DNA of 64,000 bases from Synechococcus sp. CBW1002 (GTDB taxonomy: Bacteria; Cyanobacteriota; Cyanobacteriia; PCC-6307; Cyanobiaceae), in assembly GCF_015840915.1 (NCBI RefSeq), contig NZ_CP060398.1:2728001-2792000 (forward strand). Direction: 5' to 3'. The translations under genes and the position numbers were made by a program. Positions 1 to 64,000 of the stretch are shown here, one piece after another; position 1 is the first letter of the stretch; each line of letters begins with the position of its first letter. The notes under the pieces were generated by a model. That model was not told where the DNA came from and searched no databases. It saw only the letters and a list, made by a program, of their open reading frames with translations.

Positions 1-2082
1 ATCCGAGGCGGCCAGGTCTGTGATCAGCTGGCGCATGCGGGCGGAGCTGAGCAGGCGAGCCGGATCGGGGGGGCGGCGGCCCGCCGTGATCACCTGCCAG
101 TTGTCGTGGCCCGGCACCGGTTGGAGCAGGGAGCTCCAGTCGGCGGTGTCGCCGGTGAGCAGATGGCTGAGGCCGAGCAGGTTGTCGAGCCCGAGGCGGG
201 TGTGCAGCTGGGGCTTGCGCAGATCGGCATCCACCAGCAGCACCCGCTGGCCCAGCTCGGCCAGGGTCTTGGCGAGCAGCACGTTCACCAGACTCTTGCC
301 TTCGGCCGGCAGGGAACTGGTAAGGGCGAGGGAGCGCAGCGGTTGGTCGGTGTTGAGGAAGCGGAGGCTGGTGAAGAGGTTGCGGAAGGCCTCCTGGTAG
401 AAGAAGCGCTGATAGCCGAGCTGCTTGCTGTCAGCGGCGCCCTTTGCGGCTGGGGCTGCTGCAGCGGATGGGCTGGCGGCGGAGCCCGTGGCGCTGGCCG
501 GAACGATTTCCTCGAGCATGAAGTGGCTGTCTTCGCGCACGCCGCGGAACAGGGGGATGTGGGGGATGTGGGCCAGGAGGGGCTCCTGGAGGGTCTCCTT
601 CACCTCGGCCGGGCTGCGGTAGACATGATCGAGGCGGTCGCGCAGCACTCCCACGCCCGCTCCGGCGGCGGCGGCCAGCAGGGCGGCCTGCAGCAGACCC
701 TTGGACAGGGAGGGCTCAACGGGAACCGGATTCATGCGGGCCGGAGCGATCACCCGCCAGGGAACGGTGCGCTGGGCCAGCTCCAGCCGGAAAGTGGAGC
801 GGGTGCTGCTGAGGCCGCTGAGGTTGTCGAGGGCGAGCTGCAGCCGCTGCTCCAGTTCCTCGTACTCACGGATCAGCTGGGGCTGGCGGCGGAAGGTGCC
901 GGTGAGGGCCGCCAGCTGGCTCTGGTTGGCAACGCTGGCCTGCCGGTTGAGGGCCAGGGCCGCATCCACCGCCTCCAGCTGGCTGCTGCGCACCTTGCGG
1001 TTGAGCCCTTCGCGCCGGGCCTGGAGGCCCTGCACTCGATCCGACTGGGGGGTGAAGCGGGCGCGGGCCTCGGCCAGCTCCTGATCGAGTTGCTGGAGCT
1101 GGTCGAGCCAGGGCTGGCTGCTGGCGGCAACCGAAAGGCCATTGCCCGAACTGCCGCTGCTGGTGCTGCTGCTCATGCTGCCGTTGGAATCGCCGGAGCC
1201 GCCGGCGCCGATCGCTTCCTGAAAACCCTGGGCGGTGAGGGTGCCGTTGCGGATGGCCTGGCTGGCCTTCAGCAGCCGGTTGCGTTGATCTTCGAGGCTG
1301 CGACCGTGAGCCTGAAGGGTAAGCATCTCCTGCTTGATCGCCTCGCCTTCGGCGGTGGGTTCGATCAGGTCGTGGCGCACGCGGAAGGCCGCCCGCTCGG
1401 CCTGGAGACGATCGGCAGTGCTCTGGAGGGCTGGAGCCTGGAGGTCAAGAAAGCGAAGGCCTTCCTGGAGCTGCTCCTGGCGTTGGTCGAGGGAATACTG
1501 CATATAACGGTTGGCCAGTTCCTCCAGAAGCGTCTGGTCCTGGGCGGGATCACCGCCTCTGAGAGTGACTCTGAGAACCCCTTGGGCGACATTGGAACGA
1601 TCGCGGGTGCCGCTGCCACCGTTGGTTACGCTGATGCGTTGACCCAGAGACTGGGTGGAGAGACCACGTCTTTCAGCCAGCTCCTTCAGGAGAAGGGGAC
1701 TGCGCAACACCTCGATCAGGGTAGGCGTGTCGTTGGACGTGGTATTGAGGGCGAGGGCCTGAAAGGTGGAGGCGGTGCCCAAATCCCGGCCGGAAGACTG
1801 ATCATTCTCGTTGCTGACCGGGTCGGTGATCAGCAGATCGAAAGAGCCCTCGAAGACCGGGAACAGCAGCCGCTGCCGCACGGAGAGGCCGGCGGCGATC
1901 AGAAACACCATGGCGCTGGTGAGCAGCACCAGGCGGTGGCGGCGCCGCAGGGCGGCAAAGATCTCGCGGAGATTGAGGGCTTCGCGGCCATTGTCTACCA
2001 GGCTCTCACCAAGCGGCACCAGGGGAAACCCCTGGGGAATGGAGAGGGTGGGCGAGGTGCCGCGGGAGGTCAGGTTGGTCAT
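1..2082 (-). CDS. wzc: Wzc-type polysaccharide co-polymerase / BY-kinase (partial, 3' end outside window)
   Basis: The minus strand is open from an ATG at 2082 to the window edge (694 codons), so the C-terminus is missing. It resembles Wzc: an inner-membrane protein that sets chain length in polysaccharide export and autophosphorylates on a C-terminal tyrosine cluster (family knowledge; that tail is not visible). Seen: a hydrophobic helix at about residues 47-63 (LVLLTSAMVFLIAAGL), a long polar periplasmic region, a second hydrophobic segment near 464 (AALLAAAAGAGVGV), a P-loop near 590 (SSLPAEGKS) and Walker A' near 615 (VLLVDADLRKP). It is divergent from wza with 62 bp between the starts, as expected for export partners. 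A long open frame on the opposite strand is only its shadow. Confidence 0.9.
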   Translation of the reverse strand, partial: MTNLTSRGTSPTLSIPQGFPLVPLGESLVDNGREALNLREIFAALRRRHRLVLLTSAMVFLIAAGLSVRQRLLFPVFEGSFDLLITDPVSNENDQSSGRDLGTASTFQALALNTTSNDTPTLIEVLRSPLLLKELAERRGLSTQSLGQRISVTNGGSGTRDRSNVAQGVLRVTLRGGDPAQDQTLLEELANRYMQYSLDQRQEQLQEGLRFLDLQAPALQSTADRLQAERAAFRVRHDLIEPTAEGEAIKQEMLTLQAHGRSLEDQRNRLLKASQAIRNGTLTAQGFQEAIGAGGSGDSNGSMSSSTSSGSSGNGLSVAASSQPWLDQLQQLDQELAEARARFTPQSDRVQGLQARREGLNRKVRSSQLEAVDAALALNRQASVANQSQLAALTGTFRRQPQLIREYEELEQRLQLALDNLSGLSSTRSTFRLELAQRTVPWRVIAPARMNPVPVEPSLSKGLLQAALLAAAAGAGVGVLRDRLDHVYRSPAEVKETLQEPLLAHIPHIPLFRGVREDSHFMLEEIVPASATGSAASPSAAAAPAAKGAADSKQLGYQRFFYQEAFRNLFTSLRFLNTDQPLRSLALTSSLPAEGKSLVNVLLAKTLAELGQRVLLVDADLRKPQLHTRLGLDNLLGLSHLLTGDTADWSSLLQPVPGHDNWQVITAGRRPPDPARLLSSARMRQLITDLAASD

Positions 2083-2144
2083 GGCAGCCAGCCTGGCCAG
2101 GTCTGCCGAAGAGTAGGCAGCCCCCTGGCCGCGGCTAGACGGCC
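2083..2144. promoter_or_regulatory. Divergent wzc/wza intergenic region
   Basis: The 62 bp between the two divergent start codons must hold the promoter and ribosome-binding signals of at least one of the two genes. No clear -10/-35 pair is recognisable; a short inverted pair (CTGCC ... GGCAG) is the only structure seen. Assignment is positional only. Confidence 0.4.
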
Positions 2145-3254
2145 ATGGGACACTTTCTGCAGTTTCTACCTCGACCCGTGCGCGGCATAGCCCTGGCTCT
2201 GGCGATCGCGACGGGCCTGAGTCATCCTGACTCGGTGCTGGCGCAGGCCGCTGATCGGCTTGAACAACCTGCCCCGCAGGCCAATCTGCAAGACGATGCC
2301 TACATCCTCGGCCCTGGCGATGGCCTGGAGCTGAAGCTGTTCGATGTGCCGGATCTGTCCGGTCCGCTCGATGTGCTCAACGACGGCACCGTGAGCCTGC
2401 CGCTGGTGGGCAGTGCGCGGGTGGTGGGGCTCACCCTGTCGCAGGCGCACCAGTGGCTGCTCACCCTGTACCGGGCCCAGCTGCAGCGGCCGGAGCTGCA
2501 GCTGCAGGTGGTGCGGCCGCGCCCCCTGCGGATTGCGGTGGTGGGTGAGGTGGAGCGGCCGGGGGTGTACACCCTCACCACCAGTGAAACCTCCCAGACC
2601 GAAGGGGCGCCGGCCGCGATCAGCGGCCTGCCCACGGTGGTGGATGCGATCCAGAAGGCCGGCGGCATCACCCTCCATGCCGACCTGCGCCAGGTGGCGC
2701 TGCAGCGGCGGCTGCCGGGGGAGACACCCAGCTTCAAGCGGGCCTCGCTGAACCTGATGGATCTGCTGATGGCCGGCGATCTGCTGCAGAACCCGCTGCT
2801 GTTTGATGGCGACACGATCCGGGTGCCGAAGGCGCAGGAGCCGGTGCCGGAATCGATCGAGCTGGCGGCCACCAACCTGTCGCCTCAGCAGATCAACGTG
2901 AATGTGATCGGTGAGGTGAAGAGCCCGGGCCGGATCCCGCTGCCGGCCAACACGCCCCTGGTGCAGGCGGTGCTGGCGGCGGGGGGGCTGGAGACCTGGC
3001 GAGGCAAGAAGAGCGACATCCAGCTGGTGCGGCTGAATCGCAACGGCACCGCCACCCGTGAGCGTTTCAACCTGGATCTGAGCCAGGGCGCCTCGAATCC
3101 GAAGAACCCGCCCCTGCGCGACAACGACACCGTGATCGTGAGCCGCAGCTCCCTGGCGGTGCTCTCCGATGCGATCGGCGCGGTGAGCACGCCGGTGTCG
3201 GGGCTGGTGAATGTGTGGAGCCTGTTCCGGCTGATCTCCGATACCAACAACTGA
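2145..3254 (+). CDS. wza: Wza-type polysaccharide export outer-membrane protein
   Basis: A 369-residue periplasmic/outer-membrane export protein. A Sec-type signal peptide is visible (hydrophobic GIALALAIATGL, likely cleavage after AQA near residue 35). A Poly_export domain starts near residue 53 (YILGPGDGLELKLFDVPDLS), followed by SLBB-like segments (VVGEVERPGVY near 130 and VIGEVKSPGRI near 255). Wza-like proteins form the periplasm-spanning polysaccharide channel and work with the Wzc-type kinase encoded divergently. No lipobox cysteine is evident, unlike enterobacterial Wza. The ATG at 2145 begins right before the signal peptide. The phosphatase gene starts 13 bp downstream, suggesting one transcript. 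Confidence 0.93.
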   Translation: MGHFLQFLPRPVRGIALALAIATGLSHPDSVLAQAADRLEQPAPQANLQDDAYILGPGDGLELKLFDVPDLSGPLDVLNDGTVSLPLVGSARVVGLTLSQAHQWLLTLYRAQLQRPELQLQVVRPRPLRIAVVGEVERPGVYTLTTSETSQTEGAPAAISGLPTVVDAIQKAGGITLHADLRQVALQRRLPGETPSFKRASLNLMDLLMAGDLLQNPLLFDGDTIRVPKAQEPVPESIELAATNLSPQQINVNVIGEVKSPGRIPLPANTPLVQAVLAAGGLETWRGKKSDIQLVRLNRNGTATRERFNLDLSQGASNPKNPPLRDNDTVIVSRSSLAVLSDAIGAVSTPVSGLVNVWSLFRLISDTNN

Positions 3255-3267
3255 GTGGGGCAACCGA

Positions 3268-3732
3268 GTGGGGCCAATCACCGGCCGGTTTCGGCTCACC
3301 TGGGCGTTGCGCGAGGAGCTGGCGATCGGGCCGGGGCCCTGGGCGGATCGCCATCTGCTGCGGCTGCGGCAGGAGGGGATCCGTGGCGTGCTCAGCCTCT
3401 GCGCCTGGGAGGAGCTGCCGCCGCCGGCCGGGCTGCGTGAGCAGTTCCACACCCGGCGGGTGGTGCTGCCGGATCACCGCAGTGGCCGCTGGCCACGGCC
3501 GGAGGAGCTGGAGCAGGCCCTGGCGGCCCTGGCCGACCTGGCGGAGCTGGGGCCGGTGTTTGTGCACTGTGTGGCGGCCCGGGAGCGCTCGCCGCTGGTG
3601 TGTCTGGCCTGGCTGATGCGGCACAGGGGCCTGAGCCTGCAGCAGGGGCTGGATTACCTGCTGCAGGTGCACCCGGGAACCAGCCCGCTGCCGCAGCAGT
3701 TGCGGGCCCTCACCGGCCTTTTTGAGGCGTGA
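3268..3732 (+). CDS. Dual-specificity/tyrosine phosphatase-like protein (CX5R)
   Basis: A 154-residue protein with a protein-phosphatase signature HCVAARERS (Cys101, Arg107) fitting the HCX5R(S/T) loop of cysteine phosphatases, and a DH pair upstream (LPDH, near 69) where the family has its acid loop. It starts at a GTG 13 bp after the wza stop. The fold suggests a soluble tyrosine or phosphoinositide-type phosphatase. Its position behind wza and beside a tyrosine autokinase suggests, as inference, that it dephosphorylates the Wzc-like kinase, a job usually done by low-molecular-weight Wzb phosphatases, to which this is unrelated. The IS1182 element begins 3 bp after its stop, so the gene is intact but has lost its downstream context. 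Confidence 0.75.
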   Translation: MGPITGRFRLTWALREELAIGPGPWADRHLLRLRQEGIRGVLSLCAWEELPPPAGLREQFHTRRVVLPDHRSGRWPRPEELEQALAALADLAELGPVFVHCVAARERSPLVCLAWLMRHRGLSLQQGLDYLLQVHPGTSPLPQQLRALTGLFEA

Positions 3733-3734
3733 TC

Positions 3735-3750
3735 GCTAGGAGTTTGTCGC
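3735..3750 (+). repeat. IS1182 left terminal inverted repeat
   Basis: GCTAGGAGTTTGTCGC; its reverse complement occurs at 7658-7673 with two mismatches. Confidence 0.75.
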
Positions 3751-3805
3751 CCGAAACCAGCAGCGCCAGCGAGCACAAGAACTTGCTGAGCCAATGGTCT
3801 TGGTT

Positions 3806-3825
3806 ACCGGCATCTCAATGCCGGT
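3806..3825. terminator. Hairpin near the IS1182 left end
   Basis: ACCGGCAT and ATGCCGGT form a perfect 8-bp stem around the tetraloop CTCA (3814-3817). There is no T-run on either side. It lies between the phosphatase gene and the transposase stop and could limit read-through in or out of the element. Confidence 0.4.
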
Positions 3826-3850
3826 GATTCCGGCCAATCTTCGGTTGCCG

Positions 3851-3890
3851 CACTGGCAGCCAGAGGGGCTGTCCCCTCAAGCTGCCAGTG
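3851..3890. terminator. Hairpin overlapping the transposase stop codon
   Basis: CACTGGCAGC (3851-3860) pairs perfectly with GCTGCCAGTG (3881-3890), with an inner AGGGG/CCCCT stem. It covers the 3' end of the transposase gene (stop at 3877). Terminator function is inferred; no T-run follows. Confidence 0.45.
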
Positions 3891-4941
3891 CTGCTTTGAA
3901 CCTGAACAACTTGTTGATGTTGTGGGTCAGGCACCAGAGCGCCCATTCACCGTTCACGTTGTCCAGGCCGCGCAGGAGAAAGCGGCGCAGTCCACGGCAT
4001 TCCTTGGTCTGACCAAAGACGGGCTCCACGATCGTCTTGCGCCTGGCGTAGATCTCGCGTCCTTTCTTGCAGCGCAGCTTGCGGTTCATCCGGCCCTTGG
4101 CATCCAGGTTTTTGGGGATGGGGCCACGGGTTGGTGCTGGCGGCTGGCCGTGCTTCTCCCTGCCGGTCGCGATGTGGGGATCGACCCCCCGTGCCGCGCA
4201 GGCCTCGGCGTTGGCCTCGCTCCAGTAGCCGGCATCCGCGATCAACGTTTTCGGGAGCTGAGCGGTGTTGGCAATGGTGCGCTCAAGCAACGGTTCGAGA
4301 TGCTCCACATCAGGCGGCTGGTTGCTGACGCCGATGGCCACGATCACCTGGTAATCCCCATCCACGGCTGCTTGGCAGTTGTAGCCCTGAATCCAGTTCC
4401 CATCACTCTTCATGATGTGGCTGGCTGGATCAGTGTAGGCGCAGCCTTCCGCGCAGCGGTGATTGCGCTGGCTGCCTTTTGTCGGTGTGCCGCAAGCCTT
4501 GTGCGCCAGGCCGCGATGGGGCATCTGATCGGCGGCCAGCGGCTCAAGATCAGGTGGTCCCAGGCCCGCCTCGTTGGCCTTGGCGATCGCCAGATCTTTT
4601 GCCGCAGCTGCCTTCTCGACTACGCGATCGGCTGTCTTGCTGCATTCTTGCCGTTGCTGCTCGGGCCCCTCTTCCGCGGCCTTCGCTGCCGCTGCCGCCT
4701 GCTCCTGCCGTTCCCGTGCAGCGGCAGCCGCGGTTTCAGCCTCCAGTTCCCGGCGAGCTTGGCGGATCCTCTCCAGCCGGTCTTCTCGGCGGCTCAGTGC
4801 CTCAGGCAGGTCGCTGCCGCGTTTGCCCTTGCCGTAGCGGCCATCCTCCTGGGCGTCGAGGATCTCGGCCTTGCGCAGCAGCTCCCTGATCTCCTGCTCC
4901 AACTGCTCCTCGGATTTGAGCATCCGCTGGTGGCTCATGGC
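3877..4941 (-). pseudogene. IS1182 transposase, C-terminal part (interrupted)
   Basis: This segment encodes about 354 residues from the motif AMSHQRM to the C-terminus: a charged coiled-coil region (REDRLERIRQARRELEAE), then the DDE nuclease domain (GYNCQAAVD, LIADAGYWSEAN, the E-containing IVEPVFGQTK). The longer open frame reaching to 5640 is an accident: beyond 4941 it reads the antisense of the IS110 element. Joined to 7098-7568 after removal of 4942-7097 it gives ...NASKHK-AMSHQRM..., which is what related transposases show at this place. Confidence 0.88.
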
Positions 4942-4950
4942 CATTGATGA

Positions 4951-5140
4951 TTTCGGGACCCCACCAGCGCGGGCCTGACCCTGCTCATGGCGGACCTTCT
5001 CCAGTTTGGGGTGGTGTCTTTCACAAGACCTGTCGGTCCGTGCGGTGGGGCAACCAGCCGGGAAGTCCCGTGACCTCATAGGAGTCCGACGTTCCCGTCC
5101 CGTCAATGGCCTGTCCGTCTGCCCGGTTGGTTGCACCCCC
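4951..5140 (+). ncRNA. Putative IS110 bridge RNA (target- and donor-binding loops)
   Basis: The noncoding 5' end of the IS110 element folds into two adjacent stem-loops. Loop 1 is closed by CCCCACC (4959-4965) with GGTGGGG (5044-5050). Loop 2 is closed by a 12-bp stem, 5051-5062 with 5122-5133, one G-U pair. Loop 1 holds GCTCATGGC (4983-4991), identical to the left target flank 4933-4941, and CACAAGAC (5022-5029), the reverse complement of the right flank 7096-7103. Loop 2 holds CATAGGAGT (5077-5085), identical to the right element end 7087-7095, and TCAATGGCC (5103-5111), the reverse complement of 4939-4947 at the left end. Order and polarity match the bridge RNA described for IS621. Transcript ends are guesses. 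Confidence 0.85.
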
Positions 5141-5157
5141 TCCCGTCCCCAGCAGTC

Positions 5158-6240
5158 ATGAGCGCAGCGACAGCACATGCCCCCGAGATCAGCACTGGCC
5201 ACGATGTGGTGGTCGGCATTGACACCCACAAACTCACGCACATGGCGGTGGCCCTGGGCGCCAATGGCGGCTGGCTGGGCAGCCTCAAGCTGGATGCCAA
5301 ACGCAGTGGCTACCAGGAGCTGATCCGCTGGGCCGCAGCATTCGGCTCCAACCCGGTATTCGCCGTGGAGGGAACCGGTTGCTACGGCGCCGGGCTCTGC
5401 CGCGCCCTGCAGGCCGCAGGGATGGCAGTGGTAGAAGTGAACCGGCCGGATCGCTCCACGCGGCGGCGCATCGGTAAGGACGACACCATCGATGCGGAGG
5501 CCGCAGCACGGGCCTGTATCGCCGGAACGGCCAGCGTCATCCCCAAGGCGGGCGACGCTTTGGTGGAGATGATCCGCATGCTCAAGGTGGCCAAGGATTC
5601 GGCCACCGCGAACCGCACCGCAGCCCTCAATCAGCTGCACGCCATCGTGGTGACGGCGCCGGCAGCGTTGCGGGAACGGCTGCAGCGGCTCAAGAGAAAG
5701 GAGCTGCTCGAAAGCTGCACAGGCCTGCGTTCTGGCGAGATCACCACCCCTCAGGCGGCCGCCAAGATGACCCTGCGCATCCTGGCGCGCCGCATCCAGC
5801 AGCTGGATGAGGAGCTCAAGGAAACCGTCACGCAGCTGGATCGACTGACCATGCAGCTGTGCCCCGAGCTGCGGAACACCTACGGCGTGGGTGTGGACAT
5901 CAGTGCCACCCTCGTTGTGGCAGTTGGCGACAACCAGGAACGGATGAAATCCGAGGCGTCATTCGCTGCCCTCTGTGGCGTCAATCCACTGCCCGCCAGT
6001 TCGGGCAAGGTGGTGCGGCACCGGCTGAACCGCAGCGGCAACCGCCAGGCCAACTGCGCCCTGCACCGCATCGTGATCTGCCGGCTGCAGCGGCATCAGC
6101 AGACCCGGGAGTACGTCGAACGACGCACGGCAGAAGGACGCTCGATGAAGGAGATCATCCGCTGCCTCAAGCGGTTCGTCGCCCGCGAGGTGTTCGGCAT
6201 CCTGCGCGGCGGTCCCGCCGTTCGCACCGCAACGGCCTGA
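5158..6240 (+). CDS. IS110-family transposase (DEDD recombinase)
   Basis: A 360-residue recombinase. N-terminal RuvC-like domain: Asp22 in GIDTHK, Glu71 in VEGTG, Asp109 and Asp112 in KDDTIDAE, the DEDD set of the family. The C-terminal Tnp domain has ALCGVNPLPASSGKVVRHRL with the conserved serine region and ends in LKRFVAREVF. The ATG at 5158 is chosen because the upstream in-frame TTG at 5131 lies inside the closing stem of the putative bridge RNA. The protein should bind that RNA and recombine the circular element into the target it specifies. No frameshift or stop is seen, so it looks functional. Confidence 0.93.
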   Translation: MSAATAHAPEISTGHDVVVGIDTHKLTHMAVALGANGGWLGSLKLDAKRSGYQELIRWAAAFGSNPVFAVEGTGCYGAGLCRALQAAGMAVVEVNRPDRSTRRRIGKDDTIDAEAAARACIAGTASVIPKAGDALVEMIRMLKVAKDSATANRTAALNQLHAIVVTAPAALRERLQRLKRKELLESCTGLRSGEITTPQAAAKMTLRILARRIQQLDEELKETVTQLDRLTMQLCPELRNTYGVGVDISATLVVAVGDNQERMKSEASFAALCGVNPLPASSGKVVRHRLNRSGNRQANCALHRIVICRLQRHQQTREYVERRTAEGRSMKEIIRCLKRFVAREVFGILRGGPAVRTATA

Positions 6241-6273
6241 TCGCCAGCAGGATTGCTCCAGTAGCCCAGGCTC

Positions 6274-6322
6274 CTGGCAGATCCGTTGCCTGCCGTGGGG
6301 CGGCAGGCAACGGATCTGCCAG
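6274..6322. repeat. Perfect 21-bp inverted repeat (strong hairpin)
   Basis: Arm 6274-6294 and arm 6302-6322 are exact reverse complements (core CAGATCCGTTGCCTGCC) around a 7-nt loop. It sits between the convergent transposase and passenger genes inside the IS110 element. It could be a two-way terminator, though neither side has a T-run, or a structure used by the element's right part. Confidence 0.7.
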
Positions 6323-6342
6323 AACGAGAGCCGGCCGGTGGT

Positions 6343-6990
6343 TCACTCCTCCACGGGGATCAGCACGTCGAGCACCTCGGACAGCAACGCCTGGCCAGGC
6401 TTCTCCGGCACGACCAGCACGACGGCTTTGGCCTCGCTCACGTCGCTGTCGTCGGCCATGGCCTCGCCATCGGCCTCCCAGGTCTCCAGTGCCGCATCCA
6501 GCCAGCGGGCCTTTGTCTCCAGGAAGGCGATGGCATCGTCGGGGCTCCAGCGGGCATCGTTGCCGCGACAGGGATAGCGCTGCAGGAGCTCGAGGATGCC
6601 GATCTCCTGCAGCTCCGGAGTGGCGGAGGGATCGCGCACGAGCACGGTGTCGGGATCGGTGGCGTTGTCGATCAGCTTCTGGTTGTCGCTGCGATCGTCG
6701 CCATCCTCCAGCTCCTGCCAATCCAAGAGATTCAGCGCCCTCTCCTGCACGGCCTGCACATCGACCACAGGAACCTGCCGTGCGGCGCTCCCTTGGCTGG
6801 GATCGTCGGCCAGGTGCAGCAAGCCATCAGCCGCTCTGCAGATCTGCTGCAGCGACAGCGATGAACCCAGGGCGGCCATCACACACTCAGCCAGCTCATC
6901 GAGGGAGAGATCAGGACCGTCCTCTGCCCTACGGACCTGGTCGATGGCCTCCCACAGCAGCAGCTCGCTGGAGGTGGTGACGGGTTCCAC
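6343..6990 (-). CDS. Hypothetical acidic protein, IS110 passenger
   Basis: A 215-residue acidic protein of unrecognised family, rich in Asp and Glu (for example LEDGDDRSDNQKLIDNATD near residue 97), starting at a GTG at 6990; a stop lies in frame shortly upstream. No signal peptide, membrane segment or known motif is seen; segments such as SLDELAECVMAALGSSLS suggest helices. It lies on the opposite strand to the transposase but inside the borders defined by the bridge-RNA guides, so it appears to travel with the element. It could be cargo, an antitoxin- or inhibitor-like protein, or a host gene captured by chance. Confidence 0.55.
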   Translation of the reverse strand: MEPVTTSSELLLWEAIDQVRRAEDGPDLSLDELAECVMAALGSSLSLQQICRAADGLLHLADDPSQGSAARQVPVVDVQAVQERALNLLDWQELEDGDDRSDNQKLIDNATDPDTVLVRDPSATPELQEIGILELLQRYPCRGNDARWSPDDAIAFLETKARWLDAALETWEADGEAMADDSDVSEAKAVVLVVPEKPGQALLSEVLDVLIPVEE

Positions 6991-7097
6991 GGCGTGGCCA
7001 GCGCTGGTTCACGGCCATCGTGGCTGAGCTGGTCAGCACTGCCACCTCGATGGCGCTCAGCCGGAGCGTCCGGGGGCTTGACAGTCCATAGGAGTGT

Positions 7098-7568
7098 CTT
7101 GTGTTTGGAGGCATTGGCCTTCACCTTGGTGCCATCCAGCGCCACCTGTCCCAGGCTCACCATGCCGGCCTTCTGGCACAGGCGCAGGATCTGCACAAAC
7201 AGCTCCTCCAGGGCTCCAAGATGGCGGCGGCGGAAGTCGCTGATGCGGCTGTGGTCCGGCTGCTGGTTGCCGGTCAGCACCCGGAAAGCCGCATCCTCAT
7301 GGCAGGCCCGCTCGATCTTGCGAGACGAGGCCATGCCGATGCAGTAGGCATACAGCAACAGCAGCGTCAGCATCCTGGGGTCATACCCCTTCTCACCGCG
7401 GGCATCCTTCTGCCGGGCGGGAGACATGATCAGCGCAAAGTCCAGTTCCTCCACCAGCTCCAGCAGGAAGAACACCAGGTGATCGCTCGGCAGCCAGTCG
7501 ATTGGCGACGGCGGCATCAAGCTGGTCTGTCCCGGAGTCCAGGGCCGGAAGGTCTTGGGCTTGCTCAT
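7098..7568 (-). pseudogene. IS1182 transposase, N-terminal part (interrupted)
   Basis: Starts at ATG 7568 (MSKPKTFRPWTPGQ) and runs through the conserved N-terminal domain (LPSDHLVFFLLELVEELD, YDPRMLTLLLLYAYC, DHSRISDFRRRHL) to VKANASKHK, where the IS110 insertion breaks it after 157 codons. The remaining part of the gene is at 3877-4941. Confidence 0.88.
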
Positions 7569-7657
7569 ACCCCATCTTATCGGCCAGATCCATTGCAGCC
7601 AATGAGATCTGGGCAGATTCAGGGGCGTCTGTGGAGCATGCGGGCGGTGATCTATGC

Positions 7658-7673
7658 GCGACAGGCTCCTAGC
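7658..7673 (-). repeat. IS1182 right terminal inverted repeat
   Basis: GCGACAGGCTCCTAGC, the inverted partner of 3735-3750 with two mismatches. Confidence 0.75.
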
Positions 7674-8063
7674 CGGGCCTGCGGTTTGCTGTATATTCAA
7701 TCCATGGCTGCCTTCGGGAGGTCAAGGGTCAGACGGCTGGTGTTAATCAGGTCGGCCCATTATGCAAATGATGCATAGTTGCGTCATTCGCATAAGTTTT
7801 TGCGTTATCTTTGTCTCTCCAACTCTGAAATTCAGTGGTGCTGCTGCTGGTCACGGGAGTGCGCCAGTTCCGGCGGATGGAGCAGCGATTTGCGGATGTG
7901 ATCTGACTGCACCATCAACTGGACTTCATGACATGGCCCGCCGTCAGGCCCTCGCTGACCTTCTTTCACGACCTCGATTGGCCATCCCCCATGGCCCAGG
8001 CGCCGCCGCTGTCCATCGCAAGGCAGAACTGCCTTACAGTTAGGCCAAGGACACTCTTTCGCC
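7674..8063 (+). other. Intergenic region with a 3' remnant of a membrane-protein-like gene
   Basis: No complete gene. A short frame ending in a TGA at 7903-7905 reads VVLLLVTGVRQFRRMEQRFA-DVI, which looks like the C-terminal end of a lost protein. The 41-bp segment 7869-7909 recurs at 15436-15476 with six or seven differences, there also upstream of an antitoxin gene. Confidence 0.45.
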
Positions 8064-8339
8064 ATGGCGACCCGTCAGGCTTCATCTCGTGGTGCATCAC
8101 TCACGGTCACCAGCAAGGGCCAGGTGACCTTGCGCAAGGAGCTACTCGCCCATCTCGGCGTTGAGCCCGGCCAGCGGATTGATGTGGAGGTGCTGCCCGG
8201 TGGGCGATTGGAGCTCCATGCCGAACAGGCGACCGGCACGATCGATGGTTTTATCGGTCTGCTGGCTGGGCGCAGCAGCCATCGGGCCAGCTTGCGGGAG
8301 CTCCAGGACGCCATGACGGCTGGTTGGGCTGGCCGGTGA
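8064..8339 (+). CDS. AbrB/MazE-type antitoxin (VapB-like)
   Basis: A 91-residue protein with a swapped-hairpin SpoVT/AbrB DNA-binding domain in its first half (ASLTVTSKGQVTLRKELL, then GVEPGQRIDVEVLPGGRLEL) and a short C-terminal tail likely to bind the toxin. Its TGA overlaps the GTG of the PIN-domain gene by 4 bp, so the two are translationally coupled. Such antitoxins neutralise the partner RNase and repress their own promoter (family knowledge). Confidence 0.88.
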   Translation: MATRQASSRGASLTVTSKGQVTLRKELLAHLGVEPGQRIDVEVLPGGRLELHAEQATGTIDGFIGLLAGRSSHRASLRELQDAMTAGWAGR

Positions 8340-8731
8340 AGATCACGGCCGATACCAACGTCCTGGTACGCGCGCTGGTGCAGGACGATCCAGACCAAGC
8401 CAGTGCCGCGAGCGCCCTGCTGGAGCGGGCGGAATTGGTGGCGATCCCCCTCCCTGTGCTGTGCGAATTGGTGTGGGTGCTGCGGCGGATGTATCGCTTC
8501 AGCACCTGCGACTGCATCGGCGCCATCGAAGCGCTGCTGGCCAGCGAAAGTGTGCGGACTGATCGCCCAGCTGTGCGTGCCGGGATGCAGCTTATGGCGG
8601 CCGGCGGCGACTTTGCCGATGGCGTGATCGCTTACGGCGGACGCCAGCTGGGCGGCCAGCAGCTCGTCACGTTTGACCGAGACGCAGCACGGCTCCTGGC
8701 AGCAGCCGGTGAGCCGGTGCTTCTTCTTTGA
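8336..8731 (+). CDS. PIN-domain ribonuclease toxin (VapC-like)
   Basis: A 131-residue PIN-domain protein starting at GTG 8336 within the antitoxin stop. The acidic metal-binding residues are visible: Asp in ITADTNVLVRAL near residue 5, Glu in LCELVWVL near 43, Asp in DFADGVIAYGG near 98 and Asp in TFDRDAARLL near 115. VapC toxins cleave tRNA or rRNA when freed from the antitoxin. All key residues are present, so the pair appears intact. This pair stands at the edge of a gene-poor, decayed stretch. Confidence 0.88.
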   Translation: MKITADTNVLVRALVQDDPDQASAASALLERAELVAIPLPVLCELVWVLRRMYRFSTCDCIGAIEALLASESVRTDRPAVRAGMQLMAAGGDFADGVIAYGGRQLGGQQLVTFDRDAARLLAAAGEPVLLL

Positions 8732-8955
8732 TCTCTTTCGTTGTGGTGATCCGGCAGGTCTCGATCTCAACCGGGGTGGCAGCCGGGCTCGGGTGTTCGA
8801 CGGTCTGGATCGAACCCGTGTTTGTGTTCACCGGCACGCTGCTGAGCCTGGTGCTCGCCGGCACGGCTGTGGGCGGCTCAGCGGTTCTGCTGCTGCTGGT
8901 GTGGATGGTGGACCGGCTGGCGATGCCGATCCTGATCGAGCGCATGAGTGCCTGA
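8728..8955 (+). CDS. Small hydrophobic protein (uncertain)
   Basis: A 75-codon frame starting at a TTG that overlaps the toxin stop (GTG 8743 is another start). It has one or two predicted membrane segments (VFVFTGTLLSLVLAGTAV and SAVLLLLVWMVDRLAMPIL). No family is recognised. Translational coupling to the toxin gene and the hydrophobic pattern favour a real protein; its size and lack of homologues in memory argue for caution. Confidence 0.35.
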   Translation: MISFVVVIRQVSISTGVAAGLGCSTVWIEPVFVFTGTLLSLVLAGTAVGGSAVLLLLVWMVDRLAMPILIERMSA

Positions 8956-8979
8956 TTGCCTTAACATGAACAATTCATC

Positions 8980-9228
8980 GTGGCTGCCCGAAACCATCCA
9001 GAACTCCCCGCAGAGCGAGCCACAGAGCGGATAGCGGTGTTCATGACACCTACAGAAAAGGCTGTCTACGCCCACGACAGCGCCCATGCCGACACCCGTG
9101 CACTCGCTGAAGAGGAAGCACTGGAAGCCGCTCTGAAGCAGCTGGAACTCAGCACCAGCCGCACAGAACGGATCCTGGATGCGGCCTTGGCTGAAGTGCG
9201 AGCTGCTTTGAGCCCACAGGCCGCGTGA
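8980..9228 (+). CDS. Small helical protein, possible orphan antitoxin
   Basis: An 82-residue protein from GTG 8980. The stretch RIAVFMTPTEKAVYAHDSA followed by long charged helices (ALAEEEALEAALKQLE) resembles ribbon-helix-helix antitoxins or plasmid-stability proteins, but no toxin follows. A broken AbrB-type antitoxin frame begins 55 bp downstream. Function is uncertain. Confidence 0.45.
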   Translation: MAARNHPELPAERATERIAVFMTPTEKAVYAHDSAHADTRALAEEEALEAALKQLELSTSRTERILDAALAEVRAALSPQAA

Positions 9229-9282
9229 TTCGCCCGGAAGCCTTGCTCGACGTCCAGGCGCCGGACGATCTGAACGCCAGGC

Positions 9283-9423
9283 TTGCCGTCACCCCTCCCG
9301 CTGTCATCCAAGGGCCAACTGGTCATTCCGGCACGGTTGCGGCTTCTGTTGGGGCTCCAGCCCGGCGACCGGCTGGCGTTGAGCCTGGAGCAGATGGACC
9401 CGGCGCTGTACGCCAAGCCATGA
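9283..9423 (+). pseudogene. AbrB/MazE-type antitoxin remnant
   Basis: From a TTG at 9283 the frame reads LSSKGQLVIPARLRLLLG then LQPGDRLALSLEQ, an unmistakable SpoVT/AbrB domain, and stops after 46 residues, without the toxin-binding tail. Another small frame (9546-9626, 26 residues, MARTRYPVTLDGD) follows, but no toxin gene is seen up to galE. Confidence 0.6.
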
Positions 9424-9693
9424 GCTTGCCCGTGGCGTTCGACACCAGGGTCTGCTGGCCATTCGCCATCTCCATCTGGAGCAGGAAGAGCTCGTGAAAC
9501 GAGGCACCTCGCTCGCAGCGAGGACTGTGGGGCGAGGAGACCTTCATGGCGCGGACTCGATACCCCGTGACGCTGGATGGCGACGCTCTTTTGCGTGACG
9601 CCCTCGCAGACGACGAGACGTTCTGAAGTGGCGACTGCTCTCTGGCACTTGCAGCGGGCCGGCCGGGTGCTCCCCTGACCTGTTGACCATGCC

Positions 9694-10737
9694 ATGACCA
9701 TCCTGGTGACCGGCGGAGCCGGCTACATCGGCAGCCACACGGTGCGGGCCTTGCAACGGCAAGGCTTCTCCGTGGTGGTGCTCGACAACCTGGTGTACGG
9801 CCATGCCGACATCGTTGAGATCCTGGGGGTTCCCCTGGTGCAGGGCCAGGTGGGCGATCGGCCTCTGCTGGACCAGCTCCTGAGCGGAGACCATCCGGCC
9901 TGTGCTGGCGAGCCGATGGAGGCGGTGCTGCACTTTGCCGCTTACGCCTATGTGGGCGAGAGCGTGGCGGATCCGGCCAGGTATTACCGCAACAACCTGG
10001 GCGATTCACTCACTTTGCTGGAGGCTCTGCTGGCGGAGGGTCAGCGCCGTGGTGAGGCGCCGGTGCCGATTGTTTTTTCGAGCACCTGTGCCACCTACGG
10101 CATCCCGCAGCCCGACCAGATCCCGATTCGGGAGAGTTGCCCGCAGCGGCCGATCAACCCCTATGGCCGCAGCAAGCAGATGGTGGAGCAGCTGCTGGCG
10201 GATTTCGGCGAGGCCTACGGGCTGCCGAGCGTGATCTTCCGTTATTTCAATGCCGCCGGCGCCGATCCGGCCGGTGATCTGGGCGAAGACCATACGCCCG
10301 AAACCCACTTGATCCCGCTGGTGCTGGATGCGATCAGCGGCCGCCTCGCTGAGCTGCAGATCTATGGAGACGACTACCCCACCCCGGATGGCACCTGCAT
10401 CCGTGATTACATCCATGTGTGTGATCTCGCCGATGCCCACGTTCTGGGGCTGCAACGGCTTCTGGCAGACAAGGGGCGGCACATCTACAACCTGGGCACT
10501 GGCACGGGTGCCTCGGTGCAGCAGGTGATTGATGCCGCGAAGGCCACCACCCAGCGGGGGCTGCTGACCCAGGTGGCACCACGCCGCCCCGGCGATCCAC
10601 CTGTGCTGGTGGCGTCAGCTGAAAAAGCACAGATCGAGCTGGGCTGGCGGCCTCGCTATCCCGAACTCTCCACAATCCTCGCCCATGCCTGGGCCTGGCA
10701 TCAGCATCGCGTCTGGCCGAAGTGCGTGCAGCACTGA
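9694..10737 (+). CDS. galE: UDP-glucose 4-epimerase
   Basis: A 347-residue extended short-chain dehydrogenase. NAD-binding GGAGYIGSH at residues 7-15, LDNLVYG, the catalytic Ser/Thr region FSSTCATYG, YxxxK in YGRSK, and GalE-type FRYFNAAGADP and IRDYIHVCDLA segments are all present and uninterrupted. It interconverts UDP-glucose and UDP-galactose, supplying galactosyl donors for the polysaccharide. Start ATG 9694 places the Rossmann glycine motif at the very N-terminus as usual. It is followed by decayed sugar-nucleotide genes (ugd copies, uxs fragment), with which it once formed a nucleotide-sugar block. Confidence 0.95.
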   Translation: MTILVTGGAGYIGSHTVRALQRQGFSVVVLDNLVYGHADIVEILGVPLVQGQVGDRPLLDQLLSGDHPACAGEPMEAVLHFAAYAYVGESVADPARYYRNNLGDSLTLLEALLAEGQRRGEAPVPIVFSSTCATYGIPQPDQIPIRESCPQRPINPYGRSKQMVEQLLADFGEAYGLPSVIFRYFNAAGADPAGDLGEDHTPETHLIPLVLDAISGRLAELQIYGDDYPTPDGTCIRDYIHVCDLADAHVLGLQRLLADKGRHIYNLGTGTGASVQQVIDAAKATTQRGLLTQVAPRRPGDPPVLVASAEKAQIELGWRPRYPELSTILAHAWAWHQHRVWPKCVQH

Positions 10738-10817
10738 AACACCGGCAGGCATGAGCGTTACGGATCGGGCTGGCTCCGCTATCGTGATCCACTCCACGGT
10801 TGTCTCATCCATAACGT

Positions 10818-11115
10818 TGAGATCATGGTGATCGCCGGTATCCCCCGCGAAGACATCCGCCATACCAGGGCTGTGCAGGACTGGCTTGCCGAGGGCCGCC
10901 AGGAGGGCCTGCAGGAAGGTGAAGTCCGAGGCGAAGCCAAGGTGACCCTCCGCCTCCTCAACCGCCGCTGCGGCCGCCTCACTGGCGCCACCACCGCCCT
11001 GATCCCGGCCAAGCCCCAGGAGCAACTGAAAGCCCTGGCGGACTCCCTGCTCAACTTACAGGGCCCGGCCGACCTGGCCGCCTGGCTGGCCGCAAACGCC
11101 GCAGCCGCGAACTGA
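10818..11115 (+). pseudogene. Rpn-type nuclease (DUF2887/DUF4351), C-terminal fragment
   Basis: About 97 residues beginning [19 protein letters not shown], colinear with the last third of the full gene at 12260-13177, including the DUF4351-like tail ([15 protein letters not shown] and [18 protein letters not shown]). The N-terminal nuclease part is missing, so it is the truncated left copy of the tandem duplication described for this region. Confidence 0.75.
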
Positions 11116-11133
11116 CACCAAACCTCAAGGCCA

Positions 11134-11284
11134 TCACCCTCCAGCCCCCCGGCCCCCCAGCCCGAACAAAGCGCTGAGCCGCCGCCTGCCGGCGAGCGCC
11201 TTGCCCCACCGGCTCCCGCACGGGCTGCAGCCCCCTGGCATCTGCACGCCCCCTTGCCCGTTCTGCATGCCCCCTCCACGTCCG
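11134..11284 (+). repeat. Duplicated spacer block A
   Basis: GC-rich spacer containing CCCCAGCCCGAAC and CTCCCGCACGGGCTGCAGCC. Closely similar blocks occur at 12107-12220 and 13299-13460, each between a nuclease and an ugd copy or at the module border. These mark the ends of the duplicated unit. Confidence 0.65.
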
Positions 11285-12025
11285 GTGACCTCGATCTGCT
11301 GCCTGGGTGCGGGGTATGTGGGCGGCCCGACGATGGCGGTGATCGCCGATCGCTGCCCCGAGATCCAGGTGACGGTGGTGGATCTCAACGCCGAGCGGAT
11401 TGCGGCGTGGAACGATCCCGATCTGGCCCAGCCGACATGGTGATCATCTCGGTGAACACCCCCAGCAACCGGGGACACACGATCGTGGTGGAGAAGAGCA
11501 CCCTGCTTGTGCGCACCGCCGCGGTGATCCAGCAGATCCTGTGGTCGGCAGATAGTGCTGGCGCAGCCGACGACCAGCCGGCTCGCTCCTTCTCGGTGCT
11601 CTCCAACCCCGAATTTCTGGCAGAGGGCACGGCGATTGCCGATCTGGAGGCCCCGGATCGGGTGCTGATCGGCGGCGACGACCCCCAGGCGATCGCGGCC
11701 CTGGCGGCCATCGACGGCCAGTGGGTGTCGGGCGAGCGCATCCTCACCACCAACCTGTGGAGCAGTGAGCTGAGCAAGCTCACCGCCAATGCCTTCCTGG
11801 CGCACCGAAAGAGCTCCCTCCCAGCTCGATCAACGGCATTGCCGCCTTCTGCGAGGCCACCGGCGCCGATGTGCGTGAGGTGGCCGCGGGCGATCGGTGC
11901 CGACAGCCGCAACTCGCTGCGCGAGAAGCCTGCGGCTACGGTGGCAAATTTCTGCAGGCGGGGCCGGGCTTTGGCGGCAGCTGCTTCCAGAAGGACATCC
12001 TCAACCTGGTGGTCCTCTGCCGCTT
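11285..12025 (+). pseudogene. ugd: UDP-glucose 6-dehydrogenase, decayed copy 1
   Basis: Reads [20 protein letters not shown] and later [53 protein letters not shown], all UGD motifs. A deletion removes the segment between NDPDLA and ADMV (about a dozen residues), another removes the part after SVNTPS, a frameshift follows NAFLAHR, and a 33-bp two-hairpin repeat is inserted at 11909-11941. The frame ends before the C-terminal domain. It is a dead paralogue of the copy at 13468-14927. Confidence 0.85.
11909..11941 (+). repeat. Two-hairpin small dispersed repeat, copy 1
   Basis: GCAA, then stem-loop CTCGC-TGC-GCGAG, an A, then stem-loop AGCC-TGC-GGCT, then ACGG. It sits in ugd copy 1 right after the codons for GADSR, at the same site as copy 3 in ugd copy 2. 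Confidence 0.85.
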
Positions 12026-12106
12026 TCCATGCGCCTATCGAGCAGGGCGGCCAGTTGCTGGCGGTAGCGCTAATGGGTGCAGCTCCGAGCGGCTGGGGCG
12101 AACCCG

Positions 12107-12220
12107 GATTGGCTTCCCCCTGAGCCGCCAGGCTCCCCAGCCCGAACCAAACGCTCAGCCTCCTGCCGCCAACGAGGCTCCACAGGCACCAGCCCTCTCA
12201 CGGGCTGCAGCCCCACCCCC
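12107..12220 (+). repeat. Duplicated spacer block B
   Basis: Contains GGCTTCCCCCTGAGCCGCCA and CACGGGCTGCAGCCCC, similar to the spacer blocks at 11134 and 13299. It directly precedes the full-length nuclease gene. Confidence 0.55.
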
Positions 12221-12259
12221 AAGCCGCAGCTACCTTGCCGCCAGCCAGCGCTGGCAACC

Positions 12260-13177
12260 TTGAACACCGACCGCTGGTATTACCGCGTCTTCCAAGGCGC
12301 CCCCGACCTGATCCGCGCACTCCTGCCTGGCTCGGTCGCCAACGCCAACACGCTGGGCTTCGACCCCTCAGCCCCCGGCGACAGCCTCTACCGATTTGAA
12401 GCCCTCGAGATCAAAGAGCTGAGCCATCGCCTCGACGGCGTGCTCTGGCCCCGCCCAACCACCGGCTGCGCCGACACCGGCAGCCCGGACTTTCCGGTGG
12501 TGCTGCTGGAGGTGCAGATGCACCCGGATCCAGGCTTCCACCACCGCCTGGCAGCGCAGACCTACCGCTTCCTGCAGCAGCACCCCCGGGTGGAGCACTG
12601 GGTCGTGCTCGTGATCACGCCCCACAACCGCCTCAACCTGGGCCCGAGCCAAGCCCTGCAGCTGTTTCTGCAGCAGGTGGCGTGGATCAACCTGGAGGAG
12701 CTGAGCCAGCAGCCCAACCTCGATCCCCTGCTCAACCTGCTCACCCTGCCCGTGCGCCCAGAGAGCGAGCTGGCGGCGAGCAGTCAGCAGATCCTGGCCA
12801 GCCGCCCGGATCTGGACCAGGTTGTGCTGCCTATGCTGATTCAACGATTTCCGCAGCTGAGCGAGGAGCAGATCATGGTGATCGCCGGCATCCCCCGCGA
12901 AGAAATCCGCCACAGCAGGGCCGTTCAGGAGTGGCTCGCCGAGGGCCGCCAGGAAGGCCGCCAGGAAGGTCGCCAGGAAGGCCGCCAGGAAGGGGAAGCT
13001 GCAGTCACCCTCCGCCTCCTCAACCGCCGCTGCGGCCCGCTGAGCGAGGCCACCACCGCCCAGATCCAGGCCCTGCCGCTGGAGCAGCTGGAAGCCCTGG
13101 CCGACGCCCTGCTCGACTTCCAGGGCCCAGCCGATCTGGCCGCCTGGCTGGTCGCCAATGGCGCAGCCGCGACATGA
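12260..13177 (+). CDS. Rpn-family nuclease / putative transposase (DUF2887 + DUF4351)
   Basis: A 305-residue protein. The TTG at 12260 is preferred over upstream in-frame starts because it gives [18 protein letters not shown], the usual DUF2887 N-terminus, while upstream sequence is repeated spacer. PD-(D/E)XK-like core: [15 protein letters not shown] and [13 protein letters not shown] near residues 40-90 (Asp and E-x-Q). The C-terminal half has [11 protein letters not shown], a run of four EGRQ repeats (12-bp DNA repeats at about 12945-12995) and a DUF4351 tail. Rpn proteins promote RecA-independent recombination (family knowledge). It is the intact member of the duplicated nuclease-ugd module. 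Confidence 0.8.
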
Positions 13178-13204
13178 CACCACAGGCCAAGGCCATCACT
13201 CCCC

Positions 13205-13230
13205 AGCCCCGCTGCCCCGGCCGCGGGGCT
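13205..13230 (+). terminator. Hairpin downstream of the Rpn nuclease gene
   Basis: AGCCCCGC (13205-13212) pairs with GCGGGGCT (13223-13230) over a 10-nt loop, followed by TCTTGTT. Located 27 bp after the nuclease stop, so probably an intrinsic terminator, with a weak T-tract. Confidence 0.5.
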
Positions 13231-13245
13231 TCTTGTTGCCGCGAG

Positions 13246-13265
13246 ACCACACCACATCTGGTGTC
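13246..13265 (+). repeat. 20-bp palindromic dispersed repeat, copy 1
   Basis: ACCACACCACATCTGGTGTC; an inverted copy with one difference lies at 57060-57079. The inner ACACCA/TGGTGT arms can pair. Confidence 0.5.
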
Positions 13266-13298
13266 TCCAACCCCGAAATCCGTAAGCCTCTTGAAGGG

Positions 13299-13460
13299 GC
13301 TTCCCCCTGAGCCGCCAGGATCCCCAGCCCGAACGACGCTCTGAGCCACCGCCCGCCGGCGAGCGCCCGGCCCCACCAGCTCCCGCACGGGCTGCAGCCC
13401 CCTGGCGTCTGCGCCCCCCCTGCCCTTCCTTCTATGCCCCCTCCACCCCCGGCCACCAAG
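13299..13460 (+). repeat. Duplicated spacer block C
   Basis: Similar over most of its length to 11134-11284 (shared CTCCCGCACGGGCTGCAGCC and CGCCGGCGAGCGCC) and joins directly to ugd copy 2, as block A joins ugd copy 1. Confidence 0.65.
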
Positions 13461-13467
13461 CTTTGCT

Positions 13468-13500
13468 GCAACTCGCTTCGCGAGAAGCCTTCGGCTACGG
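13468..13500 (+). repeat. Two-hairpin small dispersed repeat, copy 2
   Basis: Stems CTCGC-TTC-GCGAG and AGCC-TTC-GGCT between GCAA and ACGG. It interrupts the first codons of ugd copy 2 and shifts the reading frame between the N-terminal CC codons and AGYVGG. Confidence 0.85.
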
Positions 13501-14177
13501 CGCCGGCTATGTGGGCGGGCCCACGATGGCGGTGATCGCCGATCGCTGCCCCGAGATCCAGGTGACGGTGGTGGATCTCAACGCCGAGCGGATTGCGGCC
13601 TGGAACGATGCCGATCTGAGCCGGCTGCCGGTGTATGAGCCGGGGCTGGATGCTCCAGCCGACATGGTGTTCATCTCGGTGAACACCCCCACCAAAACCA
13701 AGGGCCAGGGCGCCGGCCAGGCCAGTGATCTCAGGTGGGTGGAAGCCAGCGCCCGCACCGTGGCTAAAGCGGCGCAGGGTCACACGATCGTGGTGGAGAA
13801 GAGCACCCTGCCGGTGCGCACGGCGGCGGTGATCCAGGAGATCCTGGGGTCGGCGGAGGGCGGCAAGACCTTCTCGGTGCTCTCCAACCCCGAGTTCCTG
13901 GCAGAGGGCACCGCCATCCCCGATCTGGAGGCCCCGGATCGGGTGCTGATCGGCGGCGACGACCCCCAGGCGATCGCCGCCCTGGCGGCCATCTACGGCC
14001 AGTGGGTGCCGGGCGAGCGCATCCTCACCACCAACCTCTGGAGCAGTGAGCTGAGCAAGCTCACCGCCAACGCCTTCCTGGCCCAGCGCATCAGTTCGAT
14101 CAACGGCATTGCCGCCTTCTGTGAGGCCACCGGGGCGGATGTGCAGGAGGTAGCCCGCGCCATCGGGGCCGACAGCC

Positions 14178-14210
14178 GCAACTCGCTTCGCGAGAAGCCT
14201 GCGGCTACGG
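14178..14210 (+). repeat. Two-hairpin small dispersed repeat, copy 3
   Basis: Stems CTCGC-TTC-GCGAG and AGCC-TGC-GGCT. Inserted after the GADSR codons of ugd copy 2 and responsible for its central frameshift. Confidence 0.85.
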
Positions 14211-14361
14211 CAGAAGTTTCTGCAGGCGGGGCCGGGCTTTGGCGGCAGCTGCTTCCAGAAGGACATCCTCAACCTGGTGTACCTCTGTCGGCATTACGGC
14301 CTGGAGGAGGTGGCGGTCTACTGGGAGCAGGTGGTGACCCTCAACCACTGGCAGCAGCAGC

Positions 14362-14393
14362 GCAACCGCTCCGCGGAAGCCAAGGGCTACGCC
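14362..14393 (+). repeat. Two-hairpin small dispersed repeat, copy 4
   Basis: Stems CCGC-TCC-GCGG and AGCC-AAG-GGCT. Stem bases differ from copies 1-3 but pairing is kept. The insertion is in frame. Confidence 0.8.
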
Positions 14394-14436
14394 CGGCTGG
14401 TGATCACCAGGCTGTTCGGGACGGTGAGCGGCAAGC

Positions 14437-14468
14437 GCAACCGCTTCGCGGAAGCCAAGGGCTACGCC
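14437..14468 (+). repeat. Two-hairpin small dispersed repeat, copy 5
   Basis: Stems CCGC-TTC-GCGG and AGCC-AAG-GGCT; second unit of the 75-bp tandem duplication. Confidence 0.8.
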
Positions 14469-14733
14469 CGGCTGGTGATCACCAGGCTGTTCGGGACGGT
14501 GAGCGGCAAGCGCATCGGCGTGCTCGGGTTTGCCTTCAAGGCCGATACCAACGACACGCGCGAATCGCCGGCGATCCGCATCTGCAAGGACCTGCTGGAG
14601 GAAGGCGCGATCCTGCAGATCCTCGATCCCAAGGTGAGCGAGCAGCAGATGGCGCAGGATCTCGGCCAGCCCTCCGGGGCTGGTGAGGGCAGCTGGCAGT
14701 GTGCCCGCGATGTGCTGGAGGCGGCCCGGGGCG

Positions 14734-14764
14734 CCGTAGCCGCAGGCTTCCGCGCAGCGGTTGC
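14734..14764 (-). repeat. Two-hairpin small dispersed repeat, copy 6 (inverted)
   Basis: On the minus strand: GCAA, CCGC-TGC-GCGG, AAGCC-TGC-GGCT, ACGG. It adds about ten residues (VAAGFRAAVA) in frame between the AARGA and LLLLTEW parts of ugd copy 2. Confidence 0.85.
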
Positions 14765-14930
14765 CCTGCTGCTGCTCACCGAATGGCAGCAGTTCGCCGG
14801 GATCGACTGGCCGGCGGTGGCGGCGGTGATGCGGCGGCCGGCCTGGCTGTTTGATGCCCGCGCCAAGGCGGATGCGGCTGCAGCACGGGCGGCGGGGCTG
14901 CAGGTGTGGCGCGTGGGGGAGGGCTGAACG

Positions 14931-15206
14931 ATGCCCGCTTCCCTCACCCGCAACCTGATCACCGGCGGGGCCGGTTTCGTGGGCTCCCACCTGGTGGACC
15001 GGCTGATGGCGGCCGGCGAGGAGGTGATCTGCCTCGACAACTATTTCACCGGCCGCAAGCAGAACATCAGCCAGTGGATCGGCCATCCCCGCTTTGAGCT
15101 GATCCGCCACGACGTGACCGATCCGATTCGCCTGGAGGCGGTGATGCACGACATCACGGCGCTGCTGGCAATGGCGCGGCGCCAACCCCAGCCCGAAACT
15201 TGCTGA
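14931..15206 (+). pseudogene. UDP-glucuronate decarboxylase (UXS) N-terminal fragment
   Basis: Begins [20 protein letters not shown] with the NAD-binding glycine motif, then [12 protein letters not shown] and the UXS-like [12 protein letters not shown]. Homology ends near residue 70; the last 20 residues before the TGA at 15206 are unrelated. The catalytic YxxxK half is missing. UXS turns UDP-glucuronate into UDP-xylose, the step after ugd, and the start follows the ugd stop by 3 bp, so the two formed an operon before both were damaged. Confidence 0.8.
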
Positions 15207-15519
15207 GACTTTGAATCCGCCCTGCGTTCCGAGGCACCGTGAGATCAACGAGATCCTGGCCAAGAACATTCTTCGCGACCTCAAACCCTGAGCTCGCACC
15301 CCTGCCGCTCGGGCAACTGGAAGCCCTGGCCGCCAACCCAACAGCCATTGGAGGAGCAAGCCGGGTCAGCTGACCGGCAGGGGGCCGTACCCCCGCTTGT
15401 CCAAGCCACCGGGTCGGCCCCGCAAAGCCCTGCACTCCGGCGCATGGAAAAGCGCTTTGCCGACGTGATCTGACTGAAAAGTGCAGGTGCGATGCATGCA
15501 GCCTGCTAGCTCCCCCATC
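15207..15519 (+). other. Gap with gene fragments
   Basis: No intact gene. 15299-15335 repeats the nuclease tail (PLGQLEALAAN against [11 protein letters not shown]). A frame ending at 15291 reads INEILAKNILRDLKP, of unknown origin. 15436-15476 is the second copy of the RRMEKRFADVI remnant also seen at 7869-7909. Confidence 0.45.
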
Positions 15520-15765
15520 GTGGCCACACTCCAGATCCGCGACCTGGCCGATCCCCTGCACCACCAGCTGCAACTGAGGGCACGCCGGCAGCACCGCAGC
15601 CTCAGCCAGCAGGCCCTCAGTGACCTGCAACAGGCCTGCGGCGGCGATCCCTGCGAGCGACGCCGCCATGCCCTCGTCGACCTTCAGGCTCTGGCAGACG
15701 AGCAGGGCAAGCGGCCCTTGGATCCCTCTCCGGAGGAGTTGATTCGCCAGGACCGTTGCCGCTGA
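15520..15765 (+). CDS. FitA-type ribbon-helix-helix antitoxin
   Basis: From GTG 15520 an 81-residue protein MATLQIRDLADPLHHQLQ with a following RARRQHRSLSQQALSDLQQA, the typical FitA-like N-terminal RHH domain and linker helix, and a C-terminal toxin-binding tail. An upstream ATG (15496) is possible, but the family begins at MATLQIR. It should repress its own operon and bind a PIN toxin; the toxin frame directly downstream (15766 on) is destroyed, so it is now an orphan. Confidence 0.75.
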   Translation: MATLQIRDLADPLHHQLQLRARRQHRSLSQQALSDLQQACGGDPCERRRHALVDLQALADEQGKRPLDPSPEELIRQDRCR

Positions 15766-16010
15766 GATGGCCAGCCTCGTGTTGATTGCCTGAACGCTGA
15801 TCTGGTGCTCTCGCCTGAGGTGATGCTCACCGAGGTGGCCAAGACGCTGTGGCGGCTGTAACGGGTTGGCCAGCTGGCGACCGATGGCCTGCAGCATCGC
15901 CTCAGCCGAGCCACAGAGCTGGTGGACGTGTCGAACCCGACCGGCACCTGAAGGTGGAAGCACTGGCCCTGGCCGGGCGAGAAGCGGCCGTTCTGCTGAC
16001 TGCGGATCAA
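15766..16010 (+). pseudogene. PIN-domain toxin remnant
   Basis: Starts one base after the antitoxin stop with MASLVLIA and then hits a TGA. Scattered PIN-like segments remain: NADLVLSPEVMLTEVAKTLW, a stop (TAA 15859), RVGQLATDGLQHRLSRATEL, and in another frame VEALALAGREAAVLLTADQ, matching the C-terminal half of VapC toxins. Several stops and shifts show it is dead. Confidence 0.65.
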
Positions 16011-16039
16011 GACAACCCCCTGAAGCCAACGCCTGAGCC

Positions 16040-16192
16040 CTGCCCTTGTGGCTCCTGCGAGCCCGCAGTTCCCATGAGGCGTGGCAGCAGACTGATCTGA
16101 GCCAATCGTTCTGGCAACGGGCTGCTGAGCTCGGCGGCATGGAAGAGCTGCATCGTCTTGATGCGATTGAGCACCTGCAACTGCACCTCTAG
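16040..16192 (+). pseudogene. Fragment of an unidentified gene
   Basis: A frame ending at TAG 16190-16192 reads HEAWQQTDLSQSFWQRAAEL then GGMEELHRLDAIEHLQLHL, protein-like and helical, without a start. Family not recognised. Confidence 0.35.
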
Positions 16193-16389
16193 CCGTCAGC
16201 CCTGGAGCCCGTGGTGGCGCTCTCGGAGGCCACGATGGCGCTACGTGCCCATGAGCAGACGCCACACCCCGGGCAGGAGCTCACACCTAAAGCACCACCT
16301 TCTGGCTGGCGGCAACCAGCTGGTGGGCCTGTGCTGCGATCATCCTGTTGTTGATCCCATCGGCGATCCCATGACTCCTCGCAGCAACG

Positions 16390-16997
16390 AATGATGAGCG
16401 ACAGCTGCGTTGCCCGCCACCGGGATGACTACTGGGCCACGGCTGCTACGCATCACTAGCGCCATGCGGGTGAGCAGGATGAGCATGGTGTGTCGCTGGC
16501 GCAGGTGCTTGAACAGGCAGAGCAGATCCTCGGCATTGATCCGAGCCGGCTGCATGAGGGCGATTCGCTGCACTTGCCGCTGTCCGACGAATCCTTCGAG
16601 TGGGTGGTGGAAACCGGGGTGCTGCATCACATCCGCGATCGGAAGCGTGCTGTGGCGGAGATGGCGCGGGTGGCCCGCCATGGCATGTTGATTTCGGATA
16701 CACACACGGTCGTTGGGAGCACTGCAAGGTGCGCAAGCTGAAAACAATCATCAAGAAACTCGGCTGCTGGGATCTGTTCATCTGGCTGCAGACGAAAGAA
16801 AGATGAGCATGTACGGCAAAGGCGGCGAGACATATTATAGGTTCTTTTCTCTTGATGCTCTTTCGTTGTTGCAGTGCAAAAACGGTCTGGCACATGTGAT
16901 ATATACTCAGAGATGTGGTGAAGCAAATCTACTTGGCGCCGTGAGCTATTTGGCTGTCTTGGTTCGCAGACATGATGCGCCGACCCCCATAGCATGA
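16390..16997 (+). pseudogene. SAM-dependent methyltransferase, frameshifted
   Basis: Class I methyltransferase segments lie in three frames: GDSLHLPLSDESFEWVVETG with VLHHIRDRKRAVAEMARVAR (frame of 16490), then GRWEHCKVRKLKTIIKKLG and WDLFIWLQTK (frame of 16600), then MSMYGKGGETYYRFFSLDAL to LLGAVSYLAVL (frame of 16713). Two frameshifts (near 16705 and 16795) break it, and the SAM-binding N-terminus is missing or damaged. Its last codons overlap the ATG of the ABC exporter, so it was probably the first gene of that operon. Confidence 0.75.
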
Positions 16998-18829
16998 ACA
17001 TCTCTCCTGCGTTGGCGCAAAAGCTGCAGACCCTGCGTGTGCTGTGGGCGGCGCTGAGCAATCGCCGCCGCCGCCAGCTTTTGGGTCTGCAGGTGCTCAG
17101 CCTGCTTGCGGCGGCTGGGGAGGTGGCAAACCTGGGGGCCCTCCTACCCTTCCTACGTCTGCTGGCTAACCCGAAGAAGGGCCTGAAGGCGTTAGGGCCT
17201 CTTGCGATGCCTCTACGCAATCTGCCGGAGCACCACCTGCTGCTGGCTATGGGCTTGAGCTTCATGGCGGCAGTGGTGGTGACCTCTCTGCTGCGTGCCC
17301 TCACGATTCAGCTGCAGCTGAAACTGGCAGCCTTGATTGCGGCCGATCTCGGGGATCAGGTTTTTGCGTCCGCCCTGAGCCGCCCCTTGGCCTGGCACCT
17401 GCGGCACAACAGCAGTTCGGTGCTCTCCAATCTCACCAAGGATGTGGATCAGGCTTACGGCAGCATCCAGGCCATCTTGGTGGGGGTGGTGAACCTGGCA
17501 ATTGTGCTGGTTCTTGGGAGTGCTCTGATCGCCTTGGCGCCTCAGTTGATGTTTCTGATCGGTGTGCTGCTTGCTGGCTTTTATGTGTTCGTATTTCGTT
17601 TCACTCGGGCTACATTACGCTCAGATGGAGAGCGCTTCACCCGGAGCTATCAGGCCAGCCTACAGGTAGCACAGGAGGCGCTTGGTGGTATTCGCGATAT
17701 TCTACTAGATTCTAGCCATCCTTATTTTTTGGGGGCTTACCATCGTGCCAACCTTGCTTACCGGATGGCAGGCGTATCAGTTAATGTAAAGGCGCAATTG
17801 CCCCGGTTCATGATCGAGGGATTTGCGGTGATCCTGATTGTGGGACTTTCGATGGGGCTTGCACTCAGCGGCCAGGGCATAGAACGGCAATTGCCCTTGC
17901 TAGGCACCCTTGCTCTTGGGGCCTATCGGCTCTTGCAACCTCTCCAGCAATGTTTTTCCTCACTGAGCATTTTTCAAGCCAACCAAGCCTCCATCCTCAT
18001 ACTGCAGCCTTTTTTGCAGCCCCTTGGTTTGAGTTCTCCTGCCCCGGGCACTATTTCTTCACCGAGGATTAAGGGCCTTCCTCGACCGTCGATTCCTCTC
18101 CTGCAGCTCGCCCAAGTGAGTTTTCGCTACACCCCTGACGGGCCATGGGTGCTTCGTGATCTGCAGCTGGAGATCCGGGCAGGGGAACGGCTGGCTTTTG
18201 TAGGCAGCACTGGGAGCGGCAAGAGCACCACGGCCGATTTGATATTAGGCCTTCTAGCCCCTACCCACGGGCAAGTGCTGGTGGAGGGGCTGGAGCTACA
18301 CAGCACAGCAGGCCTGCTGGACAGCTGGAAAAGCCGGGTAGCCCATGTGCCCCAGCACATCTACTTAAGCGATGCGAGCTTCGCGGCCAACATCGCCTTC
18401 GGGATACCAGAAAGGGAGATCGATCTCCAGCGGGTACGACAGGCAGCCAACCAGGCCCAAATCGCTTCTCTGATCGAAGAGAGCGCTGAGGGCTATTCAA
18501 CTATTGTTGGGGAGCAAGGTGTGCGGCTAAGCGGTGGGCAGCGGCAGCGCATCGGCATAGCCCGTGCGCTCTACAAGCAGGCTGAACTACTTGTCTTAGA
18601 TGAAGCTACAAGCGCCCTTGACAACCGGACAGAATCTGAGGTGATGGCAGCAGTGGAGTGCCTAGAACATTCAATAACGGTGATTATGATCGCCCATCGC
18701 TTAAGCACCGTGAAGCGGTGTGACAGAATAGTTGTTTTGCAAAAAGGTGTCATCGCTGACATCGGTAAATATGGTAATCTTTGTCAAGATAGCAACATTT
18801 TTCGTGCTTTTGCGATGCCCGAAACTTAA
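16994..18829 (+). CDS. ABC exporter, flippase-like (transmembrane + ATPase fusion)
   Basis: A 611-residue half-transporter. N-terminal six-helix membrane domain (LVGVVNLAIVLVLGSALIAL, LMFLIGVLLAGFYVFVF, FMIEGFAVILIVGLSMGLAL) and a C-terminal nucleotide-binding domain with Walker A GSTGSGKST near residue 404, signature LSGGQRQR near 512, Walker B LLVLDEATSALD near 531 and the switch His in MIAHRLSTVK. Architecture and position in a glycan cluster resemble PglK/MsbA-type flippases of lipid-linked oligosaccharides or lipid A. No Wzx-type flippase is seen in the window, so it may do that job (inference). ATG overlaps the preceding pseudogene stop. Confidence 0.9.
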   Translation: MNISPALAQKLQTLRVLWAALSNRRRRQLLGLQVLSLLAAAGEVANLGALLPFLRLLANPKKGLKALGPLAMPLRNLPEHHLLLAMGLSFMAAVVVTSLLRALTIQLQLKLAALIAADLGDQVFASALSRPLAWHLRHNSSSVLSNLTKDVDQAYGSIQAILVGVVNLAIVLVLGSALIALAPQLMFLIGVLLAGFYVFVFRFTRATLRSDGERFTRSYQASLQVAQEALGGIRDILLDSSHPYFLGAYHRANLAYRMAGVSVNVKAQLPRFMIEGFAVILIVGLSMGLALSGQGIERQLPLLGTLALGAYRLLQPLQQCFSSLSIFQANQASILILQPFLQPLGLSSPAPGTISSPRIKGLPRPSIPLLQLAQVSFRYTPDGPWVLRDLQLEIRAGERLAFVGSTGSGKSTTADLILGLLAPTHGQVLVEGLELHSTAGLLDSWKSRVAHVPQHIYLSDASFAANIAFGIPEREIDLQRVRQAANQAQIASLIEESAEGYSTIVGEQGVRLSGGQRQRIGIARALYKQAELLVLDEATSALDNRTESEVMAAVECLEHSITVIMIAHRLSTVKRCDRIVVLQKGVIADIGKYGNLCQDSNIFRAFAMPET

Positions 18830-18877
18830 AATAACTTAATTCTAAATCAAATTTACTTTGATTTCCAGCTTCTAAAA

Positions 18878-19762
18878 ATGAACAAACTAGCTTACCTAAA
18901 AAGAGTTAGCCTACGGCGTTTCTCCAAAAACTACTGCCCTTCTTGCAATAGCACCAGGTTCTGCACTGTAGATAGCAAGTTGTTTGGGATTACAAAATTA
19001 TTAGAATGCCAAGACTGTTACCTTCGCTATAGATTTCCTGTAGATAGTGACGTTTCAAATTATAAGTTCTATCAAAATTCTTATGTTCAGGCTGGCCTTA
19101 CGACAGACTTACCTGAAAAAGATAAGCTATCTAAGTTGATTCGCTCTAACTTTTTAAATACTGAGAAAGACTTTTCTACTTACATTCCGATCTTGCAATT
19201 TGCTTCCAGTCAGCTCAAGAGAAAACTTAGTCTTTTAGACTATGGAGCGAACTGGGGATATGCTTGTTATCAGTTTGAGCAATTGCCTTTTGTCCAGGCC
19301 GTCTGCGCCTATGAACTGTCACTTCCAAGAAGAGCGTACGGCGAAAAAGAACTAAACATTCAATACGTAGATAGCTCATCTGAGATTACAGAAGGAATTG
19401 ATGTTTTATTTTCTAGCCATGTTATGGAGCATATGAGTAATCCTTCAAAGTTGAAAGAGTTTGCAGATGTTGTTCTCAAGCCCGATGGAATTATAATACT
19501 TGCTTGTCCCAACGGAAGCAATAGTGCTCGATACAAGAATCTATCATGGAGCAAGTTGTGGGGAGAAGTTCATCCCAATTTTATCTCTGACCATTTTTTA
19601 ATAAATTTATTTGCCGATTACAATGGAATAGTAGGAGGAGAAGAGTTGCTTGATGCTTCTACAGAGTTGAGTCGTTATTTCCATGGCGGCATGTTATCTA
19701 ATCTACCAACAAGTGTAAATCTATACATGCTTGCAGCAAAAAGATCTAAGGTACAATGTTAA
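18878..19762 (+). CDS. Class I SAM methyltransferase with N-terminal zinc ribbon
   Basis: A 294-residue protein, AT-rich unlike the upstream genes. It opens with a four-cysteine zinc ribbon (CPSCNS near 21 and CQDCYLRY near 43), then a methyltransferase domain: SAM-binding motif LLDYGANWGYACYQF near 110, acidic residue at YELS, and DVLFSSHVMEHMSNPSKL with KPDGIIILACPNG. This layout is typical of sugar methyltransferases in polysaccharide clusters. It probably methylates a sugar or nucleotide sugar; the substrate cannot be told. It begins the first AT-rich block of the cluster. Confidence 0.85.
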   Translation: MNKLAYLKRVSLRRFSKNYCPSCNSTRFCTVDSKLFGITKLLECQDCYLRYRFPVDSDVSNYKFYQNSYVQAGLTTDLPEKDKLSKLIRSNFLNTEKDFSTYIPILQFASSQLKRKLSLLDYGANWGYACYQFEQLPFVQAVCAYELSLPRRAYGEKELNIQYVDSSSEITEGIDVLFSSHVMEHMSNPSKLKEFADVVLKPDGIIILACPNGSNSARYKNLSWSKLWGEVHPNFISDHFLINLFADYNGIVGGEELLDASTELSRYFHGGMLSNLPTSVNLYMLAAKRSKVQC

Positions 19763-20390
19763 AGGGTCAACCTTTAGCGATTTATTTGCCTTATTCCTTT
19801 TAAGGTCCTGATTGTCATGTTTGCCATGATCTCTATGGCTCAAAAACGGCCCTGCGAATCTGACAAACCTTTGCTGATGCTTAAGTGGATGTGGCATCGC
19901 CTCCATCAGAGGCCGATCTTGGCACCTCCTGCGCTCGGACATGCAAATATTTCTCGGTGGCGATGATTGGTCTTTTGATCGCATTGTGACCAATGCCCTG
20001 TGGGATCTAGGAAAGAATCCGCCCCGATTCGAGTACTGATCTGAGAGCAACCTGCCGCTGCAAGTATGTGCTCCAATCTTCTCAGCACTTATGTGGGTTG
20101 GACGAGATGGCTTCAAATGCAAATGCTGAGTTTTACGATGAGATGACGGTGACTACGTTCTTTTTGATCGATGATTGTGTTGGCATTTAGAGCGTCTCTT
20201 TTGAATAAGCTGATGGTTTGCCCCGTTCTGTCAAAACGCAATAGAGCTGAGAACTTAGGCGGATCTCCACCATTGCTTTCGTCTAGTGGCAGAACACAAG
20301 CTTACCCGCCTCTTTTTCTGGAATAATCTTATCCATGTTTGGTTGTGTTTTCTCAGCAATCAGATGCAGAAATCTAACTTTAAATAAATT
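19763..20390 (+). other. Gap with a gene remnant
   Basis: 628 bp without an intact gene. At 19941-20039 a frame reads MQIFLGGDDWSFDRIVTNAL then WDLGKNPPRFEY and stops; in-frame sequence upstream (RSWHLLRSD) also looks coding, so this is probably the 3' end of a lost gene of unknown family. The rest shows many stops and nothing recognisable. The AT-rich end near 20370-20388 may hold the promoter of the next gene. Confidence 0.45.
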
Positions 20391-21566
20391 ATGAAAGTTA
20401 CATTGTCTACTTGGAGCCGTTTCCACCTTTTTGATTTAGCCGCACAGATGTCGAGTCGAGGGCTTTTGCATTCCATTTGCACTACTTTGCCAAGATATAT
20501 TGCAAAACAAGATATCATCTTCTCTAGTGTAGGCATTGACAAGCTCTTCACCTATCCATATTTCTTCATGCCGCAAGTTGCCTTAGATCGTGCCCTAGGC
20601 CAAACCCTAATCAACGAAGCCTCAGCGGTGCTAACAACAAGAACATATCAAAAATATGTGGCAGAACATCTAGCTAAGAACTTAGACAATATTGATGCAT
20701 ACATTGCAATCTCAGGATCAGGATTCAAGGGCGGTAAGTTCATGATTGATCATGGCAAAGCGTACTGTTTTGATCGTGGATCCACTGAAATCACACACCA
20801 ACTCAATGTTATGCAAATGTTGCATGACCAGCTCCGCTTGCCGTGCCGAAAGGTGGCGGGTTGGCTGATCGAAAACGAAACGAAAGAAGCATCCATTGCA
20901 ACTGCTATCACTGTACCCTCAAGCTATTGTAAGCAAACGTTTATCGATAAAGGGTTTAGCTCAGCTAAAATACATGTAATTCCCTATGGTGTGAATCTCA
21001 CTGAGTTTTATAGGGATCAATGCCTAAAGTCGACATCCAGAAATCAGCTCATTTTCTGTGGCCAGTTCTCGATACGAAAAGGAGCGCATGTCTTAGTAGA
21101 TTACTTTGGAAAATCCCCTTATAATGGCATAAGGCTTTCCGTTGTAGGCTCAGTAAATCCAAATATTTCTAAGCTTTTTGGCGACACTTCCATTGCCAAT
21201 ATTGATTTCCACGGTGTTGTTCCCCGTTCTCGTGTACGTTTTTACATGCAGCAAGCAAAAGCTCTTATACTCCCTTCTTTTGAAGAAGGTCTCGCCCTTG
21301 TGATGCTTCAAGCACTTGCTTGCGGTGTTCCGATTATCGCATCGATCCAGAGCGGAGCAACTGAGTATATTCGTGATGGGTATAATGGTTTTATCTTGGA
21401 AGATATTTCCACCCAGGCTATAGATCAGGCAATCAGAAGATTGTATTCTCAAACAGATGAAGAAGAAGAAGCAATGAGTGAAAACTGCCTAGCCTCAGTT
21501 AATGATATAGGTGGATGGGATAGTTACGGCCAACATTGGGTTGATCTGATAAACAAGATCACCTGA
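20391..21566 (+). CDS. Glycosyltransferase family 4
   Basis: A 391-residue GT-B transferase. N-terminal half binds acceptor (MKVTLSTWSRFHLFDLAAQM); the C-terminal donor domain has LIFCGQFSIRKGAHVLVDYF near residue 217, HGVVPRSRVRFYMQQAKALI and PSFEEGLALVMLQALACGVP near 298, a variant of the EX7E motif with the second Glu replaced by Gln (EEGLALVMLQ). It is cytoplasmic or membrane-associated and transfers a sugar from a nucleotide donor to the growing repeat unit. AT-rich codon use suggests recent acquisition together with the following polymerase-like gene. Confidence 0.88.
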   Translation: MKVTLSTWSRFHLFDLAAQMSSRGLLHSICTTLPRYIAKQDIIFSSVGIDKLFTYPYFFMPQVALDRALGQTLINEASAVLTTRTYQKYVAEHLAKNLDNIDAYIAISGSGFKGGKFMIDHGKAYCFDRGSTEITHQLNVMQMLHDQLRLPCRKVAGWLIENETKEASIATAITVPSSYCKQTFIDKGFSSAKIHVIPYGVNLTEFYRDQCLKSTSRNQLIFCGQFSIRKGAHVLVDYFGKSPYNGIRLSVVGSVNPNISKLFGDTSIANIDFHGVVPRSRVRFYMQQAKALILPSFEEGLALVMLQALACGVPIIASIQSGATEYIRDGYNGFILEDISTQAIDQAIRRLYSQTDEEEEAMSENCLASVNDIGGWDSYGQHWVDLINKIT

Positions 21567-21618
21567 TTAATCTTCGGCCGATACTAACTAAGCTTTATCT
21601 TCTATCATTACCTTTGCA

Positions 21619-23166
21619 ATGCCTGCTAGTTCAGCCCCAGCTCGAAAAGAGTTTCCTTATACAGTATCATTAATTCTATTAGCAGTTTTTTTGATCGTTC
21701 AGGTTGCCAGCATTGAATCCTCATTTCAAAATCTTTTGGCGGCTTCTCTCTTATACATTGCCTATTTCTTTTCTTCGTTGTATTTTAAGTCCCTTCGTAT
21801 ATTTGCGTATCCAAACTCATTTTTGATTCTGCTGGGTTTTGTGATTGGGTTTTGTGCCATGCCTCTAGTGCTTCGTACACTTGAGGGAAAGTCTCTAGTG
21901 GATGGACTCTATGAACCGATTTCGACATTTGGTTCTATATTTCTATTCACCCTGATTTCTTTGGCGTCTCATTACCTTTATACGAGATCACGATCGCTGT
22001 CTGATTTGCGAGCAGTTCTGATTAGGCTATTTAGACAAAATTTCAATCAAACACCTAGAACTGTTCCACTTATCCTAATTGCATCAGTAGGTCTAGGAGC
22101 TCTCTTCATCAGCTCTGCCTCCGATGGAGCCTTTTCAAAACTCCTCAAGGCGTTTTCACCCTTGATTAATTTACCTTTGGCCGCATATCTTTTATTACAT
22201 ATTAAATCGCAAGCAAATAGCGGCTCCAAATCACCTTCTAGGCCTTTGCTTATTATTGTAGGCATACTGTACGCTGCAACGCTATTTATTGGTATGTATT
22301 TTAATACGCGATTTGCTTTTATTCAGCCCTTGATTCTTGTCTTTTCTGCTTTGTGTTTTGTTAGATTAGGACTTGCTGTGCCATTCCGTGCAAACGTAAT
22401 CATCGCCCTGTTGATTGGATCCTTTCTCCTGAATTCTTTTTTAACAAACTTAAGTTACTCAATCGCGATGTCGCGTGCTTATCGTTCAACAATTGACCCA
22501 GCCGAACTCGTTTCGCTGACAATTGAAAATTTTACAAAGGAAAAAGCCGATAACATTGTTTACCAAGGGAAATCACTCTGGTGGAACGAGCGCTACTACA
22601 ACAGCGAATTTTCAAACCGGTTTTCACCCATTAAAAATCTAGATAATTTATTACATATCAATCAAGGGTTGGGTGCCAGTGATGTTTCAGAATATTCCAA
22701 TAATCAATTAATCCGCTTAATATCAATTTTGCCCAATCCTCTCCCAGGCCTTTTTGGCGTTACACCAGAACAAAAAGAGGAAATTAATCAGTTTAGTTCG
22801 GCAGATTGGCTCTTTGGCTCTATTTCATCTTCGCTTGAGGAACGTCGTCTAACAGGAAATTTTATCCCTGACACAATTATTCTTTACGACTTTTTTGCCC
22901 CTTTTATTTATGCTCTTCTAATGCTTATTATATTTACAATCTCAGATGCTTTTGTCATTCCATTAGGCCGAAGCAACGATTTGTTCGCTCCTTCACCGCT
23001 TGGGATGCTTTTTGCTTCTCAGAATATCATGTTTTTCGCATCCGGTACACTTGTCGATTTGACAGTAGGTCATGTCCGTTATCTTCTGCAAACATCTGTA
23101 GCCTTTTTCTTGTCATTCTTTTTGCTTTCAAGCATTGCAAATTTTTTCATAAAGACGCAAGATTGA
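21619..23166 (+). CDS. Polytopic membrane protein, candidate Wzy-type polymerase
   Basis: A 515-residue protein with about ten to twelve hydrophobic helices (VSLILLAVFLIVQVASI, FLILLGFVIGFCAMPLVL, LLIIVGILYAATLFIGMYF, ANVIIALLIGSFLLNSFL, FFAPFIYALLMLIIFTI) and one long hydrophilic region at about residues 285-410, the layout of O-antigen/capsule polymerases with a large periplasmic loop. Sequence motifs of Wzy are weak in general, so the call rests on topology and context among glycosyltransferases. A further membrane transporter or acyltransferase cannot be excluded. Start ATG 21619 gives a short polar N-terminus. Confidence 0.6.
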   Translation: MPASSAPARKEFPYTVSLILLAVFLIVQVASIESSFQNLLAASLLYIAYFFSSLYFKSLRIFAYPNSFLILLGFVIGFCAMPLVLRTLEGKSLVDGLYEPISTFGSIFLFTLISLASHYLYTRSRSLSDLRAVLIRLFRQNFNQTPRTVPLILIASVGLGALFISSASDGAFSKLLKAFSPLINLPLAAYLLLHIKSQANSGSKSPSRPLLIIVGILYAATLFIGMYFNTRFAFIQPLILVFSALCFVRLGLAVPFRANVIIALLIGSFLLNSFLTNLSYSIAMSRAYRSTIDPAELVSLTIENFTKEKADNIVYQGKSLWWNERYYNSEFSNRFSPIKNLDNLLHINQGLGASDVSEYSNNQLIRLISILPNPLPGLFGVTPEQKEEINQFSSADWLFGSISSSLEERRLTGNFIPDTIILYDFFAPFIYALLMLIIFTISDAFVIPLGRSNDLFAPSPLGMLFASQNIMFFASGTLVDLTVGHVRYLLQTSVAFFLSFFLLSSIANFFIKTQD

Positions 23167-23175
23167 TTATTAACA

Positions 23176-24210
23176 TTGAAACGAATTTTTTACTTTGGGT
23201 CTTGTAAAATCGAGACCACTTCCGGCCAAAGGGCCTGGGCATTAAGGCGTCTAGGGCACACTGTTACATGCATCGATATTACGCAACTTCTGGGACTAGG
23301 CGCCATTTTTTCATGGTTACACTACAGAACCGGATATCGTTATCTTCAACGGCGTATCCTTTCCTTGCTTCGATCAAGACTCTCAGAAATTATCGACGAA
23401 CCAGATTTGCTCTGGGTTGACGGCGGACAGTATTTTGGACCAAAAATTCTATCTTTGCTTAAGTATTTTTATGGCGTACCAATAGTTCTCTATAATATTG
23501 ATGATCCTACGGGTTCTCGCGACGCATGCCACTATGTTCAGTTTAATAAAGCCATACCGCTATATTCACTTTGTGTTTTTGTGCGCCAAGAGACTGCTCT
23601 AGAGGCTTTGGCCTTAAGAGCCAAGAGAGTTCTTGTTGTCAGCAGATCCTATGATGAGGTCTGTCACCTTCAAAAGGGTTTGACATGTCCCACACACCGG
23701 CATCATCAATCTGCATCGTTCATTGGTACAAACATCAAAGGGGAGAATAGAGACATGTTTCTTCTGAGCCTCATTCAGCAGGGGTGCCCGATCAGGATTT
23801 ACGGAGTCCGATGGGAGAAGAGTCCTTTCTGGACACAGCTTCAATCTTTCCACGCTGGTAATCAGCTCATTGGAGCGAACTATGTGAAGGCCATCAAATC
23901 AGCACAGGCATGTCTGGGACTTCTTTCTCATCAAAACCGCGATTTAATCACAACACGTTCACTTGAAATCCCAGCTTGCGCTGGGGTTTTTTGTGCCGAG
24001 TTGTCGTCTGAGCATCAGTTATTATATGAGAATAACATAGAAGCTCTAATATGGAGCGATAGTGAGTCGTGCGCTCTGAGCGTTCGAGGCTTACTGTTGG
24101 ATGGTCATCGTAGAGCAAGTATTCAGAAGGCTGGAACATCACATGTTCGGGCCATGGGCGTTGGCAATGAAGACATCTGTCGCCACATTCTTTCCGTTGT
24201 AGGGCAATAG
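23176..24210 (+). CDS. Glycosyltransferase-like protein (CgeB / Glyco_trans_1_2 type)
   Basis: A 344-residue protein from TTG 23176 (MKRIFYFGSCKIETTSGQR). It has LLWVDGGQYFGPKILSLLK and VLYNIDDPTGS in the N-terminal half, and in the C-terminal half CLGLLSHQNRDLITTRSLEI with PACAGVFCAELSSEHQLLY, which matches the pattern of CgeB-like/DUF3880-associated glycosyltransferases. The sugar donor is unknown. It lies 9 bp after the polymerase-like gene and 5 bp before the next GT4, so it is in the same operon. Confidence 0.75.
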   Translation: MKRIFYFGSCKIETTSGQRAWALRRLGHTVTCIDITQLLGLGAIFSWLHYRTGYRYLQRRILSLLRSRLSEIIDEPDLLWVDGGQYFGPKILSLLKYFYGVPIVLYNIDDPTGSRDACHYVQFNKAIPLYSLCVFVRQETALEALALRAKRVLVVSRSYDEVCHLQKGLTCPTHRHHQSASFIGTNIKGENRDMFLLSLIQQGCPIRIYGVRWEKSPFWTQLQSFHAGNQLIGANYVKAIKSAQACLGLLSHQNRDLITTRSLEIPACAGVFCAELSSEHQLLYENNIEALIWSDSESCALSVRGLLLDGHRRASIQKAGTSHVRAMGVGNEDICRHILSVVGQ

Positions 24211-24215
24211 ATTCT

Positions 24216-25397
24216 ATGGCAATCTCCCTGCTGATCTTTGAAACCCATCCAATTCAGTATCGAGCTCCTGTCTATTCAAGGCTGAATCAAATTTGCCCTG
24301 GGCAGATCCATGTTGCCTATGCGTGTGATATTTCATTGCGCGGTGGCCTTGATCCTGGTTTTTCGCTCCCTGTAACGTGGGATGGCAACCTTATGGGTGG
24401 GTATCCATCAACTGTTCTTGATGCTTCTGTCACCCTGCCGCCGAGGGGATGGAATGACCTCAGAGGGCACGGAGTAATAAGCCTGATTCACCGGCTTCAG
24501 CCAAGGGCCATTTTATTGAACTCTCTCAATTACCGCTATGACCATACCGCGTATCTTGCGGGTCTTTTAGCACGCATTCCCATCTGGATGCGTTGTGAAA
24601 CGCAGGATCAAGCGTTTTCGCGCTCCTGGCTGAAGGATCGTCTGCGGCATACTTATTATCGCCTTCTCTACGCAGGTATTCAGCAGGCTTTTCCTATTGG
24701 CGAGCTCAATCGCCAGCATTGGTTGCGACATGGAATGAAGCCCATGCAGTTGCGTGCTGCTCACTACTGCACACCCAACAGAGCTGCTGCACTCACCACT
24801 CAGCAGCGCCAGTGTAGGCGAGAAGCGCTTCGTCAGCAACTTGGTCTTGATGCACGTTATCTTTTGGTTGGATTCTTCGGTAAGTTGATTCCCAAGAAAG
24901 ATCCCATGCTGTTGTTGGAGTCCCTACCATTGATGCCCGATTCTCTTAGGCACCGACTTGCGTTTGTTTATGTTGGCAGTGGGGCTCTGCAGCAAGAATT
25001 GCAACAAGAAGCAGCTGCAGTCCAGCTGCGCTATGGAGTGCCCGTTCATTTTCCAGGCTTTGTGAATCAGTCGGCCCTTGTGGATTGGTACCTTGCTGCC
25101 GACGTGGTGGTGCTCCCTTCTCAGCGCACTGGCGAAACCTGGGGCCTGGTGGTGAATGAGGCGATGCAGGCAGGTTGCTCAGTGGTGGTGTCTGAAGCGG
25201 TTGGATGTACTGCTGATTTCTCCGGGTGGGAAAGATTCCGTACGATTCCCGTTGGATCTGCGTCTTCCCTGGCCTTGGCATTGATGGAGCTGGCGGAGTA
25301 CCCCCGCAGCTTTACTTGGGCCACTGAGGGGCTCCAGCCTTACAGCATTGAGGCTGCAGCACAGGCCTTTGCCGCCGCCATCGCTGAGCTCCCCTAA
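24216..25397 (+). CDS. Glycosyltransferase family 4
   Basis: A 393-residue GT-B enzyme. N-terminal ETHPIQYRAPVYSRL is a pattern common in GT4 proteins of cyanobacterial clusters; the donor domain shows VGFFGKLIPKKDPMLLLESL near residue 214, FPGFVNQSALVDWYLAADVV and PSQRTGETWGLVVNEAMQAG, with the EX7E motif (ETWGLVVNE). It should add a sugar to the lipid-linked intermediate. The base composition is intermediate between the AT-rich genes before it and the GC-rich genes after it. The next gene starts 2 bp downstream. Confidence 0.88.
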   Translation: MAISLLIFETHPIQYRAPVYSRLNQICPGQIHVAYACDISLRGGLDPGFSLPVTWDGNLMGGYPSTVLDASVTLPPRGWNDLRGHGVISLIHRLQPRAILLNSLNYRYDHTAYLAGLLARIPIWMRCETQDQAFSRSWLKDRLRHTYYRLLYAGIQQAFPIGELNRQHWLRHGMKPMQLRAAHYCTPNRAAALTTQQRQCRREALRQQLGLDARYLLVGFFGKLIPKKDPMLLLESLPLMPDSLRHRLAFVYVGSGALQQELQQEAAAVQLRYGVPVHFPGFVNQSALVDWYLAADVVVLPSQRTGETWGLVVNEAMQAGCSVVVSEAVGCTADFSGWERFRTIPVGSASSLALALMELAEYPRSFTWATEGLQPYSIEAAAQAFAAAIAELP

Positions 25398-25399
25398 CT

Positions 25400-26575
25400 G
25401 TGCTCATTCTCCTGCTGCGGCACTACCCCCTGGTGGAAGGTCCCAGCATGCGGGCCTTCGCCGATCAGATCGCCAGCGGTCTGCGGGCTCGCGGCCACAC
25501 GGTGCAGGAACTCACGGCTCCAGTCCGCTTGGCGCGACTAGCGCGGCACCAAAGCACGCTCGGCAAGTGGTTGGGCTACCTCGATCAGTTTGTGCTGTTC
25601 CTGCCCCTGCTCTGGTGGCGCGCCCGGCTCCTGCCGCTCGGGAGCCTGTGTGTCTTCGTAGATCAGGCCCTGGGCCCGTGGATCCCGCCGTTGCAGCGCC
25701 GCGCCCACCTTGTTCACGTCCACGATCTGTTGGCCCTGGAGGCCGCCCTCGGGCGACAGCCATTTCACCGTTTGGGTTGGAGTGGCCGGCTCTACCAGCG
25801 CTGGATTCGCCGTGGGTTCCGGCAGGCCCGCTGCTTCCTGTCGGTGTCGCAAGCCACCCGCAGTGCCCTGGAGCATCAACTACAGCACCGGCCCCTGCTC
25901 AGTGATGTGGTCTACAACCCCCTGCAAGGCCGCTTTCGTCCCCTGCCAGCTGCTGAGGCCGCTGCAGCGGTGGCGAAGGTGCTGCCGAATCTGGGCACCC
26001 AGCAGCCGTTTCTGTTTCATATCGGGTGCACTTGGTACAAAAACAGGCTCGGGCTTCTGGTGATCTGGGAGCAGGTGCGCCTTTTGCGTGCTGACCACCA
26101 TCTGGTGCTGGTAGGTGCTCCCGATGCCGTGATGCATACCTGGCTTCGAGATCGACCCGAGCTCGCAGCCTCGCTGCATGTGTTGGAGCGGGCCAGTGAT
26201 GAGTTGGTAGTGGCCCATTACAACAGGGCCACAGCCTTGCTCTTCCCTTCCCATGCTGAAGGGTTTGGCTGGCCCATCCTGGAGGCGATGGCCTGCGGCT
26301 GCCCCGTGATCACCACCGATCGGGTGCCGATGCGTGAAGTTGGTGGCGATGCTGTGAACCTTATTCGCCCCTGTCCGTCGCAAGCTTCTGAACTAAGAGC
26401 ATGGGCACAAGAGGCGGCCCAGCATGTGCTGGCCGTTCTGCAGCGCTCCCCTGCCGAACAGCAACGGGCTCGGGAGCAGGGATTACGCCAGGCCAAGCGT
26501 TTTGATCACGGCCAGTGGCTCGATCAGTTGGAAGCCCACTACCAGCGGGCCCTGGCCCTGCAGGAGCAGCCCTGA
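25400..26575 (+). CDS. Glycosyltransferase family 4
   Basis: A 391-residue GT-B transferase starting at GTG 25400. Donor-domain motifs: FLFHIGCTWYKNRLGLLVIW near residue 209, LERASDELVVAHYNRATALL and PSHAEGFGWPILEAMACGCP near 275, with EX7E intact (EGFGWPILE). GC-rich codon use like the backbone. Its stop shares one base with the asparagine-synthase ATG (TGATG), so the two are translationally coupled. Confidence 0.9.
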   Translation: MLILLLRHYPLVEGPSMRAFADQIASGLRARGHTVQELTAPVRLARLARHQSTLGKWLGYLDQFVLFLPLLWWRARLLPLGSLCVFVDQALGPWIPPLQRRAHLVHVHDLLALEAALGRQPFHRLGWSGRLYQRWIRRGFRQARCFLSVSQATRSALEHQLQHRPLLSDVVYNPLQGRFRPLPAAEAAAAVAKVLPNLGTQQPFLFHIGCTWYKNRLGLLVIWEQVRLLRADHHLVLVGAPDAVMHTWLRDRPELAASLHVLERASDELVVAHYNRATALLFPSHAEGFGWPILEAMACGCPVITTDRVPMREVGGDAVNLIRPCPSQASELRAWAQEAAQHVLAVLQRSPAEQQRAREQGLRQAKRFDHGQWLDQLEAHYQRALALQEQP

Positions 26576-28377
26576 TGTGCGGTCTGATCGGCGAGGTGCG
26601 TTGGAGCGCTCCAGCCCAGCCTTTGCCCCTTACCCCCATCCGTCACCGCGGCCCCGATGCGGAAGGCAGCTGGCTGAGCCACGACGGCTATTGCTGGCTC
26701 GGCCACACACGCCTTGCCATTCAGGATCTCTCTGAGGCGGGTGCCCAGCCGATCACCAGCCACTGCGGCCGTTTCACACTGGTGTACAACGGCGAGATCT
26801 ACAACCACCAGGAGGTTCGCTGCGGCCTGCGCTTTCAGGCCTGGCGCGGCCACAGCGACAGCGAGACCCTGGTGGAGGGGCTGGCTCAACGGGGCCTGGC
26901 GCTGGTGCTTGAGCTGCGCGGCATGTTTGCCTTCGCGGCCTACGACCGTGACAAGCAGCAACTGCTGCTGGGTCGCGATCGGCTTGGGATCAAGCCGCTT
27001 TACCTGTGCTGGATCGACGGCGGGCTGCGCTTTGCCTCGGAGCGCCGCGCCCTGCCTGGAGGCGAGCGTTTGAGCGGCCAGGACGTCAGTCAAATCCTCG
27101 CCTTCGGCCACCTGCAGACGCCTGCTGTTTTCCAAGGGCCCGACCGAGATGCCATCTCCAGCCTGCCCGCCGGCACGGTGGTGCGCATCAACAGCAGCCG
27201 CCCGCACGATCCGGTGCGCTACTGGCCGCCCCAGCCCCGGCCCGAATGGACGCCGCTGCCGATCCGCAACGGAGCCTGGGCACGCCGGTTTCTGCGCCAG
27301 CAGCTGGAGGCAACGGTGCAACAGCACCTGCTGGCCGATGTGCCGGTGGCCTGTTTCCTCTCATCCGGCCTCGATTCCGGCATCCTCACGGCGCTGGCCT
27401 GCACGCTGCAGCCCGGGCGGATTGCCAGCTTCACGGTGGCCTTCCCCGGTAACTCGATCGATGAAGGTCGGCTAGCTCGCCAGATGGCCCGCCACTGCGG
27501 CAGCGACCACCACGAGTTGCAGCTTGATCATGACCAGACACTGGCTTGGGTGGAGGCTGGCCTGCAGGCCCTGGATGTGCCCAGCGCTGATGGGCTAAAT
27601 ACCTATCTGATCAGTCGGGCTGTTGCCGAGCAAGGTATCAAGGTGGCGCTGAGTGGCCTCGGCGCCGACGAGCTGTTCGGTGGTTATCCCTCCCACAGGT
27701 TCGTGCCGTGGCTGCTGCCTCTGCGCTGGCTACCGGCAGGATTGCGCGGCACCCTGCTGCAAACGCTCAGCCCGCGTCTTGCGGCCAAACTTCATCATCT
27801 GCCCCACTGGGATCGATGGCACCTAGGGCTTGCCTTACGCCGCTGGGCCAGCAATGCTGATCTGGCGGCAGCTGGGGCGTCGCCATTTCACTGGCCTGAG
27901 GAGCCGTCGCATAACATCACGCAAGGCTGGGGCCAGATCAGCTGGGCAGAGCTGTTTGGCTACACCGAGCCGATGCTGCTGCGCGACAGCGATGCGATGA
28001 GCATGGCTTCCGGGCTGGAGCTGCGCGTGCCCTTCCTTGATCACCGAATTGTGGAGATCGCCCTACGCATGCCCCAGCGCTACCAGAGCCGCGGCAAGGG
28101 CCTGTTACGCGCGGCCTGCCTGGATCTCTTCCCAGTGGCTTATCTCGATCGCCCAAAGCAGGGCTTCACGCTACCGATGCGGTCCTGGATGCTGGGCCCA
28201 CTGCGGGCTCTCTGCCGCGACCGACTGGTCGCTCTACAGGCCAGCGGTTGCCTCGAGCCAGGGTGGACTGCCCGCCAATGGCAGGCCTTTGAGGAGGGAC
28301 AGGTGCACTGGTCTCGCATCTGGAGCCTCGTGGTGTTGGGTGAATTCCAACGTCGCACCTATGTTTACTCTCAGTAG
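26575..28377 (+). CDS. asnB: Asparagine synthase (glutamine-hydrolysing) homologue
   Basis: A 600-residue AsnB-type protein. The start at 26575 is fixed by MCGLIGE: the initiator methionine must be removed to expose Cys2, the glutaminase nucleophile. N-terminal class II amidotransferase domain (IRHRGPDAEG, VYNGEIYNHQE); C-terminal synthase domain with the ATP PP-loop FLSSGLDSGI near residue 261 and SGLGADELFGGYPSHR. Members in polysaccharide clusters often amidate a sugar carboxylate such as a uronic acid rather than aspartate (family knowledge), which would fit here; plain asparagine synthesis cannot be excluded. All catalytic motifs are intact. Confidence 0.9.
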   Translation: MCGLIGEVRWSAPAQPLPLTPIRHRGPDAEGSWLSHDGYCWLGHTRLAIQDLSEAGAQPITSHCGRFTLVYNGEIYNHQEVRCGLRFQAWRGHSDSETLVEGLAQRGLALVLELRGMFAFAAYDRDKQQLLLGRDRLGIKPLYLCWIDGGLRFASERRALPGGERLSGQDVSQILAFGHLQTPAVFQGPDRDAISSLPAGTVVRINSSRPHDPVRYWPPQPRPEWTPLPIRNGAWARRFLRQQLEATVQQHLLADVPVACFLSSGLDSGILTALACTLQPGRIASFTVAFPGNSIDEGRLARQMARHCGSDHHELQLDHDQTLAWVEAGLQALDVPSADGLNTYLISRAVAEQGIKVALSGLGADELFGGYPSHRFVPWLLPLRWLPAGLRGTLLQTLSPRLAAKLHHLPHWDRWHLGLALRRWASNADLAAAGASPFHWPEEPSHNITQGWGQISWAELFGYTEPMLLRDSDAMSMASGLELRVPFLDHRIVEIALRMPQRYQSRGKGLLRAACLDLFPVAYLDRPKQGFTLPMRSWMLGPLRALCRDRLVALQASGCLEPGWTARQWQAFEEGQVHWSRIWSLVVLGEFQRRTYVYSQ

Positions 28378-28385
28378 TACTTGCT

Positions 28386-29477
28386 ATGCAGATTCTAATC
28401 GGAACGCCTCAAGTTAATGAGCAATACTGGCAGAAATACCCTTTTGGAGGCCCCAGCCGCCGCGCCAATCTTGACATGTTTATGCGTCTCAGAACGTGCG
28501 AGTTTATCATTGGCGACTACAGAAGCACAGCGGAATATCCTCCCTATGCTTTTGAAGATATATCCATTAGTGCCCCTCCCCATTCCTTCCGTCTCGAATC
28601 GCCGAAAGCAAGCTCTGTATCTGACATTGTTAGTATATTTGAAGAAGAGCCATCCTTTATCTGGAAAAGTAAAGCACTACAAGCTATTTTTCGGCATAGG
28701 AACATTAAATCTGTTGCTGTACTGGGTGTTGGAGCTGGGCTTGAATAACTTATGCTAAGGACTTTGCTTCCGGATGCGGCAATAACAGCATTTGATTGGG
28801 TTGATGGTTGCAGCCTAGATCGTATAAATCAATGCAATGCCTCCTATCGTGTGGGCAACGTACTAATTTCACTCGCTGACTTTCAAGGAGAATTTGATGT
28901 ATTGTTTTCCCATCACTTATTAGAGCATATTTATAAACCCCATGATTTTATCCGCCTTGCCCAAGACTCATTGGCTCCAGGTGGTGTTTTAGTTGCCGGC
29001 ATGCCATTGCTGCTTGAGGCAGGTAGTTATCAACAAGAGATTTCAAAAATGTTAGAGAAAAATAACGCCCCTCTGCGTTTTCTTGATCTATCTTAGCTTG
29101 ACATTGGCCACCCTTTTAAGACATCTCGAATTGAAATGTCTCATCTTTTAAAGGAGCTAGGTTTTGCTTCGATAAAGTTTTATAGTTGCCCTCAGATGAT
29201 CGTTCGCTCTGTGCACATTGGTGACTCCAGCTTCTCATTGGAATTGTCAAGGAGAATATCGCGCTATAATAATTTTGTAAAGCCCTTAAAAAATCTTTTG
29301 TCTAGGCTTATTGAGTCCATGATGTGTTATGATTTGCCTGGATGGTCGCTCCTGTTGAAACTAGTCTTGAGTATTGAGAAAAGAGCTTTTGGCAGAATCT
29401 CAGGGCCATCTATTGCGAGTTTCGCAAAGGATTTTTTGGTTACAGCCGACGCCCACACAACAACCCCAAAAGAATGA
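28386..29477 (+). pseudogene. SAM methyltransferase interrupted by two in-frame stops
   Basis: One reading frame of 364 codons from ATG 28386 to 29477 shows a complete class I methyltransferase: SAM motif VAVLGVGAGLE near residue 114, acidic post-strand residue in AFDWVDG, and DVLFSHHLLEHIYKPHDFI with LAPGGVLVAGMP. It is broken by TAA at 28746-28748 and TAG at 29094-29096, without any frame change between the three pieces. It is AT-rich, unlike asnB before it. The lack of other damage suggests recent inactivation or, less likely, stop-codon read-through. Confidence 0.75.
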
Positions 29478-29624
29478 TAGCCGCACATTGCCCCAATGAG
29501 ACCCTTATCACGATTTAACGGCTGTAGTATGATTTGATTGTCTTTTTTAAATCCTTTTCTTGGTGAATGGCTCAAAAGTGCTAGGCGCCGGCATCTAAAC
29601 TGATAGATTTCTTTGATCGCTACT

Positions 29625-30315
29625 ATGAGTAATTTTATTAACTCGTCTCATCAGGATTATGTTTTCCTGCAAGTCATGTAGAAGACTGCGGCAACGCGTG
29701 AGGCCTCGACCCGGCGGCTGCAGCGGTTGCTGGCCCCCACCTACCGGTTCCCTGCCAGAAGGCGCTCAATTTGGGAGCCGGTCAGGGTGAGTTGGCTGTG
29801 GCGCTGCAGCGGCTGGGCTGCAGCTCGGCCCGAGCGGTTGAGCTGAGCGCGTCCCAGGTTGAGCAAGCATGGGCCCATGGCTGCAGTGCTGTGGACTTGG
29901 GTGACGGTCTTGCAGCACTACGAGCCCTGTGTTTGATCACCTGCCGCACAAGATCTGCGCTACCTGGTTTGTGCAGAGTCAGCGCGTACTGCGTCCAGGG
30001 GGCCGGTTGATCGGCCATGTGCCCAATGGTCGATCAACTTTCAGCGGTGCAGTGTATTGGGGCGATCTCACTAATCTGTGGTGTCCCGTTCCCGAGAGCA
30101 TGCAGGTTTTCAGCCGCGCGAGCGGCCTTCGTTGGATCGGCGCCTACGAAAACATTGGTGCTTCCATTGGCATGAAAGGCAAGGTGCGCAGCCTGGTCTT
30201 GTGCCGTGTGAGGGCCATCCCTGCTGCAGCGATCACCGTGGAAACTGGGCGTAATGCCTGTAGCGGCCCCTGGAGCCGCACGTTTATGTTTGTAGCTGAG
30301 CAGCAGCAATTTTGA
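29625..30315 (+). pseudogene. SAM methyltransferase, decayed
   Basis: Starts MSNFINSSHQDYVFLQ at 29625 with a TAG at 29679-29681, continues TREASTRRLQRLLAPTYRF, shifts frame near 29755 to ALNLGAGQGELAVALQRLG (SAM motif), shifts again near 29925 and ends as HLPHKICATWFVQSQRVLRP then GGRLIGHVPNGRSTFSG to EQQQF. The layout is that of sugar/glycolipid methyltransferases with a VPNG motif. One stop and two frameshifts make it non-functional. The next glycosyltransferase start overlaps its stop. Confidence 0.75.
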
Positions 30316-31490
30316 GACTCCTCAGGCTGATTCGCTCCCTCAACCCCTCAGGAGGAGGCCCTATGGAGGGCGTCCGCCAGATCACCCCCCACCTGGCGGC
30401 CCTGGGTGTTGCCACCACCGTGGCCAGCCTTGACCCCCCTGATGCCCCCTGGCTGCAGAACCAGCCGTTTGAGGCCATCGGTTTGGGGCCGGTAGCAGGC
30501 GGCTACGGCTACCGCCGCGGCCTGCCTGCCCGCATCCGCGCCTTGGCTGAGCAGCACGATGCCGTGATCATCCACGGCACCTGGCAGTACCACGCTTTTG
30601 CTACCTGGCGCGCCCTGCGCGGCACAGGTGTTCCTTATTTCGTGTACACCCACGGGATGCTCGATCCCTGGTTCAAGCGCACCTACCCGCTCAAGCACCT
30701 CAAGAAGTGGGCCTACTGGCCCTGGGCCGACTACCGGGTGCTGCGCGATGCCCAAGCCGTGCTGTTCACCACCGAGCAGGAGCGGCTGCTGGCCCGCCAG
30801 AGCTTCTGGCTCTACCAGGCCAACGAAGTGGTGGTGGGCTACGGCACTTCAGCGCCGCCCGGCGATGCCGAGCAGCAGCGCGAGCTGTTTCTGAGCCGCT
30901 TCCCCCAGCTGCGCGGCCAGCGCCTCCTGCTGTTCCTCAGTCGCATTCACCCCAAGAAGGGAGTGGATCTGCTGATTGAGGCCTTCGCGGCAATGGCGTC
31001 CACCGATCCCCGCCTGCAACTGGTGATCGCCGGGCCCGATCAGCTGGGCTGGCAGGACGAGCTGCAGCAGCGCGTGGTCAAGCTGGGTATCTCCGATAGC
31101 GTCACCTGGCTCGGCATGCTCAGCGGCGATCTCAAGTGGGGCGCCTTCCGCGCCGCCGAACTGTTTTGCCTGCCCTCCCACCAGGAGAACTTTGGCATCG
31201 TGGTGGCCGAAGCTTTGGCTTGTGGTTTGCCGGTGGCGATTGCTGAGCCGGTGAACATCGCGGCGGAGGTGGTTGCTGCAAGGGCAGGGCTGGTGCATGC
31301 GGATACGTTGGCTGGCACTACGGAGGCGCTCCGTCAATGGTTGGCAATGGGGGACTCAGAGAAGGTGCAGATGAAACAACGGGCTGTTCGGCTGTTTTCT
31401 GAGCGATTTGATTTCTCTACGGCCGCCACGAATCTGGTGTCGGTGCTTCAATTTGCGATTCCAGCACATTCCAGCTTTGTAGCCCATTGA
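30312..31490 (+). CDS. Glycosyltransferase family 4
   Basis: A 392-residue GT-B enzyme from TTG 30312, overlapping the upstream pseudogene stop by 4 bp. N-terminal SLNPSGGGPMEGVRQITPHL with the glycine-rich acceptor loop; HGTWQYHAFATWRAL and YTHGMLDPWFKRTYPLKHLK; donor domain LLFLSRIHPKKGVDLLIEAF near residue 205 and PSHQENFGIVVAEALACGLP with EX7E (ENFGIVVAE). These features match WbaZ/WcaL-like transferases. GC-rich. The following acetyltransferase overlaps its stop by 4 bp, indicating one operon. Confidence 0.9.
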   Translation: MRLLRLIRSLNPSGGGPMEGVRQITPHLAALGVATTVASLDPPDAPWLQNQPFEAIGLGPVAGGYGYRRGLPARIRALAEQHDAVIIHGTWQYHAFATWRALRGTGVPYFVYTHGMLDPWFKRTYPLKHLKKWAYWPWADYRVLRDAQAVLFTTEQERLLARQSFWLYQANEVVVGYGTSAPPGDAEQQRELFLSRFPQLRGQRLLLFLSRIHPKKGVDLLIEAFAAMASTDPRLQLVIAGPDQLGWQDELQQRVVKLGISDSVTWLGMLSGDLKWGAFRAAELFCLPSHQENFGIVVAEALACGLPVAIAEPVNIAAEVVAARAGLVHADTLAGTTEALRQWLAMGDSEKVQMKQRAVRLFSERFDFSTAATNLVSVLQFAIPAHSSFVAH

Positions 31491-32050
31491 TTCTCGCAAA
31501 AGCTCATCCTTTTGAAGGTGCCAGCTTCAGCCGGCGCAACCGCATGGCCAGGCTGATCTGGCAGCTGGTGTGGATGCTGTTGTTCCGTCCCACGCCACCG
31601 CCCTGCCATGCCTGGCGCTGCTGGTTGCTGCGCCGGTTCGGTGCTCGGATCGGTGCCCCTTGCTATGTATATAACGATGTGGAGATCTGGGCTCCCTGGA
31701 ACCTGGTGATGGCGGATTACTCCACGCTCGGGCGCCGGGTAATTGTGTATTCCATGGCTGAGGTCTCCCTGGGTTTGCGGGCTGTGGTGTCGCAGGGTGC
31801 TCATCTGTGCACCGGCAGCCACGATCATGAGTCGGCGAATTTTCAGCTTTTCGCCCGGCCGATTCGCATCGGAGCCGATGCCTGGATCTGCGCGGAGGCT
31901 TTTCTAGGCCCGGGTGTGTCGATCGGTGAGGGTGCGGTGATCGGCGCCCGTTCTGTGGTCACCCGTAATCAACCTACATGGACGGTGTGCGCCGGCAACC
32001 CTTGCCGGCCTCTCAAACCCCGCACCCAGCCCAGCTACGCGCAAGCCTGA
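31487..32050 (+). CDS. WcaF-like O-acetyltransferase (left-handed beta-helix)
   Basis: A 187-residue hexapeptide-repeat acetyltransferase from TTG 31487. N-terminal FEGASFSRRNRMARLIWQLV with a hydrophobic helix (WMLLFRP), then hexapeptide turns (IGAPCYVYNDVEIWAPWNLV, CTGSHDHESANFQL with the catalytic His region, IRIGADAWICAEAFLGPGVS) and the closing CAGNPCRPLK. WcaF-family enzymes transfer acetyl from acetyl-CoA to a sugar of the exopolysaccharide. It starts within the stop of the preceding glycosyltransferase, whose product it may modify. Confidence 0.87.
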   Translation: MILAKAHPFEGASFSRRNRMARLIWQLVWMLLFRPTPPPCHAWRCWLLRRFGARIGAPCYVYNDVEIWAPWNLVMADYSTLGRRVIVYSMAEVSLGLRAVVSQGAHLCTGSHDHESANFQLFARPIRIGADAWICAEAFLGPGVSIGEGAVIGARSVVTRNQPTWTVCAGNPCRPLKPRTQPSYAQA

Positions 32051-33052
32051 ATGCTGCCCGCCCTCACCCTGCCCAATGGGCGCAGCACCTCTGCCCTCGG
32101 CTTTGGCTGCGCCAGCCTCCTGCGCTTGCCCGATTCAGCCGATCGCCAGCGGCTCCTGGCCACCGCTGTGGAATACGGAATCCGCCATTTCGATGTGGCC
32201 CGCCTCTACGGTCTCGGCCTGGCGGAGGCCGAGCTGGCCCCTCTGCTGCGCCATCTTCGGGGCCAGCTCACGCTGGCCACCAAATTCGGCCTCGGCGCTG
32301 CGGCTCCTCCGTCGCCCGCTTCACGGCGCCAGGGTGGCCTCCGGCGCCTGCTCCGCAGCCTTCCTGCGCTCCGCCCGCTCGCCCGGCGCCTCTATGGCAG
32401 CCGCATGGTGCCGCGCAATTTCTCCGCCGCCCAGGCCCGCCGCAGCCTGCACACCAGCCTCAGCCAGCTCGGCCTGGAGTCGGTGGATCTGCTGCTGCTG
32501 CATGAGCCAACGCCCGCCGATGCCATCGATCTCGAGCTGGAAGCCACCCTGCAGGAGCTGCAGCAGCAGGGCCTGATCGGCGCCTTCGGCCTCTCCGGTC
32601 TCTGGCCGGATTGCGGCCCTCTGATTCAGGCCCGCCCTGGCCTGGCGGGCCGCTGGCTGCAGTGGGAAGACGATCTTCTGGAGGCGGCGCCCGCTCTCTC
32701 CTCGTTGCTCTTCGGATTGCCAATCGGCCACGGCCGCTTTGGGCGGATCCGCCGCTCCCTAGAGCCCATCCGCCAGGCCTTCGAGGCTGTGCCCCAGCTG
32801 CAGCACCATTGGAGCGAACGGCTCAACTGCTCCCTCGCCGATGGCACCGTGCTGGCCGCCGCCCTGCTCGGTGCTGCCCTGGCCAGTGATCCCGGCGGGC
32901 TTCAGCTGTATGCCACCACCGACGCCGAGCGCCTGGTCCGCACGCTCACGCTGCTTCACGCCCCCCCCTGGTCGGCGGCTGAGGCAATCGCCTTTGAGGC
33001 GTTCTGGCGGCCACCGGTAACCAGGCCCAGCAGCACAGGCATCGCCCCATGA
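32051..33052 (+). CDS. Aldo/keto reductase family protein, copy 1
   Basis: A 333-residue AKR-fold protein: LGFGCASLLRL near residue 16, AVEYGIRHFDVARLYGLGLA (the catalytic Asp and Tyr are in FDVARLYG), TKFGLG with the Lys, and SLSQLGLESVDLLLLHEPTP with the His. It should reduce or oxidise a carbonyl with NADP(H). Its stop overlaps the ATG of a GMC oxidoreductase by 4 bp (ATGA), and an AT-rich homologue with the same arrangement lies at 40902-41846. The pair probably acts on one substrate, maybe a sugar lactone or nucleotide sugar (inference). GC-rich. Confidence 0.85.
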   Translation: MLPALTLPNGRSTSALGFGCASLLRLPDSADRQRLLATAVEYGIRHFDVARLYGLGLAEAELAPLLRHLRGQLTLATKFGLGAAAPPSPASRRQGGLRRLLRSLPALRPLARRLYGSRMVPRNFSAAQARRSLHTSLSQLGLESVDLLLLHEPTPADAIDLELEATLQELQQQGLIGAFGLSGLWPDCGPLIQARPGLAGRWLQWEDDLLEAAPALSSLLFGLPIGHGRFGRIRRSLEPIRQAFEAVPQLQHHWSERLNCSLADGTVLAAALLGAALASDPGGLQLYATTDAERLVRTLTLLHAPPWSAAEAIAFEAFWRPPVTRPSSTGIAP

Positions 33053-34614
33053 GCCGCATCGATCTGCAGGAGCTGCCCTCGGGGCAGCAGTTTGAGAGCG
33101 ACCTCTGCATCGTGGGCGGCGGCATCGCCGGGCTTGTGCTGGCCGATGCCCTGCGCGGCTGCGGCCGCCGCGTGGATCTTCTGGAGGCGGGCGGCGCCGG
33201 CGAGGAAGCCGAAAGCCAGGCGCTCTATGCCGCCGAGATGGCCGGCGTGCCCCACCTGGGCACCACCGAAGGCCGCTTCCGGGTGTATGGCGGCTCCTCC
33301 ACCCACTGGGGCGGCCAGCTGCTGCCCCTGGCTGCCCATGATTTTCAGCGCCGCCCGCATGTGCCAGAGAGCGGCTGGCCTCTCGATCCCGAGGAGCTCA
33401 GCCCCTATCTCCACCGCTGCGAGGAGCTGCTGGGTGCCAACCACGCCCCCTTTGATGCCTCGCTGATCGATCAGCTGCCCGCTCCCGGGCCCCGGCTCAG
33501 CGATCCCGATCTGCAGCCGCGCTTCTCCAAGTGGGCGCCCTTCGCGCACCGCAATGTGGCCACCACGCTCGGGCCCCGCTGCGAGGCCGATCCGCACACG
33601 CAGGTGTTTCTCCACGCTGGCGTCACCGAGCTCGAACTAGATGACAGCAGTAGCCAAGTGGCGGCTCTCACGGTGCGTACCCTGCGCGGCGGACAGTTCC
33701 GCTTCAGCGCACGGCAGGTGGTGATTGCCGCCGGCACGATCGAAACCACCCGTCTGCTGCTGGCTTCGGGAATCGGCAACCACAGCGATCAGCTGGGCCG
33801 CTGGTTTCACGATCACCTCTCGATCAAGGGCGCCACGCTTCACCCCCAGCCCCGCCGGCCCTTTCTGCAGCGCTTTGCGCCCTGGTTCATCTGCCGCACG
33901 CGCCACACCCTGAAGCTCGAATCCACCGCTGCCTGGCAGGCCCGCCAGGGTTGCCTGAATGTGATGGGTCATCTGGTGTTCGAGGCGCCCGGCACCTCGG
34001 GCTTCGCTTGGCTGCGCCAGCAGCTCCAGGCCCGCCAGCGCAGCGCCACGAGCCCTTGTTCCGTGCCCGCTCCCACCATCGAAAAGCTGCCCGCCGAAAG
34101 CCTCGATCTGCTCTACCTGGCCTGGAAAGCCGCCGTCCGCCGACGCCGCTGGTGCCCGGCTGCAGCTGCGATCACTCTTTACATCGACAGCGAACAGCAG
34201 CCCAACCCGCAGAGCCGCATCCGCCTCTCCCCCCAGCGCGACGCTCTTGGCATGCCGAAGGCCGTGGTCGACTGGCGCTGGGGGGAGCCCGAACGCCACG
34301 CCTTTGCCTGCTACCGCCAGCTGTTTGATCGTCAATGGCAGGCCTGGAACCCCGGCCCGATCCGCTGGCACCACAGCTTCGAGCCCGGCACGGACTGGCA
34401 GGCCCACGTGAGCGACACTTACCACCCGATGGGCGGCACCCGCATGGCCGCCAGCCCCCAGCAGGGCGTGGTGGATCCCCAGCTGCGGGTGCATGGCATC
34501 CACAATTTGTTTGTGACTAGCTGCTCGGTGTTCCCTACCGGCGGCAGCTCCAACCCAACACTCACGCTGATGCAGCTCACCCTGCGTTTGGCGCAGCAGT
34601 TGCGCTTTCTGTAA
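33049..34614 (+). CDS. GMC-type FAD oxidoreductase, copy 1
   Basis: A 521-residue flavoprotein. FAD-binding DLCIVGGGIAGLVLADAL at residues 20-37 with ELEAGG-like LLEAGGAG, the GMC signature region RVYGGSSTHWGGQLLPL near 80, AAGTIETTRLLLASG, and the C-terminal active-site part VSDTYHPMGGTRMA with the conserved His, followed by SCSVFPTGGSSNPTLT. It probably oxidises an alcohol on a sugar. It is translationally coupled to the aldo/keto reductase in front. The homologous pair lies at 40902-43423. No signal peptide is visible. Confidence 0.88.
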   Translation: MSRIDLQELPSGQQFESDLCIVGGGIAGLVLADALRGCGRRVDLLEAGGAGEEAESQALYAAEMAGVPHLGTTEGRFRVYGGSSTHWGGQLLPLAAHDFQRRPHVPESGWPLDPEELSPYLHRCEELLGANHAPFDASLIDQLPAPGPRLSDPDLQPRFSKWAPFAHRNVATTLGPRCEADPHTQVFLHAGVTELELDDSSSQVAALTVRTLRGGQFRFSARQVVIAAGTIETTRLLLASGIGNHSDQLGRWFHDHLSIKGATLHPQPRRPFLQRFAPWFICRTRHTLKLESTAAWQARQGCLNVMGHLVFEAPGTSGFAWLRQQLQARQRSATSPCSVPAPTIEKLPAESLDLLYLAWKAAVRRRRWCPAAAAITLYIDSEQQPNPQSRIRLSPQRDALGMPKAVVDWRWGEPERHAFACYRQLFDRQWQAWNPGPIRWHHSFEPGTDWQAHVSDTYHPMGGTRMAASPQQGVVDPQLRVHGIHNLFVTSCSVFPTGGSSNPTLTLMQLTLRLAQQLRFL

Positions 34615-34632
34615 CCAACACTCTTCTTCCTT

Positions 34633-35340
34633 ATGTATTCAAATCCTGCGCTGATTCGGCTGCGTAATGCCCTGCGACGTGCTGGTGTGCTGCATGCCAT
34701 CCAGAACAGCCCCTTCTATCGGCTGATCAATAAGGGCTATGAATCTCGCTTTGATGAGGCGATGATGAATAGCCTTGAGCCTGGAATGCGCGTCTTTGAT
34801 GTAGGTGCCAATGTCGGCTACTATACCGAAAAGTTCGCAGATTGCGTCGGGCCCTCCGGCAGTGTGCATGCCTTTGAGCCTGTGCCAGCCTCCGCCAGCA
34901 TGATCAAAGGGATGGTGGCTGCAAGGCCCTGGATTGAAGTGCATCAATGCGCTGTTGCTGATCAGCCCGGTGAGCTCGTGATGGATGCAGAATGTGGTTC
35001 CACATCTCCTACAAACAAGGTTGCTATCAGCACACTGGGGGGCGCAGGGACAGGGATGACTGTCCCTGTGGAGACAATTGACTTGATCGCAGAAAAAGTT
35101 GGGGTTCCGGCTGCGATCAAAATTGACGTAGAAGGGTATGAGTGGCATGTGCTTGAAGGAAGTCGTAAGACTCTTTCATCGTCCGACCTTCATCATGTCT
35201 TCGTTGAAGTTCATTTTGCGCTCCTGGAACAGCGTGGTCTGATTAACGCCGCTGCTGATATTGCAAGCGTCCTTGCCGGCGCCGGCTTTGAGGTTGAATA
35301 CACAGACTTCAGTCACATTCATGCCTTTCGGCGTTCATGA
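34633..35340 (+). CDS. FkbM-family methyltransferase
   Basis: A 235-residue class I methyltransferase: SAM-binding VFDVGANVGYYTEKFAD near residue 54, HAFEPVPAS with the acidic ribose-binding residue, VPVETIDLI and the FkbM hallmark IKIDVEGYEWHVLEGS near 160, ending in VEVHFALLEQRG. FkbM enzymes O-methylate hydroxyls of glycans or polyketides. Composition is intermediate. Its stop overlaps the next gene's ATG by 4 bp. One of four intact FkbM genes in the window. Confidence 0.9.
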   Translation: MYSNPALIRLRNALRRAGVLHAIQNSPFYRLINKGYESRFDEAMMNSLEPGMRVFDVGANVGYYTEKFADCVGPSGSVHAFEPVPASASMIKGMVAARPWIEVHQCAVADQPGELVMDAECGSTSPTNKVAISTLGGAGTGMTVPVETIDLIAEKVGVPAAIKIDVEGYEWHVLEGSRKTLSSSDLHHVFVEVHFALLEQRGLINAAADIASVLAGAGFEVEYTDFSHIHAFRRS

Positions 35341-36224
35341 GTAACTGCTCGATCTTGATTCTGACCAAAAACGAAGCGCTTGATCTTCCTGGTTGCTTGA
35401 AATCGGTACAATGGAGTAATGATATTGTCGTCTATGACTCGTTCAGCACGGATCACACGAGTTTGATTGCTGCCAAGGCTGGAGCAAGAGTGATTCAAAG
35501 GCCAGGGCAAGAGCCTGGAATCGCTTTTGGTGGCGACGAGGCCTGTCATCGCACCTGGGGTATTCGCGAAATCCAATACAAAAATCCCTGGATTTTTGTC
35601 ATCGACGCCGATGAGCGTCTCACCCTCGAAGCCGCCGCCGAGCTCCAGGCCATCGCCAGCGATCCGAGCCCCACATGCGTCGCCTACCGCATCCGCCGCC
35701 GCGACTTCTTCCAGGGCCGTCAGCTGAAGCATGTGCAGACTTCGCCCTGGTACATCCGCTTCTTCCGACCTGAGTTCGTGCATTACGAACGCCTGGTGAA
35801 TCCGATCACGGTGGTGGATGGCCCGGTCGGCGATCTGCAGCACCCGCTCGACCACTACCCCTTCTCCAAAGGCCTCAGCCACTGGATCGCTCGCCACAAC
35901 AGCTACAGCAGTTTTGAGGCCCAGCAGATCCTCCAGAACCGCGCCAGCCAGGAACCCTTCAGCCTCCGCGCCGCATTCCTCGAGCGCGACTTCAACCGCC
36001 GCCGCTTCCACCAGAAGGAACTCTTCTACCGCCTCCCCGCCCGGCCGCTGATCAAGTTTGTCCTCCTCTACGTGCTCAAGCGCGGCTTCCTCGACGGCCG
36101 CCCCGGCTTCACCTACGCCCTACTGCAGAGCATCTACGAAGCTTTCATCGTGCTCAAGGTGCAGGAATTTGAGTCCTGCCGCCTGCATGAGACCACAGAT
36201 AAATTGGGGCGGTTGCTCCTGTGA
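35337..36224 (+). CDS. Glycosyltransferase family 2 (WaaE/KdtX-like)
   Basis: A 295-residue GT-A enzyme. MSNCSILILTKNEALDLPGC at the start, VVYDSFSTDHTSLIAAKAG, the metal-binding DXD as VIDADERLT near residue 95, and WYIRFFRPEFVHYE with LQHPLDHYPFSKGLSHWIAR, a pattern of LPS core beta-1,4-glucosyltransferases such as WaaE. The 5' half is AT-richer than the 3' half, with a change near 35590, which hints at a recombination join inside the gene. Translationally coupled to the FkbM gene before it. Confidence 0.88.
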   Translation: MSNCSILILTKNEALDLPGCLKSVQWSNDIVVYDSFSTDHTSLIAAKAGARVIQRPGQEPGIAFGGDEACHRTWGIREIQYKNPWIFVIDADERLTLEAAAELQAIASDPSPTCVAYRIRRRDFFQGRQLKHVQTSPWYIRFFRPEFVHYERLVNPITVVDGPVGDLQHPLDHYPFSKGLSHWIARHNSYSSFEAQQILQNRASQEPFSLRAAFLERDFNRRRFHQKELFYRLPARPLIKFVLLYVLKRGFLDGRPGFTYALLQSIYEAFIVLKVQEFESCRLHETTDKLGRLLL

Positions 36225-36803
36225 AGCCGCCAGCTTTGATCAATTTTCGCGAGGTGCTGCTTACTCCCGCCTTGCTGGTAGACAGCACCCTTAACAGCTA
36301 TGCCGCTGTTAACCGCAGTCGCCAAGGTGAGGTAGCAAGCGGGTTCGTGTCGCGCGATGAGCACAACGGCGACTCAAAGCAATCCAATTGCCTCTCCCTT
36401 CCTCGCTTTCATACTGCCCGAAATCGCGCGCACAATGCACCTTACAAATGACCCGTCGTTGAATGGGTTTGGGGGGGGTGGGACAATGAGATGAAATGAC
36501 CATTCTTGCCGCTGTCCATGATCAGGACGACCGAGTTGATTCTGAGTGCTGCCGCTTTTTGTGTTTTGGTGCCAACCGGCGGAGTTATTCCGCGATATTC
36601 TTAGCCTGGTTACATCTCTGCACTAATTGGGGCTTCTTGAAGAAGGCCTGTCCATGTCTACCGAAACTGATCTGAAAATCTTTAGAGATGAAATGCGTGC
36701 AAATGTGTTGATTTGAGCCCAGTCTATCCTGCCTTGCATACGAACATGGTAGACGCGTTGCTTTTCGCGGGAATCCCCTTTATCCCATGCAATACATGGC
36801 ATC
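36225..36803 (+). other. Gap without a recognisable gene
   Basis: 579 bp separating the GC-rich from the AT-rich part of the cluster. A 76-codon frame (36221-36451) has no protein-like features. A small hairpin AACAGC-TATGCC-GCTGTT lies around 36292-36309. The AT-rich stretch before 36804 may carry the promoter of the next block. Confidence 0.4.
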
Positions 36804-37886
36804 ATGGCTGATTACAGGCATATATTATACGTTCATTTTGAGATTCCACTCGGAGGTGCCGTTATCGCAACCGCAACCCTAAGGAGTCTTAAGGAATCCA
36901 ACCCGAGCCTAAAGGTTTCTGTAGTGGCCAGCGGCCATTCACTTGATCTCATGGCAGCTTCCCCCTATGTTCACAAGTTACATGCAGCACCGAATCCAAT
37001 CAAATCACCCTTATTGGCATTTCTATATGCCGCGACAAAGATATTTCCAGAGAGAAAAGAATACGACGCTATTGTGCTTGATTATGGGAACCGTCGAAGC
37101 TTGATTACAGTTTTTGCAATCCTTACTGGTATAAAAGAGCGAATAGGATACAGTGTAAGACCTTGCCTTTTGCATTCTAGAGCCCACCATAACAGTAATG
37201 ATTCAAATATCGCGAGGAATAACAAAGCTTTAGCGAAATTAACGCGTAATCCGTTAAAAGAAACTGAGCCCTCGATACATTTTTGTCATAACGATATAGA
37301 TATATATGATAGCTTTTTCAGTCGTTATTCTGAAGCAAGGCCACGAGTTGTATTTGTAACTGAAACGAGCAAAGGGCATCCAAACGCATGGTATGCCGAT
37401 AGATTTGTTATGGTAGGCAAATTACTTATTAGTCAGTATGACGCCCTTGTCATCCTTATAGGGACGGCTGCGAACAAGGAGGATATAAATAATATTAGAC
37501 AGGGGATTGGGCATGACTCAGTTTCTCTTGCTGGCCAAACCTCACCAAGACAATTAGCAGCGTTAATGGCCTGTTGCGATTTTTGTATTTCAGCAGACAC
37601 TGGCGCCATGCATGTTGCCAGAGCTGTTACTCTTCCAACAGTTATTCTTGGAAATGCCGCACAACCCGTAGGCCTATGGCTTCCACCCGCTGGCCTTGAT
37701 TATATAGAACTTATTCGAAAAGATCACTTGCCTTGCACGATATGCTGGAAGTTAAAATGTGAAACCAAAGAATGCATGGATGAAATTAGCGTCGAGGATG
37801 TAGAATCAGCCTTCTTACGGCTTAAGTCCAGAGTCTCATGGGGCAAGGAAGCCAGAAAGCAGCGAGTGCTCGATTTTTCCTCATGA
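36804..37886 (+). CDS. Glycosyltransferase family 9 (heptosyltransferase-like)
   Basis: A 360-residue GT9 protein: ILYVHFEIPLGGAVIATATL near residue 7 (replacing the usual R-x-G-D-x-V region of heptosyltransferases), VVFVTETSKGHPNAWYADRF, and the donor-site motif CISADTGAMHVARAVTLPTV near 264. GT9 enzymes transfer heptose or related sugars to the LPS core. AT-rich, first gene of the second AT-rich block. Four cysteines near the C-terminus (CTICWKLKC, KECM) are typical for this GT9 subgroup. Confidence 0.85.
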   Translation: MADYRHILYVHFEIPLGGAVIATATLRSLKESNPSLKVSVVASGHSLDLMAASPYVHKLHAAPNPIKSPLLAFLYAATKIFPERKEYDAIVLDYGNRRSLITVFAILTGIKERIGYSVRPCLLHSRAHHNSNDSNIARNNKALAKLTRNPLKETEPSIHFCHNDIDIYDSFFSRYSEARPRVVFVTETSKGHPNAWYADRFVMVGKLLISQYDALVILIGTAANKEDINNIRQGIGHDSVSLAGQTSPRQLAALMACCDFCISADTGAMHVARAVTLPTVILGNAAQPVGLWLPPAGLDYIELIRKDHLPCTICWKLKCETKECMDEISVEDVESAFLRLKSRVSWGKEARKQRVLDFSS

Positions 37887-38245
37887 CTCAAACTTACATG
37901 ATGCTTTCGTTGTAAAGGAATTTTTTAAAAACATACTTCTTTACAACAGTTGCATTGATATTTGATGATGTTCAGGGCCTGTCTCGGGCTCGTCACGTGA
38001 ATCGAACCACAAGTTGGCGGTCGAAATAAAATAAACAATGACGTTGGATATGTTGTTCTAGCTACAATTCTGGGGACAGCACTCATCCTCTTCCTGCAAA
38101 TATATGTATGATTCATTAACTTCTTCGCATCTATCGTAGCAGGTTGTCATGAGAGGATGCCATTATGTACTCCACCTCTCTGAAAAAACATTATGATTAA
38201 GGAAATTATCGAGGCATTTTATCCGCGGTCACGATTTAGAATTTT
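37887..38245 (+). other. Gap without a recognisable gene
   Basis: 359 bp, AT-rich. TTGTAAAG and CTTTACAA form an 8-bp inverted pair about 20 nt apart just after the GT9 stop, a possible weak terminator (with T- and A-rich loop). No coding signal was seen; the part near 38200-38240 may hold the promoter of the FkbM genes. Confidence 0.4.
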
Positions 38246-39199
38246 ATGAATTATACTTTACCTTTTCTTGATCAGGCGAAATCTATGCCCAAGTACTTTT
38301 TTTTGCTTCGGGCTTTTGGGCACTTTAAAATTCCATTTCTCTCGGATTACAGCAAGCAACGTATTTTGCATCTGTTTGCCAATAAAAACAATCCACATCC
38401 TGCTAGGTGGAAACAGTTCTATTATGAGGTCAAAAATAATGGAGTGCTGTATTCAGGCTTTCTAGGAAACTATATTGATTGGTTCGCATTCTTCTTTGGT
38501 GCCGATGAGAAGAATTTGTTGGAAAACATTTATAAGCCCATTCTTGCTACCTCTGCTGATCCAATATATATTGATGTAGGTGGCAATATAGGCCATCATG
38601 CATTATACCTAAGCCGGCATGCTTCGCTTATTCATTCGTTTGAACCAGTATCTACGTGTCTAGCTGAATTCAGACGTAAGGTATCTCGCGCTGATGTTTC
38701 CAACATTGTTCTTCATGACTACGCAATAGGCGAGAGTGATTACGATGCTGAAATCAATTGTTCAGTCGGATTCAATGGGGGTACAAATTCATTTAGCAAG
38801 GAACATGATTCGGCTAATACGCGGGTTGAGTTGGTACGTGTCAAAGCATTTGATAACCTAGATTTACCAGAACTTGCGCGGTCGGTCTTAGTTAAGATTG
38901 ATGTTGAGGGCTTCGAGTATGCTGCTCTTTCGGGAATGATACAATTCCTTGTAAAAACAAGGCCGTTTGTCATGTGTGAACTAAGCGCGCAATCGCTCAA
39001 GATGTTTCAATTAAATAATTCTTCCCTTAAAACAATGCTCCCCCACGACTATATCTTTCTTGACGCTGACAAACTATCTTTGAGGCCTAGGATTAATTGG
39101 CGTCTCAACTATCTTAGATCCTTTCAGATTTGTCATGACTTTCGAGGTAACGTCCTTTGTGCCCCGCTAGAACGCTTGAATAGCCTTAGAAAGTTTTAA
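38246..39199 (+). CDS. FkbM-family methyltransferase
   Basis: A 317-residue protein, longer than usual because of an N-terminal extension of about 100 residues without clear motifs. SAM motif YIDVGGNIGHHALYLSRH near residue 110, HSFEPVST, the FkbM segment VLVKIDVEGFEYAALSGM near 214 and FVMCELSAQS. AT-rich and adjacent to another FkbM gene 30 bp downstream; the two may methylate different hydroxyls of the same glycan. Confidence 0.88.
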   Translation: MNYTLPFLDQAKSMPKYFFLLRAFGHFKIPFLSDYSKQRILHLFANKNNPHPARWKQFYYEVKNNGVLYSGFLGNYIDWFAFFFGADEKNLLENIYKPILATSADPIYIDVGGNIGHHALYLSRHASLIHSFEPVSTCLAEFRRKVSRADVSNIVLHDYAIGESDYDAEINCSVGFNGGTNSFSKEHDSANTRVELVRVKAFDNLDLPELARSVLVKIDVEGFEYAALSGMIQFLVKTRPFVMCELSAQSLKMFQLNNSSLKTMLPHDYIFLDADKLSLRPRINWRLNYLRSFQICHDFRGNVLCAPLERLNSLRKF

Positions 39200-39229
39200 G
39201 CTAAATTATGGCGCTGCATTGTTGAAGCA

Positions 39230-39952
39230 ATGAACTTATTTAAACAGCTTTGGACTATTGGTCATCAATTATCACCATCTCTATTCCTTTCTCTTGACTT
39301 TATACGTAAGAATAAGAACTTCGAACGAGACTTATGGATCGTTCAAAGTTTCTGCAATAAAACCACGATCTCGATCGATGTAGGTGTCAATCAGGGGATC
39401 TATTCATGTTTCATGGCTAGATATTCAAAAGAGGTTGTTTGTTTCGAATGTAATCCTCTATTGTATACTCGACTTGAATCGATCTTGCCAAAAAATGCCA
39501 GTCTCCACAAAATAGCGTTGTCCGACTGTAGCGGGTTTGCAGAACTAAGATTTGATCCATCTAATACCGGCATTGGAACAATTGAAAAAAACAACTTACT
39601 TGTAGGCAATTCTGGGATAAAAAAAGTTGTCACTCAAAATGTTCCTATTAAGCGCTTAGACGATTATTCATTAACTGACGTAAGCTTCATAAAAATAGAT
39701 ATTGAAGGCCACGAACTTCAATGCCTTAAAGGTGCTGAAACTCTCTTAAACTCCTTTCATCCTGCGCTTTTAATTGAAATCGAAGAAAGACATTGTCCTG
39801 GAAACCTAGTGGCTGTGCCAGACTTCTTAAGAACTTTTGATTATCACCCATTTATCTTATCAAAAAATGGTCTTTATTTACAGCCGGTTCTGGAATTAAA
39901 TCGCCATGCTCAACGCGGTGTTAACAACTTTTGGTTTCTTCCATTAATTTAG
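39230..39952 (+). CDS. FkbM-family methyltransferase
   Basis: A 240-residue class I methyltransferase: TISIDVGVNQGIYSCFMARY near residue 46 (SAM motif), VCFECNPLL, the FkbM hallmark SFIKIDIEGHELQCLKGAE near 153 and ALLIEIEERH. AT-rich, intact. Start ATG 39230 gives MNLFKQLW. It is the last gene before a 950-bp stretch of decayed insertion sequences. Confidence 0.9.
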   Translation: MNLFKQLWTIGHQLSPSLFLSLDFIRKNKNFERDLWIVQSFCNKTTISIDVGVNQGIYSCFMARYSKEVVCFECNPLLYTRLESILPKNASLHKIALSDCSGFAELRFDPSNTGIGTIEKNNLLVGNSGIKKVVTQNVPIKRLDDYSLTDVSFIKIDIEGHELQCLKGAETLLNSFHPALLIEIEERHCPGNLVAVPDFLRTFDYHPFILSKNGLYLQPVLELNRHAQRGVNNFWFLPLI

Positions 39953-40199
39953 GAATCATTATGAGAAGAATGTAAAAATTATCTTTGATCCAAAGCTGAG
40001 TTTGGAACGGATAGTTGTCTTCCTCCAGCTGGGCTTCCCGTACGACGAGCAGATTTTCGCAATGCTGAGGAGGCATCGCCAGGGCATTTCGCCAACTGAC
40101 AGGAAGGACGACATTCCTACTGCTGTTCCAGCAGCCATCGTCAACGTAGCTGTTGTGCAATCAATGTCTGTTGAAGGTGGGTAGCTCAAACCACTTCTT
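39953..40199 (+). pseudogene. IS5-family element remnant (5' end)
   Basis: TCCAAAGCTGAG at about 39990 followed by a frame containing FLQLGFPYDEQIFAM parallels the intact IS5 element at 44770-44840 (TTCCAAAGCTGAGACTGG and PLQLGFTDYEQTYAK). Homology fades within about 100 bp, so only the left end is left. Confidence 0.5.
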
Positions 40200-40690
40200 G
40201 CCAACTCAAACAGCGTATCGCTCGTGACCAGCGCCGTGGATTGAGCTGGAGAGCCTGATTCGAACACATAGCGCGATGCCTACTTATCTCCACGGCTTGT
40301 CTCTCGTGACTTTGCTGAGGCGTCACGTACCTGATGCCACTGTGGTGGTGCAGGTGGTTGTATCGAATCCGCTAATGACGCGAAACACTGATAGGCCCCG
40401 AGCTGGCTTGTGAACGGTTGACTGGGTTAGGCGAGGCGGTACTCTGCAGTGAGCAATAGCGACTCGGAGTAGAGGATGTTGTAGCTGATGCGCTGCGGTG
40501 AGAACATCCTGCGCACTCACAGTTCCTACAGCCGGCTCTCCAGCGTTACGGCACGCAAAGCATTGCCGTTGACGGCGTGTGGGATCAAAGGTTGGCGGCT
40601 CCTCTTGCTTATCCACTTATTCAAGAAAGACCTGCTCACTAGATCGACTGCAATGGCTGGTTCTTTTCGTTCGACGACATCTCAATCCAC
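40200..40690 (-). pseudogene. IS3-family transposase (orfB) remnant
   Basis: Nucleotide similarity to the minus-strand IS3 copy at 47060-47520 is seen in the same order: GCGTCACG near 40320, CTCGGAGTAG near 40463, CTCCAGCG then CATTGCCGTTGACGGCGTG near 40560. Many stops and indels show an old, dead copy. It has low-GC drift compared with the intact copies. Confidence 0.6.
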
Positions 40691-40901
40691 CACCTTTCGG
40701 TTCCAGAAATTGATTGCTAGCATAGTAACTTAGCGATGCACCCTCTGTATTATGGCTTTAGCACATTTATTAGGCATGTATTGTTCAATGCGCAATCGTG
40801 CTATAGGCCTGCTCTGCGTAGATATATATGTTGAATTCTATTTTCTTTAATGGCGAATCTTAGCAGACCGATTTAGCAACAATGGTATCCAGAGGTTTAC
40901 A

Positions 40902-41846
40902 ATGAAAAGAATAGTTCTTTCGGGAACTGATATTGAGACATCATCATTAGGGTTTGGCTGTAGTGCTTTGATGGGCAGTGGCTCAAGAGCTTATCGGCAG
41001 AGACTTCTTAGCCAAGCATTGGAACTAGGAGTAACCCACTTTGATGTGGCTCGATACTACGGCCTTGGCGAAGCGGAATCAGAACTCGGACGCTTCCTTA
41101 AGGCTAATCCTGGGAAAGCGACGGTTGCAACAAAGTTTGGAATTAATCCATTACCATTCGCTACAGCCGGTTTTTCTCGCCTCTTCAGTAGGCTAGGCGC
41201 ACAATCGTTCGGAAAGCAAATCGAAAGGACTGCGGGTGAACGAACACATCGCTTCAAACTTGCGGAAGCCCGAGCGGCGCTCGAAACTAGCCTTCGCAAA
41301 TTGAAAGTTGATACAATTGACGTTTATTTATTGCACGATTGCCGATCCAAGGATGTCCGCAATCCCGACCTGCTTAATTTCTTGATGAAATCAAAAGCTG
41401 ATGGGAAAATTCGCTCATTTGGTGTGGCATCTGAAATTGAATCTATCCTTGAGATCGATCAAACAATACCAGCTTATACCAATGTAATACAGCTTGAAAA
41501 TAGTCTCCTTAGGCCCAATCTAAAACGTATTCCGAGTTTGCCTAATCGAGCTGTGATAACGCACCGAGCGCTCTCCCATAATCTAGTAAAGTTGCTTGAG
41601 CTTATTACTCAGCACTCCAAACAAGCTGAAGCATGGAGTGACGAATTAGGTGTTGACCTGAAAGACCCTTTAGTACTCGCCAATGCAATGCTGGCCTATG
41701 CTGCCGCCGAAAATCCCAATGGGATTACTCTGTTTTCTACAACAAAGATTCGTAGAATTAAATCCAATGTCTGTGCCATTCAGCATCCGATACTACCCCC
41801 TCAAAAGCTTCAACGTCTCATGGAATTATTGGTAGCCTTTAAATGA
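40902..41846 (+). CDS. Aldo/keto reductase family protein, copy 2
   Basis: A 314-residue homologue of the protein at 32051-33052, with the same motifs: SLGFGCSALMGSGSRAYRQR, LGVTHFDVARYYGLGEAESE (catalytic Asp/Tyr), ATKFGI and SLRKLKVDTIDVYLLHDC. AT-rich codon use against GC-rich use in copy 1, so the two were not produced by a recent local duplication. Its TGA overlaps the following GMC gene's ATG by 4 bp, exactly as in copy 1. Substrate unknown; probably an NADP-dependent step on a sugar of the glycan. Confidence 0.87.
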   Translation: MKRIVLSGTDIETSSLGFGCSALMGSGSRAYRQRLLSQALELGVTHFDVARYYGLGEAESELGRFLKANPGKATVATKFGINPLPFATAGFSRLFSRLGAQSFGKQIERTAGERTHRFKLAEARAALETSLRKLKVDTIDVYLLHDCRSKDVRNPDLLNFLMKSKADGKIRSFGVASEIESILEIDQTIPAYTNVIQLENSLLRPNLKRIPSLPNRAVITHRALSHNLVKLLELITQHSKQAEAWSDELGVDLKDPLVLANAMLAYAAAENPNGITLFSTTKIRRIKSNVCAIQHPILPPQKLQRLMELLVAFK

Positions 41847-43423
41847 TTAATAGATTAGGTGAAACCTCTATCCAACGAGAATTTGAGGCGGATATCGCGA
41901 TCATCGGAGCCGGTGCGATGGGCCTTGCGATTGCTTCAGAGTTTTTGCATACAGGATTCTCAATTCTTCTTCTTGAGTCGGGTCTTGCTGATTCTAACTG
42001 TGTAAGTGACACATTACTCGCTGTCGAGAATATTGGCCACAAATTTAACGGCGCCACGAGTTCGGGACGCCGACGTGTTCTTGGTGGTGCTACAACACTT
42101 TGGGGTGGGCAGTTCTTACCGTTAGGGGATATTGTATTTACAGAGCGACCATGGCTTGGTGTTTCCGGTTGGCCTTTCCAGAAAACATTACTTAAACCAT
42201 TTTATAAACGAGCTGCTGATTTAGCACAGCTAAAGCTAGCCACTGGTGGTGATTCACTTTGGATAGGTCATGGCATAAATCCGCCGCTTTTTAATCCTGA
42301 AAAACTAAAGTCAGAATTTTCAAGTTGGAGTCCAAGACCTAATTTCGCGAATAACATGCGCGGCGATCTTGCTTTAAGCTCTAACGTGGAGGTTCTTTTG
42401 GATGCTACTGTAACTGAAATTTTAATCAATAGGCATGGAGAGGTTCAGGAGCTTTCTATAAGATCTACTCTTGGTCATGCTGCTATGGCCAAGGCACGCT
42501 TTTATATATTGGCTGCAGGTGCAATTGAATCAGCACGCCTCCTTCTGGCCTCAAGAAGGCAGGATGATCGTGGTATCGGTAATTCCAATGGACTAGTCGG
42601 GCGATACTTTCAAGACCATATTAGCCTGCCCGTAGCTCGAATCATCCCCAAAAATCGAGCGACTTTTCATCAGATTTATGATAACTTTATTGTGGGAGGA
42701 ACTAAATATGCTCCCAAAGTGGTCATCTCGGATGCCCTCCAGCGAGAAAATCGCATTTTAAATGTTGGCGGCTTTTTCCGTTTTTCAGTCGATAATTCCA
42801 TAAGTATAAATGCGCTCAAAACACTGATCGGTCATTTGAAGAGAAGAACAATACCCAGTGACGGCATTCCCCTTCTTGCTAAATCCATTATCAATCTGCC
42901 AGAAGTAGCGAAATTTGCTTATGGTGTACGTATCAAACATCGCATACAAGCTAGTAGAGAAGGAGAGATCTTCTTGGAGGCACATTCAGAGCAACTCCCA
43001 CGTCCTGAAAGTCGTATAAGCCTTTCAAAGAAAGACGATCGGCTCGGAATGCCTCTAGCATGTCTTAACTGGCGTATTGCAGATGAATCTCGCATGGCAA
43101 TAAAGGCTTACACGAATACTGTGCGCGATGAGTTTCATAGGCTTTGCCTTGCTGACGTAGAGCCACTTAGCGATGTCATTGACTCACCTTACGAGTTTCA
43201 ACGAAGTTTGAGCGATGTGTACCACCAAATGGGTACATTGCGGATGAGTACGAACCCCGAGGAAGGTGTTACTAACCCTGATGCCCGAATGCACGAGGTG
43301 CCCAATCTCTATGTAGCCGGGTGCTCTTTATTCCCGGTATCCGGTTATTCTAATCCTACGCATACTGGGATCGCTTTGGCGGTGCGATTGGCCGATCACC
43401 TAAAATCACGCCTATCAAAATAG
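41843..43423 (+). CDS. GMC-type FAD oxidoreductase, copy 2
   Basis: A 526-residue homologue of the protein at 33049-34614. FAD-binding DIAIIGAGAMGLAIASEFL near residue 14 and LLESG, RRVLGGATTLWGGQFLPLGD near 73, LAAGAIESARLLLASR, and the C-terminal SDVYHQMGTLRMSTNPEEGV with the active-site His, then CSLFPVSGYSNPTHT. Intact and AT-rich. Coupled to the aldo/keto reductase before it. It ends the second AT-rich block; an IS630 element follows 163 bp later. Confidence 0.88.
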   Translation: MINRLGETSIQREFEADIAIIGAGAMGLAIASEFLHTGFSILLLESGLADSNCVSDTLLAVENIGHKFNGATSSGRRRVLGGATTLWGGQFLPLGDIVFTERPWLGVSGWPFQKTLLKPFYKRAADLAQLKLATGGDSLWIGHGINPPLFNPEKLKSEFSSWSPRPNFANNMRGDLALSSNVEVLLDATVTEILINRHGEVQELSIRSTLGHAAMAKARFYILAAGAIESARLLLASRRQDDRGIGNSNGLVGRYFQDHISLPVARIIPKNRATFHQIYDNFIVGGTKYAPKVVISDALQRENRILNVGGFFRFSVDNSISINALKTLIGHLKRRTIPSDGIPLLAKSIINLPEVAKFAYGVRIKHRIQASREGEIFLEAHSEQLPRPESRISLSKKDDRLGMPLACLNWRIADESRMAIKAYTNTVRDEFHRLCLADVEPLSDVIDSPYEFQRSLSDVYHQMGTLRMSTNPEEGVTNPDARMHEVPNLYVAGCSLFPVSGYSNPTHTGIALAVRLADHLKSRLSK

Positions 43424-43585
43424 TCCTAATTTTTATTCCACTGTTATGGCGAATCCACTGGCCATCGGTGTGTCTCGAAATCACCACTGCATAGAATAAC
43501 ATATCTAGATGTCTTGCCTCAACGTCTAAATCCAATACTTGTTCGTTCTATCCTTATCGGCCAAGTCAACTTTGAGTTCCGAAAT

Positions 43586-44677
43586 CTAGTGTGCCGTCCC
43601 GGAGATCTGCGAGCAAAGTCGCTGGAGCTTCTCCAGGATTGAATCCGCTGTGGCCGTCCAGTTGAACGGCGCCTTGGTCTTGTTGTAGGCCGCCACGAAT
43701 TGCTCGATCTTGGAGATCAACTCCTTGACGCTGGAGAAGCTGCCGCGTCGGATCGCCCGCTGGGTGATGATCCCAAACCAACGCTCCACCTGGTTGATCC
43801 AGGAGGCGTAGGTCGGTGTGTAGTGCACGTGGAAGCGGGGCCGCTGCGCCAGCCAGGCCCTCACCTTGGCGTGCTTGTGGGTGCAGTAGTTGTCGACGAT
43901 CAAGTGGACATCAAGCTCCTCGGGGACCGACTTCTCGATCTGGCGCAGGAACCCCAGGAACTCCTGATGCCTATGGCGGGGCTTGCATTGGGTGATCACC
44001 TCGCCTGTTGCCACATCCAGAGCAGCGAACAGCGTGGTGGTGCCGTGGCGGATGTAGTCGTGGGTGACGCCCTCCACGTAACCCAGGCCCATGGGCAACA
44101 GCGGCTGGGTGCGGTCCAGTGCCTGGATCTGCGTCTTCTCGTCGACGCAGAGCACCATCGCCTTATCCGGAGGGTTCAGGTACAGGCCGACGATGTCGCG
44201 GACCTTCTCCACAAAGAACGGGTCGGTGGAGAGCTTGAACGACTTCTGCCGGTGGGGCTGGACCGAGAAAGTCTGCAGCCAGCGGTGAACGGTGGTTTTG
44301 GAGATGCCGGTGGCAGCCGCGAGGGAGCGCGCAGACCACTGGGTGCTGCCATCGGTGGGCTTGGTCTGCAGTGCCCGGTTGATCACCTCCGCCACCGTGT
44401 CGTCCTCGTAGGTGCGAGGCCTACCCGGCCGCAGCTCGTCATGCAGGCCCTCCAGGCCCAGCTCCCGGTACCGCTTGCGCCACTTGCCAACGGTCATCCC
44501 CGTCAGCCCCATCCGTTTGGCGATGGCGGTGTTGGTCTCGCCGGCACCGCAGGCCAGCACGATCTGAGCGCGCTGCACGATCGAATGCGGCAACGACCGG
44601 GAATTTGCAAGGGCCCGCAACTGCTGAACCTCGTCCTCGCTGAGGACCAGCGGAGGCATCGGACGACCAAGCGCCAC
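43586..44677 (-). CDS. IS630-family transposase
   Basis: A 363-residue DDE transposase. N-terminal helix-turn-helix domains ([20 protein letters not shown] and [19 protein letters not shown]), then the DDE_3 domain with [16 protein letters not shown] (Asp), [18 protein letters not shown] (second Asp) and [20 protein letters not shown] (Glu). All catalytic residues are present in one uninterrupted frame, so it looks active. The stop codon TAG overlaps the TA target duplication at the left border. Confidence 0.93.
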
Positions 44678-44731
44678 AAGGCACCTCGGGTGACACTCTC
44701 GATTCTAGCTGTTATTTCCGGGACGGCATAC
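43589..44731 (-). mobile_element. IS630-family insertion sequence (complete)
   Basis: The left end GTGTGCCGTCCCGGAGAT and the reverse complement of the right end, GTATGCCGTCCCGGAAAT, match in 16 of 18 positions. TA dinucleotides at 43587-43588 and 44732-44733 flank it, the TA target duplication expected for this family. Length 1143 bp. Confidence 0.9.
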
Positions 44732-44733
44732 TA

Positions 44734-45790
44734 GGGAACCCCTGAAAAACCCGATAGAATCAGCACAGTTCCAAAGCTGAGACTGGCAGCGGATGGCGGC
44801 CCCCCTCCAGTTGGGTTTCACGGACTACGAGCAGACCTACGCCAAGAAGAAAACGCGCCGGCAGCGCTTCCTCGACGAGATGGAAGCCACAGTGCCCTGG
44901 GATGCTTTCCTGGCCTTGATTTCGCCTGTGTACCACAGGCCTTCTGCCAAGGGCGGGCGCCCACCGTTTCCGCTGGTGGTGATGCTGCGCATCCACCTGC
45001 TGCAGCAGTGGTTCACGCTTTCCGATCCCTTGATGGAGGAGATGCTGATCGATACCCCCTGCTTCCGCCGCTTTGCTGGGATCGACATGGTTGAGGACCG
45101 GATCCCTGACGAGACGACGATCCTGAACTTCCGCCACCTCCTGGAAGAGAATCGGATAGCAGAGCAGATCCTGGAGACGGTGAACCAGAGCCTGCGGGAG
45201 AAGGGCGTGATGCTTAAGGAGGGTACGATCCTCGATGCCACAATCATCAACGCTCCCAGTTCAACCAAGAACAAGACGGGCGAGCGGGATCCTGAAATGC
45301 ACTCGGTGGCCAAAGGCAACCAGTGGTTCTTTGGGATGCGGTGCCACATCGGTGTGGATGCAGCCTCGGGTCTGGTCCATTCGGTGGTGAGCACGGCTGC
45401 CAACGTCCATGAGCTGAACACGGCAGCCGATCGCGTCCATGGCGAGGAACGCGTGATCTACGGCAACTCTGGCCACATCGGCATCGAAAAGCGTGAGGCG
45501 TTCAAGGACTGCGAAGCAGAGATGCGCATCGCCATGAAGCCCGGACAGCGCCGAGTTCTACCGGACACCCCAGAGGGAAGACTGCTGGATCTGATGGAGG
45601 CGGCGAAAGCCCATGTCAGGGCAAAGGTGGAGCATCCATTTCGGATCATCAAGTGCCAGTTTGGATTTCGGAAGGTCTTCTACCGAGGCATCCGCAAGAA
45701 CAACCTCAAGCTGACGATGCTGTTTGCCCTCGCTAATCTCTGGATGGTGCGCGAACGTTGTCCTTCTACAGCATAAATGACAGAATAAGT
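44734..45790 (+). mobile_element. IS5-family insertion sequence
   Basis: Encodes one transposase. The left end probably begins next to the IS630 right border (GGGAACCCCTGAAAAACCC at 44734); a matching right inverted repeat was not found, so the right limit is approximate. The IS630 element abuts its left end. Confidence 0.6.
44793..45776 (+). CDS. IS5-family transposase
   Basis: A 327-residue DDE transposase of the IS5 group. N-terminal domain LQLGFTDYEQTYAKKKTRRQ and FPLVVMLRIHLLQQWFTLSD; RIPDETTILNFRHLLEE; catalytic Asp in GTILDATIINAPSSTKN, second in HIGVDAASGLVHSV, and the C-terminal HPFRIIKCQFGFRKVFYRGI with the YREK-like region. The frame is complete and looks functional. Confidence 0.92.
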   Translation: MAAPLQLGFTDYEQTYAKKKTRRQRFLDEMEATVPWDAFLALISPVYHRPSAKGGRPPFPLVVMLRIHLLQQWFTLSDPLMEEMLIDTPCFRRFAGIDMVEDRIPDETTILNFRHLLEENRIAEQILETVNQSLREKGVMLKEGTILDATIINAPSSTKNKTGERDPEMHSVAKGNQWFFGMRCHIGVDAASGLVHSVVSTAANVHELNTAADRVHGEERVIYGNSGHIGIEKREAFKDCEAEMRIAMKPGQRRVLPDTPEGRLLDLMEAAKAHVRAKVEHPFRIIKCQFGFRKVFYRGIRKNNLKLTMLFALANLWMVRERCPSTA

Positions 45791-45904
45791 GTGCCATCTT
45801 GAGGGTGAGCAGCCAAAAATGATCGGGGAACTCACGAGAAATAAGCAAGTCAGGCCCTGGACTGGAGCACCTGGCGAGTAGCCAAGGACAGAAATACCCC
45901 ACAT

Positions 45905-45930
45905 GTGTCTCATTGACGAGAATGAGACAC
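45905..45930. repeat. 10-bp inverted repeat (hairpin)
   Basis: GTGTCTCATT and AATGAGACAC pair perfectly around GACGAG. It lies between the IS5 transposase and the FkbM gene; could be a terminator or an element end. No T-run. Confidence 0.55.
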
Positions 45931-46062
45931 GCTTGCGCTCAATTCCCGGTCTTGATCAGAGCTTCCCTAGGCAAGAACTCGTGGGCGGGGTATGAATTGT
46001 TAATTCTGCTTGGGCATGGATTGCTTGTGCTATCTTTGTTTTGAACATTAAATTCTATTCCA

Positions 46063-46815
46063 ATGTTTGGGAAAAAATCTCTTCAAGCGTATCTGCGTTC
46101 AAATGGGGTTGAGATTCGGAAAGTCCCCGCACAGCAGAAGTCTCATCTTCCAGTGTTTCGCGTGCTGGTTAACCTATTAATGCGGTGTCGTGAGCACCCA
46201 CTTACTTTTGTCCAGGTTGGTGCTAACGACGGTATTCATGGTGATCCACTTCACGCTTACATCCTTCGTCATGAATGGCGTGGAATTCTGATTGAGCCCC
46301 AGCCGGATGTGTTCGCTCGGCTTGTCCATAATTATGCTGCCTGCAGTGATCGTTTGATTTTTGAAAACTCGGCTATCTCTCCGTCAGGCAGTTATATCAA
46401 TATCTACAGAGTGCCCTTTGTTCAGCCGTCAGATCATCAGGATATTCCTTTTTCGCTAACAGTCACGTCCTTCAGCCCTTCCGTGGTGTCCAGGCAAACA
46501 GGTGTTCCTGAGCAGTCACTTCAGCAGGTGCGGGTGCCTGCGCTCACGCTTGACGCGCTCCTGCAAAAGCATGGGTTTGATGATCTAGATCTGCTACAGA
46601 TTGATTGTGAAGGCTATGACTCGCAAGTTTTAGAGTCGATAGACTTTAAGCGTTACCGGCCTCGTTTAATTCAGTTTGAGCATGGTCATTTATCCCGCCA
46701 TGAGCTCTCGAGATTGGAGGGTAGATTTGCTCGGGATAACTACCAGATGCATTATGGTGGCTATTCATCTGATAGTCTGGCCATCTCTGGGGAATGGTTA
46801 GACTCGCTCGCCTGA
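46063..46815 (+). CDS. FkbM-family methyltransferase
   Basis: A 250-residue protein: TFVQVGANDGIHGDPLHAYI near residue 48 (SAM motif), GILIEPQPDVF, VPALTLDALLQKHG and the FkbM-type LDLLQIDCEGYDSQVLES near 183. Intact, with moderate GC. It is isolated between the IS5 and IS3 elements, with an AT-rich leader (46010-46060) that probably contains its own promoter. Confidence 0.88.
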   Translation: MFGKKSLQAYLRSNGVEIRKVPAQQKSHLPVFRVLVNLLMRCREHPLTFVQVGANDGIHGDPLHAYILRHEWRGILIEPQPDVFARLVHNYAACSDRLIFENSAISPSGSYINIYRVPFVQPSDHQDIPFSLTVTSFSPSVVSRQTGVPEQSLQQVRVPALTLDALLQKHGFDDLDLLQIDCEGYDSQVLESIDFKRYRPRLIQFEHGHLSRHELSRLEGRFARDNYQMHYGGYSSDSLAISGEWLDSLA

Positions 46816-47033
46816 ACTGATGCCTAGCCCTAGTGTGGCGTCCCGCATACAGCCGTTAGATTATGAAATATCTCCTCGGGGAGTCGTTTCATGCCTACTG
46901 GCAGCCCCATGACCCCGCTGAAGCTGTCGGCCGGTGACCTTCAGGAAAGATGTCACCGGTCGGCGCCTATTCAGGTCGCCTGCAGAAACAGTAACTCCTC
47001 CTCGGCTGTCGTGGCATCTGGCGGTTCATTGAT

Positions 47034-48097
47034 CTAGACAACGACAGGTTGCCGCCAGCAGCGAACCGATCGTGACCAGCGTCTGGGATGGCGTTGGCGG
47101 GCCTGCTCATAAGGCCGCGTGCGCCGCTCACAGATGGCAACGGCCTGGCCGCTGTGCCACTGGTGTGGCGTCACGAATTTGATCGCGCTGTGGCGGTGCT
47201 CGTGGCAGTACCAGTGCACGAATGCCGTCGCCCACTGGCAGGCCTCCTCCTTGCCGGCAAAGGGCCGGCTGGGGTACTCCGGCCGGTATTTGGCGGTGCG
47301 GAACAGCGCCTCGGAGTAGGGGTTGTCGTTCGATACCCACGGCCTGGAGAACGAGCGCAGCACCCCAAGCTCTACCAGTCGCACCTCCAGCGTGGCGGAG
47401 CGCATGGCGCTGCCGTTGTCGGCGTGCAGGACCAGCCGGCGCTGGCGGCGCTTGCTGATCCGCTCCCGGATGCAGGCTCTGCTGATCAGATCGGCGGCCA
47501 CCTGGGTCTGCTCACGCTCAGCCACGTCCCAGGCGACGATTTTGCGGCTCCAGACGTCGACCACCAGGTAGAGGTAGAGCCACACGCCCCACACGCTGAT
47601 GGGCAGAAAGGTGATGTTCCAGCTCCAGAGCTGGTTGGGCCCATCAGCAGGCCGCCGTGGCACCGGCCGCGGTTGCTGCGGCAGCCTGGCCCGACCGCGG
47701 CGCTACACCTGCTGATGCTCGTGGAGCACGCGGTAGGAGCTGCTCTCGGAGGCCAGGAACTCGCCCTGGTCGGCCAGGGCGGGCACGATCTGGGTTGGCG
47801 GCAGCGAGGCATATGGCGGCTCGTTGCAGACCGCCAGGATCTGCTGGCGCTCCTGCTGGCTCAGCCGATGATGCACGTGGCGCACTCTGCCCTTGCGGCG
47901 CTCCCCACCGTCCCCATCACCCGCGAACTGCCGCCTCCAGCGCTGCAGGGTGCGCAGGCTGATGGCCATGCGCTCCGCCCCCGCGCCGCCGTGGCACCAG
48001 CGGCGACACCGTCATCGAGGATTTCCAGTGCCCTACGGCGATCCGCCTCGGAGGTCAGTCCTCCTCGGCCTCTCCCCAGAGGGCCTGCATGTTTTTT
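47034..48097 (-). pseudogene. IS3-family transposase orfB, nonsense and frameshift
   Basis: Homologous to orfB at 62179-63324: LTSEADRRRALEILDD at the start, a frameshift near 48000, then LRTLQRWRRQFAGDGDGGER, PALADQGEFLASESSSYRVL, an in-frame TAG at 47703-47705, and the rve core WSWNITFLPISVWGVWLYLY, LVLHADNGSAMRSATL (second Asp), VSNDNPYSEALFRTAKY (Glu). Two lesions make it inactive in cis. Confidence 0.85.
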
Positions 48098-48522
48098 GTG
48101 ACCAGCAGCAGCGCCGCCGCTTCCGCCAGGGCCTTCTCCTTCTTGCGCAGCTCCTTCTGGAGCCGCTTGATCTCCCGCTGGTCCTGGGCGCGGAGCTTCT
48201 CGTTGGCATCCTGCGATGCCAGCCGCCAGCGCTCCACCTGCTCGGGGTACAGACCCCGCTCCCGGCAGAAGGCGCTGAGCTCGGTGGCATTGAAACCAGC
48301 GGTCTCCAGCACCACCGTGAACTTGTCGGCAGCGCTCCAGCCCTCAGGGTCCTTGTGCGATGCCGGCACCACCTCCCCCTCCAGCCGCCAGCACTTGCGC
48401 CAAGCGTAGAGAGTGCAGATGTGAATGCCCGTCTCCTCGGAGTTCCTCGCCACGCTCTGCCGAGCGGGCGGACTCATCCGCTTCCTGATGTCAGCCTGGA
48501 AAGCCTCGCTGTAACGATGCAC
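48055..48522 (-). CDS. IS3-family orfA (HTH protein)
   Basis: A 155-residue orfA: MHRYSEAFQADIRKRMSPPA with a helix-turn-helix (SVARNSEETGIHICTLYAWR), then a leucine-zipper-like coiled coil (LRAQDQREIKRLQKELRKKE). A slippery heptamer A-AAA-AAC occurs on the minus strand at 48097-48091, just before its end, where a -1 shift leads into the orfB frame. OrfA is intact though orfB is dead. Confidence 0.82.
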   Translation of the reverse strand: MHRYSEAFQADIRKRMSPPARQSVARNSEETGIHICTLYAWRKCWRLEGEVVPASHKDPEGWSAADKFTVVLETAGFNATELSAFCRERGLYPEQVERWRLASQDANEKLRAQDQREIKRLQKELRKKEKALAEAAALLLVTKNMQALWGEAEED

Positions 48523-48712
48523 TGGTCATCTCCTCATGCCCCCGCGTGGTCAAAAGCACGGGCGACAACTTTCCTGACGGCGGGGGATACGGGCTGTTCT
48601 GTTTTTGGCGTCCTATGAATCCTGTCATTGCCGATTATCGCTGATAAGCGCGGGGGACCGCATCCAGCCCTCTGGCTAATGTTAGGTTTAATGTAACTCA
48701 TGTTACCAAGAT

Positions 48713-49726
48713 ATGAATTCACTCCCTAAACATCTCGTTGTATTTCGCATAGGCAGCATGGGCGATACGGTTGCAGCCCTTCCTTGTTTTCATGCCATTC
48801 GCCAAGCTTTTCCGTCGTCAAAGATTACATTGCTTACAAATTACCCCGTTTCATCGAAGGCTGCGCCTATGGTAACGGTACTTGGCACTGAAAGTGGGTT
48901 TGTAAACAGGGTTGTTAATTATTCAATTGGTCTTCGCAATCCTATAGCCGCTTCTCGCCTTCTAATGCAACTCAGAGCCTTAAAGACGTCGACATTGATT
49001 TATATGCGAAGTGAGCCCACTCAAAGGATGATAAGAAGGGAGTCTATGTTTTTCCGTCTGGCTGGTTTCCGGAATCTTCTATGTGTGCCCACTAATGAAG
49101 ATCAGCGGTTGCCGCGAGTTGATCCTATTACAAAACAGCTTGAGTCTGAGGCTTCGCGCCTGGCTCGTTGTTTTGCTTCGATAGGGCCAGTTAATCTCTC
49201 TGACCAATCTTTCTGGGATCTTCGCCTAACTGATGTCGAGCAACGAGTAGGAGCTCAATTGGCAGCAACCTTGCCATCTCCTTTTCTTGTTATCAATACA
49301 GGAGGGAAAGAACCATCCAAGGATTGGGGGCTGGAACGCTGGGCACTATTTCTTCAAAAGTTCAGGGAACGTTCAGGTTTGAATGGCTTGGCCATTGTGG
49401 GCGCAGATGATGATCATCTTCGTGCTGAAACCTTGCTTCAATACTGGGGTGATGGTGGCGTGAATCTCTGTGGAGGCCCTAGCCCGAGGGAGGTGGCTGC
49501 CCTGTTGGCTCACGCGCATTTATTCGTTGGTCATGATTCAGGGCCGCTACATTTGGCTCAATGCGTTGGTGCTCCTGCTCTTGGTTTGTTTGGATCTTAT
49601 AATAAGCCAAAGCTATGGCACCCGCTCGGATCGCATGTCCGGGTGATCCATCAAATGAAGGGTATGGATGGTATCAGCGTGGATCAGGTGCTTAAACAGG
49701 CACTGGCACTTATTGCTTTGAGCTAG
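48713..49726 (+). CDS. Glycosyltransferase family 9 (heptosyltransferase)
   Basis: A 337-residue GT9 enzyme. N-terminal VVFRIGSMGDTVAALPCFHA near residue 10 is the heptosyltransferase R-x-G-x-x-GD-x-V region; LVINTGGKEPSKDWGLERWA near 197 and HLFVGHDSGPLHLAQCVGAP near 262 form the ADP-heptose donor site. Directly upstream of the ADP-heptose synthesis genes (12 bp to the next start), so it very likely uses ADP-heptose. Intermediate GC content, distinct from the IS before it. Confidence 0.88.
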   Translation: MNSLPKHLVVFRIGSMGDTVAALPCFHAIRQAFPSSKITLLTNYPVSSKAAPMVTVLGTESGFVNRVVNYSIGLRNPIAASRLLMQLRALKTSTLIYMRSEPTQRMIRRESMFFRLAGFRNLLCVPTNEDQRLPRVDPITKQLESEASRLARCFASIGPVNLSDQSFWDLRLTDVEQRVGAQLAATLPSPFLVINTGGKEPSKDWGLERWALFLQKFRERSGLNGLAIVGADDDHLRAETLLQYWGDGGVNLCGGPSPREVAALLAHAHLFVGHDSGPLHLAQCVGAPALGLFGSYNKPKLWHPLGSHVRVIHQMKGMDGISVDQVLKQALALIALS

Positions 49727-49738
49727 AATTAGAACTCG

Positions 49739-50872
49739 ATGATTGGCACGCCTTCGTTCACTTCGTTACATGGCTGGTTTCTAGTTCAGGCACTGCCCCT
49801 CTGGAGCTGTTATGGGGTGGATCGACAGAGTGGCGGCTTCTTTGAGAAACTCTATCCCAGCCTGAATCCAACAAATGAGCCGAGACGTACTCGCCTAGTG
49901 GCTCGGCAGATTTACTGGTTTACCGTTGGTGAAGCTTTGGGTTGGCAGGGTGCAGCCGATGAGCTGATCGATCATGGCTTCCAGTTTCTCAGTCGTTATC
50001 TTGTGAGCCCCGAGGGCCACGTGCGGGCCAGCTGCACTGCCAATGGTGATCTGATCGACAGTCGCCAACATCTTTATGACGTAGCTTTCGTCCTGGTTGC
50101 TCTTGCAAGGCAGGCGCATAGGCGCCCTGATTCTCTTGAGCCGGAGGCGTTGGCTCGTCGCATCGTGAATCGCCTTAGGCTCAATCCCCATGGTGGATAC
50201 CATGATGACGTTACACCTGATGTGCAGTGCGCTAATCCACACATGCATTTGTTCGAAGCTTTCCTTTGCTGGAGCAATCTTCAGGATAATGGCGATGATT
50301 TCTGGTGCCACCGCGCAGCAGCCCTTGCTCAGCTTGCTGTAGAGCATATGATACAGCCGCAATTCGGTGCTCTTCCCGAACATTTCGACCTGAGTTGGCG
50401 TCCGATACGTCAAGATGGCTTTCTTCGAATTGAACCCGGCCATCAATTTGAGTGGAGTTGGTTGCTTGCTCAATGGGCGTCCTTCAGTGGAGATTCCACG
50501 ATCGCTGCAGCAGCCCAGCGCCTTTGCCACCAAGCTGAAGTCTTTGGTGTGGACAAGCAACGCAATGTGGTGATCGAGTGCATCAATGATCAACTTCTTC
50601 CTTCTAACACTACAGCTCGTCTATGGCAGCAGACTGAACGCCTCAAGGCCTGGCACCATCAGACTCAGATCAAGGGGCTAGAAACTGCCTGTCGCTATCG
50701 CGATCAAGCTCTTGAATCTCTTCTGCACTTCTTATCAGGGCCCCGGCCTGGCTTGTGGTTTGATGAGATGGATTCATCTGGACGCTTTCTGGAGCTCCCA
50801 GTGAAGGCCAGCAGTGGCTACCACATCGCCTGTGCTATTGAAGAGCTGTTTGTTCCCATTGCCTGCCGTTGA
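49739..50872 (+). CDS. AGE-family sugar epimerase/isomerase
   Basis: A 377-residue (alpha/alpha)6-barrel protein of the N-acylglucosamine 2-epimerase family. Recognisable segments: GGFFEKLYPSLNPTNEPRRT near residue 32, RQHLYDVAFVLVALARQAH near 108, NPHMHLFEAFLCWSN near 166, and EPGHQFEWSWLLAQWA near 230, which include the conserved His residues of the active site. Members epimerise GlcNAc/ManNAc or isomerise mannose/fructose (phosphates). Its place between a heptosyltransferase and hldE, 7 bp before hldE, suggests a role in making the heptose precursor or another sugar of the core; the reaction is not determined. Confidence 0.82.
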   Translation: MIGTPSFTSLHGWFLVQALPLWSCYGVDRQSGGFFEKLYPSLNPTNEPRRTRLVARQIYWFTVGEALGWQGAADELIDHGFQFLSRYLVSPEGHVRASCTANGDLIDSRQHLYDVAFVLVALARQAHRRPDSLEPEALARRIVNRLRLNPHGGYHDDVTPDVQCANPHMHLFEAFLCWSNLQDNGDDFWCHRAAALAQLAVEHMIQPQFGALPEHFDLSWRPIRQDGFLRIEPGHQFEWSWLLAQWASFSGDSTIAAAAQRLCHQAEVFGVDKQRNVVIECINDQLLPSNTTARLWQQTERLKAWHHQTQIKGLETACRYRDQALESLLHFLSGPRPGLWFDEMDSSGRFLELPVKASSGYHIACAIEELFVPIACR

Positions 50873-50879
50873 CGACGAG

Positions 50880-52358
50880 ATGGATTACAAGGCCCTAGTT
50901 CCCCTAGTGCAGCAGTTCCGCGATGCTCGCGTGCTATGCCTCGGTGATCTAATCCTCGATACTTTCAATCACGGCAGCGTGGAGCGTATCTCACCTGAGC
51001 GGCCAGTGCCTGTCTTCAGACCTGGGCAAGTGGTTCACATTCCTGGTGGCGCTGCCAATGTGGCCAGGAATATCACTTCCCTTGGTGGCCATTGCAGCCT
51101 GGTGGGCCTCGCTGGCCACGATGAGGCTAGCTCAATTCTCCATGATTTGCTGCAGAGCGATGCCCGGATCAGTTGCAATTTGGTTTTCAGTGAGCGGCCC
51201 ACATGCCACAAGGTGAGGTTCACGGCGGCGGGCCAACATCTGATGCGCCTTGACAACGAGACTAACGACCCCATCGGTAATGTAGAGATCCAGCGTGTCC
51301 TCAGCCTGCTTGAGCCCTTGTTACCTGGACACGACGTCTTGATTCTTTCCGACTACGCCAAGGGACTTCTCTGTCCGGATTTGCTGCAGCAGGTAATTGC
51401 TATGGCGCGTCGTTTTCGTATACCTGTTGTGGTTGATCCTAAGAGCCCTGATTTCAATAGCTACGCGGGTGCCTCCCTTCTCACACCAAACACCGTTGAG
51501 GCCGAACGAGCGACTGGATTCCCTATTCATACCACTGAGGATGCTGAACGTGCTGGCCTCCGCCTGCTCAATGAAAGCGGCGTTTCCGCAGTGCTCATTA
51601 CTCGGGGCGCTCACGGCATGAGTCTGGTTCTTGACGATGCCCCGCCGTTGCACCTAGCCAGTGGTGCACTCGAGGTTTTCGATGTGGTGGGTGCTGGCGA
51701 TACAGTGATTGCCACCTTGGCGTGTGTGCTTGCTGCAGGTGGAAGCTATGGCGAGGCGGCTAGTACAGCCAATGTTGCCGCTGGCCTTGTTGTAGCCAAG
51801 CCCGACACTGCAACCGTGGCACCGGGCGAGTTAATTAACCGTCTGATGAGCCTTTCAGCTTGTCGGCCTCGCCCAGGCGATCCCCTTTTGTTAAAGGCTT
51901 CTCAACTGCTAGCTTATGTTGCTACGTGCCGAGCCGAGGGAAAACGTATAGGCTTCACAAATGGTGTGTTTGATCTAGTACATCCAGGTCATGTGTCGTT
52001 GTTGCGCTTTGCTCGTGACCAGTGCGATGTCTTGATTGTTGGCATTAATAGTGATGCTTCAGTACGTCGTCTCGGCAAAGGAGACGAGCGTCCAATCAAT
52101 TCTGAGGATGATCGAGCTGCCGTGCTTGGGGCATTCGGAATGGTGGATGCTACGGTGATTTTTGACGATGACACCCCGCTTACTTTAATCGAATTGATTC
52201 GCCCTGATGTGCTGATAAAGGGCGCTGACTATACAATTGAAACGGTTGTCGGCTCCTCACTCGTGCTTGGCTATGGTGGCGATGTTGTGCTCGCCCCCAT
52301 TGAGTCAGGTAAAAGTTCTACGCGTATGATTGCAAAAGCACGGAGAAAAACATCATGA
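50880..52358 (+). CDS. hldE: Bifunctional heptose kinase / adenylyltransferase
   Basis: A 492-residue fusion from ATG 50880 (an upstream in-frame start would overlap the epimerase gene). N-terminal PfkB-type kinase domain: LCLGDLILDTFNHG near residue 16, PGGAANVARNITSLG, and the C-terminal kinase motif VVGAGDTVIATLACVLA near 271 with the catalytic Asp. C-terminal nucleotidyltransferase: GFTNGVFDLVHPGHVSLLRF near 357 (HPGH active site) and EDDRAAVLGAFGMVD. It phosphorylates heptose 7-phosphate at C1 and later forms ADP-D-glycero-heptose. Overlaps hldD by 4 bp. Confidence 0.93.
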   Translation: MDYKALVPLVQQFRDARVLCLGDLILDTFNHGSVERISPERPVPVFRPGQVVHIPGGAANVARNITSLGGHCSLVGLAGHDEASSILHDLLQSDARISCNLVFSERPTCHKVRFTAAGQHLMRLDNETNDPIGNVEIQRVLSLLEPLLPGHDVLILSDYAKGLLCPDLLQQVIAMARRFRIPVVVDPKSPDFNSYAGASLLTPNTVEAERATGFPIHTTEDAERAGLRLLNESGVSAVLITRGAHGMSLVLDDAPPLHLASGALEVFDVVGAGDTVIATLACVLAAGGSYGEAASTANVAAGLVVAKPDTATVAPGELINRLMSLSACRPRPGDPLLLKASQLLAYVATCRAEGKRIGFTNGVFDLVHPGHVSLLRFARDQCDVLIVGINSDASVRRLGKGDERPINSEDDRAAVLGAFGMVDATVIFDDDTPLTLIELIRPDVLIKGADYTIETVVGSSLVLGYGGDVVLAPIESGKSSTRMIAKARRKTS

Positions 52359-53341
52359 TCATCATCACTGGAGCTGCTGGATTTATTGGCTCAAACATGG
52401 TTGCCGAGCTGAGTGAAGCAGGGGGATCTTATCTGGTTGCTTGTGATTATTGGTCTTGCGGCAACAAATGGATGAATGTTGCCAAGCATTTTGTCGCCGA
52501 CTTTATTAGTCCTGTTCAGTTGTTTCCATTTATCCGTGAGTCGGCCTCCCGGATTCGAGCTATAGTACACATGGGTGCAATCTCTGCCACTACTGAGCGT
52601 AATGTTGATCGCCTGATTGCTGATAATATTCGCCTTACGATTGATCTTTGGGACCTCTGTGCTGACTACCAAATCCCATTCATTTACGCTTCCTCCGCCG
52701 CCACGTACGGAGCGCTGGAAACAGGTTTGATTGATGATCAAGATCCTGTTGCCCTTGCTCAGCTTCGTCCACTCAATGCCTATGGCTGGAGCAAGCATGC
52801 CACGGACCGGATTCTCATGCAGCGGGTTGCTGATGGGATGCCAGCCCCTCCCCAGTGGTGTGGCTTGAAGTTTTTTAATGTGTACGGCCCGAACGAGTAT
52901 CACAAGGGAGATATGCAGAGTGTGGTTGCCAAGTTTTTCGCTGATGTTCGTGATTGCAAGCCAATCCGTCTTTTTCAGTCTCATCGGCCAGGGATGGCTG
53001 ACGGAGCTCAAAGCCGCGATTTCGTTTATGTAAAGGATTGTACTATGTTTATGAAGTGGCTTCTTGAGAATCCAGCTGTTTCAGGCCTTTTTAATGTTGG
53101 TACCGGAGAAGCCCGGAGTTTTCGTGATCTGCTTACATCGATTGCCACTGCCCTTCAAGTCCCCATTAGCTTTGACTTCGCTCCAATGCCCGAGCACCTG
53201 CGGGATCGTTATCAGTATTTCACCCAGGCAGAGGTAATTAAGCTTCGCTCCACGGGGTACATGGTTCCCTTCCATAGTATTGAATCGGGTGTCGCCGATT
53301 ATGTCGTCAACTATCTCAACACAGACGATCTTTATCGTTAG
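52355..53341 (+). CDS. hldD: ADP-L-glycero-D-manno-heptose 6-epimerase
   Basis: A 328-residue extended SDR enzyme. MIIITGAAGFIGSNMVAEL holds the NADP-binding glycine motif; ACDYWSCGNKWMNVAKH follows the HldD pattern; VHMGAISATTERNVD, YASSAATYG, the catalytic YGWSK, and LKFFNVYGPNEYHKGDMQS are all HldD-specific signatures. It inverts C6 of ADP-heptose, the last step of precursor synthesis. Coupled by ATGA overlap with hldE. Confidence 0.95.
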   Translation: MIIITGAAGFIGSNMVAELSEAGGSYLVACDYWSCGNKWMNVAKHFVADFISPVQLFPFIRESASRIRAIVHMGAISATTERNVDRLIADNIRLTIDLWDLCADYQIPFIYASSAATYGALETGLIDDQDPVALAQLRPLNAYGWSKHATDRILMQRVADGMPAPPQWCGLKFFNVYGPNEYHKGDMQSVVAKFFADVRDCKPIRLFQSHRPGMADGAQSRDFVYVKDCTMFMKWLLENPAVSGLFNVGTGEARSFRDLLTSIATALQVPISFDFAPMPEHLRDRYQYFTQAEVIKLRSTGYMVPFHSIESGVADYVVNYLNTDDLYR

Positions 53342-53352
53342 CAGTTTTGTTT

Positions 53353-53880
53353 ATGGACCCACATCTGTTCCTTGATCGAGACGGCACTTTGATCCGTGAG
53401 GAGAATTATTTACGCGATCCCGACTTGGTTGTTTTGGAGAATGGAGCTGTTGATGGTCTGCTGCGATTTGCTGCTATCGGATACCGTTTGGTTGTCGTTT
53501 CCAATCAGTCAGGAGTTGGTCGGGGCCTGATTACTGAGGAAGATGTTATTGCTGTAAATTGCCGAGTTCGTCAGCTATTGGCTCAGCAAAGAGTGTCGAT
53601 TTCATCGTGGCATCATTGTTCTCATCGGCCTGACCAGGGATGCAATTGCCGTAAGCCTGGCCGAGGGCTTTTTGAAGAAGCAGCCAAACTCCATCCAGTT
53701 GATTGGGAACGATCTTTGATGGTTGGTGACAAGCCTTCAGATGTTCAGGCTGGCTTGTCTCTTGGCATGGCGTCGGCTTTAATCACCACCGGGTATGGCG
53801 GTAAGCATATCGAATGGGCTCAGCAACACGGCATTCCTATTGTGCATTCATTGGATGACATGGCAGATCAGTTCATTTGA
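53353..53880 (+). CDS. gmhB: D-glycero-D-manno-heptose 1,7-bisphosphate 7-phosphatase
   Basis: A 175-residue HAD phosphatase. Start ATG 53353 (a TTG 6 bp upstream is also possible). Motif I FLDRDGTLI with both Asp residues near residue 5, motif II VVSNQSGVGRG, the zinc-binding CSHRPDQGCNCRKP loop characteristic of GmhB, and motif IV VGDKPSDVQAG. It removes the 7-phosphate between the two HldE steps. It completes HldE-HldD-GmhB; the first enzyme, GmhA, is not in the window. Confidence 0.93.
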   Translation: MDPHLFLDRDGTLIREENYLRDPDLVVLENGAVDGLLRFAAIGYRLVVVSNQSGVGRGLITEEDVIAVNCRVRQLLAQQRVSISSWHHCSHRPDQGCNCRKPGRGLFEEAAKLHPVDWERSLMVGDKPSDVQAGLSLGMASALITTGYGGKHIEWAQQHGIPIVHSLDDMADQFI

Positions 53881-54008
53881 TAATCTCTTCAGTTAATCCA
53901 CTTAGTGTGGCGTCCAATTCTTTCTCAATGTACCTCGGACACTGACCGCGCCATTGATAAACCTCTCGCGAGATTCGGTATTGCAAAAGGTGAGGTTCTT
54001 TGTATGCG

Positions 54009-54048
54009 TTCAGGGAGCAGGACGCCCCGTCGCACTCCATCCCTGAAA
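54009..54048. terminator. Inverted repeat between gmhB and the IS66 gene
   Basis: TTCAGGGA (from 54009) and TCCCTGAA (ending near 54048) are exact complements about 24 nt apart. It lies between the convergent gmhB and transposase genes; it may serve as terminator or belong to the IS66 end. Confidence 0.35.
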
Positions 54049-54064
54049 GCTCATCACTGAGCGA

Positions 54065-55603
54065 TCAACAAGCAGTGCTCTGTGCTGCTGATTCAGGATC
54101 GGGCAGCAGTGACGGCATCACACCACCGCGGTGATGGGCAATCCAGGCCTGCTCCAGGAACTGCCAGACATCGCGGCCCTGTTGCCTGAGGGTGGTGGTG
54201 ACGGTGAGCAGGCGGCTGCGGCAGATCGCACCCTGGCGGGATTGGACGCCATGGCTGATCTTGCGCTGAATCACCGACTGGCGCAGGGCACGCTCGGCGG
54301 CATTGTTGGTCGGCTCGAATCCAGGGGTCTCCAGGAAGGTCCAAAGGCCATCGGCCAGCTGCAGGATCTGCTGAGCGGTGCGCACTGTTTTGGCCCATGG
54401 CGTTCGCTCGCCCCGCTGGTAGCCCAGTTCCACCACTTGCTGCAGCCTCGCTTCAAAGGCCTGTCGGATCGGCCGGCAGCTTTGCTGCAAGCCGTGCCAG
54501 TCGATCGTTCCGTGCTTGTAGCGGTGCCCGTGGTAAAACAGCTGTTGCTGCAGGCCGAGCAGCTCCGCTCCAAATTCAGCACTGGCGCCGGGGCGTTCAG
54601 CGATGGCGGTGAGGTCGCGGATCAGGTGCGCCCAGCACAGCTGGCGTTGCTGAATGGGCAGGTGGTTGTAGGCCGAGAAGCGATCGCTCACCACAATCCC
54701 GCCAAAGGTGCTCCCCAGCAGCTCGATGGCGGCGGCTGTGGATCGGCTCAGGCCTTGGAGGAACACCGTCACTGCGGCGGTGACCATGACCCACTGCCAG
54801 CCCCGTTTTCCACTGGGATTGTTCCCATCGGCGTTGCCGGTGGGGGCGCCGGTTTCATCCACGTAGGCCACCGGCTGCTGACGGGCAGCCTCCAGCGCCT
54901 GAGCCATCGGTTCCGCCAACACGGCGCTCAGACGCTCGCGGACCTTTGCAATCGCTCCACGGCTGATTTCCACCCCCAGCAGCTGATCGAGCAGCGCCTG
55001 GGTCTTGCTGAAACTCAACGGAAAGACGCTGCCCAGCAGACCCACCAGGGCACTGAGCCGGGGGCCGTAGGGACTGGCCTCCACATCAGCAGGCAGCGTT
55101 GCGCAGATGCTGGTGGAGCAGCAGGGGCAGACCAGGCGATGCAACCGATGCTCGATCACCAGCGGCGTGATCGGCGGGATCTCAATCACCTGATGGCGCA
55201 ACGGATCTGGATCCTCTCCCGCCAGCAACGTGCCGCAACGGCGGCAGGCATCCGGGTGGTGTTCCACCACCTCATCAACCCGCTCAAACGGCAGCAGCTC
55301 AGGGCCCGAGCCGGGATGGCCCAGCTGGCCACCGCGTTTGCGGCCACTGCCCTTGCGTCGCTCCGGCGGCTTGAACCCAGGGCCGTCACTGGAGGGCGGT
55401 TTGGAGGAGTTGCGGGAGCTGCGGCCGATCCGCTCCCGCAGCTGGGCCAGCTCGCTCGCCAGGGCGGTGAGTTGGCTGCGGAGCTCGTCGTTCTCCTGCC
55501 TGAGAGCCTGAATCTCCTGCTGCTGAGCGAGGATCAGCGATCTGATGCTGGCTGGTGTTGCCAGCCAATCCGCTTCTGGAATCCCGGCAGGAGGGGCGCT
55601 CAT
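54065..55603 (-). CDS. IS66-family transposase (TnpC-like)
   Basis: A 512-residue transposase. ATG 55603 (MSAPPAGIPEADW) is preferred; an ATG 27 bp upstream is in frame. N-terminal leucine-zipper-like helix (LILAQQQEIQALRQENDELR), the zinc-finger C-x2-C pairs (CRRCGTLL and VCPCCSTS), a basic RSSRNSSKPPSSDGPGF segment, and the DDE domain (PVAYVDETGAPTG, GGIVVSDRFSAYNHL, PTNNAAERALRQSVI with Asp, Asp and Glu). No tnpA/tnpB partners are present, as in the single-gene ISBst12-like group. The frame is intact. Confidence 0.9.
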   Translation of the reverse strand: MSAPPAGIPEADWLATPASIRSLILAQQQEIQALRQENDELRSQLTALASELAQLRERIGRSSRNSSKPPSSDGPGFKPPERRKGSGRKRGGQLGHPGSGPELLPFERVDEVVEHHPDACRRCGTLLAGEDPDPLRHQVIEIPPITPLVIEHRLHRLVCPCCSTSICATLPADVEASPYGPRLSALVGLLGSVFPLSFSKTQALLDQLLGVEISRGAIAKVRERLSAVLAEPMAQALEAARQQPVAYVDETGAPTGNADGNNPSGKRGWQWVMVTAAVTVFLQGLSRSTAAAIELLGSTFGGIVVSDRFSAYNHLPIQQRQLCWAHLIRDLTAIAERPGASAEFGAELLGLQQQLFYHGHRYKHGTIDWHGLQQSCRPIRQAFEARLQQVVELGYQRGERTPWAKTVRTAQQILQLADGLWTFLETPGFEPTNNAAERALRQSVIQRKISHGVQSRQGAICRSRLLTVTTTLRQQGRDVWQFLEQAWIAHHRGGVMPSLLPDPESAAQSTAC

Positions 55604-55689
55604 CACAGGCGGTCTCTGCCTGAGATGCAACCGGGAATCAAGCTGCAGTCAAGAGTTCAGCAGAGCTGAAGTTCGCGGTGAGCTTTCCC

Positions 55690-56346
55690 GACCCCTGAAT
55701 GGATACGACTTCTGGTTGCCCTTCACGGTCAGGAGGAAGTCGGCCCCCTGCTCCTGGAGCTGCCGAAAAACGGACGCTGGGTATGGAGCGCGTCAGCCTG
55801 GATGAGCACGCCCTCGAGATCCAGCTCGCCGAGCAGTTGGCGCAGCACCGCCCGCTCGTGGTTTTCGCCGGTGGCGTAGCAAGCCTGGCTGATCGCCACG
55901 CCCAGAGCGGCGGAGTACAGCGTGACCTGGGCAATGAACGCGGAGCCCCCGCCAGCCGTGGGATCGATCGAACCCCTCAAGGTCTTGCCGTCACACACCA
56001 GCTGGTCGAGATCGGCTGCGCCACCAGGGATCTGGGCGATTGTCCAGTCACGGATCGCGCCGCACAGGGCTGGCACGTCGACTTGCTGGAAGAAGTAGCG
56101 GAACGAGGAATCCGATGGTGGCCGCCTCAGCTCCACGCCCAGCGCCTCGGTGAGCGCGGCGTGGTGGCGGATGGCAAACCGCTCCAGATCCCGCAAGCTC
56201 TGGCAGCCGCTCAGGATCCCGAGCACGGCCACCAGCAGCAGATACCAGGATGAAAACCGAACCCCGCGCCGCATCCGCGCATCGGGGATCGACCTCAGAT
56301 AGCTGATCAGGTCGAGATCGGTTGCGGCGGAAGCGCTTTCAAGCAC
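55690..56346 (-). pseudogene. ISAs1-family transposase, truncated
   Basis: Starts MLESASAATDLDLISYLRSI, then ARMRRGVRFSSWYLLLVAVL, LGVELRRPPSDSSFRYFFQQ, VCDGKTLRGSID (catalytic Asp) and VLIQADALHTQRPFF (second Asp). A one-base loss near 55775 shifts the frame; the true continuation (EQGADFLLTVKGNQK) is in another frame and ends near 55690, where the IS66 side begins. The C-terminal third with the Glu is missing. Confidence 0.8.
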
Positions 56347-56419
56347 AAAGAGGAGGCGATTACGCCGACCTCAACCCATGCTGACAGCCCCGGCAAGAGA
56401 GCCTGGGACAGACTTTGAA

Positions 56420-56988
56420 TCAGTCCTGCCCTGGAGCCCATCCCGGCCACCTACGCCAGCCTCCAGCGCAACCTGCGCCTCAACAACCTCCACGCGCTGG
56501 TCGCCAGCCATTGCCTGGCCGTCGGCGCCGAGCCGGGCAGCCTGCGCTTCACCGCCGATCGGGGCCCGATGAACCGTGTGGTCACAGGCTCTTCGCTCGC
56601 CACCGCAAAAAACACGTTGGAAGCCACGGTGGAGGTGCCCGTCACCACGGTCGACCATCTGCTCACCAGCACCCCCGCCCCGCTGCTCTGGAAGGTGGAC
56701 GTGTAGGGCTTCGAGCCCCAGGTGCTCCAGGGCGCCACCCACGCCCTGCACAACCCGGAACTCAAAGCCGTGCTGCTGGAGGCCGACACCCCCGCCCTGC
56801 AGGCCGTCATGGCCGACGCCGGCTTCTCCCGCTACGCCTACGACCCCTTCAGCCGCCAGCTCCAGCCCCTCAGCACCGCCACCCAGTCCGGCTCCGGCCA
56901 CAACCAGCTCTGGATCCGTGACCTCCCCTTCGTGCAGCAGCGCTGCCGCACCGCGGCACCCGTGCGGGTGGGACGGGTGAGCCTCTGA
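56420..56988 (+). pseudogene. FkbM-family methyltransferase, decayed
   Basis: A GC-rich frame reads EPIPATYASLQRNLRLNN, GPMNRVVTGSSLATAKNTLE, VPVTTVDHLL, then LWKVDV-stop-GFEPQVLQGATHAL: the FkbM hallmark K-x-D-V-E-G-F-E with the Glu codon changed to TAG (56704-56706). The SAM-binding N-terminus is missing, probably lost with the ISAs1 insertion upstream. Continues to VRVGRVSL at 56988. Confidence 0.8.
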
Positions 56989-57059
56989 ACAGCCGGCTCG
57001 TGTGCGCCGGCCGCTGGTAGGTGTGGTCCCCGGAGAGTGTCCTTCCTGGCGACTCCGAG

Positions 57060-57079
57060 GACACCATATGTGGTGTGGT
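57060..57079 (-). repeat. 20-bp palindromic dispersed repeat, copy 2 (inverted)
   Basis: The minus strand reads ACCACACCACATATGGTGTC, one base different from 13246-13265. A neighbouring hairpin GTGTCCT/AGGACAC spans 57037-57064. Confidence 0.5.
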
Positions 57080-57229
57080 GGATGGCGCGTTACCTGCACA
57101 CTGCCGCAGAGGGATGTCCCCCGCCCGGCTGCTCTGCGCCGCGCGTCTGTACGCACCCCACAAACCCGCCGCCGACCCCTATCGGATTCGGTACAGGCGT
57201 ACTATGGTATAAGTTGCGCTTAGTCTGTA

Positions 57230-57547
57230 GTGCAGCTCGATTCCCCGGCTGAATCTGCGCCAGGCTTACCGGCAACACCGATTTCGTCCGGCAGCCGCAG
57301 CTGCTGCCTCGATCGCCAAGGAGCGAACCAGGCCATCGCCGGCACCGTGATCGCCCTGATCGCCCTGCTCACCTCCGATGACCACATCGCCCTCCCCTCC
57401 GGAGCCGCCTTCCCGCTCCCGCAGCAATGGGGCGTCTGGTTCATCGCTGCCTCGATGCCGCTTGTGGTTGTCGACGCTCAACTGGCCTCGGGATCCCGAC
57501 GACGAGCAGCGAAAGAAACAGCTGAGGAGCGAGAGCGACCAGCTTGA
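57230..57547 (+). CDS. Hypothetical protein with hydrophobic segments (uncertain)
   Basis: A 105-codon frame from GTG 57230 with two hydrophobic stretches (AIAGTVIALIALLTS and WGVWFIAASMPLVVVDA). Another frame just after (57480-57645) reads NWPRDPDDEQRKKQLRSE then SDQLEAIEYRLARFQLEP and looks more protein-like, so the true gene may be frameshifted. The first codons (MQ...AESAP) are repeated in the small frame at 58419. No family recognised. Confidence 0.35.
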   Translation: MQLDSPAESAPGLPATPISSGSRSCCLDRQGANQAIAGTVIALIALLTSDDHIALPSGAAFPLPQQWGVWFIAASMPLVVVDAQLASGSRRRAAKETAEERERPA

Positions 57548-57643
57548 AGCGATCGAATACAGGCTCGCGCGCTTCCAGCTAGAACCCTCTGTCCTCCACC
57601 GGCGATTCCTCGCCCTCGTCGCTCTTCCCATTGCCCGAATACG

Positions 57644-58405
57644 GTGATGCCCCCTGAAAGCGTCGCCATCGCTCCTGCTGCTTCCTTCTCGTGGCAGGCG
57701 TGTCCATCGGCTCCGCTGGCGTGGATTGAGCTGCGTGAACTGGTGCTCGGGTGGGTGCAGACGCCCGTTCTGCTTCTGCCCGCGGCAGCCGCTCTGGCGG
57801 CCGTCCTCGCCTGGTTGCTCCAGCTGCCGCGGCCAGTGCTGCCAGCTGCGGCGCTGCTCACCCCCCTGGTCCTCAGCGCCCTCTACAGCCCCGCCGCCAC
57901 CGCCCTGCTCAGCGGATGGCTCATGGCCCAGCTGCCAGCCCCGGTCTCTTCGCCGCCCGGCGGCGATCCCGGTGCCCTGCCGGTGGTGGTGCTGGTGGGA
58001 CGCGGACCCGCCATCGCCGCCGCCACCACCGAAGCCGCCGCAGATCGCCTTCGGCGGGGTCAGGCGTTGGCGGCTTACGTATCCGGCGACGAGCGTGCCA
58101 CCGCCGATCGACTGGTCGCCCTCGGGGTCGCCCCCGCCCGCGTCGCGGGCGACGCATGCGCCCGCACCACCTGGGAGAACGCCACCCTCACCGCCGCCTG
58201 GTTGCGCCAACGCCACCCCGGCGCTCCAGTGCTGCTGATCACAGACCCCTGGCAACTCCCCCGGGCCGCCAACGCCTTTCAGCGCCAGGGCATCCAGGTG
58301 CAGCCCCTCGCTGCAGAGCCTCCCCTCGCCCCCGTTGAACGTAATCGCCTCGCTCTGCGCGAAACCGCCGCCACCCTCCTCTACCGGCTGCAGGGACGGA
58401 TGTGA
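57644..58405 (+). CDS. YdcF-like (DUF218) membrane-anchored protein
   Basis: A 253-residue protein from GTG 57644. Two N-terminal membrane helices (TPVLLLPAAAALAAVLAWLL and LPAAALLTPLVLSALYSPA) then a DUF218 domain: VVVLVGRGPAIAAATTEAAA, AYVSGDERATADRLVALGV, ARTTWENATLTAAWL and LLITDPWQLPRAANAFQRQG, where the conserved Ser/Gly, Glu-Asn and His/Pro-Arg positions of the family appear. Related proteins (SanA, ElyC) affect envelope integrity and peptidoglycan precursor use. GC-rich, backbone-like. Confidence 0.8.
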   Translation: MMPPESVAIAPAASFSWQACPSAPLAWIELRELVLGWVQTPVLLLPAAAALAAVLAWLLQLPRPVLPAAALLTPLVLSALYSPAATALLSGWLMAQLPAPVSSPPGGDPGALPVVVLVGRGPAIAAATTEAAADRLRRGQALAAYVSGDERATADRLVALGVAPARVAGDACARTTWENATLTAAWLRQRHPGAPVLLITDPWQLPRAANAFQRQGIQVQPLAAEPPLAPVERNRLALRETAATLLYRLQGRM

Positions 58406-58418
58406 GAGAAGCTGAGCG

Positions 58419-58583
58419 ATGCAGCCCATTTCCACCGCTGAATCCGCGCCAGAAATGCCGTTAGGCCCGCGCTCCTTCCGCTGCGCAGCTGCCTCGATCG
58501 CCCTCGTAGACGCCGAACTGGCCCAAAGGGCCGGCCTAATCTCGCTGTTGCCTGTCAATCCTTCCGATGAAAGGCCACAGTGA
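58419..58583 (+). CDS. Small frame with repeated N-terminus (uncertain)
   Basis: 54 codons from ATG 58419 (MQPISTAESAPEMPLGPRS). Its 5' 80 bp resemble the start of the frame at 57230 (shared GCTGAATC, GCGCCAG, CAGCTGCCTCGATCGCC). It overlaps a minus-strand frame at its 3' end. It may be a leftover of a duplicated gene. Confidence 0.25.
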   Translation: MQPISTAESAPEMPLGPRSFRCAAASIALVDAELAQRAGLISLLPVNPSDERPQ

Positions 58584-58860
58584 TTGCATCAGCAATCGTC
58601 TCCCAGAGGCCAGGCTCGGTTGAGGCTGGCATCTCCATGACCAGGACATTCGATCGCTTGCCTTGGTTGGCCTCCAAGGATCGAATGGTGCGATCAATCG
58701 GCAGATTCGGCATTGCTAGCCGCGGCTCCAAGGGGATCCCGGCGTTGAGAGCGAGTGCGGCGACTTCACCTGAGGTCTTCCCTCGTCCTCGTCGATCGGC
58801 TGCAGGGTTGCATGGCCGTTGCGAGGTAAGCGCGCAGATGGGTGGGCAACTGGCGCTCAA
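58555..58860 (-). CDS. Hypothetical protein or fragment
   Basis: A 101-codon frame whose C-terminal two thirds look protein-like (RLAMPNLPIDRTIRSLEANQ, KRSNVLVMEMPASTEPGLW, ETIADAITVAFHRKD). It overlaps the end of the NUDIX gene by 95 bp, so its true start is probably further down; no good start was found. Family not recognised; perhaps the 3' end of a gene lost on recombination. Confidence 0.35.
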   Translation of the reverse strand: MSASCPPICALTSQRPCNPAADRRGRGKTSGEVAALALNAGIPLEPRLAMPNLPIDRTIRSLEANQGKRSNVLVMEMPASTEPGLWETIADAITVAFHRKD

Positions 58861-59278
58861 GGGCCTGCTCCCGGCTGAGCCAGTGGCACGCCACGATCTC
58901 CAGGCCGTCGGGCCGCAGGACTGGCTGCTCGTGCAGCACCAGCGGGAAGATCCACACCGTGTTGCGGCCCCCTTTGCTGAGCTCGCTCACCCCCCAAGCT
59001 GCGCCCAGATCGTCCGGCTGCACGCGCAGTTCCAGTTCCTCGGCCAGTTCGCGCACCGCTGCCTGCCCTGCGGGTTCGCCACGGCCGATTCCTCCCCCCG
59101 GCAGCGACAGGCTGCGCCGGTAGCTGGCCTGCACCAACAGCAGCCTGCCCCCATGCCACAGCGCCACCAAGGCTCCGTGGGTGTGGGGGCGGGCCACCCG
59201 CCGCCACAGCTCGTAGAGCCAGGCCGCCAGCGGATAGAGCCTCAACCACCTGATCAGCCCCTTCAGAGCAGCCTTCAT
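58766..59278 (-). CDS. NUDIX hydrolase
   Basis: A 170-residue protein. ATG 59278 overlaps the stop of the WcaI-like gene by 4 bp, and the residues upstream are not conserved. The Nudix box is visible: GGGIGRGEPAGQAAVREL followed by AEELEL, fitting GX5EX7REUXEEXGU except for the last glycine, replaced by Glu. An N-terminal amphipathic helix (LKGLIRWLRLYPLAAWLYEL) is unusual. Within colanic-acid-like clusters GDP-mannose hydrolases (WcaH/Gmm) belong to this superfamily, but the substrate here is open. Confidence 0.85.
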   Translation of the reverse strand: MKAALKGLIRWLRLYPLAAWLYELWRRVARPHTHGALVALWHGGRLLLVQASYRRSLSLPGGGIGRGEPAGQAAVRELAEELELRVQPDDLGAAWGVSELSKGGRNTVWIFPLVLHEQPVLRPDGLEIVACHWLSREQALERQLPTHLRAYLATAMQPCSRSTRTREDLR

Positions 59279-60516
59279 GGCTGCTTCGCGCCCCCAGCGA
59301 TGCCAAGCAGCTGCCCCTCCAGCGCGCCCAACACGGCGTCGCGGCCGTAGCACTGCTCCACCAGCGCCCGGCCCCCCCGGCCCCGTTGGCGGCGTAGCTC
59401 CAGATCAGAAACCAGCTGGCGCACAGCCGCCGCAAACGCGGAGGCATCCTCCGGCTCCACCCGCAGCCCCGCCTGCGCAGCGATCTGCCCCAGCTCACTG
59501 CTGGCCGGTGAGCTGGCCACCACGGGCCGCCCACTCGCCAGGATCCCCAGCAGCTTCGAGGGGAGCACCAGATCCGCCGCCCCGGCCCGCTGCGGCAGCA
59601 GGTGCACGTCCGCCAGGTTGAGCCAATGGTTCAGCCGTTCGGGCGGCTGCAGCGGCAGCAGCCGAACCTGGGTCATCCCGGCCGTAGCCGCCGCCAGCTC
59701 GGCCTTGCTCGGCCCCTCGCCCGCCAGCAGCCACACCAGATCCGGCACATCCGCCAGCTGCTGGATCACCTGCACCAGCAGCTCCAGCCCCTGCTTCTTG
59801 TTCATCGAGCCCGAATAGAGCAGCACCCGCTGCTCCGGCCCGATGCCCAGCTCGCGCCGATAGGGATTGCTGGCCCGTGCACTCTCCGCCTCGGGCTGAA
59901 TCGCCTGCAGGTCCACCCAGTTGGGCAGCAGCAGCGCCCGCTCTTGCGCCACCCCCTTGGCAATGGCGTGCTGCACCATGGCGCCGCTGATCGTGCTCAC
60001 CCGCGCAAAGCCCCGCAGCGTGCGCCGCTCCCACCCCTCCGCCAGCCGGCGCAGCAGCCGGCCCTTGAGCAGCCCCAGTTCAAAGGCTGCGTCAAGTTCA
60101 AAGTCTTGAATGTGCAGCCAGCTGGCCGTGCCGCGGCCGCACAGCGCCGCCAGCAATCGGGCCCCTGGTGCGCAGAAAAAGGCTGGCGCCACCGTGAACA
60201 CCACATCCGGCCGCCAGCGCGCCTGCGCCAGCAGCACCGGCAGGCTGCTGAGGGCAAAGCTCGCCAGGTGCAACAGGCGGGTGAGCCCGCTCGGCCGCAG
60301 CGGCACCCACAGCGGACAGCGCTGAATCGCGACACCAGAGCGCCACTCTCGCCGGTAGCCATTGCCGCGCGCCTGCCACTGCGGGAAGTAGGGCGGTGCA
60401 GTGATCACCCGCACCTGGTGGCCCCGAGCGGCCAACCACTCCGCCAGCTCGCCGCTGTATTTGCCAATGCCCACCGGTTCGGGGGCGTAGTTCAGGCCGT
60501 ACAGCAGCACCTTCAT
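59275..60516 (-). CDS. wcaI: WcaI-like glycosyltransferase (family 4)
   Basis: A 413-residue GT-B enzyme beginning MKVLLYGLNYAPEPVGIGKY, the hallmark N-terminus of WcaI-type transferases, with ITAPPYFPQW, WLHIQDFELDAAFELGLLKG and a donor domain LYSGSMNKKQGLELLVQVI near residue 247, LPQRAGAADLVLPSKLLGIL and VVASSPASSELGQI. WcaI is annotated as a colanic-acid fucosyltransferase; the sugar here is not certain. GC-rich and intact. Divergent from the WcaJ-like gene with 107 bp between starts. Confidence 0.88.
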   Translation of the reverse strand: MKVLLYGLNYAPEPVGIGKYSGELAEWLAARGHQVRVITAPPYFPQWQARGNGYRREWRSGVAIQRCPLWVPLRPSGLTRLLHLASFALSSLPVLLAQARWRPDVVFTVAPAFFCAPGARLLAALCGRGTASWLHIQDFELDAAFELGLLKGRLLRRLAEGWERRTLRGFARVSTISGAMVQHAIAKGVAQERALLLPNWVDLQAIQPEAESARASNPYRRELGIGPEQRVLLYSGSMNKKQGLELLVQVIQQLADVPDLVWLLAGEGPSKAELAAATAGMTQVRLLPLQPPERLNHWLNLADVHLLPQRAGAADLVLPSKLLGILASGRPVVASSPASSELGQIAAQAGLRVEPEDASAFAAAVRQLVSDLELRRQRGRGGRALVEQCYGRDAVLGALEGQLLGIAGGAKQP

Positions 60517-60623
60517 GGCCCTTGGGCGGGGATTATCCTGCGCCCAAGTCTGCGATGGGGCATGGCCTTGGTGACGGCCTCACCCGTGGTGTTTCCACCA
60601 TCTTCAATCATCCGAACTGATCG
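60517..60623. promoter_or_regulatory. Divergent wcaI/wcaJ-like intergenic region
   Basis: 107 bp between the two divergent start codons; should hold both promoters. No convincing promoter boxes were recognised. Confidence 0.35.
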
Positions 60624-61644
60624 ATGAGTTCTGCCACCTTCGGGGGGTTGCTACGCCTGCATGGCAATGATCTGGCCCGCGTTCAGCGTGTGCTGGATCC
60701 AGTTCTAGCGGCTGGGCTCTTCGTCCTTCTGGATCACCGGCGGGAGATCGATCCCCTCGTGCTGCCCACCTGGCTGTGGATCATGGCGTTCACAGCCTTG
60801 ATGCTCTCCTCAGGAGGCGTGTACGCCAGTTACCGGCAGGCCAGCCTGTTCACCCTGGCGCGGCGGGTGAGCAGCCGCTGGCTGCTCGTGCTCACTGCCC
60901 TGCTGCTGCTCACCTATCTCACCAAAACCACTGCCAGCTTCTCTCGGATTGAAACCAGCCTCTGGGCCCTGAGCTGTTGGCTGCTGTTACTGCTCAACCA
61001 CGTGGGGTTGAGGCAACTGCTGCGTTGCCACCGCCAACGCGGTGGCAACAGCCGCACGATCCTCTACTGGGGAATGCCCGCTGCCGCTGCCGCCTTCCAG
61101 GCCGAGCTGCGGGCTGCTCCCTGGATGGGCCTGCGCATGGTGGCCTGGTTCAGTCCAATCCCGGTCTCACCCGATCAGCAGCCACCCCAGTTCCCCAGCT
61201 GCGGCGGCGGGGTTGCGGAGATGCGTCGTTGGCTTGAAAGCCACAGCGTGGATCGAATCGTGTTCAGCCATGTCACCCGCGATGGCTTCACCATGGGGCA
61301 GCTGCTGGCCCTTTTTGGCGACACCTGCCTGCCGGTGGTCTACGCCCCGGATTGGGCACAGAGCAACATGCACTTCCGGGTCGACCGCTTGGGGCATCTC
61401 CCCTGCATTGATCTCTGGGGCAGCGAAGCTTCGCTGATCGATCGCCATCTCAAGCGATCGTTCGATCTCGCCCTCACCAGCACCGGTGTGGTGCTGATCA
61501 GCCCGTTGCTGCTGGCGATCGCCATCGCTGTTGCCCTCAGCAGTCCTGGACCGATCCTGTTTGTGCAGGACCGCTATGGCCTCGACGGTAAACGCTTCCG
61601 CATCTACAAATTCCGCACGATGCGGGTGATGGAAGCCGGTGATC
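60624..61644 (+). pseudogene. WcaJ-like undecaprenyl-phosphate sugar phosphotransferase, N-terminal part (IS-disrupted)
   Basis: About 340 residues of a polyprenyl-phosphate hexose-1-phosphate transferase: N-terminal membrane helices (LWIMAFTALMLSSGGVY, WLLVLTALLLLTYL, LWALSCWLLLLLNHVGL), a CoA-binding-like Rossmann region (RTILYWGMPAAAAAF), the membrane hairpin (LALTSTGVVLISPLLLAIAI) and the start of the catalytic domain (FVQDRYGLDGKRFRIYKFRT, MRVMEAGD). The frame is cut by an IS3 element after the codons for EAGD. This enzyme class loads the first sugar on undecaprenyl phosphate, so the break should block or redirect repeat-unit synthesis unless a second copy exists. Confidence 0.88.
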
Positions 61645-61708
61645 CCCCGGTTTCAGGAAAGATGTCACCCCTCTCATCCGTACATCCGGGGGCTTGAGGA
61701 CATGACCA

Positions 61709-62215
61709 ATGCGTCGTTACAGCGAGGCCGTCAAGGCTGATGTGAGAAGGCGGATGAGCCCGCCGCACAGGCAGAGCGTGGCCCGGATTTCAGAAGAGCT
61801 GGGCATCCACGTGATCACCCTCTACAAATGGAGGAAGACGTGGCGGTTGCAGGGAGAGGTGGTGCCGGCATCTCAGAAGGAACCAGATGGCTGGAGTGCT
61901 GCCGACAAGTTCACGGTGGTGCTGGAGACGGCCGGGTTGAACGCCACTGAGCTCAGTGCCTATTGCCGCGAGCGGGGGCTCTTTCCTGAGCAGGTGAGCC
62001 GCTGGCGTCAGACCGCTCAGGATGCCAACGCCAAGCCGGTGCTGACGATGGCCGAGCAAAAGGAGCTCGAAAGGCTCCGTGCCCAGGACCAGCGAGAGAT
62101 CAAAGCACTCAAGAAGGAGCTGCAGCGCAAGGAGAAGGCCCTGGCGGAGGCGGCGGCCTTGCTGGTGCTGCGAAAAAAGTGGGATGCCTTCTGCTCGGAG
62201 GACGCGGAAGGTTGA
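61709..62215 (+). CDS. IS3-family orfA (HTH protein)
   Basis: A 168-residue protein: MRRYSEAVKADVRRRMSPPH with helix-turn-helix SVARISEELGIHVITLYKWR, then coiled coil LRAQDQREIKALKKELQRKE. It is homologous to orfA at 48055-48522. Near its end a slippery heptamer lies in the right phase for a -1 shift. OrfA alone usually represses; the fused OrfAB is the transposase. Confidence 0.88.
   Translation: MRRYSEAVKADVRRRMSPPHRQSVARISEELGIHVITLYKWRKTWRLQGEVVPASQKEPDGWSAADKFTVVLETAGLNATELSAYCRERGLFPEQVSRWRQTAQDANAKPVLTMAEQKELERLRAQDQREIKALKKELQRKEKALAEAAALLVLRKKWDAFCSEDAEG
62173..62179 (+). promoter_or_regulatory. Programmed -1 frameshift site (A-AAA-AAG)
   Basis: In the orfA frame the codons are CGA AAA AAG, so the heptamer is in the X-XXY-YYZ phase. 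Slipping back one base continues into GTG GGA TGC and the orfB frame. The equivalent site in the inactive copy is A-AAA-AAC. Confidence 0.8.
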
Positions 62216-63324
62216 CCAGCGCCGCGCACCGGCGGAAGGTGATCGAGCTGATCGGCGAGGCGCATGCGGCTGGAGCCGGCCTGGTGAGCGCATGCGGTGA
62301 GATCGGCATCTGCCTGCGTACCCTCAAACGATGGCGGAAGGCCTTTCTGGGTGATGGGGACGGCGAGGACCGCCGTAAAGGAAGTCCTCGCCTGGTCGTT
62401 CACCGGCTGACGGAGGAGGAGCGCCAGCGGATCCTGCTGACGTGCAACCAACCGGAGTACGCCTCGCTTCCGCCCGGGCAGATCGTGCCAGCGCTGGCGG
62501 ATCAGGGCCTCTATATCGCCTCCGAGAGCAGTTTCTACCGGGTGTTGCACCAGGCAGGGCAGTGTCACCGACGTGGGCGGGCCCGGTTGCCGCAGGAACC
62601 GCGCTCCGTGCCGCGCCTCAGGGCGGATGGCCCAAACCGGGTTTGGAGCTGGGACATCACCTATCTGCCGACCACAGTCCGGGGTGTGTGGCTTTACCTC
62701 TACCTAGTGGTCGACGTCTGGAGCCGCAAGGTGGTGGCCTGGGATATGGCTGAGGTGGAATCGGCTGAGATCGCGGCGGATCTGGTGCAGCGAGCCTGTC
62801 TCAAGGAGCGTTACCGCCGCCCAAGGGGATGTGGCGCCAACCAGTCCACCCCCCTGCCGCTGATCCTCCATGCCGACAACGGCAATGCCATGCGCGCCGC
62901 CACACTCGAGGCGCGGCTGGAGGAGTTGGGTGTCCTGCGGTCGTTCTCTCGGCCCAGGGTTTCGAATGACAATCCCTTCTCGGAAGCCTTGTTCCGCACG
63001 TTCAAGTACCGGCCCGACTACCCCAGTCGGCCGTTTACCAGCAAAGAAGAGGCGTGTGAGTGGGTGTCGGCGTTTGTCGACTGGTACAACCATCAACACC
63101 GCCACAGCGGCATCAAATTCGTGACGCCTCACCAGCGTCACAGCGGTGCCGCGAAGGCAATTTGCCAGCAGCGAGCCAATGTCTACGAGAAGGCCCGTCA
63201 GGCCCATCCAAGACGCTGGAGCCGAAGCACCCGCTGCTGGCGTCAACCCGAAGAAGTGTGGATCAACAAGCCACCAGAGGAACCCGATCCGATCCTCGCG
63301 CTACCCTTAACCGAGGCCGTCTAA
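62179..63324 (+). CDS. IS3-family transposase orfB (expressed by -1 frameshift)
   Basis: 381 codons in the -1 frame to orfA. HTH_21-like region SACGEIGICLRTLKRWRKAF; rve integrase core with WSWDITYLPTTVRGVWLYLY (first Asp), LILHADNGNAMRAATLEARL (second Asp) and VSNDNPFSEALFRTFKYRP (Glu), followed by WYNHQHRHSGIKFVTPHQRH. No lesion is seen, unlike the copy at 47034-48097. Likely active. Confidence 0.9.
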   Translation: MGCLLLGGRGRLTSAAHRRKVIELIGEAHAAGAGLVSACGEIGICLRTLKRWRKAFLGDGDGEDRRKGSPRLVVHRLTEEERQRILLTCNQPEYASLPPGQIVPALADQGLYIASESSFYRVLHQAGQCHRRGRARLPQEPRSVPRLRADGPNRVWSWDITYLPTTVRGVWLYLYLVVDVWSRKVVAWDMAEVESAEIAADLVQRACLKERYRRPRGCGANQSTPLPLILHADNGNAMRAATLEARLEELGVLRSFSRPRVSNDNPFSEALFRTFKYRPDYPSRPFTSKEEACEWVSAFVDWYNHQHRHSGIKFVTPHQRHSGAAKAICQQRANVYEKARQAHPRRWSRSTRCWRQPEEVWINKPPEEPDPILALPLTEAV

Positions 63325-63368
63325 ATGGCAGCCAAGGAGTGACACCTTCCCTGAAAGTTACCGTGATC

Positions 63369-63754
63369 GGCCCGGGCTTCTTCAGGCCACCCGCGATGAT
63401 CCACGGGTGACCCCAGTGGGCCGGTTCCTGCGCCGCTGGAGCCTCGATGAACTTCCCCAGCTGTTCAATGTGCTGAATGGCGAGATGAGCCTGGTGGGCC
63501 CACGCCCCCATGCGGTGGATCACAACGAGCAATACCGCAAGCTCATCCCGGGGTACATGCAGCGCCATACCGCCAAACCCGGCATCACCGGCCTCGCCCA
63601 GGTTGAAGGCTGGCGCGGCGAAACCAGCCAGCTGGAGGCGATGGCCCGTCGCATCGATGCCGATCTGCGCTACCAGCGCGATTGGAGCCTGAAGCTCGAT
63701 CTCAAGATCCTGATCAAAACCTTCCTGCGCCTCCGCTCTCCCAATGCCTACTGA
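63369..63754 (+). pseudogene. WcaJ-like sugar phosphotransferase, C-terminal part
   Basis: Continues the disrupted gene: [20 protein letters not shown], the catalytic signature [20 protein letters not shown] then [19 protein letters not shown], and PGITGLAQVEGWRGET to SPNAY at the stop. These are hallmarks of polyprenyl glycosylphosphotransferases (bacterial sugar transferase domain). Joined to 60624-61644 it makes an intact protein of about 470 residues, typical for WcaJ. Confidence 0.88.
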
Positions 63755-64000
63755 CGCCAATGGGGATTGCGTGAGGCCCCAGCTCCCCCACTACAACCTC
63801 CTGGCGCTGTCTGAGCGTGTGGATCCAGCGCAGAGTCATGCCCTGAATGGCCAAAACCAGTCGGATCGAGTTTGGGGCCACAGAACACGACCGAGACCTG
63901 GTCGATCCATGATTCCACGGATGCCCGCTCAGAACGCCTGTACTAGCCTTGATGCAAGGTTTGGGCTGGCTACGGTGTTGCTCGGATTCGACCTCCAAGG

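What the first reader, a model, noticed from the sequence alone, without database searches (positions are those of the whole stretch)
4939..7103. IS110-family bridge RNA readable from sequence, with all four guides matching
The noncoding 5' end of the IS110 element can be folded into two adjacent loops, closed by 4959-4965/5044-5050 and by a 12-bp stem 5051-5062/5122-5133. Seen directly: left target guide GCTCATGGC (4983-4991) equals the left flank 4933-4941; right target guide CACAAGAC (5022-5029) is the reverse complement of 7096-7103; left donor guide CATAGGAGT (5077-5085) equals the right element end 7087-7095; right donor guide TCAATGGCC (5103-5111) is the reverse complement of 4939-4947. 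Order and polarity are those known for the IS621 bridge RNA. Four 8-9-nt matches in the right places are very unlikely by chance. The target is inside a transposase gene of another IS, so this system may be programmed to parasitise IS1182 elements.
Basis: partly seen in the sequence, partly recalled or inferred. Interest (0 to 1): 0.95.

Follow-up and report, generated by a model that had tools for sequence, protein, structure and literature searches.

The report
RNA-guided jumping gene targeting IS1182
This is a bacterial jumping gene of a recently discovered kind (IS110) that carries its own guide RNA, and the 15-base address written in that RNA matches a conserved stretch inside the transposase genes of another jumping gene, IS1182, so it appears to live as a parasite of other mobile elements.

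Summary
Confirmed. Window 4942-7097 is an IS110-group element with four identical copies in a picocyanobacterial genome. Its 5' end encodes a bridge RNA with two loops and four guides. Two tests go beyond this locus. In 19 distinct elements from cyanobacteria, Chloroflexi and actinobacteria, target guides follow each element's own flanks (0 of 20,000 permutations as good). The two-loop fold covaries in 21 elements. Twelve IS1182 copies with one synonymous mismatch are all uninterrupted. One copy sits off-target in an AAA-ATPase gene. Some related elements hit conserved codons of IS3, IS5 and IS1595 transposases. Mechanism: known kind. New here: the transposase address and the passenger. No transcript or recombination assay was possible.

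The parts
4942..7097 (+). complete IS110-group element, 2156 bp (C4942/C7098 shared by both junctions)
   Evidence: four 100% identical copies with different flanks; empty sites
4933..4941 (+). left target half, GCTCATGGC (IS1182 transposase codons AMS, minus strand)
   Evidence: sequence; empty IS1182 copies
7098..7103 (+). right target half, CTTGTG (IS1182 codons HK, minus strand)
4955..5140 (+). predicted bridge RNA (exact ends unknown)
   Evidence: MFE z -3.0; 18 of 32 consensus pairs with compensatory change in 21 homologues
4966..5044 (+). target-binding loop closed by helix 4966-4979/5032-5044
   Evidence: alignment columns converted by hand
4983..4991 (+). left target guide (LTG) GCTCATGGC
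   Evidence: match to 4933-4941; covaries with target in relatives
5022..5029 (+). right target guide (RTG) CACAAGAC; last two nt are handshake positions pairing with donor GT
   Evidence: rc of 7096-7103
5055..5129 (+). donor-binding loop closed by helix 5055-5065/5119-5129
   Evidence: alignment columns converted by hand
5077..5085 (+). left donor guide (LDG) CATAGGAGT
   Evidence: equals 7087-7095; conserved together with the right end in relatives
5103..5111 (+). right donor guide (RDG) TCAATGGCC; last nt pair with target bases (handshake)
   Evidence: rc of 4939-4947; follows the target in L048, L049, L085
5158..6240 (+). IS110 recombinase (DEDD), 360 aa
   Evidence: PF01548, PF02371, NF033542 above cut-off; IS621/ISCro4 match
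6276..6322 (.). perfect hairpin between the convergent recombinase and passenger genes, probable two-way terminator
   Evidence: read from sequence
6343..6990 (-). passenger gene, 215 aa, unknown function
   Evidence: same length in intact relatives; dN/dS about 0.15-0.45; chromosomal homologues
7078..7083 (+). TTGACA, -35 box of the circle-junction promoter (with -10-like GATGAT at 4946-4951, spacing 18)
   Evidence: sequence; TTGAC kept at the right end of most relatives
3877..4941 (-). C-terminal part of the interrupted IS1182 transposase gene
   Evidence: NF033551 partial hit; intact copies in genome
7098..7571 (-). N-terminal part of the interrupted IS1182 transposase gene
   Evidence: NF033551 partial hit, PF05598

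Best explanation
An autonomous IS110-group element. Steps inferred from IS621: the element excises as a circle, which joins a right-end -35 box to a left-end -10 box and drives transcription of the bridge RNA and recombinase. The recombinase-RNA complex uses the target loop (LTG/RTG) to bind GCTCATGGC|CTTGTG and the donor loop (LDG/RDG) to bind the element's own joined ends, then exchanges strands at the shared C. Handshake positions of RTG and RDG pair with the newly arrived partner strand. Shown here by sequence: the fold, guide-target covariation, reproducible precise insertions with no duplication of more than one base, and the recombinase with its catalytic residues. The address is the conserved KHKAMS codon stretch of IS1182 transposases, so by sequence the element is a guide-directed parasite of IS1182, with occasional near-match insertions elsewhere. 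It carries a selected passenger gene of unknown role.
For: Four identical copies, three in IS1182 genes plus a remnant; the three host IS1182 copies are distinct (window copy 96.7% and 72% identical to the other two), so the insertions are independent. Empty sites define the junction. Guides covary with targets in 19 elements. Fold covariation: 93 double-change cells against 36.5 shuffled; 90.8% paired against at most 43% when slid. Recombinase families and alignment to IS621 in PDB. Address specificity: all 30 examined exact 15-mers in 300 genomes are IS1182 HKAMS codons; 12 IS1182 copies with one synonymous mismatch are uninterrupted. Off-target L018 differs only by one position that can form G-U and one terminal mismatch. 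Published mechanism: PMC11208160, PMC11208158, PMC11187229.
Against: No transcript, circle junction or recombination was observed. Relatives' LTGs include the shared C, whereas this element's LTG is shifted by 1 nt; reproducible insertions suggest it works, but pairing at the core is unproven. L039 and L089 match their left flank poorly (5 of 8). Only one base is shared at the junctions, against CT in IS621. The 12 spared IS1182 copies are near-identical and may simply be younger than the IS110 burst. Insertions into multicopy IS genes are also the ones most likely to survive selection.
Confidence: 0.93

Rival explanations
1. The element is an IS110 with a bridge RNA, but the IS1182 preference is only survivorship: insertions elsewhere are lost, and IS1182 genes are abundant neutral landing sites.
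For: One copy sits in a non-IS gene, and IS1182 genes are multicopy in this genome.
Against: Survivorship does not explain why the guide itself spells a sequence found, in 300 genomes, only in IS1182 transposases, nor why 12 one-mismatch copies are untouched.
Confidence: 0.2
2. Target choice is made by the protein; the RNA-flank similarities reflect the left end having been copied from flanking DNA.
For: The LTG equals the left flank.
Against: RTG and RDG are antisense to the other side. Relatives with similar recombinases have different guides matching different flanks. The off-target copy shows an unchanged guide at a non-identical site.
Confidence: 0.02
3. The 6241-7077 region is decayed host DNA or a second nested element rather than a passenger gene.
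For: No Pfam, NCBIfam, PHROG or PADLOC family above threshold; no convincing fold match.
Against: 215 aa exactly in intact relatives despite a swapped N-terminal half, dN/dS well below 1, and no second transposase.
Confidence: 0.04

Closest known systems
IS621 (IS110 group) bridge RNA system, PMC11208160 and PMC11208158
   Same: Left-end RNA with target loop then donor loop, LTG/RTG/LDG/RDG order and strands, handshake pairing across the exchange, junction promoter, DEDD recombinase with Ser nucleophile (residues aligned)
   Different: Target is a transposase coding motif rather than REP; only C is shared at the junctions instead of CT; LTG shifted 1 nt; about 850-bp right part with a passenger gene; recombinase only distantly related (phmmer E 1e-11)
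ISEc21 (IS110) seekRNA, PMC11187229
   Same: Upstream non-coding region, bottom-strand match before top-strand match, no target duplication, natural re-direction by guide change
   Different: Different target; the short processed RNA was not testable here
IS4321/IS5075 (IS1111 group) targeting Tn21-family terminal inverted repeats (Partridge and Hall 2003, cited in PMC11187229)
   Same: A DEDD-recombinase IS that specifically inserts into other mobile elements
   Different: It targets transposon ends, not transposase codons; RNA lies at the other end of the element; different group
ISPst6/ISKpn4 (IS1111-attC group, PMC11187229)
   Same: Sequence-addressed insertion into other mobile units (integron cassettes)
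   Different: Targets attC sites; IS1111 group

Membership tests
IS110 family (IS110 group) | DEDD_Tnp_IS110 plus Transposase_20 domains | tested here: met
   PF01548 E 2.5e-20, PF02371 E 1.8e-16, NF033542 above its cut-off
IS110 family (IS110 group) | catalytic DEDD and Ser aligned with IS621 D11, E60, D102, D105, S241 | tested here: met
   alignment to 8wt6: GIDT, EGTG, DDTIDA, SSG; residues read off the alignment
IS110 family (IS110 group) | long non-coding region upstream (not downstream) of tnp | tested here: met
   216 bp upstream region carries the RNA
IS110 family (IS110 group) | no subterminal inverted repeats (these mark IS1111) | not tested
   none seen by eye at the ends; no repeat search was run
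Bridge RNA system | two internal loops with conserved secondary structure | tested here: met
Bridge RNA system | LTG/RTG match target and LDG/RDG match donor ends | tested here: met
   this element's LTG is offset by 1 nt from its relatives
Bridge RNA system | identical CT-type core dinucleotide at both junctions (as in IS621) | tested here: inconclusive
   only one base, C, is shared by both junctions (4942/7098); the donor core in the circle is unknown, and this is a property of IS621 and its close orthologues rather than a proven requirement for all IS110
Bridge RNA system | circle junction reconstitutes a sigma-70 promoter | tested here: inconclusive
   TTGACA and GATGAT with spacing 18 by sequence; circle and transcription not observed
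Bridge RNA system | RNA bound by recombinase and required for recombination | not testable with these tools
   needs wet-lab work

The most novel reading that the evidence does not exclude
A clade of IS110 elements whose bridge RNAs are selected to carry addresses in the most conserved codons of other elements' transposases (IS1182 KHKAMS, IS5/IS1595 NYDT, IS3 SYDNA). This makes them RNA-guided hyperparasites that disable and then ride competing IS elements; in the window clade they also carry a host-derived passenger protein that aids this life style.
Probability: 0.4. Interest if true: 0.75.

Novelty: new member of a known kind. Interest (0 to 1): 0.55.

Why it matters
It shows that bridge-RNA guides can be read and validated from sequence alone across a wide clade, and that natural guides can address a coding motif shared by a whole family of rival transposons. 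That makes guide evolution, mismatch tolerance (12 spared one-mismatch copies) and IS-against-IS parasitism testable in one genome. The clade also supplies diverse, compact recombinases with readable guides, and IS110 elements that already carry a selected cargo gene.

Tried and rejected
Rfam: no family reached its gathering score in the window. My first register, with a GC/GT core, was dropped after relatives showed that only C is shared. Protein-chosen target with copied flank: rejected by permutation test and antisense guides. IS1182 exclusivity: rejected, L018 is in an AAA_25 gene. Chance origin of the passenger ORF: rejected by constant length and dN/dS. Passenger function: no family in Pfam, NCBIfam, PHROGs, PADLOC, no plasmid or phage homologue, AlphaFold model of moderate confidence with no PDB match below E 0.2. 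No paper describing IS110 guides against transposase codons was found in the held library with the terms tried; most subscription papers are not held.

Full report
What is there. The element is window 4942-7097. Four copies, identical over all 2156 bp, lie in the same chromosome with different flanks. A 171-bp right-end remnant and a decayed relative also exist. Two uninterrupted IS1182 copies read GCTCATGGCCTTGTGTTTGG across the site, so insertion is precise, with at most one ambiguous C and no longer duplication. The recombinase (5158-6240) is a clear IS110-group protein and aligns with IS621 and ISCro4 chains in the PDB, catalytic residues included.

The guides. Sixty-one loci from a genome scan and family genomes gave comparison material. 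In 21 left ends, from cyanobacteria, Chloroflexi and Pseudonocardiaceae, the same layout is found: LTG about 40-43, LDG about 132-138 and RDG about 153-160 nt into the element. Close relatives keep the same ends but have other LTG/RTG and sit at other, matching sites. Over 19 distinct elements LTG agrees with its own target at 94 of 114 variable positions; permuted pairings average 40 and never exceed 68 in 20,000 trials. RTG (13 elements with both ends known): 47 against a mean of 26 and maximum of 44. The LTG register was chosen to maximise the total, but the alternatives scored 14-45 of 152 against 131. L039 and L089 are poor matches (5 of 8).

The fold. RNAalifold finds two stem-loops, one around each guide pair, with 18 of 32 pairs showing compensatory change. 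The pair count gives 90.8% paired cells against at most 43% when partners are slid, and 93 double changes against 36.5 in shuffles. The structure was derived from the same alignment, so the slid control leans in its favour. The window RNA folds 3 s.d. below shuffles.

Handshake and register. The RTG match extends two nt into the element end (GT) and the RDG match extends up to three nt into the target (GGC). In the wider family the RTG carries the donor's AT and the RDG the target's GA, or AA where the target has AAC (L048, L049, L085). These correspond to the positions that in IS621 pair with the partner strand after exchange (PMC11208158). Only one base, C, is shared by both junctions, compared with CT in IS621. 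In this element alone among those aligned, the LTG is displaced by 1 nt, yet all four insertions, including the off-target one, use the same position.

The target. Three copies interrupt IS1182 transposase genes at the KHK|AMS codons. The three host genes are distinct (the window's is 96.7% and 72% identical to the others), so the insertions are independent. The remnant has an IS1182 flank of the same type as L020. The fourth copy is in an AAA_25 ATPase gene at GCCCATGGC|CTTGTA, which allows one G-U and one terminal mismatch. In this genome there are two perfect empty sites, both IS1182, and twelve sites with one mismatch, GCTCATcGCCTTGTG. All twelve are uninterrupted IS1182 copies of a second type with a synonymous alanine codon. 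By my arithmetic 4 of 6 perfect against 0 of 12 mismatched sites gives a Fisher p of about 0.005, but the twelve are near-identical and not independent. In 300 genomes of the family the exact 15-mer occurs 31 times in 23 genomes. All 30 examined (28 elsewhere, 2 here) are IS1182 KHKAMS or equivalent HKAMS codons; about one hit would be expected by chance (my estimate).

The clade. A second IS110 group in the same genome (65% identical protein, 1.45 kb, no passenger) has the address AACTACGAC|AC. Its occupied sites are IS1595 and IS5-type transposases, and 10 of 11 free sites in this genome are such genes (read from the translated motifs). L057 and L060 sit in the (S/C)YDN codons of IS3-type transposases, L089 in a DUF772-type transposase, L085 beside a weak rve-like match, L043 next to a phage integrase. 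Other targets are not transposases or could not be identified, and no formal background was computed, so clade-wide selection for transposase addresses is a lead, not a result.

The passenger. ORF 6343-6990 (minus) is 215 aa in every intact relative although the first 90 or so residues exist in two divergent versions that have been swapped. In L040 the frame is shortened (a stop in the matching genome copy), and decayed copies read longer frames. dN/dS is about 0.15-0.45 by pair. Homologues of about 240-260 aa are chromosomal genes in this cyanobacterial family, so the gene was probably captured from a host. Function is unknown. A perfect hairpin separates it from the convergent recombinase gene. 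In L162 the recombinase is internally deleted while RNA, ends and passenger remain.

Verdict. The observation and the main interpretation hold. The mechanism is that of known bridge RNA (seekRNA) elements; the address to a rival transposase motif, the one-base junction, the shifted LTG and the selected passenger are the new points. Transcription, excision and RNA-guided recombination are inferred, not shown.

Noticed in passing
window 6343-6990 (-): Passenger gene of 215 aa inside the IS110, under purifying selection, mosaic N-terminal half, homologous to an uncharacterised chromosomal cyanobacterial family.
   Followed up: partly
L162 3251-4611 (G267:C18): Derivative with an internally deleted recombinase that keeps left end, bridge RNA, passenger and right end: probably mobilisable in trans.
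   Followed up: partly
L021, L022, L023: Second IS110 group in the same genome, three copies, address AACTACGAC|AC in IS1595 and IS5-type transposase genes.
   Followed up: partly
L134-L145: Twelve near-identical uninterrupted IS1182 copies whose only difference from the 15-nt IS110 target is a synonymous alanine codon.
   Followed up: yes
L057, L060, L090: Pseudonocardiaceae relatives whose guides spell the YDNA codons of IS3-type transposases; L090 itself is apparently in a non-transposase gene.
   Followed up: partly
window 8064-8731 (+): Adjacent small genes that look like an AbrB-type antitoxin and a PIN-domain toxin (VapBC-like); read by eye only.
   Followed up: no
window 6276-6322: Perfect 21-bp-arm hairpin between convergent genes, probable two-way terminator.
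   Followed up: no

Follow-up and report, generated by a model that had tools for sequence, protein, structure and literature searches.

The window analysed here, a 64,000 nt stretch of the genome of Synechococcus sp. CBW1002, contains two gene pairs, each coding for an aldo/keto reductase (AKR) and a GMC oxidoreductase. This raises the questions of where two such pairs in one locus came from, whether the two enzymes work together, and on what.

Two copies of an AKR-GMC gene pair

Both pairs are on the plus strand. Copy 1 consists of an AKR gene (positions 32051..33052, 333 aa; PF00248, E 9.7e-21), with the catalytic tetrad Asp48/Tyr53/Lys78/His151 in its product, and a GMC oxidoreductase gene (33049..34614, 521 aa; PF05199, E 7.8e-26), with catalytic His459/Asn502. 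Copy 2 likewise contains an AKR gene (40902..41846, 314 aa; PF00248, E 7.7e-27; tetrad Asp48/Tyr53/Lys78/His145) and a GMC gene (41843..43423, 526 aa; PF05199, E 2e-21; His461/Asn504). The Pfam matches to Aldo_ket_red, for the AKRs, and to PF05199/PF00732, for the GMCs, exceed the curated cut-offs in both copies, and together with the ORF coordinates they agree with a first-pass annotation of the window, which had placed two AKR-GMC pairs at 32051-34614 and 40902-43423. As it had also indicated, the last 4 bp of the AKR gene, ATGA, are in each pair also the first 4 bp of the GMC gene (33049-33052 in copy 1 and 41843-41846 in copy 2). The two AKRs are 34% identical over 299 aa (E 9e-36) and the two GMCs 33% identical over 524 aa (E 3e-84). 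A third copy of the pair is absent from the rest of the host genome (one contig of 3.85 Mb), whose remaining GMC genes match far more weakly.

Origin of the two copies

Copy 1 had been described as GC-rich and copy 2 as AT-rich, and the values bear this out: the GC content of the AKR and GMC genes is 0.70 and 0.68 in copy 1 (GC3, 0.81 and 0.82) vs. 0.45 for both genes in copy 2 (GC3, 0.37). With the outer flanks of the window at 66% GC, the composition of copy 1 is that of the host, whereas that of copy 2 is not. Synechococcus sp. CS-1325 carries a syntenic orthologue of copy 1, 80% identical for the GMC and 68% for the AKR, where the gene order is GT4-WcaF-AKR-GMC-FkbM-GT2, as around copy 1; for copy 2, the genome scans gave no relative with more than 36% identity. 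The GMC tree places copy 1 with Acidobacteriota and Nitrospirota (support 100/98) and copy 2, with weaker support, near the type found in Cyanobium. Since the GMCs belong to different clades, copies 1 and 2 are, as judged from this tree, old and separate lineages. A local duplication is ruled out, both by these different clades and by the nearest relative of copy 1 being from another cyanobacterium. The earlier proposal that the copies came from different sources, and not by local duplication, is thus carried better by the trees, where the clade of copy 1 is well supported, than by GC content.

Genetic context of the two copies

Copy 1 is embedded in a run of plus-strand genes. Upstream there is a GT4 glycosyltransferase gene (30312..31490; PF00534, E 7e-30), which occupies the same place in Synechococcus sp. 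CS-1325 and has relatives in the Bacteroidota loci L128 and L129 (281 and 250 bits); directly before the AKR gene, there is a gene for a WcaF-like hexapeptide acyltransferase (31487..32050; NF007797, E 2.4e-56, slightly below the cut-off). The GMC gene is directly followed by an FkbM methyltransferase gene (34633..35340; PF05050, E 1.2e-20), whose product is 68% identical to its counterpart from L033, the locus of strain CS-1325; the Nitrospira counterparts are ca. 40% identical to that of L033. A GT2 glycosyltransferase gene (35337..36224; PF00535), scoring about 190-270 bits against the GT2s of Nitrospira and Bacteroidota loci, closes the conserved run. A CgeB-like glycosyltransferase gene (23176..24210, plus strand; PF13524) is situated elsewhere in the cluster. 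A lower-GC stretch at 28386-29477, after AsnB and before the run of copy 1, contains three to four successive ORFs, each of 113-120 aa.

Upstream of copy 2 there are, on the plus strand, a GT9 gene (36804-37886) and two FkbM methyltransferase genes (38246-39199 and 39230-39952), and then a decayed repeat remnant (40306..40587, no strand assigned), 68% identical to a repeat that has 281-bp matches at eight other places in the genome. A transposase-like gene, named from its sequence only, lies directly downstream on the minus strand (43586-44677), with a second one on the plus strand (44793-45776; DUF772/DDE_Tnp_1). Past them there is a further FkbM methyltransferase gene (46063..46815, plus strand; PF05050, E 5e-20), 54% identical to the FkbM that stands divergently beside the pair of L026. 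The repeat remnant upstream and the transposase-like genes downstream suggest that copy 2 arrived together with mobile DNA. The first-pass annotation had FkbM and glycosyltransferase genes adjoining each pair; this stands for copy 1, and the FkbM and GT9 genes around copy 2 are separated from it by decayed or mobile DNA.

Farther downstream, the region 48713-53880 contains genes of the ADP-heptose type, that is, HldE-like (50814-52358), HldD-like (52355-53341) and GmhB-like (53347-53880), as well as a GT9 gene and one for an AGE-family epimerase (49739-50872); the annotated ORFs did not include a GmhA. An ORF resembling, by its sequence, an IS66-type transposase (54065-55630, minus strand) points to a further mobile element bordering the cluster on the right, and a fragment at 56722-56988, which matches a segment of an FkbM-like gene of strain CS-1325 (L033:15033-15983) with 64% identity, is probably a gene remnant.

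Distribution of the AKR family and its coupling to GMC genes

Profile searches with the AKR family covered about 1,500 genomes, some of which were in two samples. Strong matches occurred in 2 of 291 cyanobacterial genomes, each time beside a GMC gene, and the family was found in 4/251 genomes of the window's own family, 8/148 of the Nitrospirota (four of them strong), 12/247 of the Acidobacteriota, 6/297 of the Bacteroidota and 4/299 of the phylum of an Arenicella genome. The AKR family is patchy and rare, at about 1-5% of the sampled genomes per phylum, and it is discrete, with E values <1e-90 in genomes containing the pair and of 3e-29 or weaker elsewhere. The pair itself is present in Cyanobacteria, Nitrospirota, Acidobacteriota, Bacteroidota and Proteobacteria.

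Most members of the AKR family adjoin a GMC gene. Conversely, a scan of 84,980 species genomes identified 37 GMC relatives, with an AKR gene adjoining 22 of them. The order is AKR-GMC in Cyanobacteria, Nitrospirota and the loci L014, L015 and L024, and GMC-AKR in Bacteroidota and one type from Acidobacteria; another Acidobacteria type has the two genes convergent or on opposite strands, and in L134 there is one gene between them. Because adjacency survives these changes of gene order, the AKR and the GMC are probably functionally coupled. Additionally, GMC and AKR distances were correlated among 28 pairs (Mantel r 0.85, 0/10000 permutations), although this correlation is carried mostly by close relatives and drops to r 0.32 in diverged pairs. 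The presence in several phyla, the adjacency despite scrambled order and the correlated distances uphold the earlier claim of a conserved coupled pair. Close GMC relatives without an AKR exist in G058 and in the genomes of L028 and L045, and in the genome of L047 the AKR and GMC genes are far apart. The AKR relatives of L112, L130 and L131, left out as a different, lower-scoring subfamily, adjoin alkaline-phosphatase-superfamily-like proteins (in tandem in L130) and are perhaps another coupled AKR type, without a GMC.

Glycan genes in the vicinity of the pairs

The surroundings of copy 1 are partly matched in Nitrospira, with the order WcaF-AKR-GMC-FkbM-GT2-GT4 and an O-antigen-ligase-like gene. 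In Bacteroidota, L128 shows GT4-WcaF-GMC-AKR-GT2, its GT2 reaching 268 bits against that of the window; L129 resembles it and has a GT9. Other arrangements are GT2-GMC-AKR-GT4-Wzx in L110 (on one strand, reading reversed) and GT4-AKR-GMC-SDR in L113-L115, from Nitrospirota, whereas in six Acidobacteria a gene for a CgeB-like glycosyltransferase, related to the one at 23176..24210 of the window, shares a 4-bp overlap with the GMC gene. No third partner is common to all pair types, with FkbM, WcaF, GT4 and GT2 recurring in several of them and a CgeB-like glycosyltransferase in another.

A glycan gene was found at 600 bp or less from 27 of 42 pairs vs. 4 of 23 GMC relatives without an AKR; among random intervals taken from these loci, 16% contained a glycan marker. 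These counts are support and not statistical proof, because paired loci had supplied part of the seeds for the marker profiles, slightly different score limits (45 vs. 60 bits) applied to the two counts, and the loci are not independent by descent. This neighbourhood check, which the first-pass annotation had proposed, speaks for its placement of the pair in carbohydrate clusters. It had also taken rarity elsewhere, or a location mainly outside such clusters, as evidence against its reading, and this applies in part, because the pair is rare in every sampled phylum and, in the Cyanobium type and one of the Acidobacteria types, is placed outside glycan clusters. In eight Cyanobium/Synechococcus loci and in several from Acidobacteria, the pair is not surrounded by a glycan cluster: the Cyanobium-type pair is near ClpB-like, enolase and ABC1-kinase genes, and the convergent Acidobacteria pairs are among housekeeping genes, e.g., for phosphofructokinase or CTP synthase. 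An FkbM gene or its remnants nevertheless flank the pair in three of those eight loci. Divergently upstream of the Cyanobium-type pair, FkbM is broken in L019 (7883-8596) and L021 (259-845) and intact in L026 (8048-8818); the methyltransferase seems to be on its way out of this type, with the pair being kept.

Features of the predicted enzymes

Alignments indicated that neither the AKR nor the GMC has lost catalytic residues in either copy. In copy 2 numbering, the AKR tetrad D48, Y53, K78 and H145 is invariant in 19 sequences, and GMC residues H461 and N504 in 21; in the N-terminal FAD-binding GxGxxG motif of the GMC, G22 and G24 are invariant and G27 nearly so. AlphaFold models of copy 1 were of high confidence, with a pLDDT of 90.9 for the GMC and of 86.8 for the AKR, the latter with the (beta/alpha)8 AKR fold. 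The best Foldseek matches of the AKR model were AKRs (TMt 0.66-0.79 among the top ten), and its fold matches include 7bc1, an AKR with NADPH and glucose bound, and 7utf, an AKR of the deoxynivalenol pathway; the best solved match of the AKR profile was AKR11C1 (1ynp), a general AKR type. By profile and fold, the GMC is nearest to FAD fructose/glucose dehydrogenase and then to glycoside 3-oxidase/pyranose oxidase. No signal peptide was apparent by eye at the N terminus of either enzyme, and both are therefore probably cytosolic. Other identities for the GMC were discarded, with a score of 60.5 bits vs. an NCBIfam cut-off of 387 for the mycofactocin GMC (MftG), and scores far under the cut-offs for choline dehydrogenase and cholesterol oxidase.

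Possible function of the pair

Where a sugar-type FAD enzyme and a carbonyl reductase are tied together within glycan clusters, the simplest reading is an epimerising system. We tentatively propose, as a reading nearly as likely to be right as wrong, that the AKR and the GMC form a two-enzyme redox modifier, an epimerase, of a surface-glycan sugar, similar to DprE1/DprE2 and built from other families. The GMC, as a cytosolic FAD enzyme, would oxidise a glycosyl substrate to a keto-sugar by removing a hydride from one of its ring carbons; the AKR, encoded on the same transcript, would use NAD(P)H to reduce the ketone from the opposite face and so invert the carbon; and the products of the adjoining FkbM, WcaF-like and glycosyltransferase genes might O-methylate, acylate and/or link the resulting sugar. 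Within this scheme we infer the sugar substrate, the order of the steps, the inversion, the cofactor, the electron acceptor and the cytosolic location. The first-pass annotation had already suggested epimerisation via a keto-sugar; coupling, glycan neighbours and catalytic residues are in its favour, and epimerisation itself is the best guess that they allow.

The same genomic evidence would also fit glycan tailoring without epimerisation, where a keto- or aldehydo-sugar made by the GMC undergoes dehydration, deoxygenation, amination or branching and the AKR reduces a later carbonyl, yielding, e.g., a deoxy or branched sugar. Some AKRs do reduce late sugar intermediates of antibiotic pathways, and the genes adjoining the pair in L113-L115 include SDR/GDP-mannose-dehydratase-like ones. 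However, no dehydratase or aminotransferase is common to the different pair loci, whose constant members are the two redox enzymes only, and we consider this alternative unlikely, if worth keeping in mind. Rather improbable is also a general redox or detoxification pair, oxidising alcohols and reducing reactive carbonyls, that sometimes shares an island with glycan genes. The Cyanobium-type and convergent Acidobacteria surroundings and the AKR11C1 match would agree with such a role, but island co-residence hardly accounts for runs of WcaF, FkbM, GT2 and GT4 conserved in three phyla, nor for the 4-bp glycosyltransferase overlap in a fourth one, given how few random intervals contain markers. 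That copy 1 alone serves the glycan, with the AT-rich copy 2 being a passenger of the surrounding mobile DNA and heading for decay, is very improbable, because both copy 2 genes are full length and keep all catalytic residues and the ATGA overlap.

Extending the epimerase reading beyond this locus is more doubtful: a widespread cytosolic GMC+AKR redox-epimerase might convert nucleotide- or lipid-linked sugars to rare epimers for the surface glycans of Cyanobacteria, Nitrospira, Acidobacteria and Bacteroidota, the DprE1/DprE2 logic having been invented independently. The proposed mechanism as such is known from other systems; the protein families that would carry it out are new to it. If true, this would be a further route to epimers beside one-step NAD-dependent epimerases and DprE1/DprE2, a marker in several phyla for glycan clusters with unusual sugars, and an enzyme pair usable for producing rare sugar epimers. 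Two very diverged copies within one cell are also material for comparing specificity.

Comparison with known systems

No description of the AKR-GMC pair was found in a search of the open-access literature (PMC full text) on GMC, AKR and glycans. The earlier statement that no pathway is described thus holds for this pair of families, but not for the logic, of which DprE1/DprE2 and DepA/DepB are examples.

The best matches of the GMC are the catalytic subunits of FAD fructose and glucose dehydrogenases (7w2j and 6a2u; E 5e-54 and 3e-57), which, by their PDB titles, belong to multi-subunit enzymes, membrane-bound in the case of fructose. Their catalytic His/Asn region aligns with that of the GMC, at about 20% overall identity. 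The catalytic subunit of these dehydrogenases carries iron-sulfur cysteines, and the genes for the partner subunits are close by; the GMC has no cysteine cluster in residues 131-188, with one cysteine there in copy 1 and none in copy 2, and no partner subunit was found among the annotated neighbours of the GMC genes. The bacterial glycoside 3-oxidase PsG3Ox (7qf8) and pyranose oxidases, 17-19% identical, have the GMC fold and a His/Asn pair as well. They act on sugars, using O2 to oxidise C3 or C2 of a pyranose. In PsG3Ox the pair (H440/N484) is essential, the alanine mutants being inactive, and the enzyme serves C-glycoside catabolism with deglycosidases (PMC10646112). PsG3Ox is not known to have an AKR partner. 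The closest solved relatives of the GMC function without a partner reductase, which speaks against the epimerase reading.

A two-step epimerisation with an AKR is known from DepA/DepB, where a dehydrogenase forms 3-keto deoxynivalenol and the AKR DepB reduces it to the 3-epimer (PMC6056672, PMC9427786). The AKR model matches a related structure, 7utf, but DepA/DepB carry out a catabolic detoxification of a terpenoid, without a glycan cluster. DepA, the first enzyme of that epimerisation, is not known to be a GMC protein. In mycobacteria, the FAD enzyme DprE1 oxidises decaprenylphosphoryl-ribose to a 2-keto-sugar, from which the NAD(P)H reductase DprE2 yields the 2'-epimer; both act as a complex, and the epimer goes into the cell wall (PMC10307805). 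Their substrate is known and lipid-linked. DprE1 is a flavoprotein of the vanillyl-alcohol-oxidase type and DprE2 a short-chain dehydrogenase, families other than GMC and AKR, and the pair described here therefore may share with them only the logic of oxidising a sugar and reducing it again.
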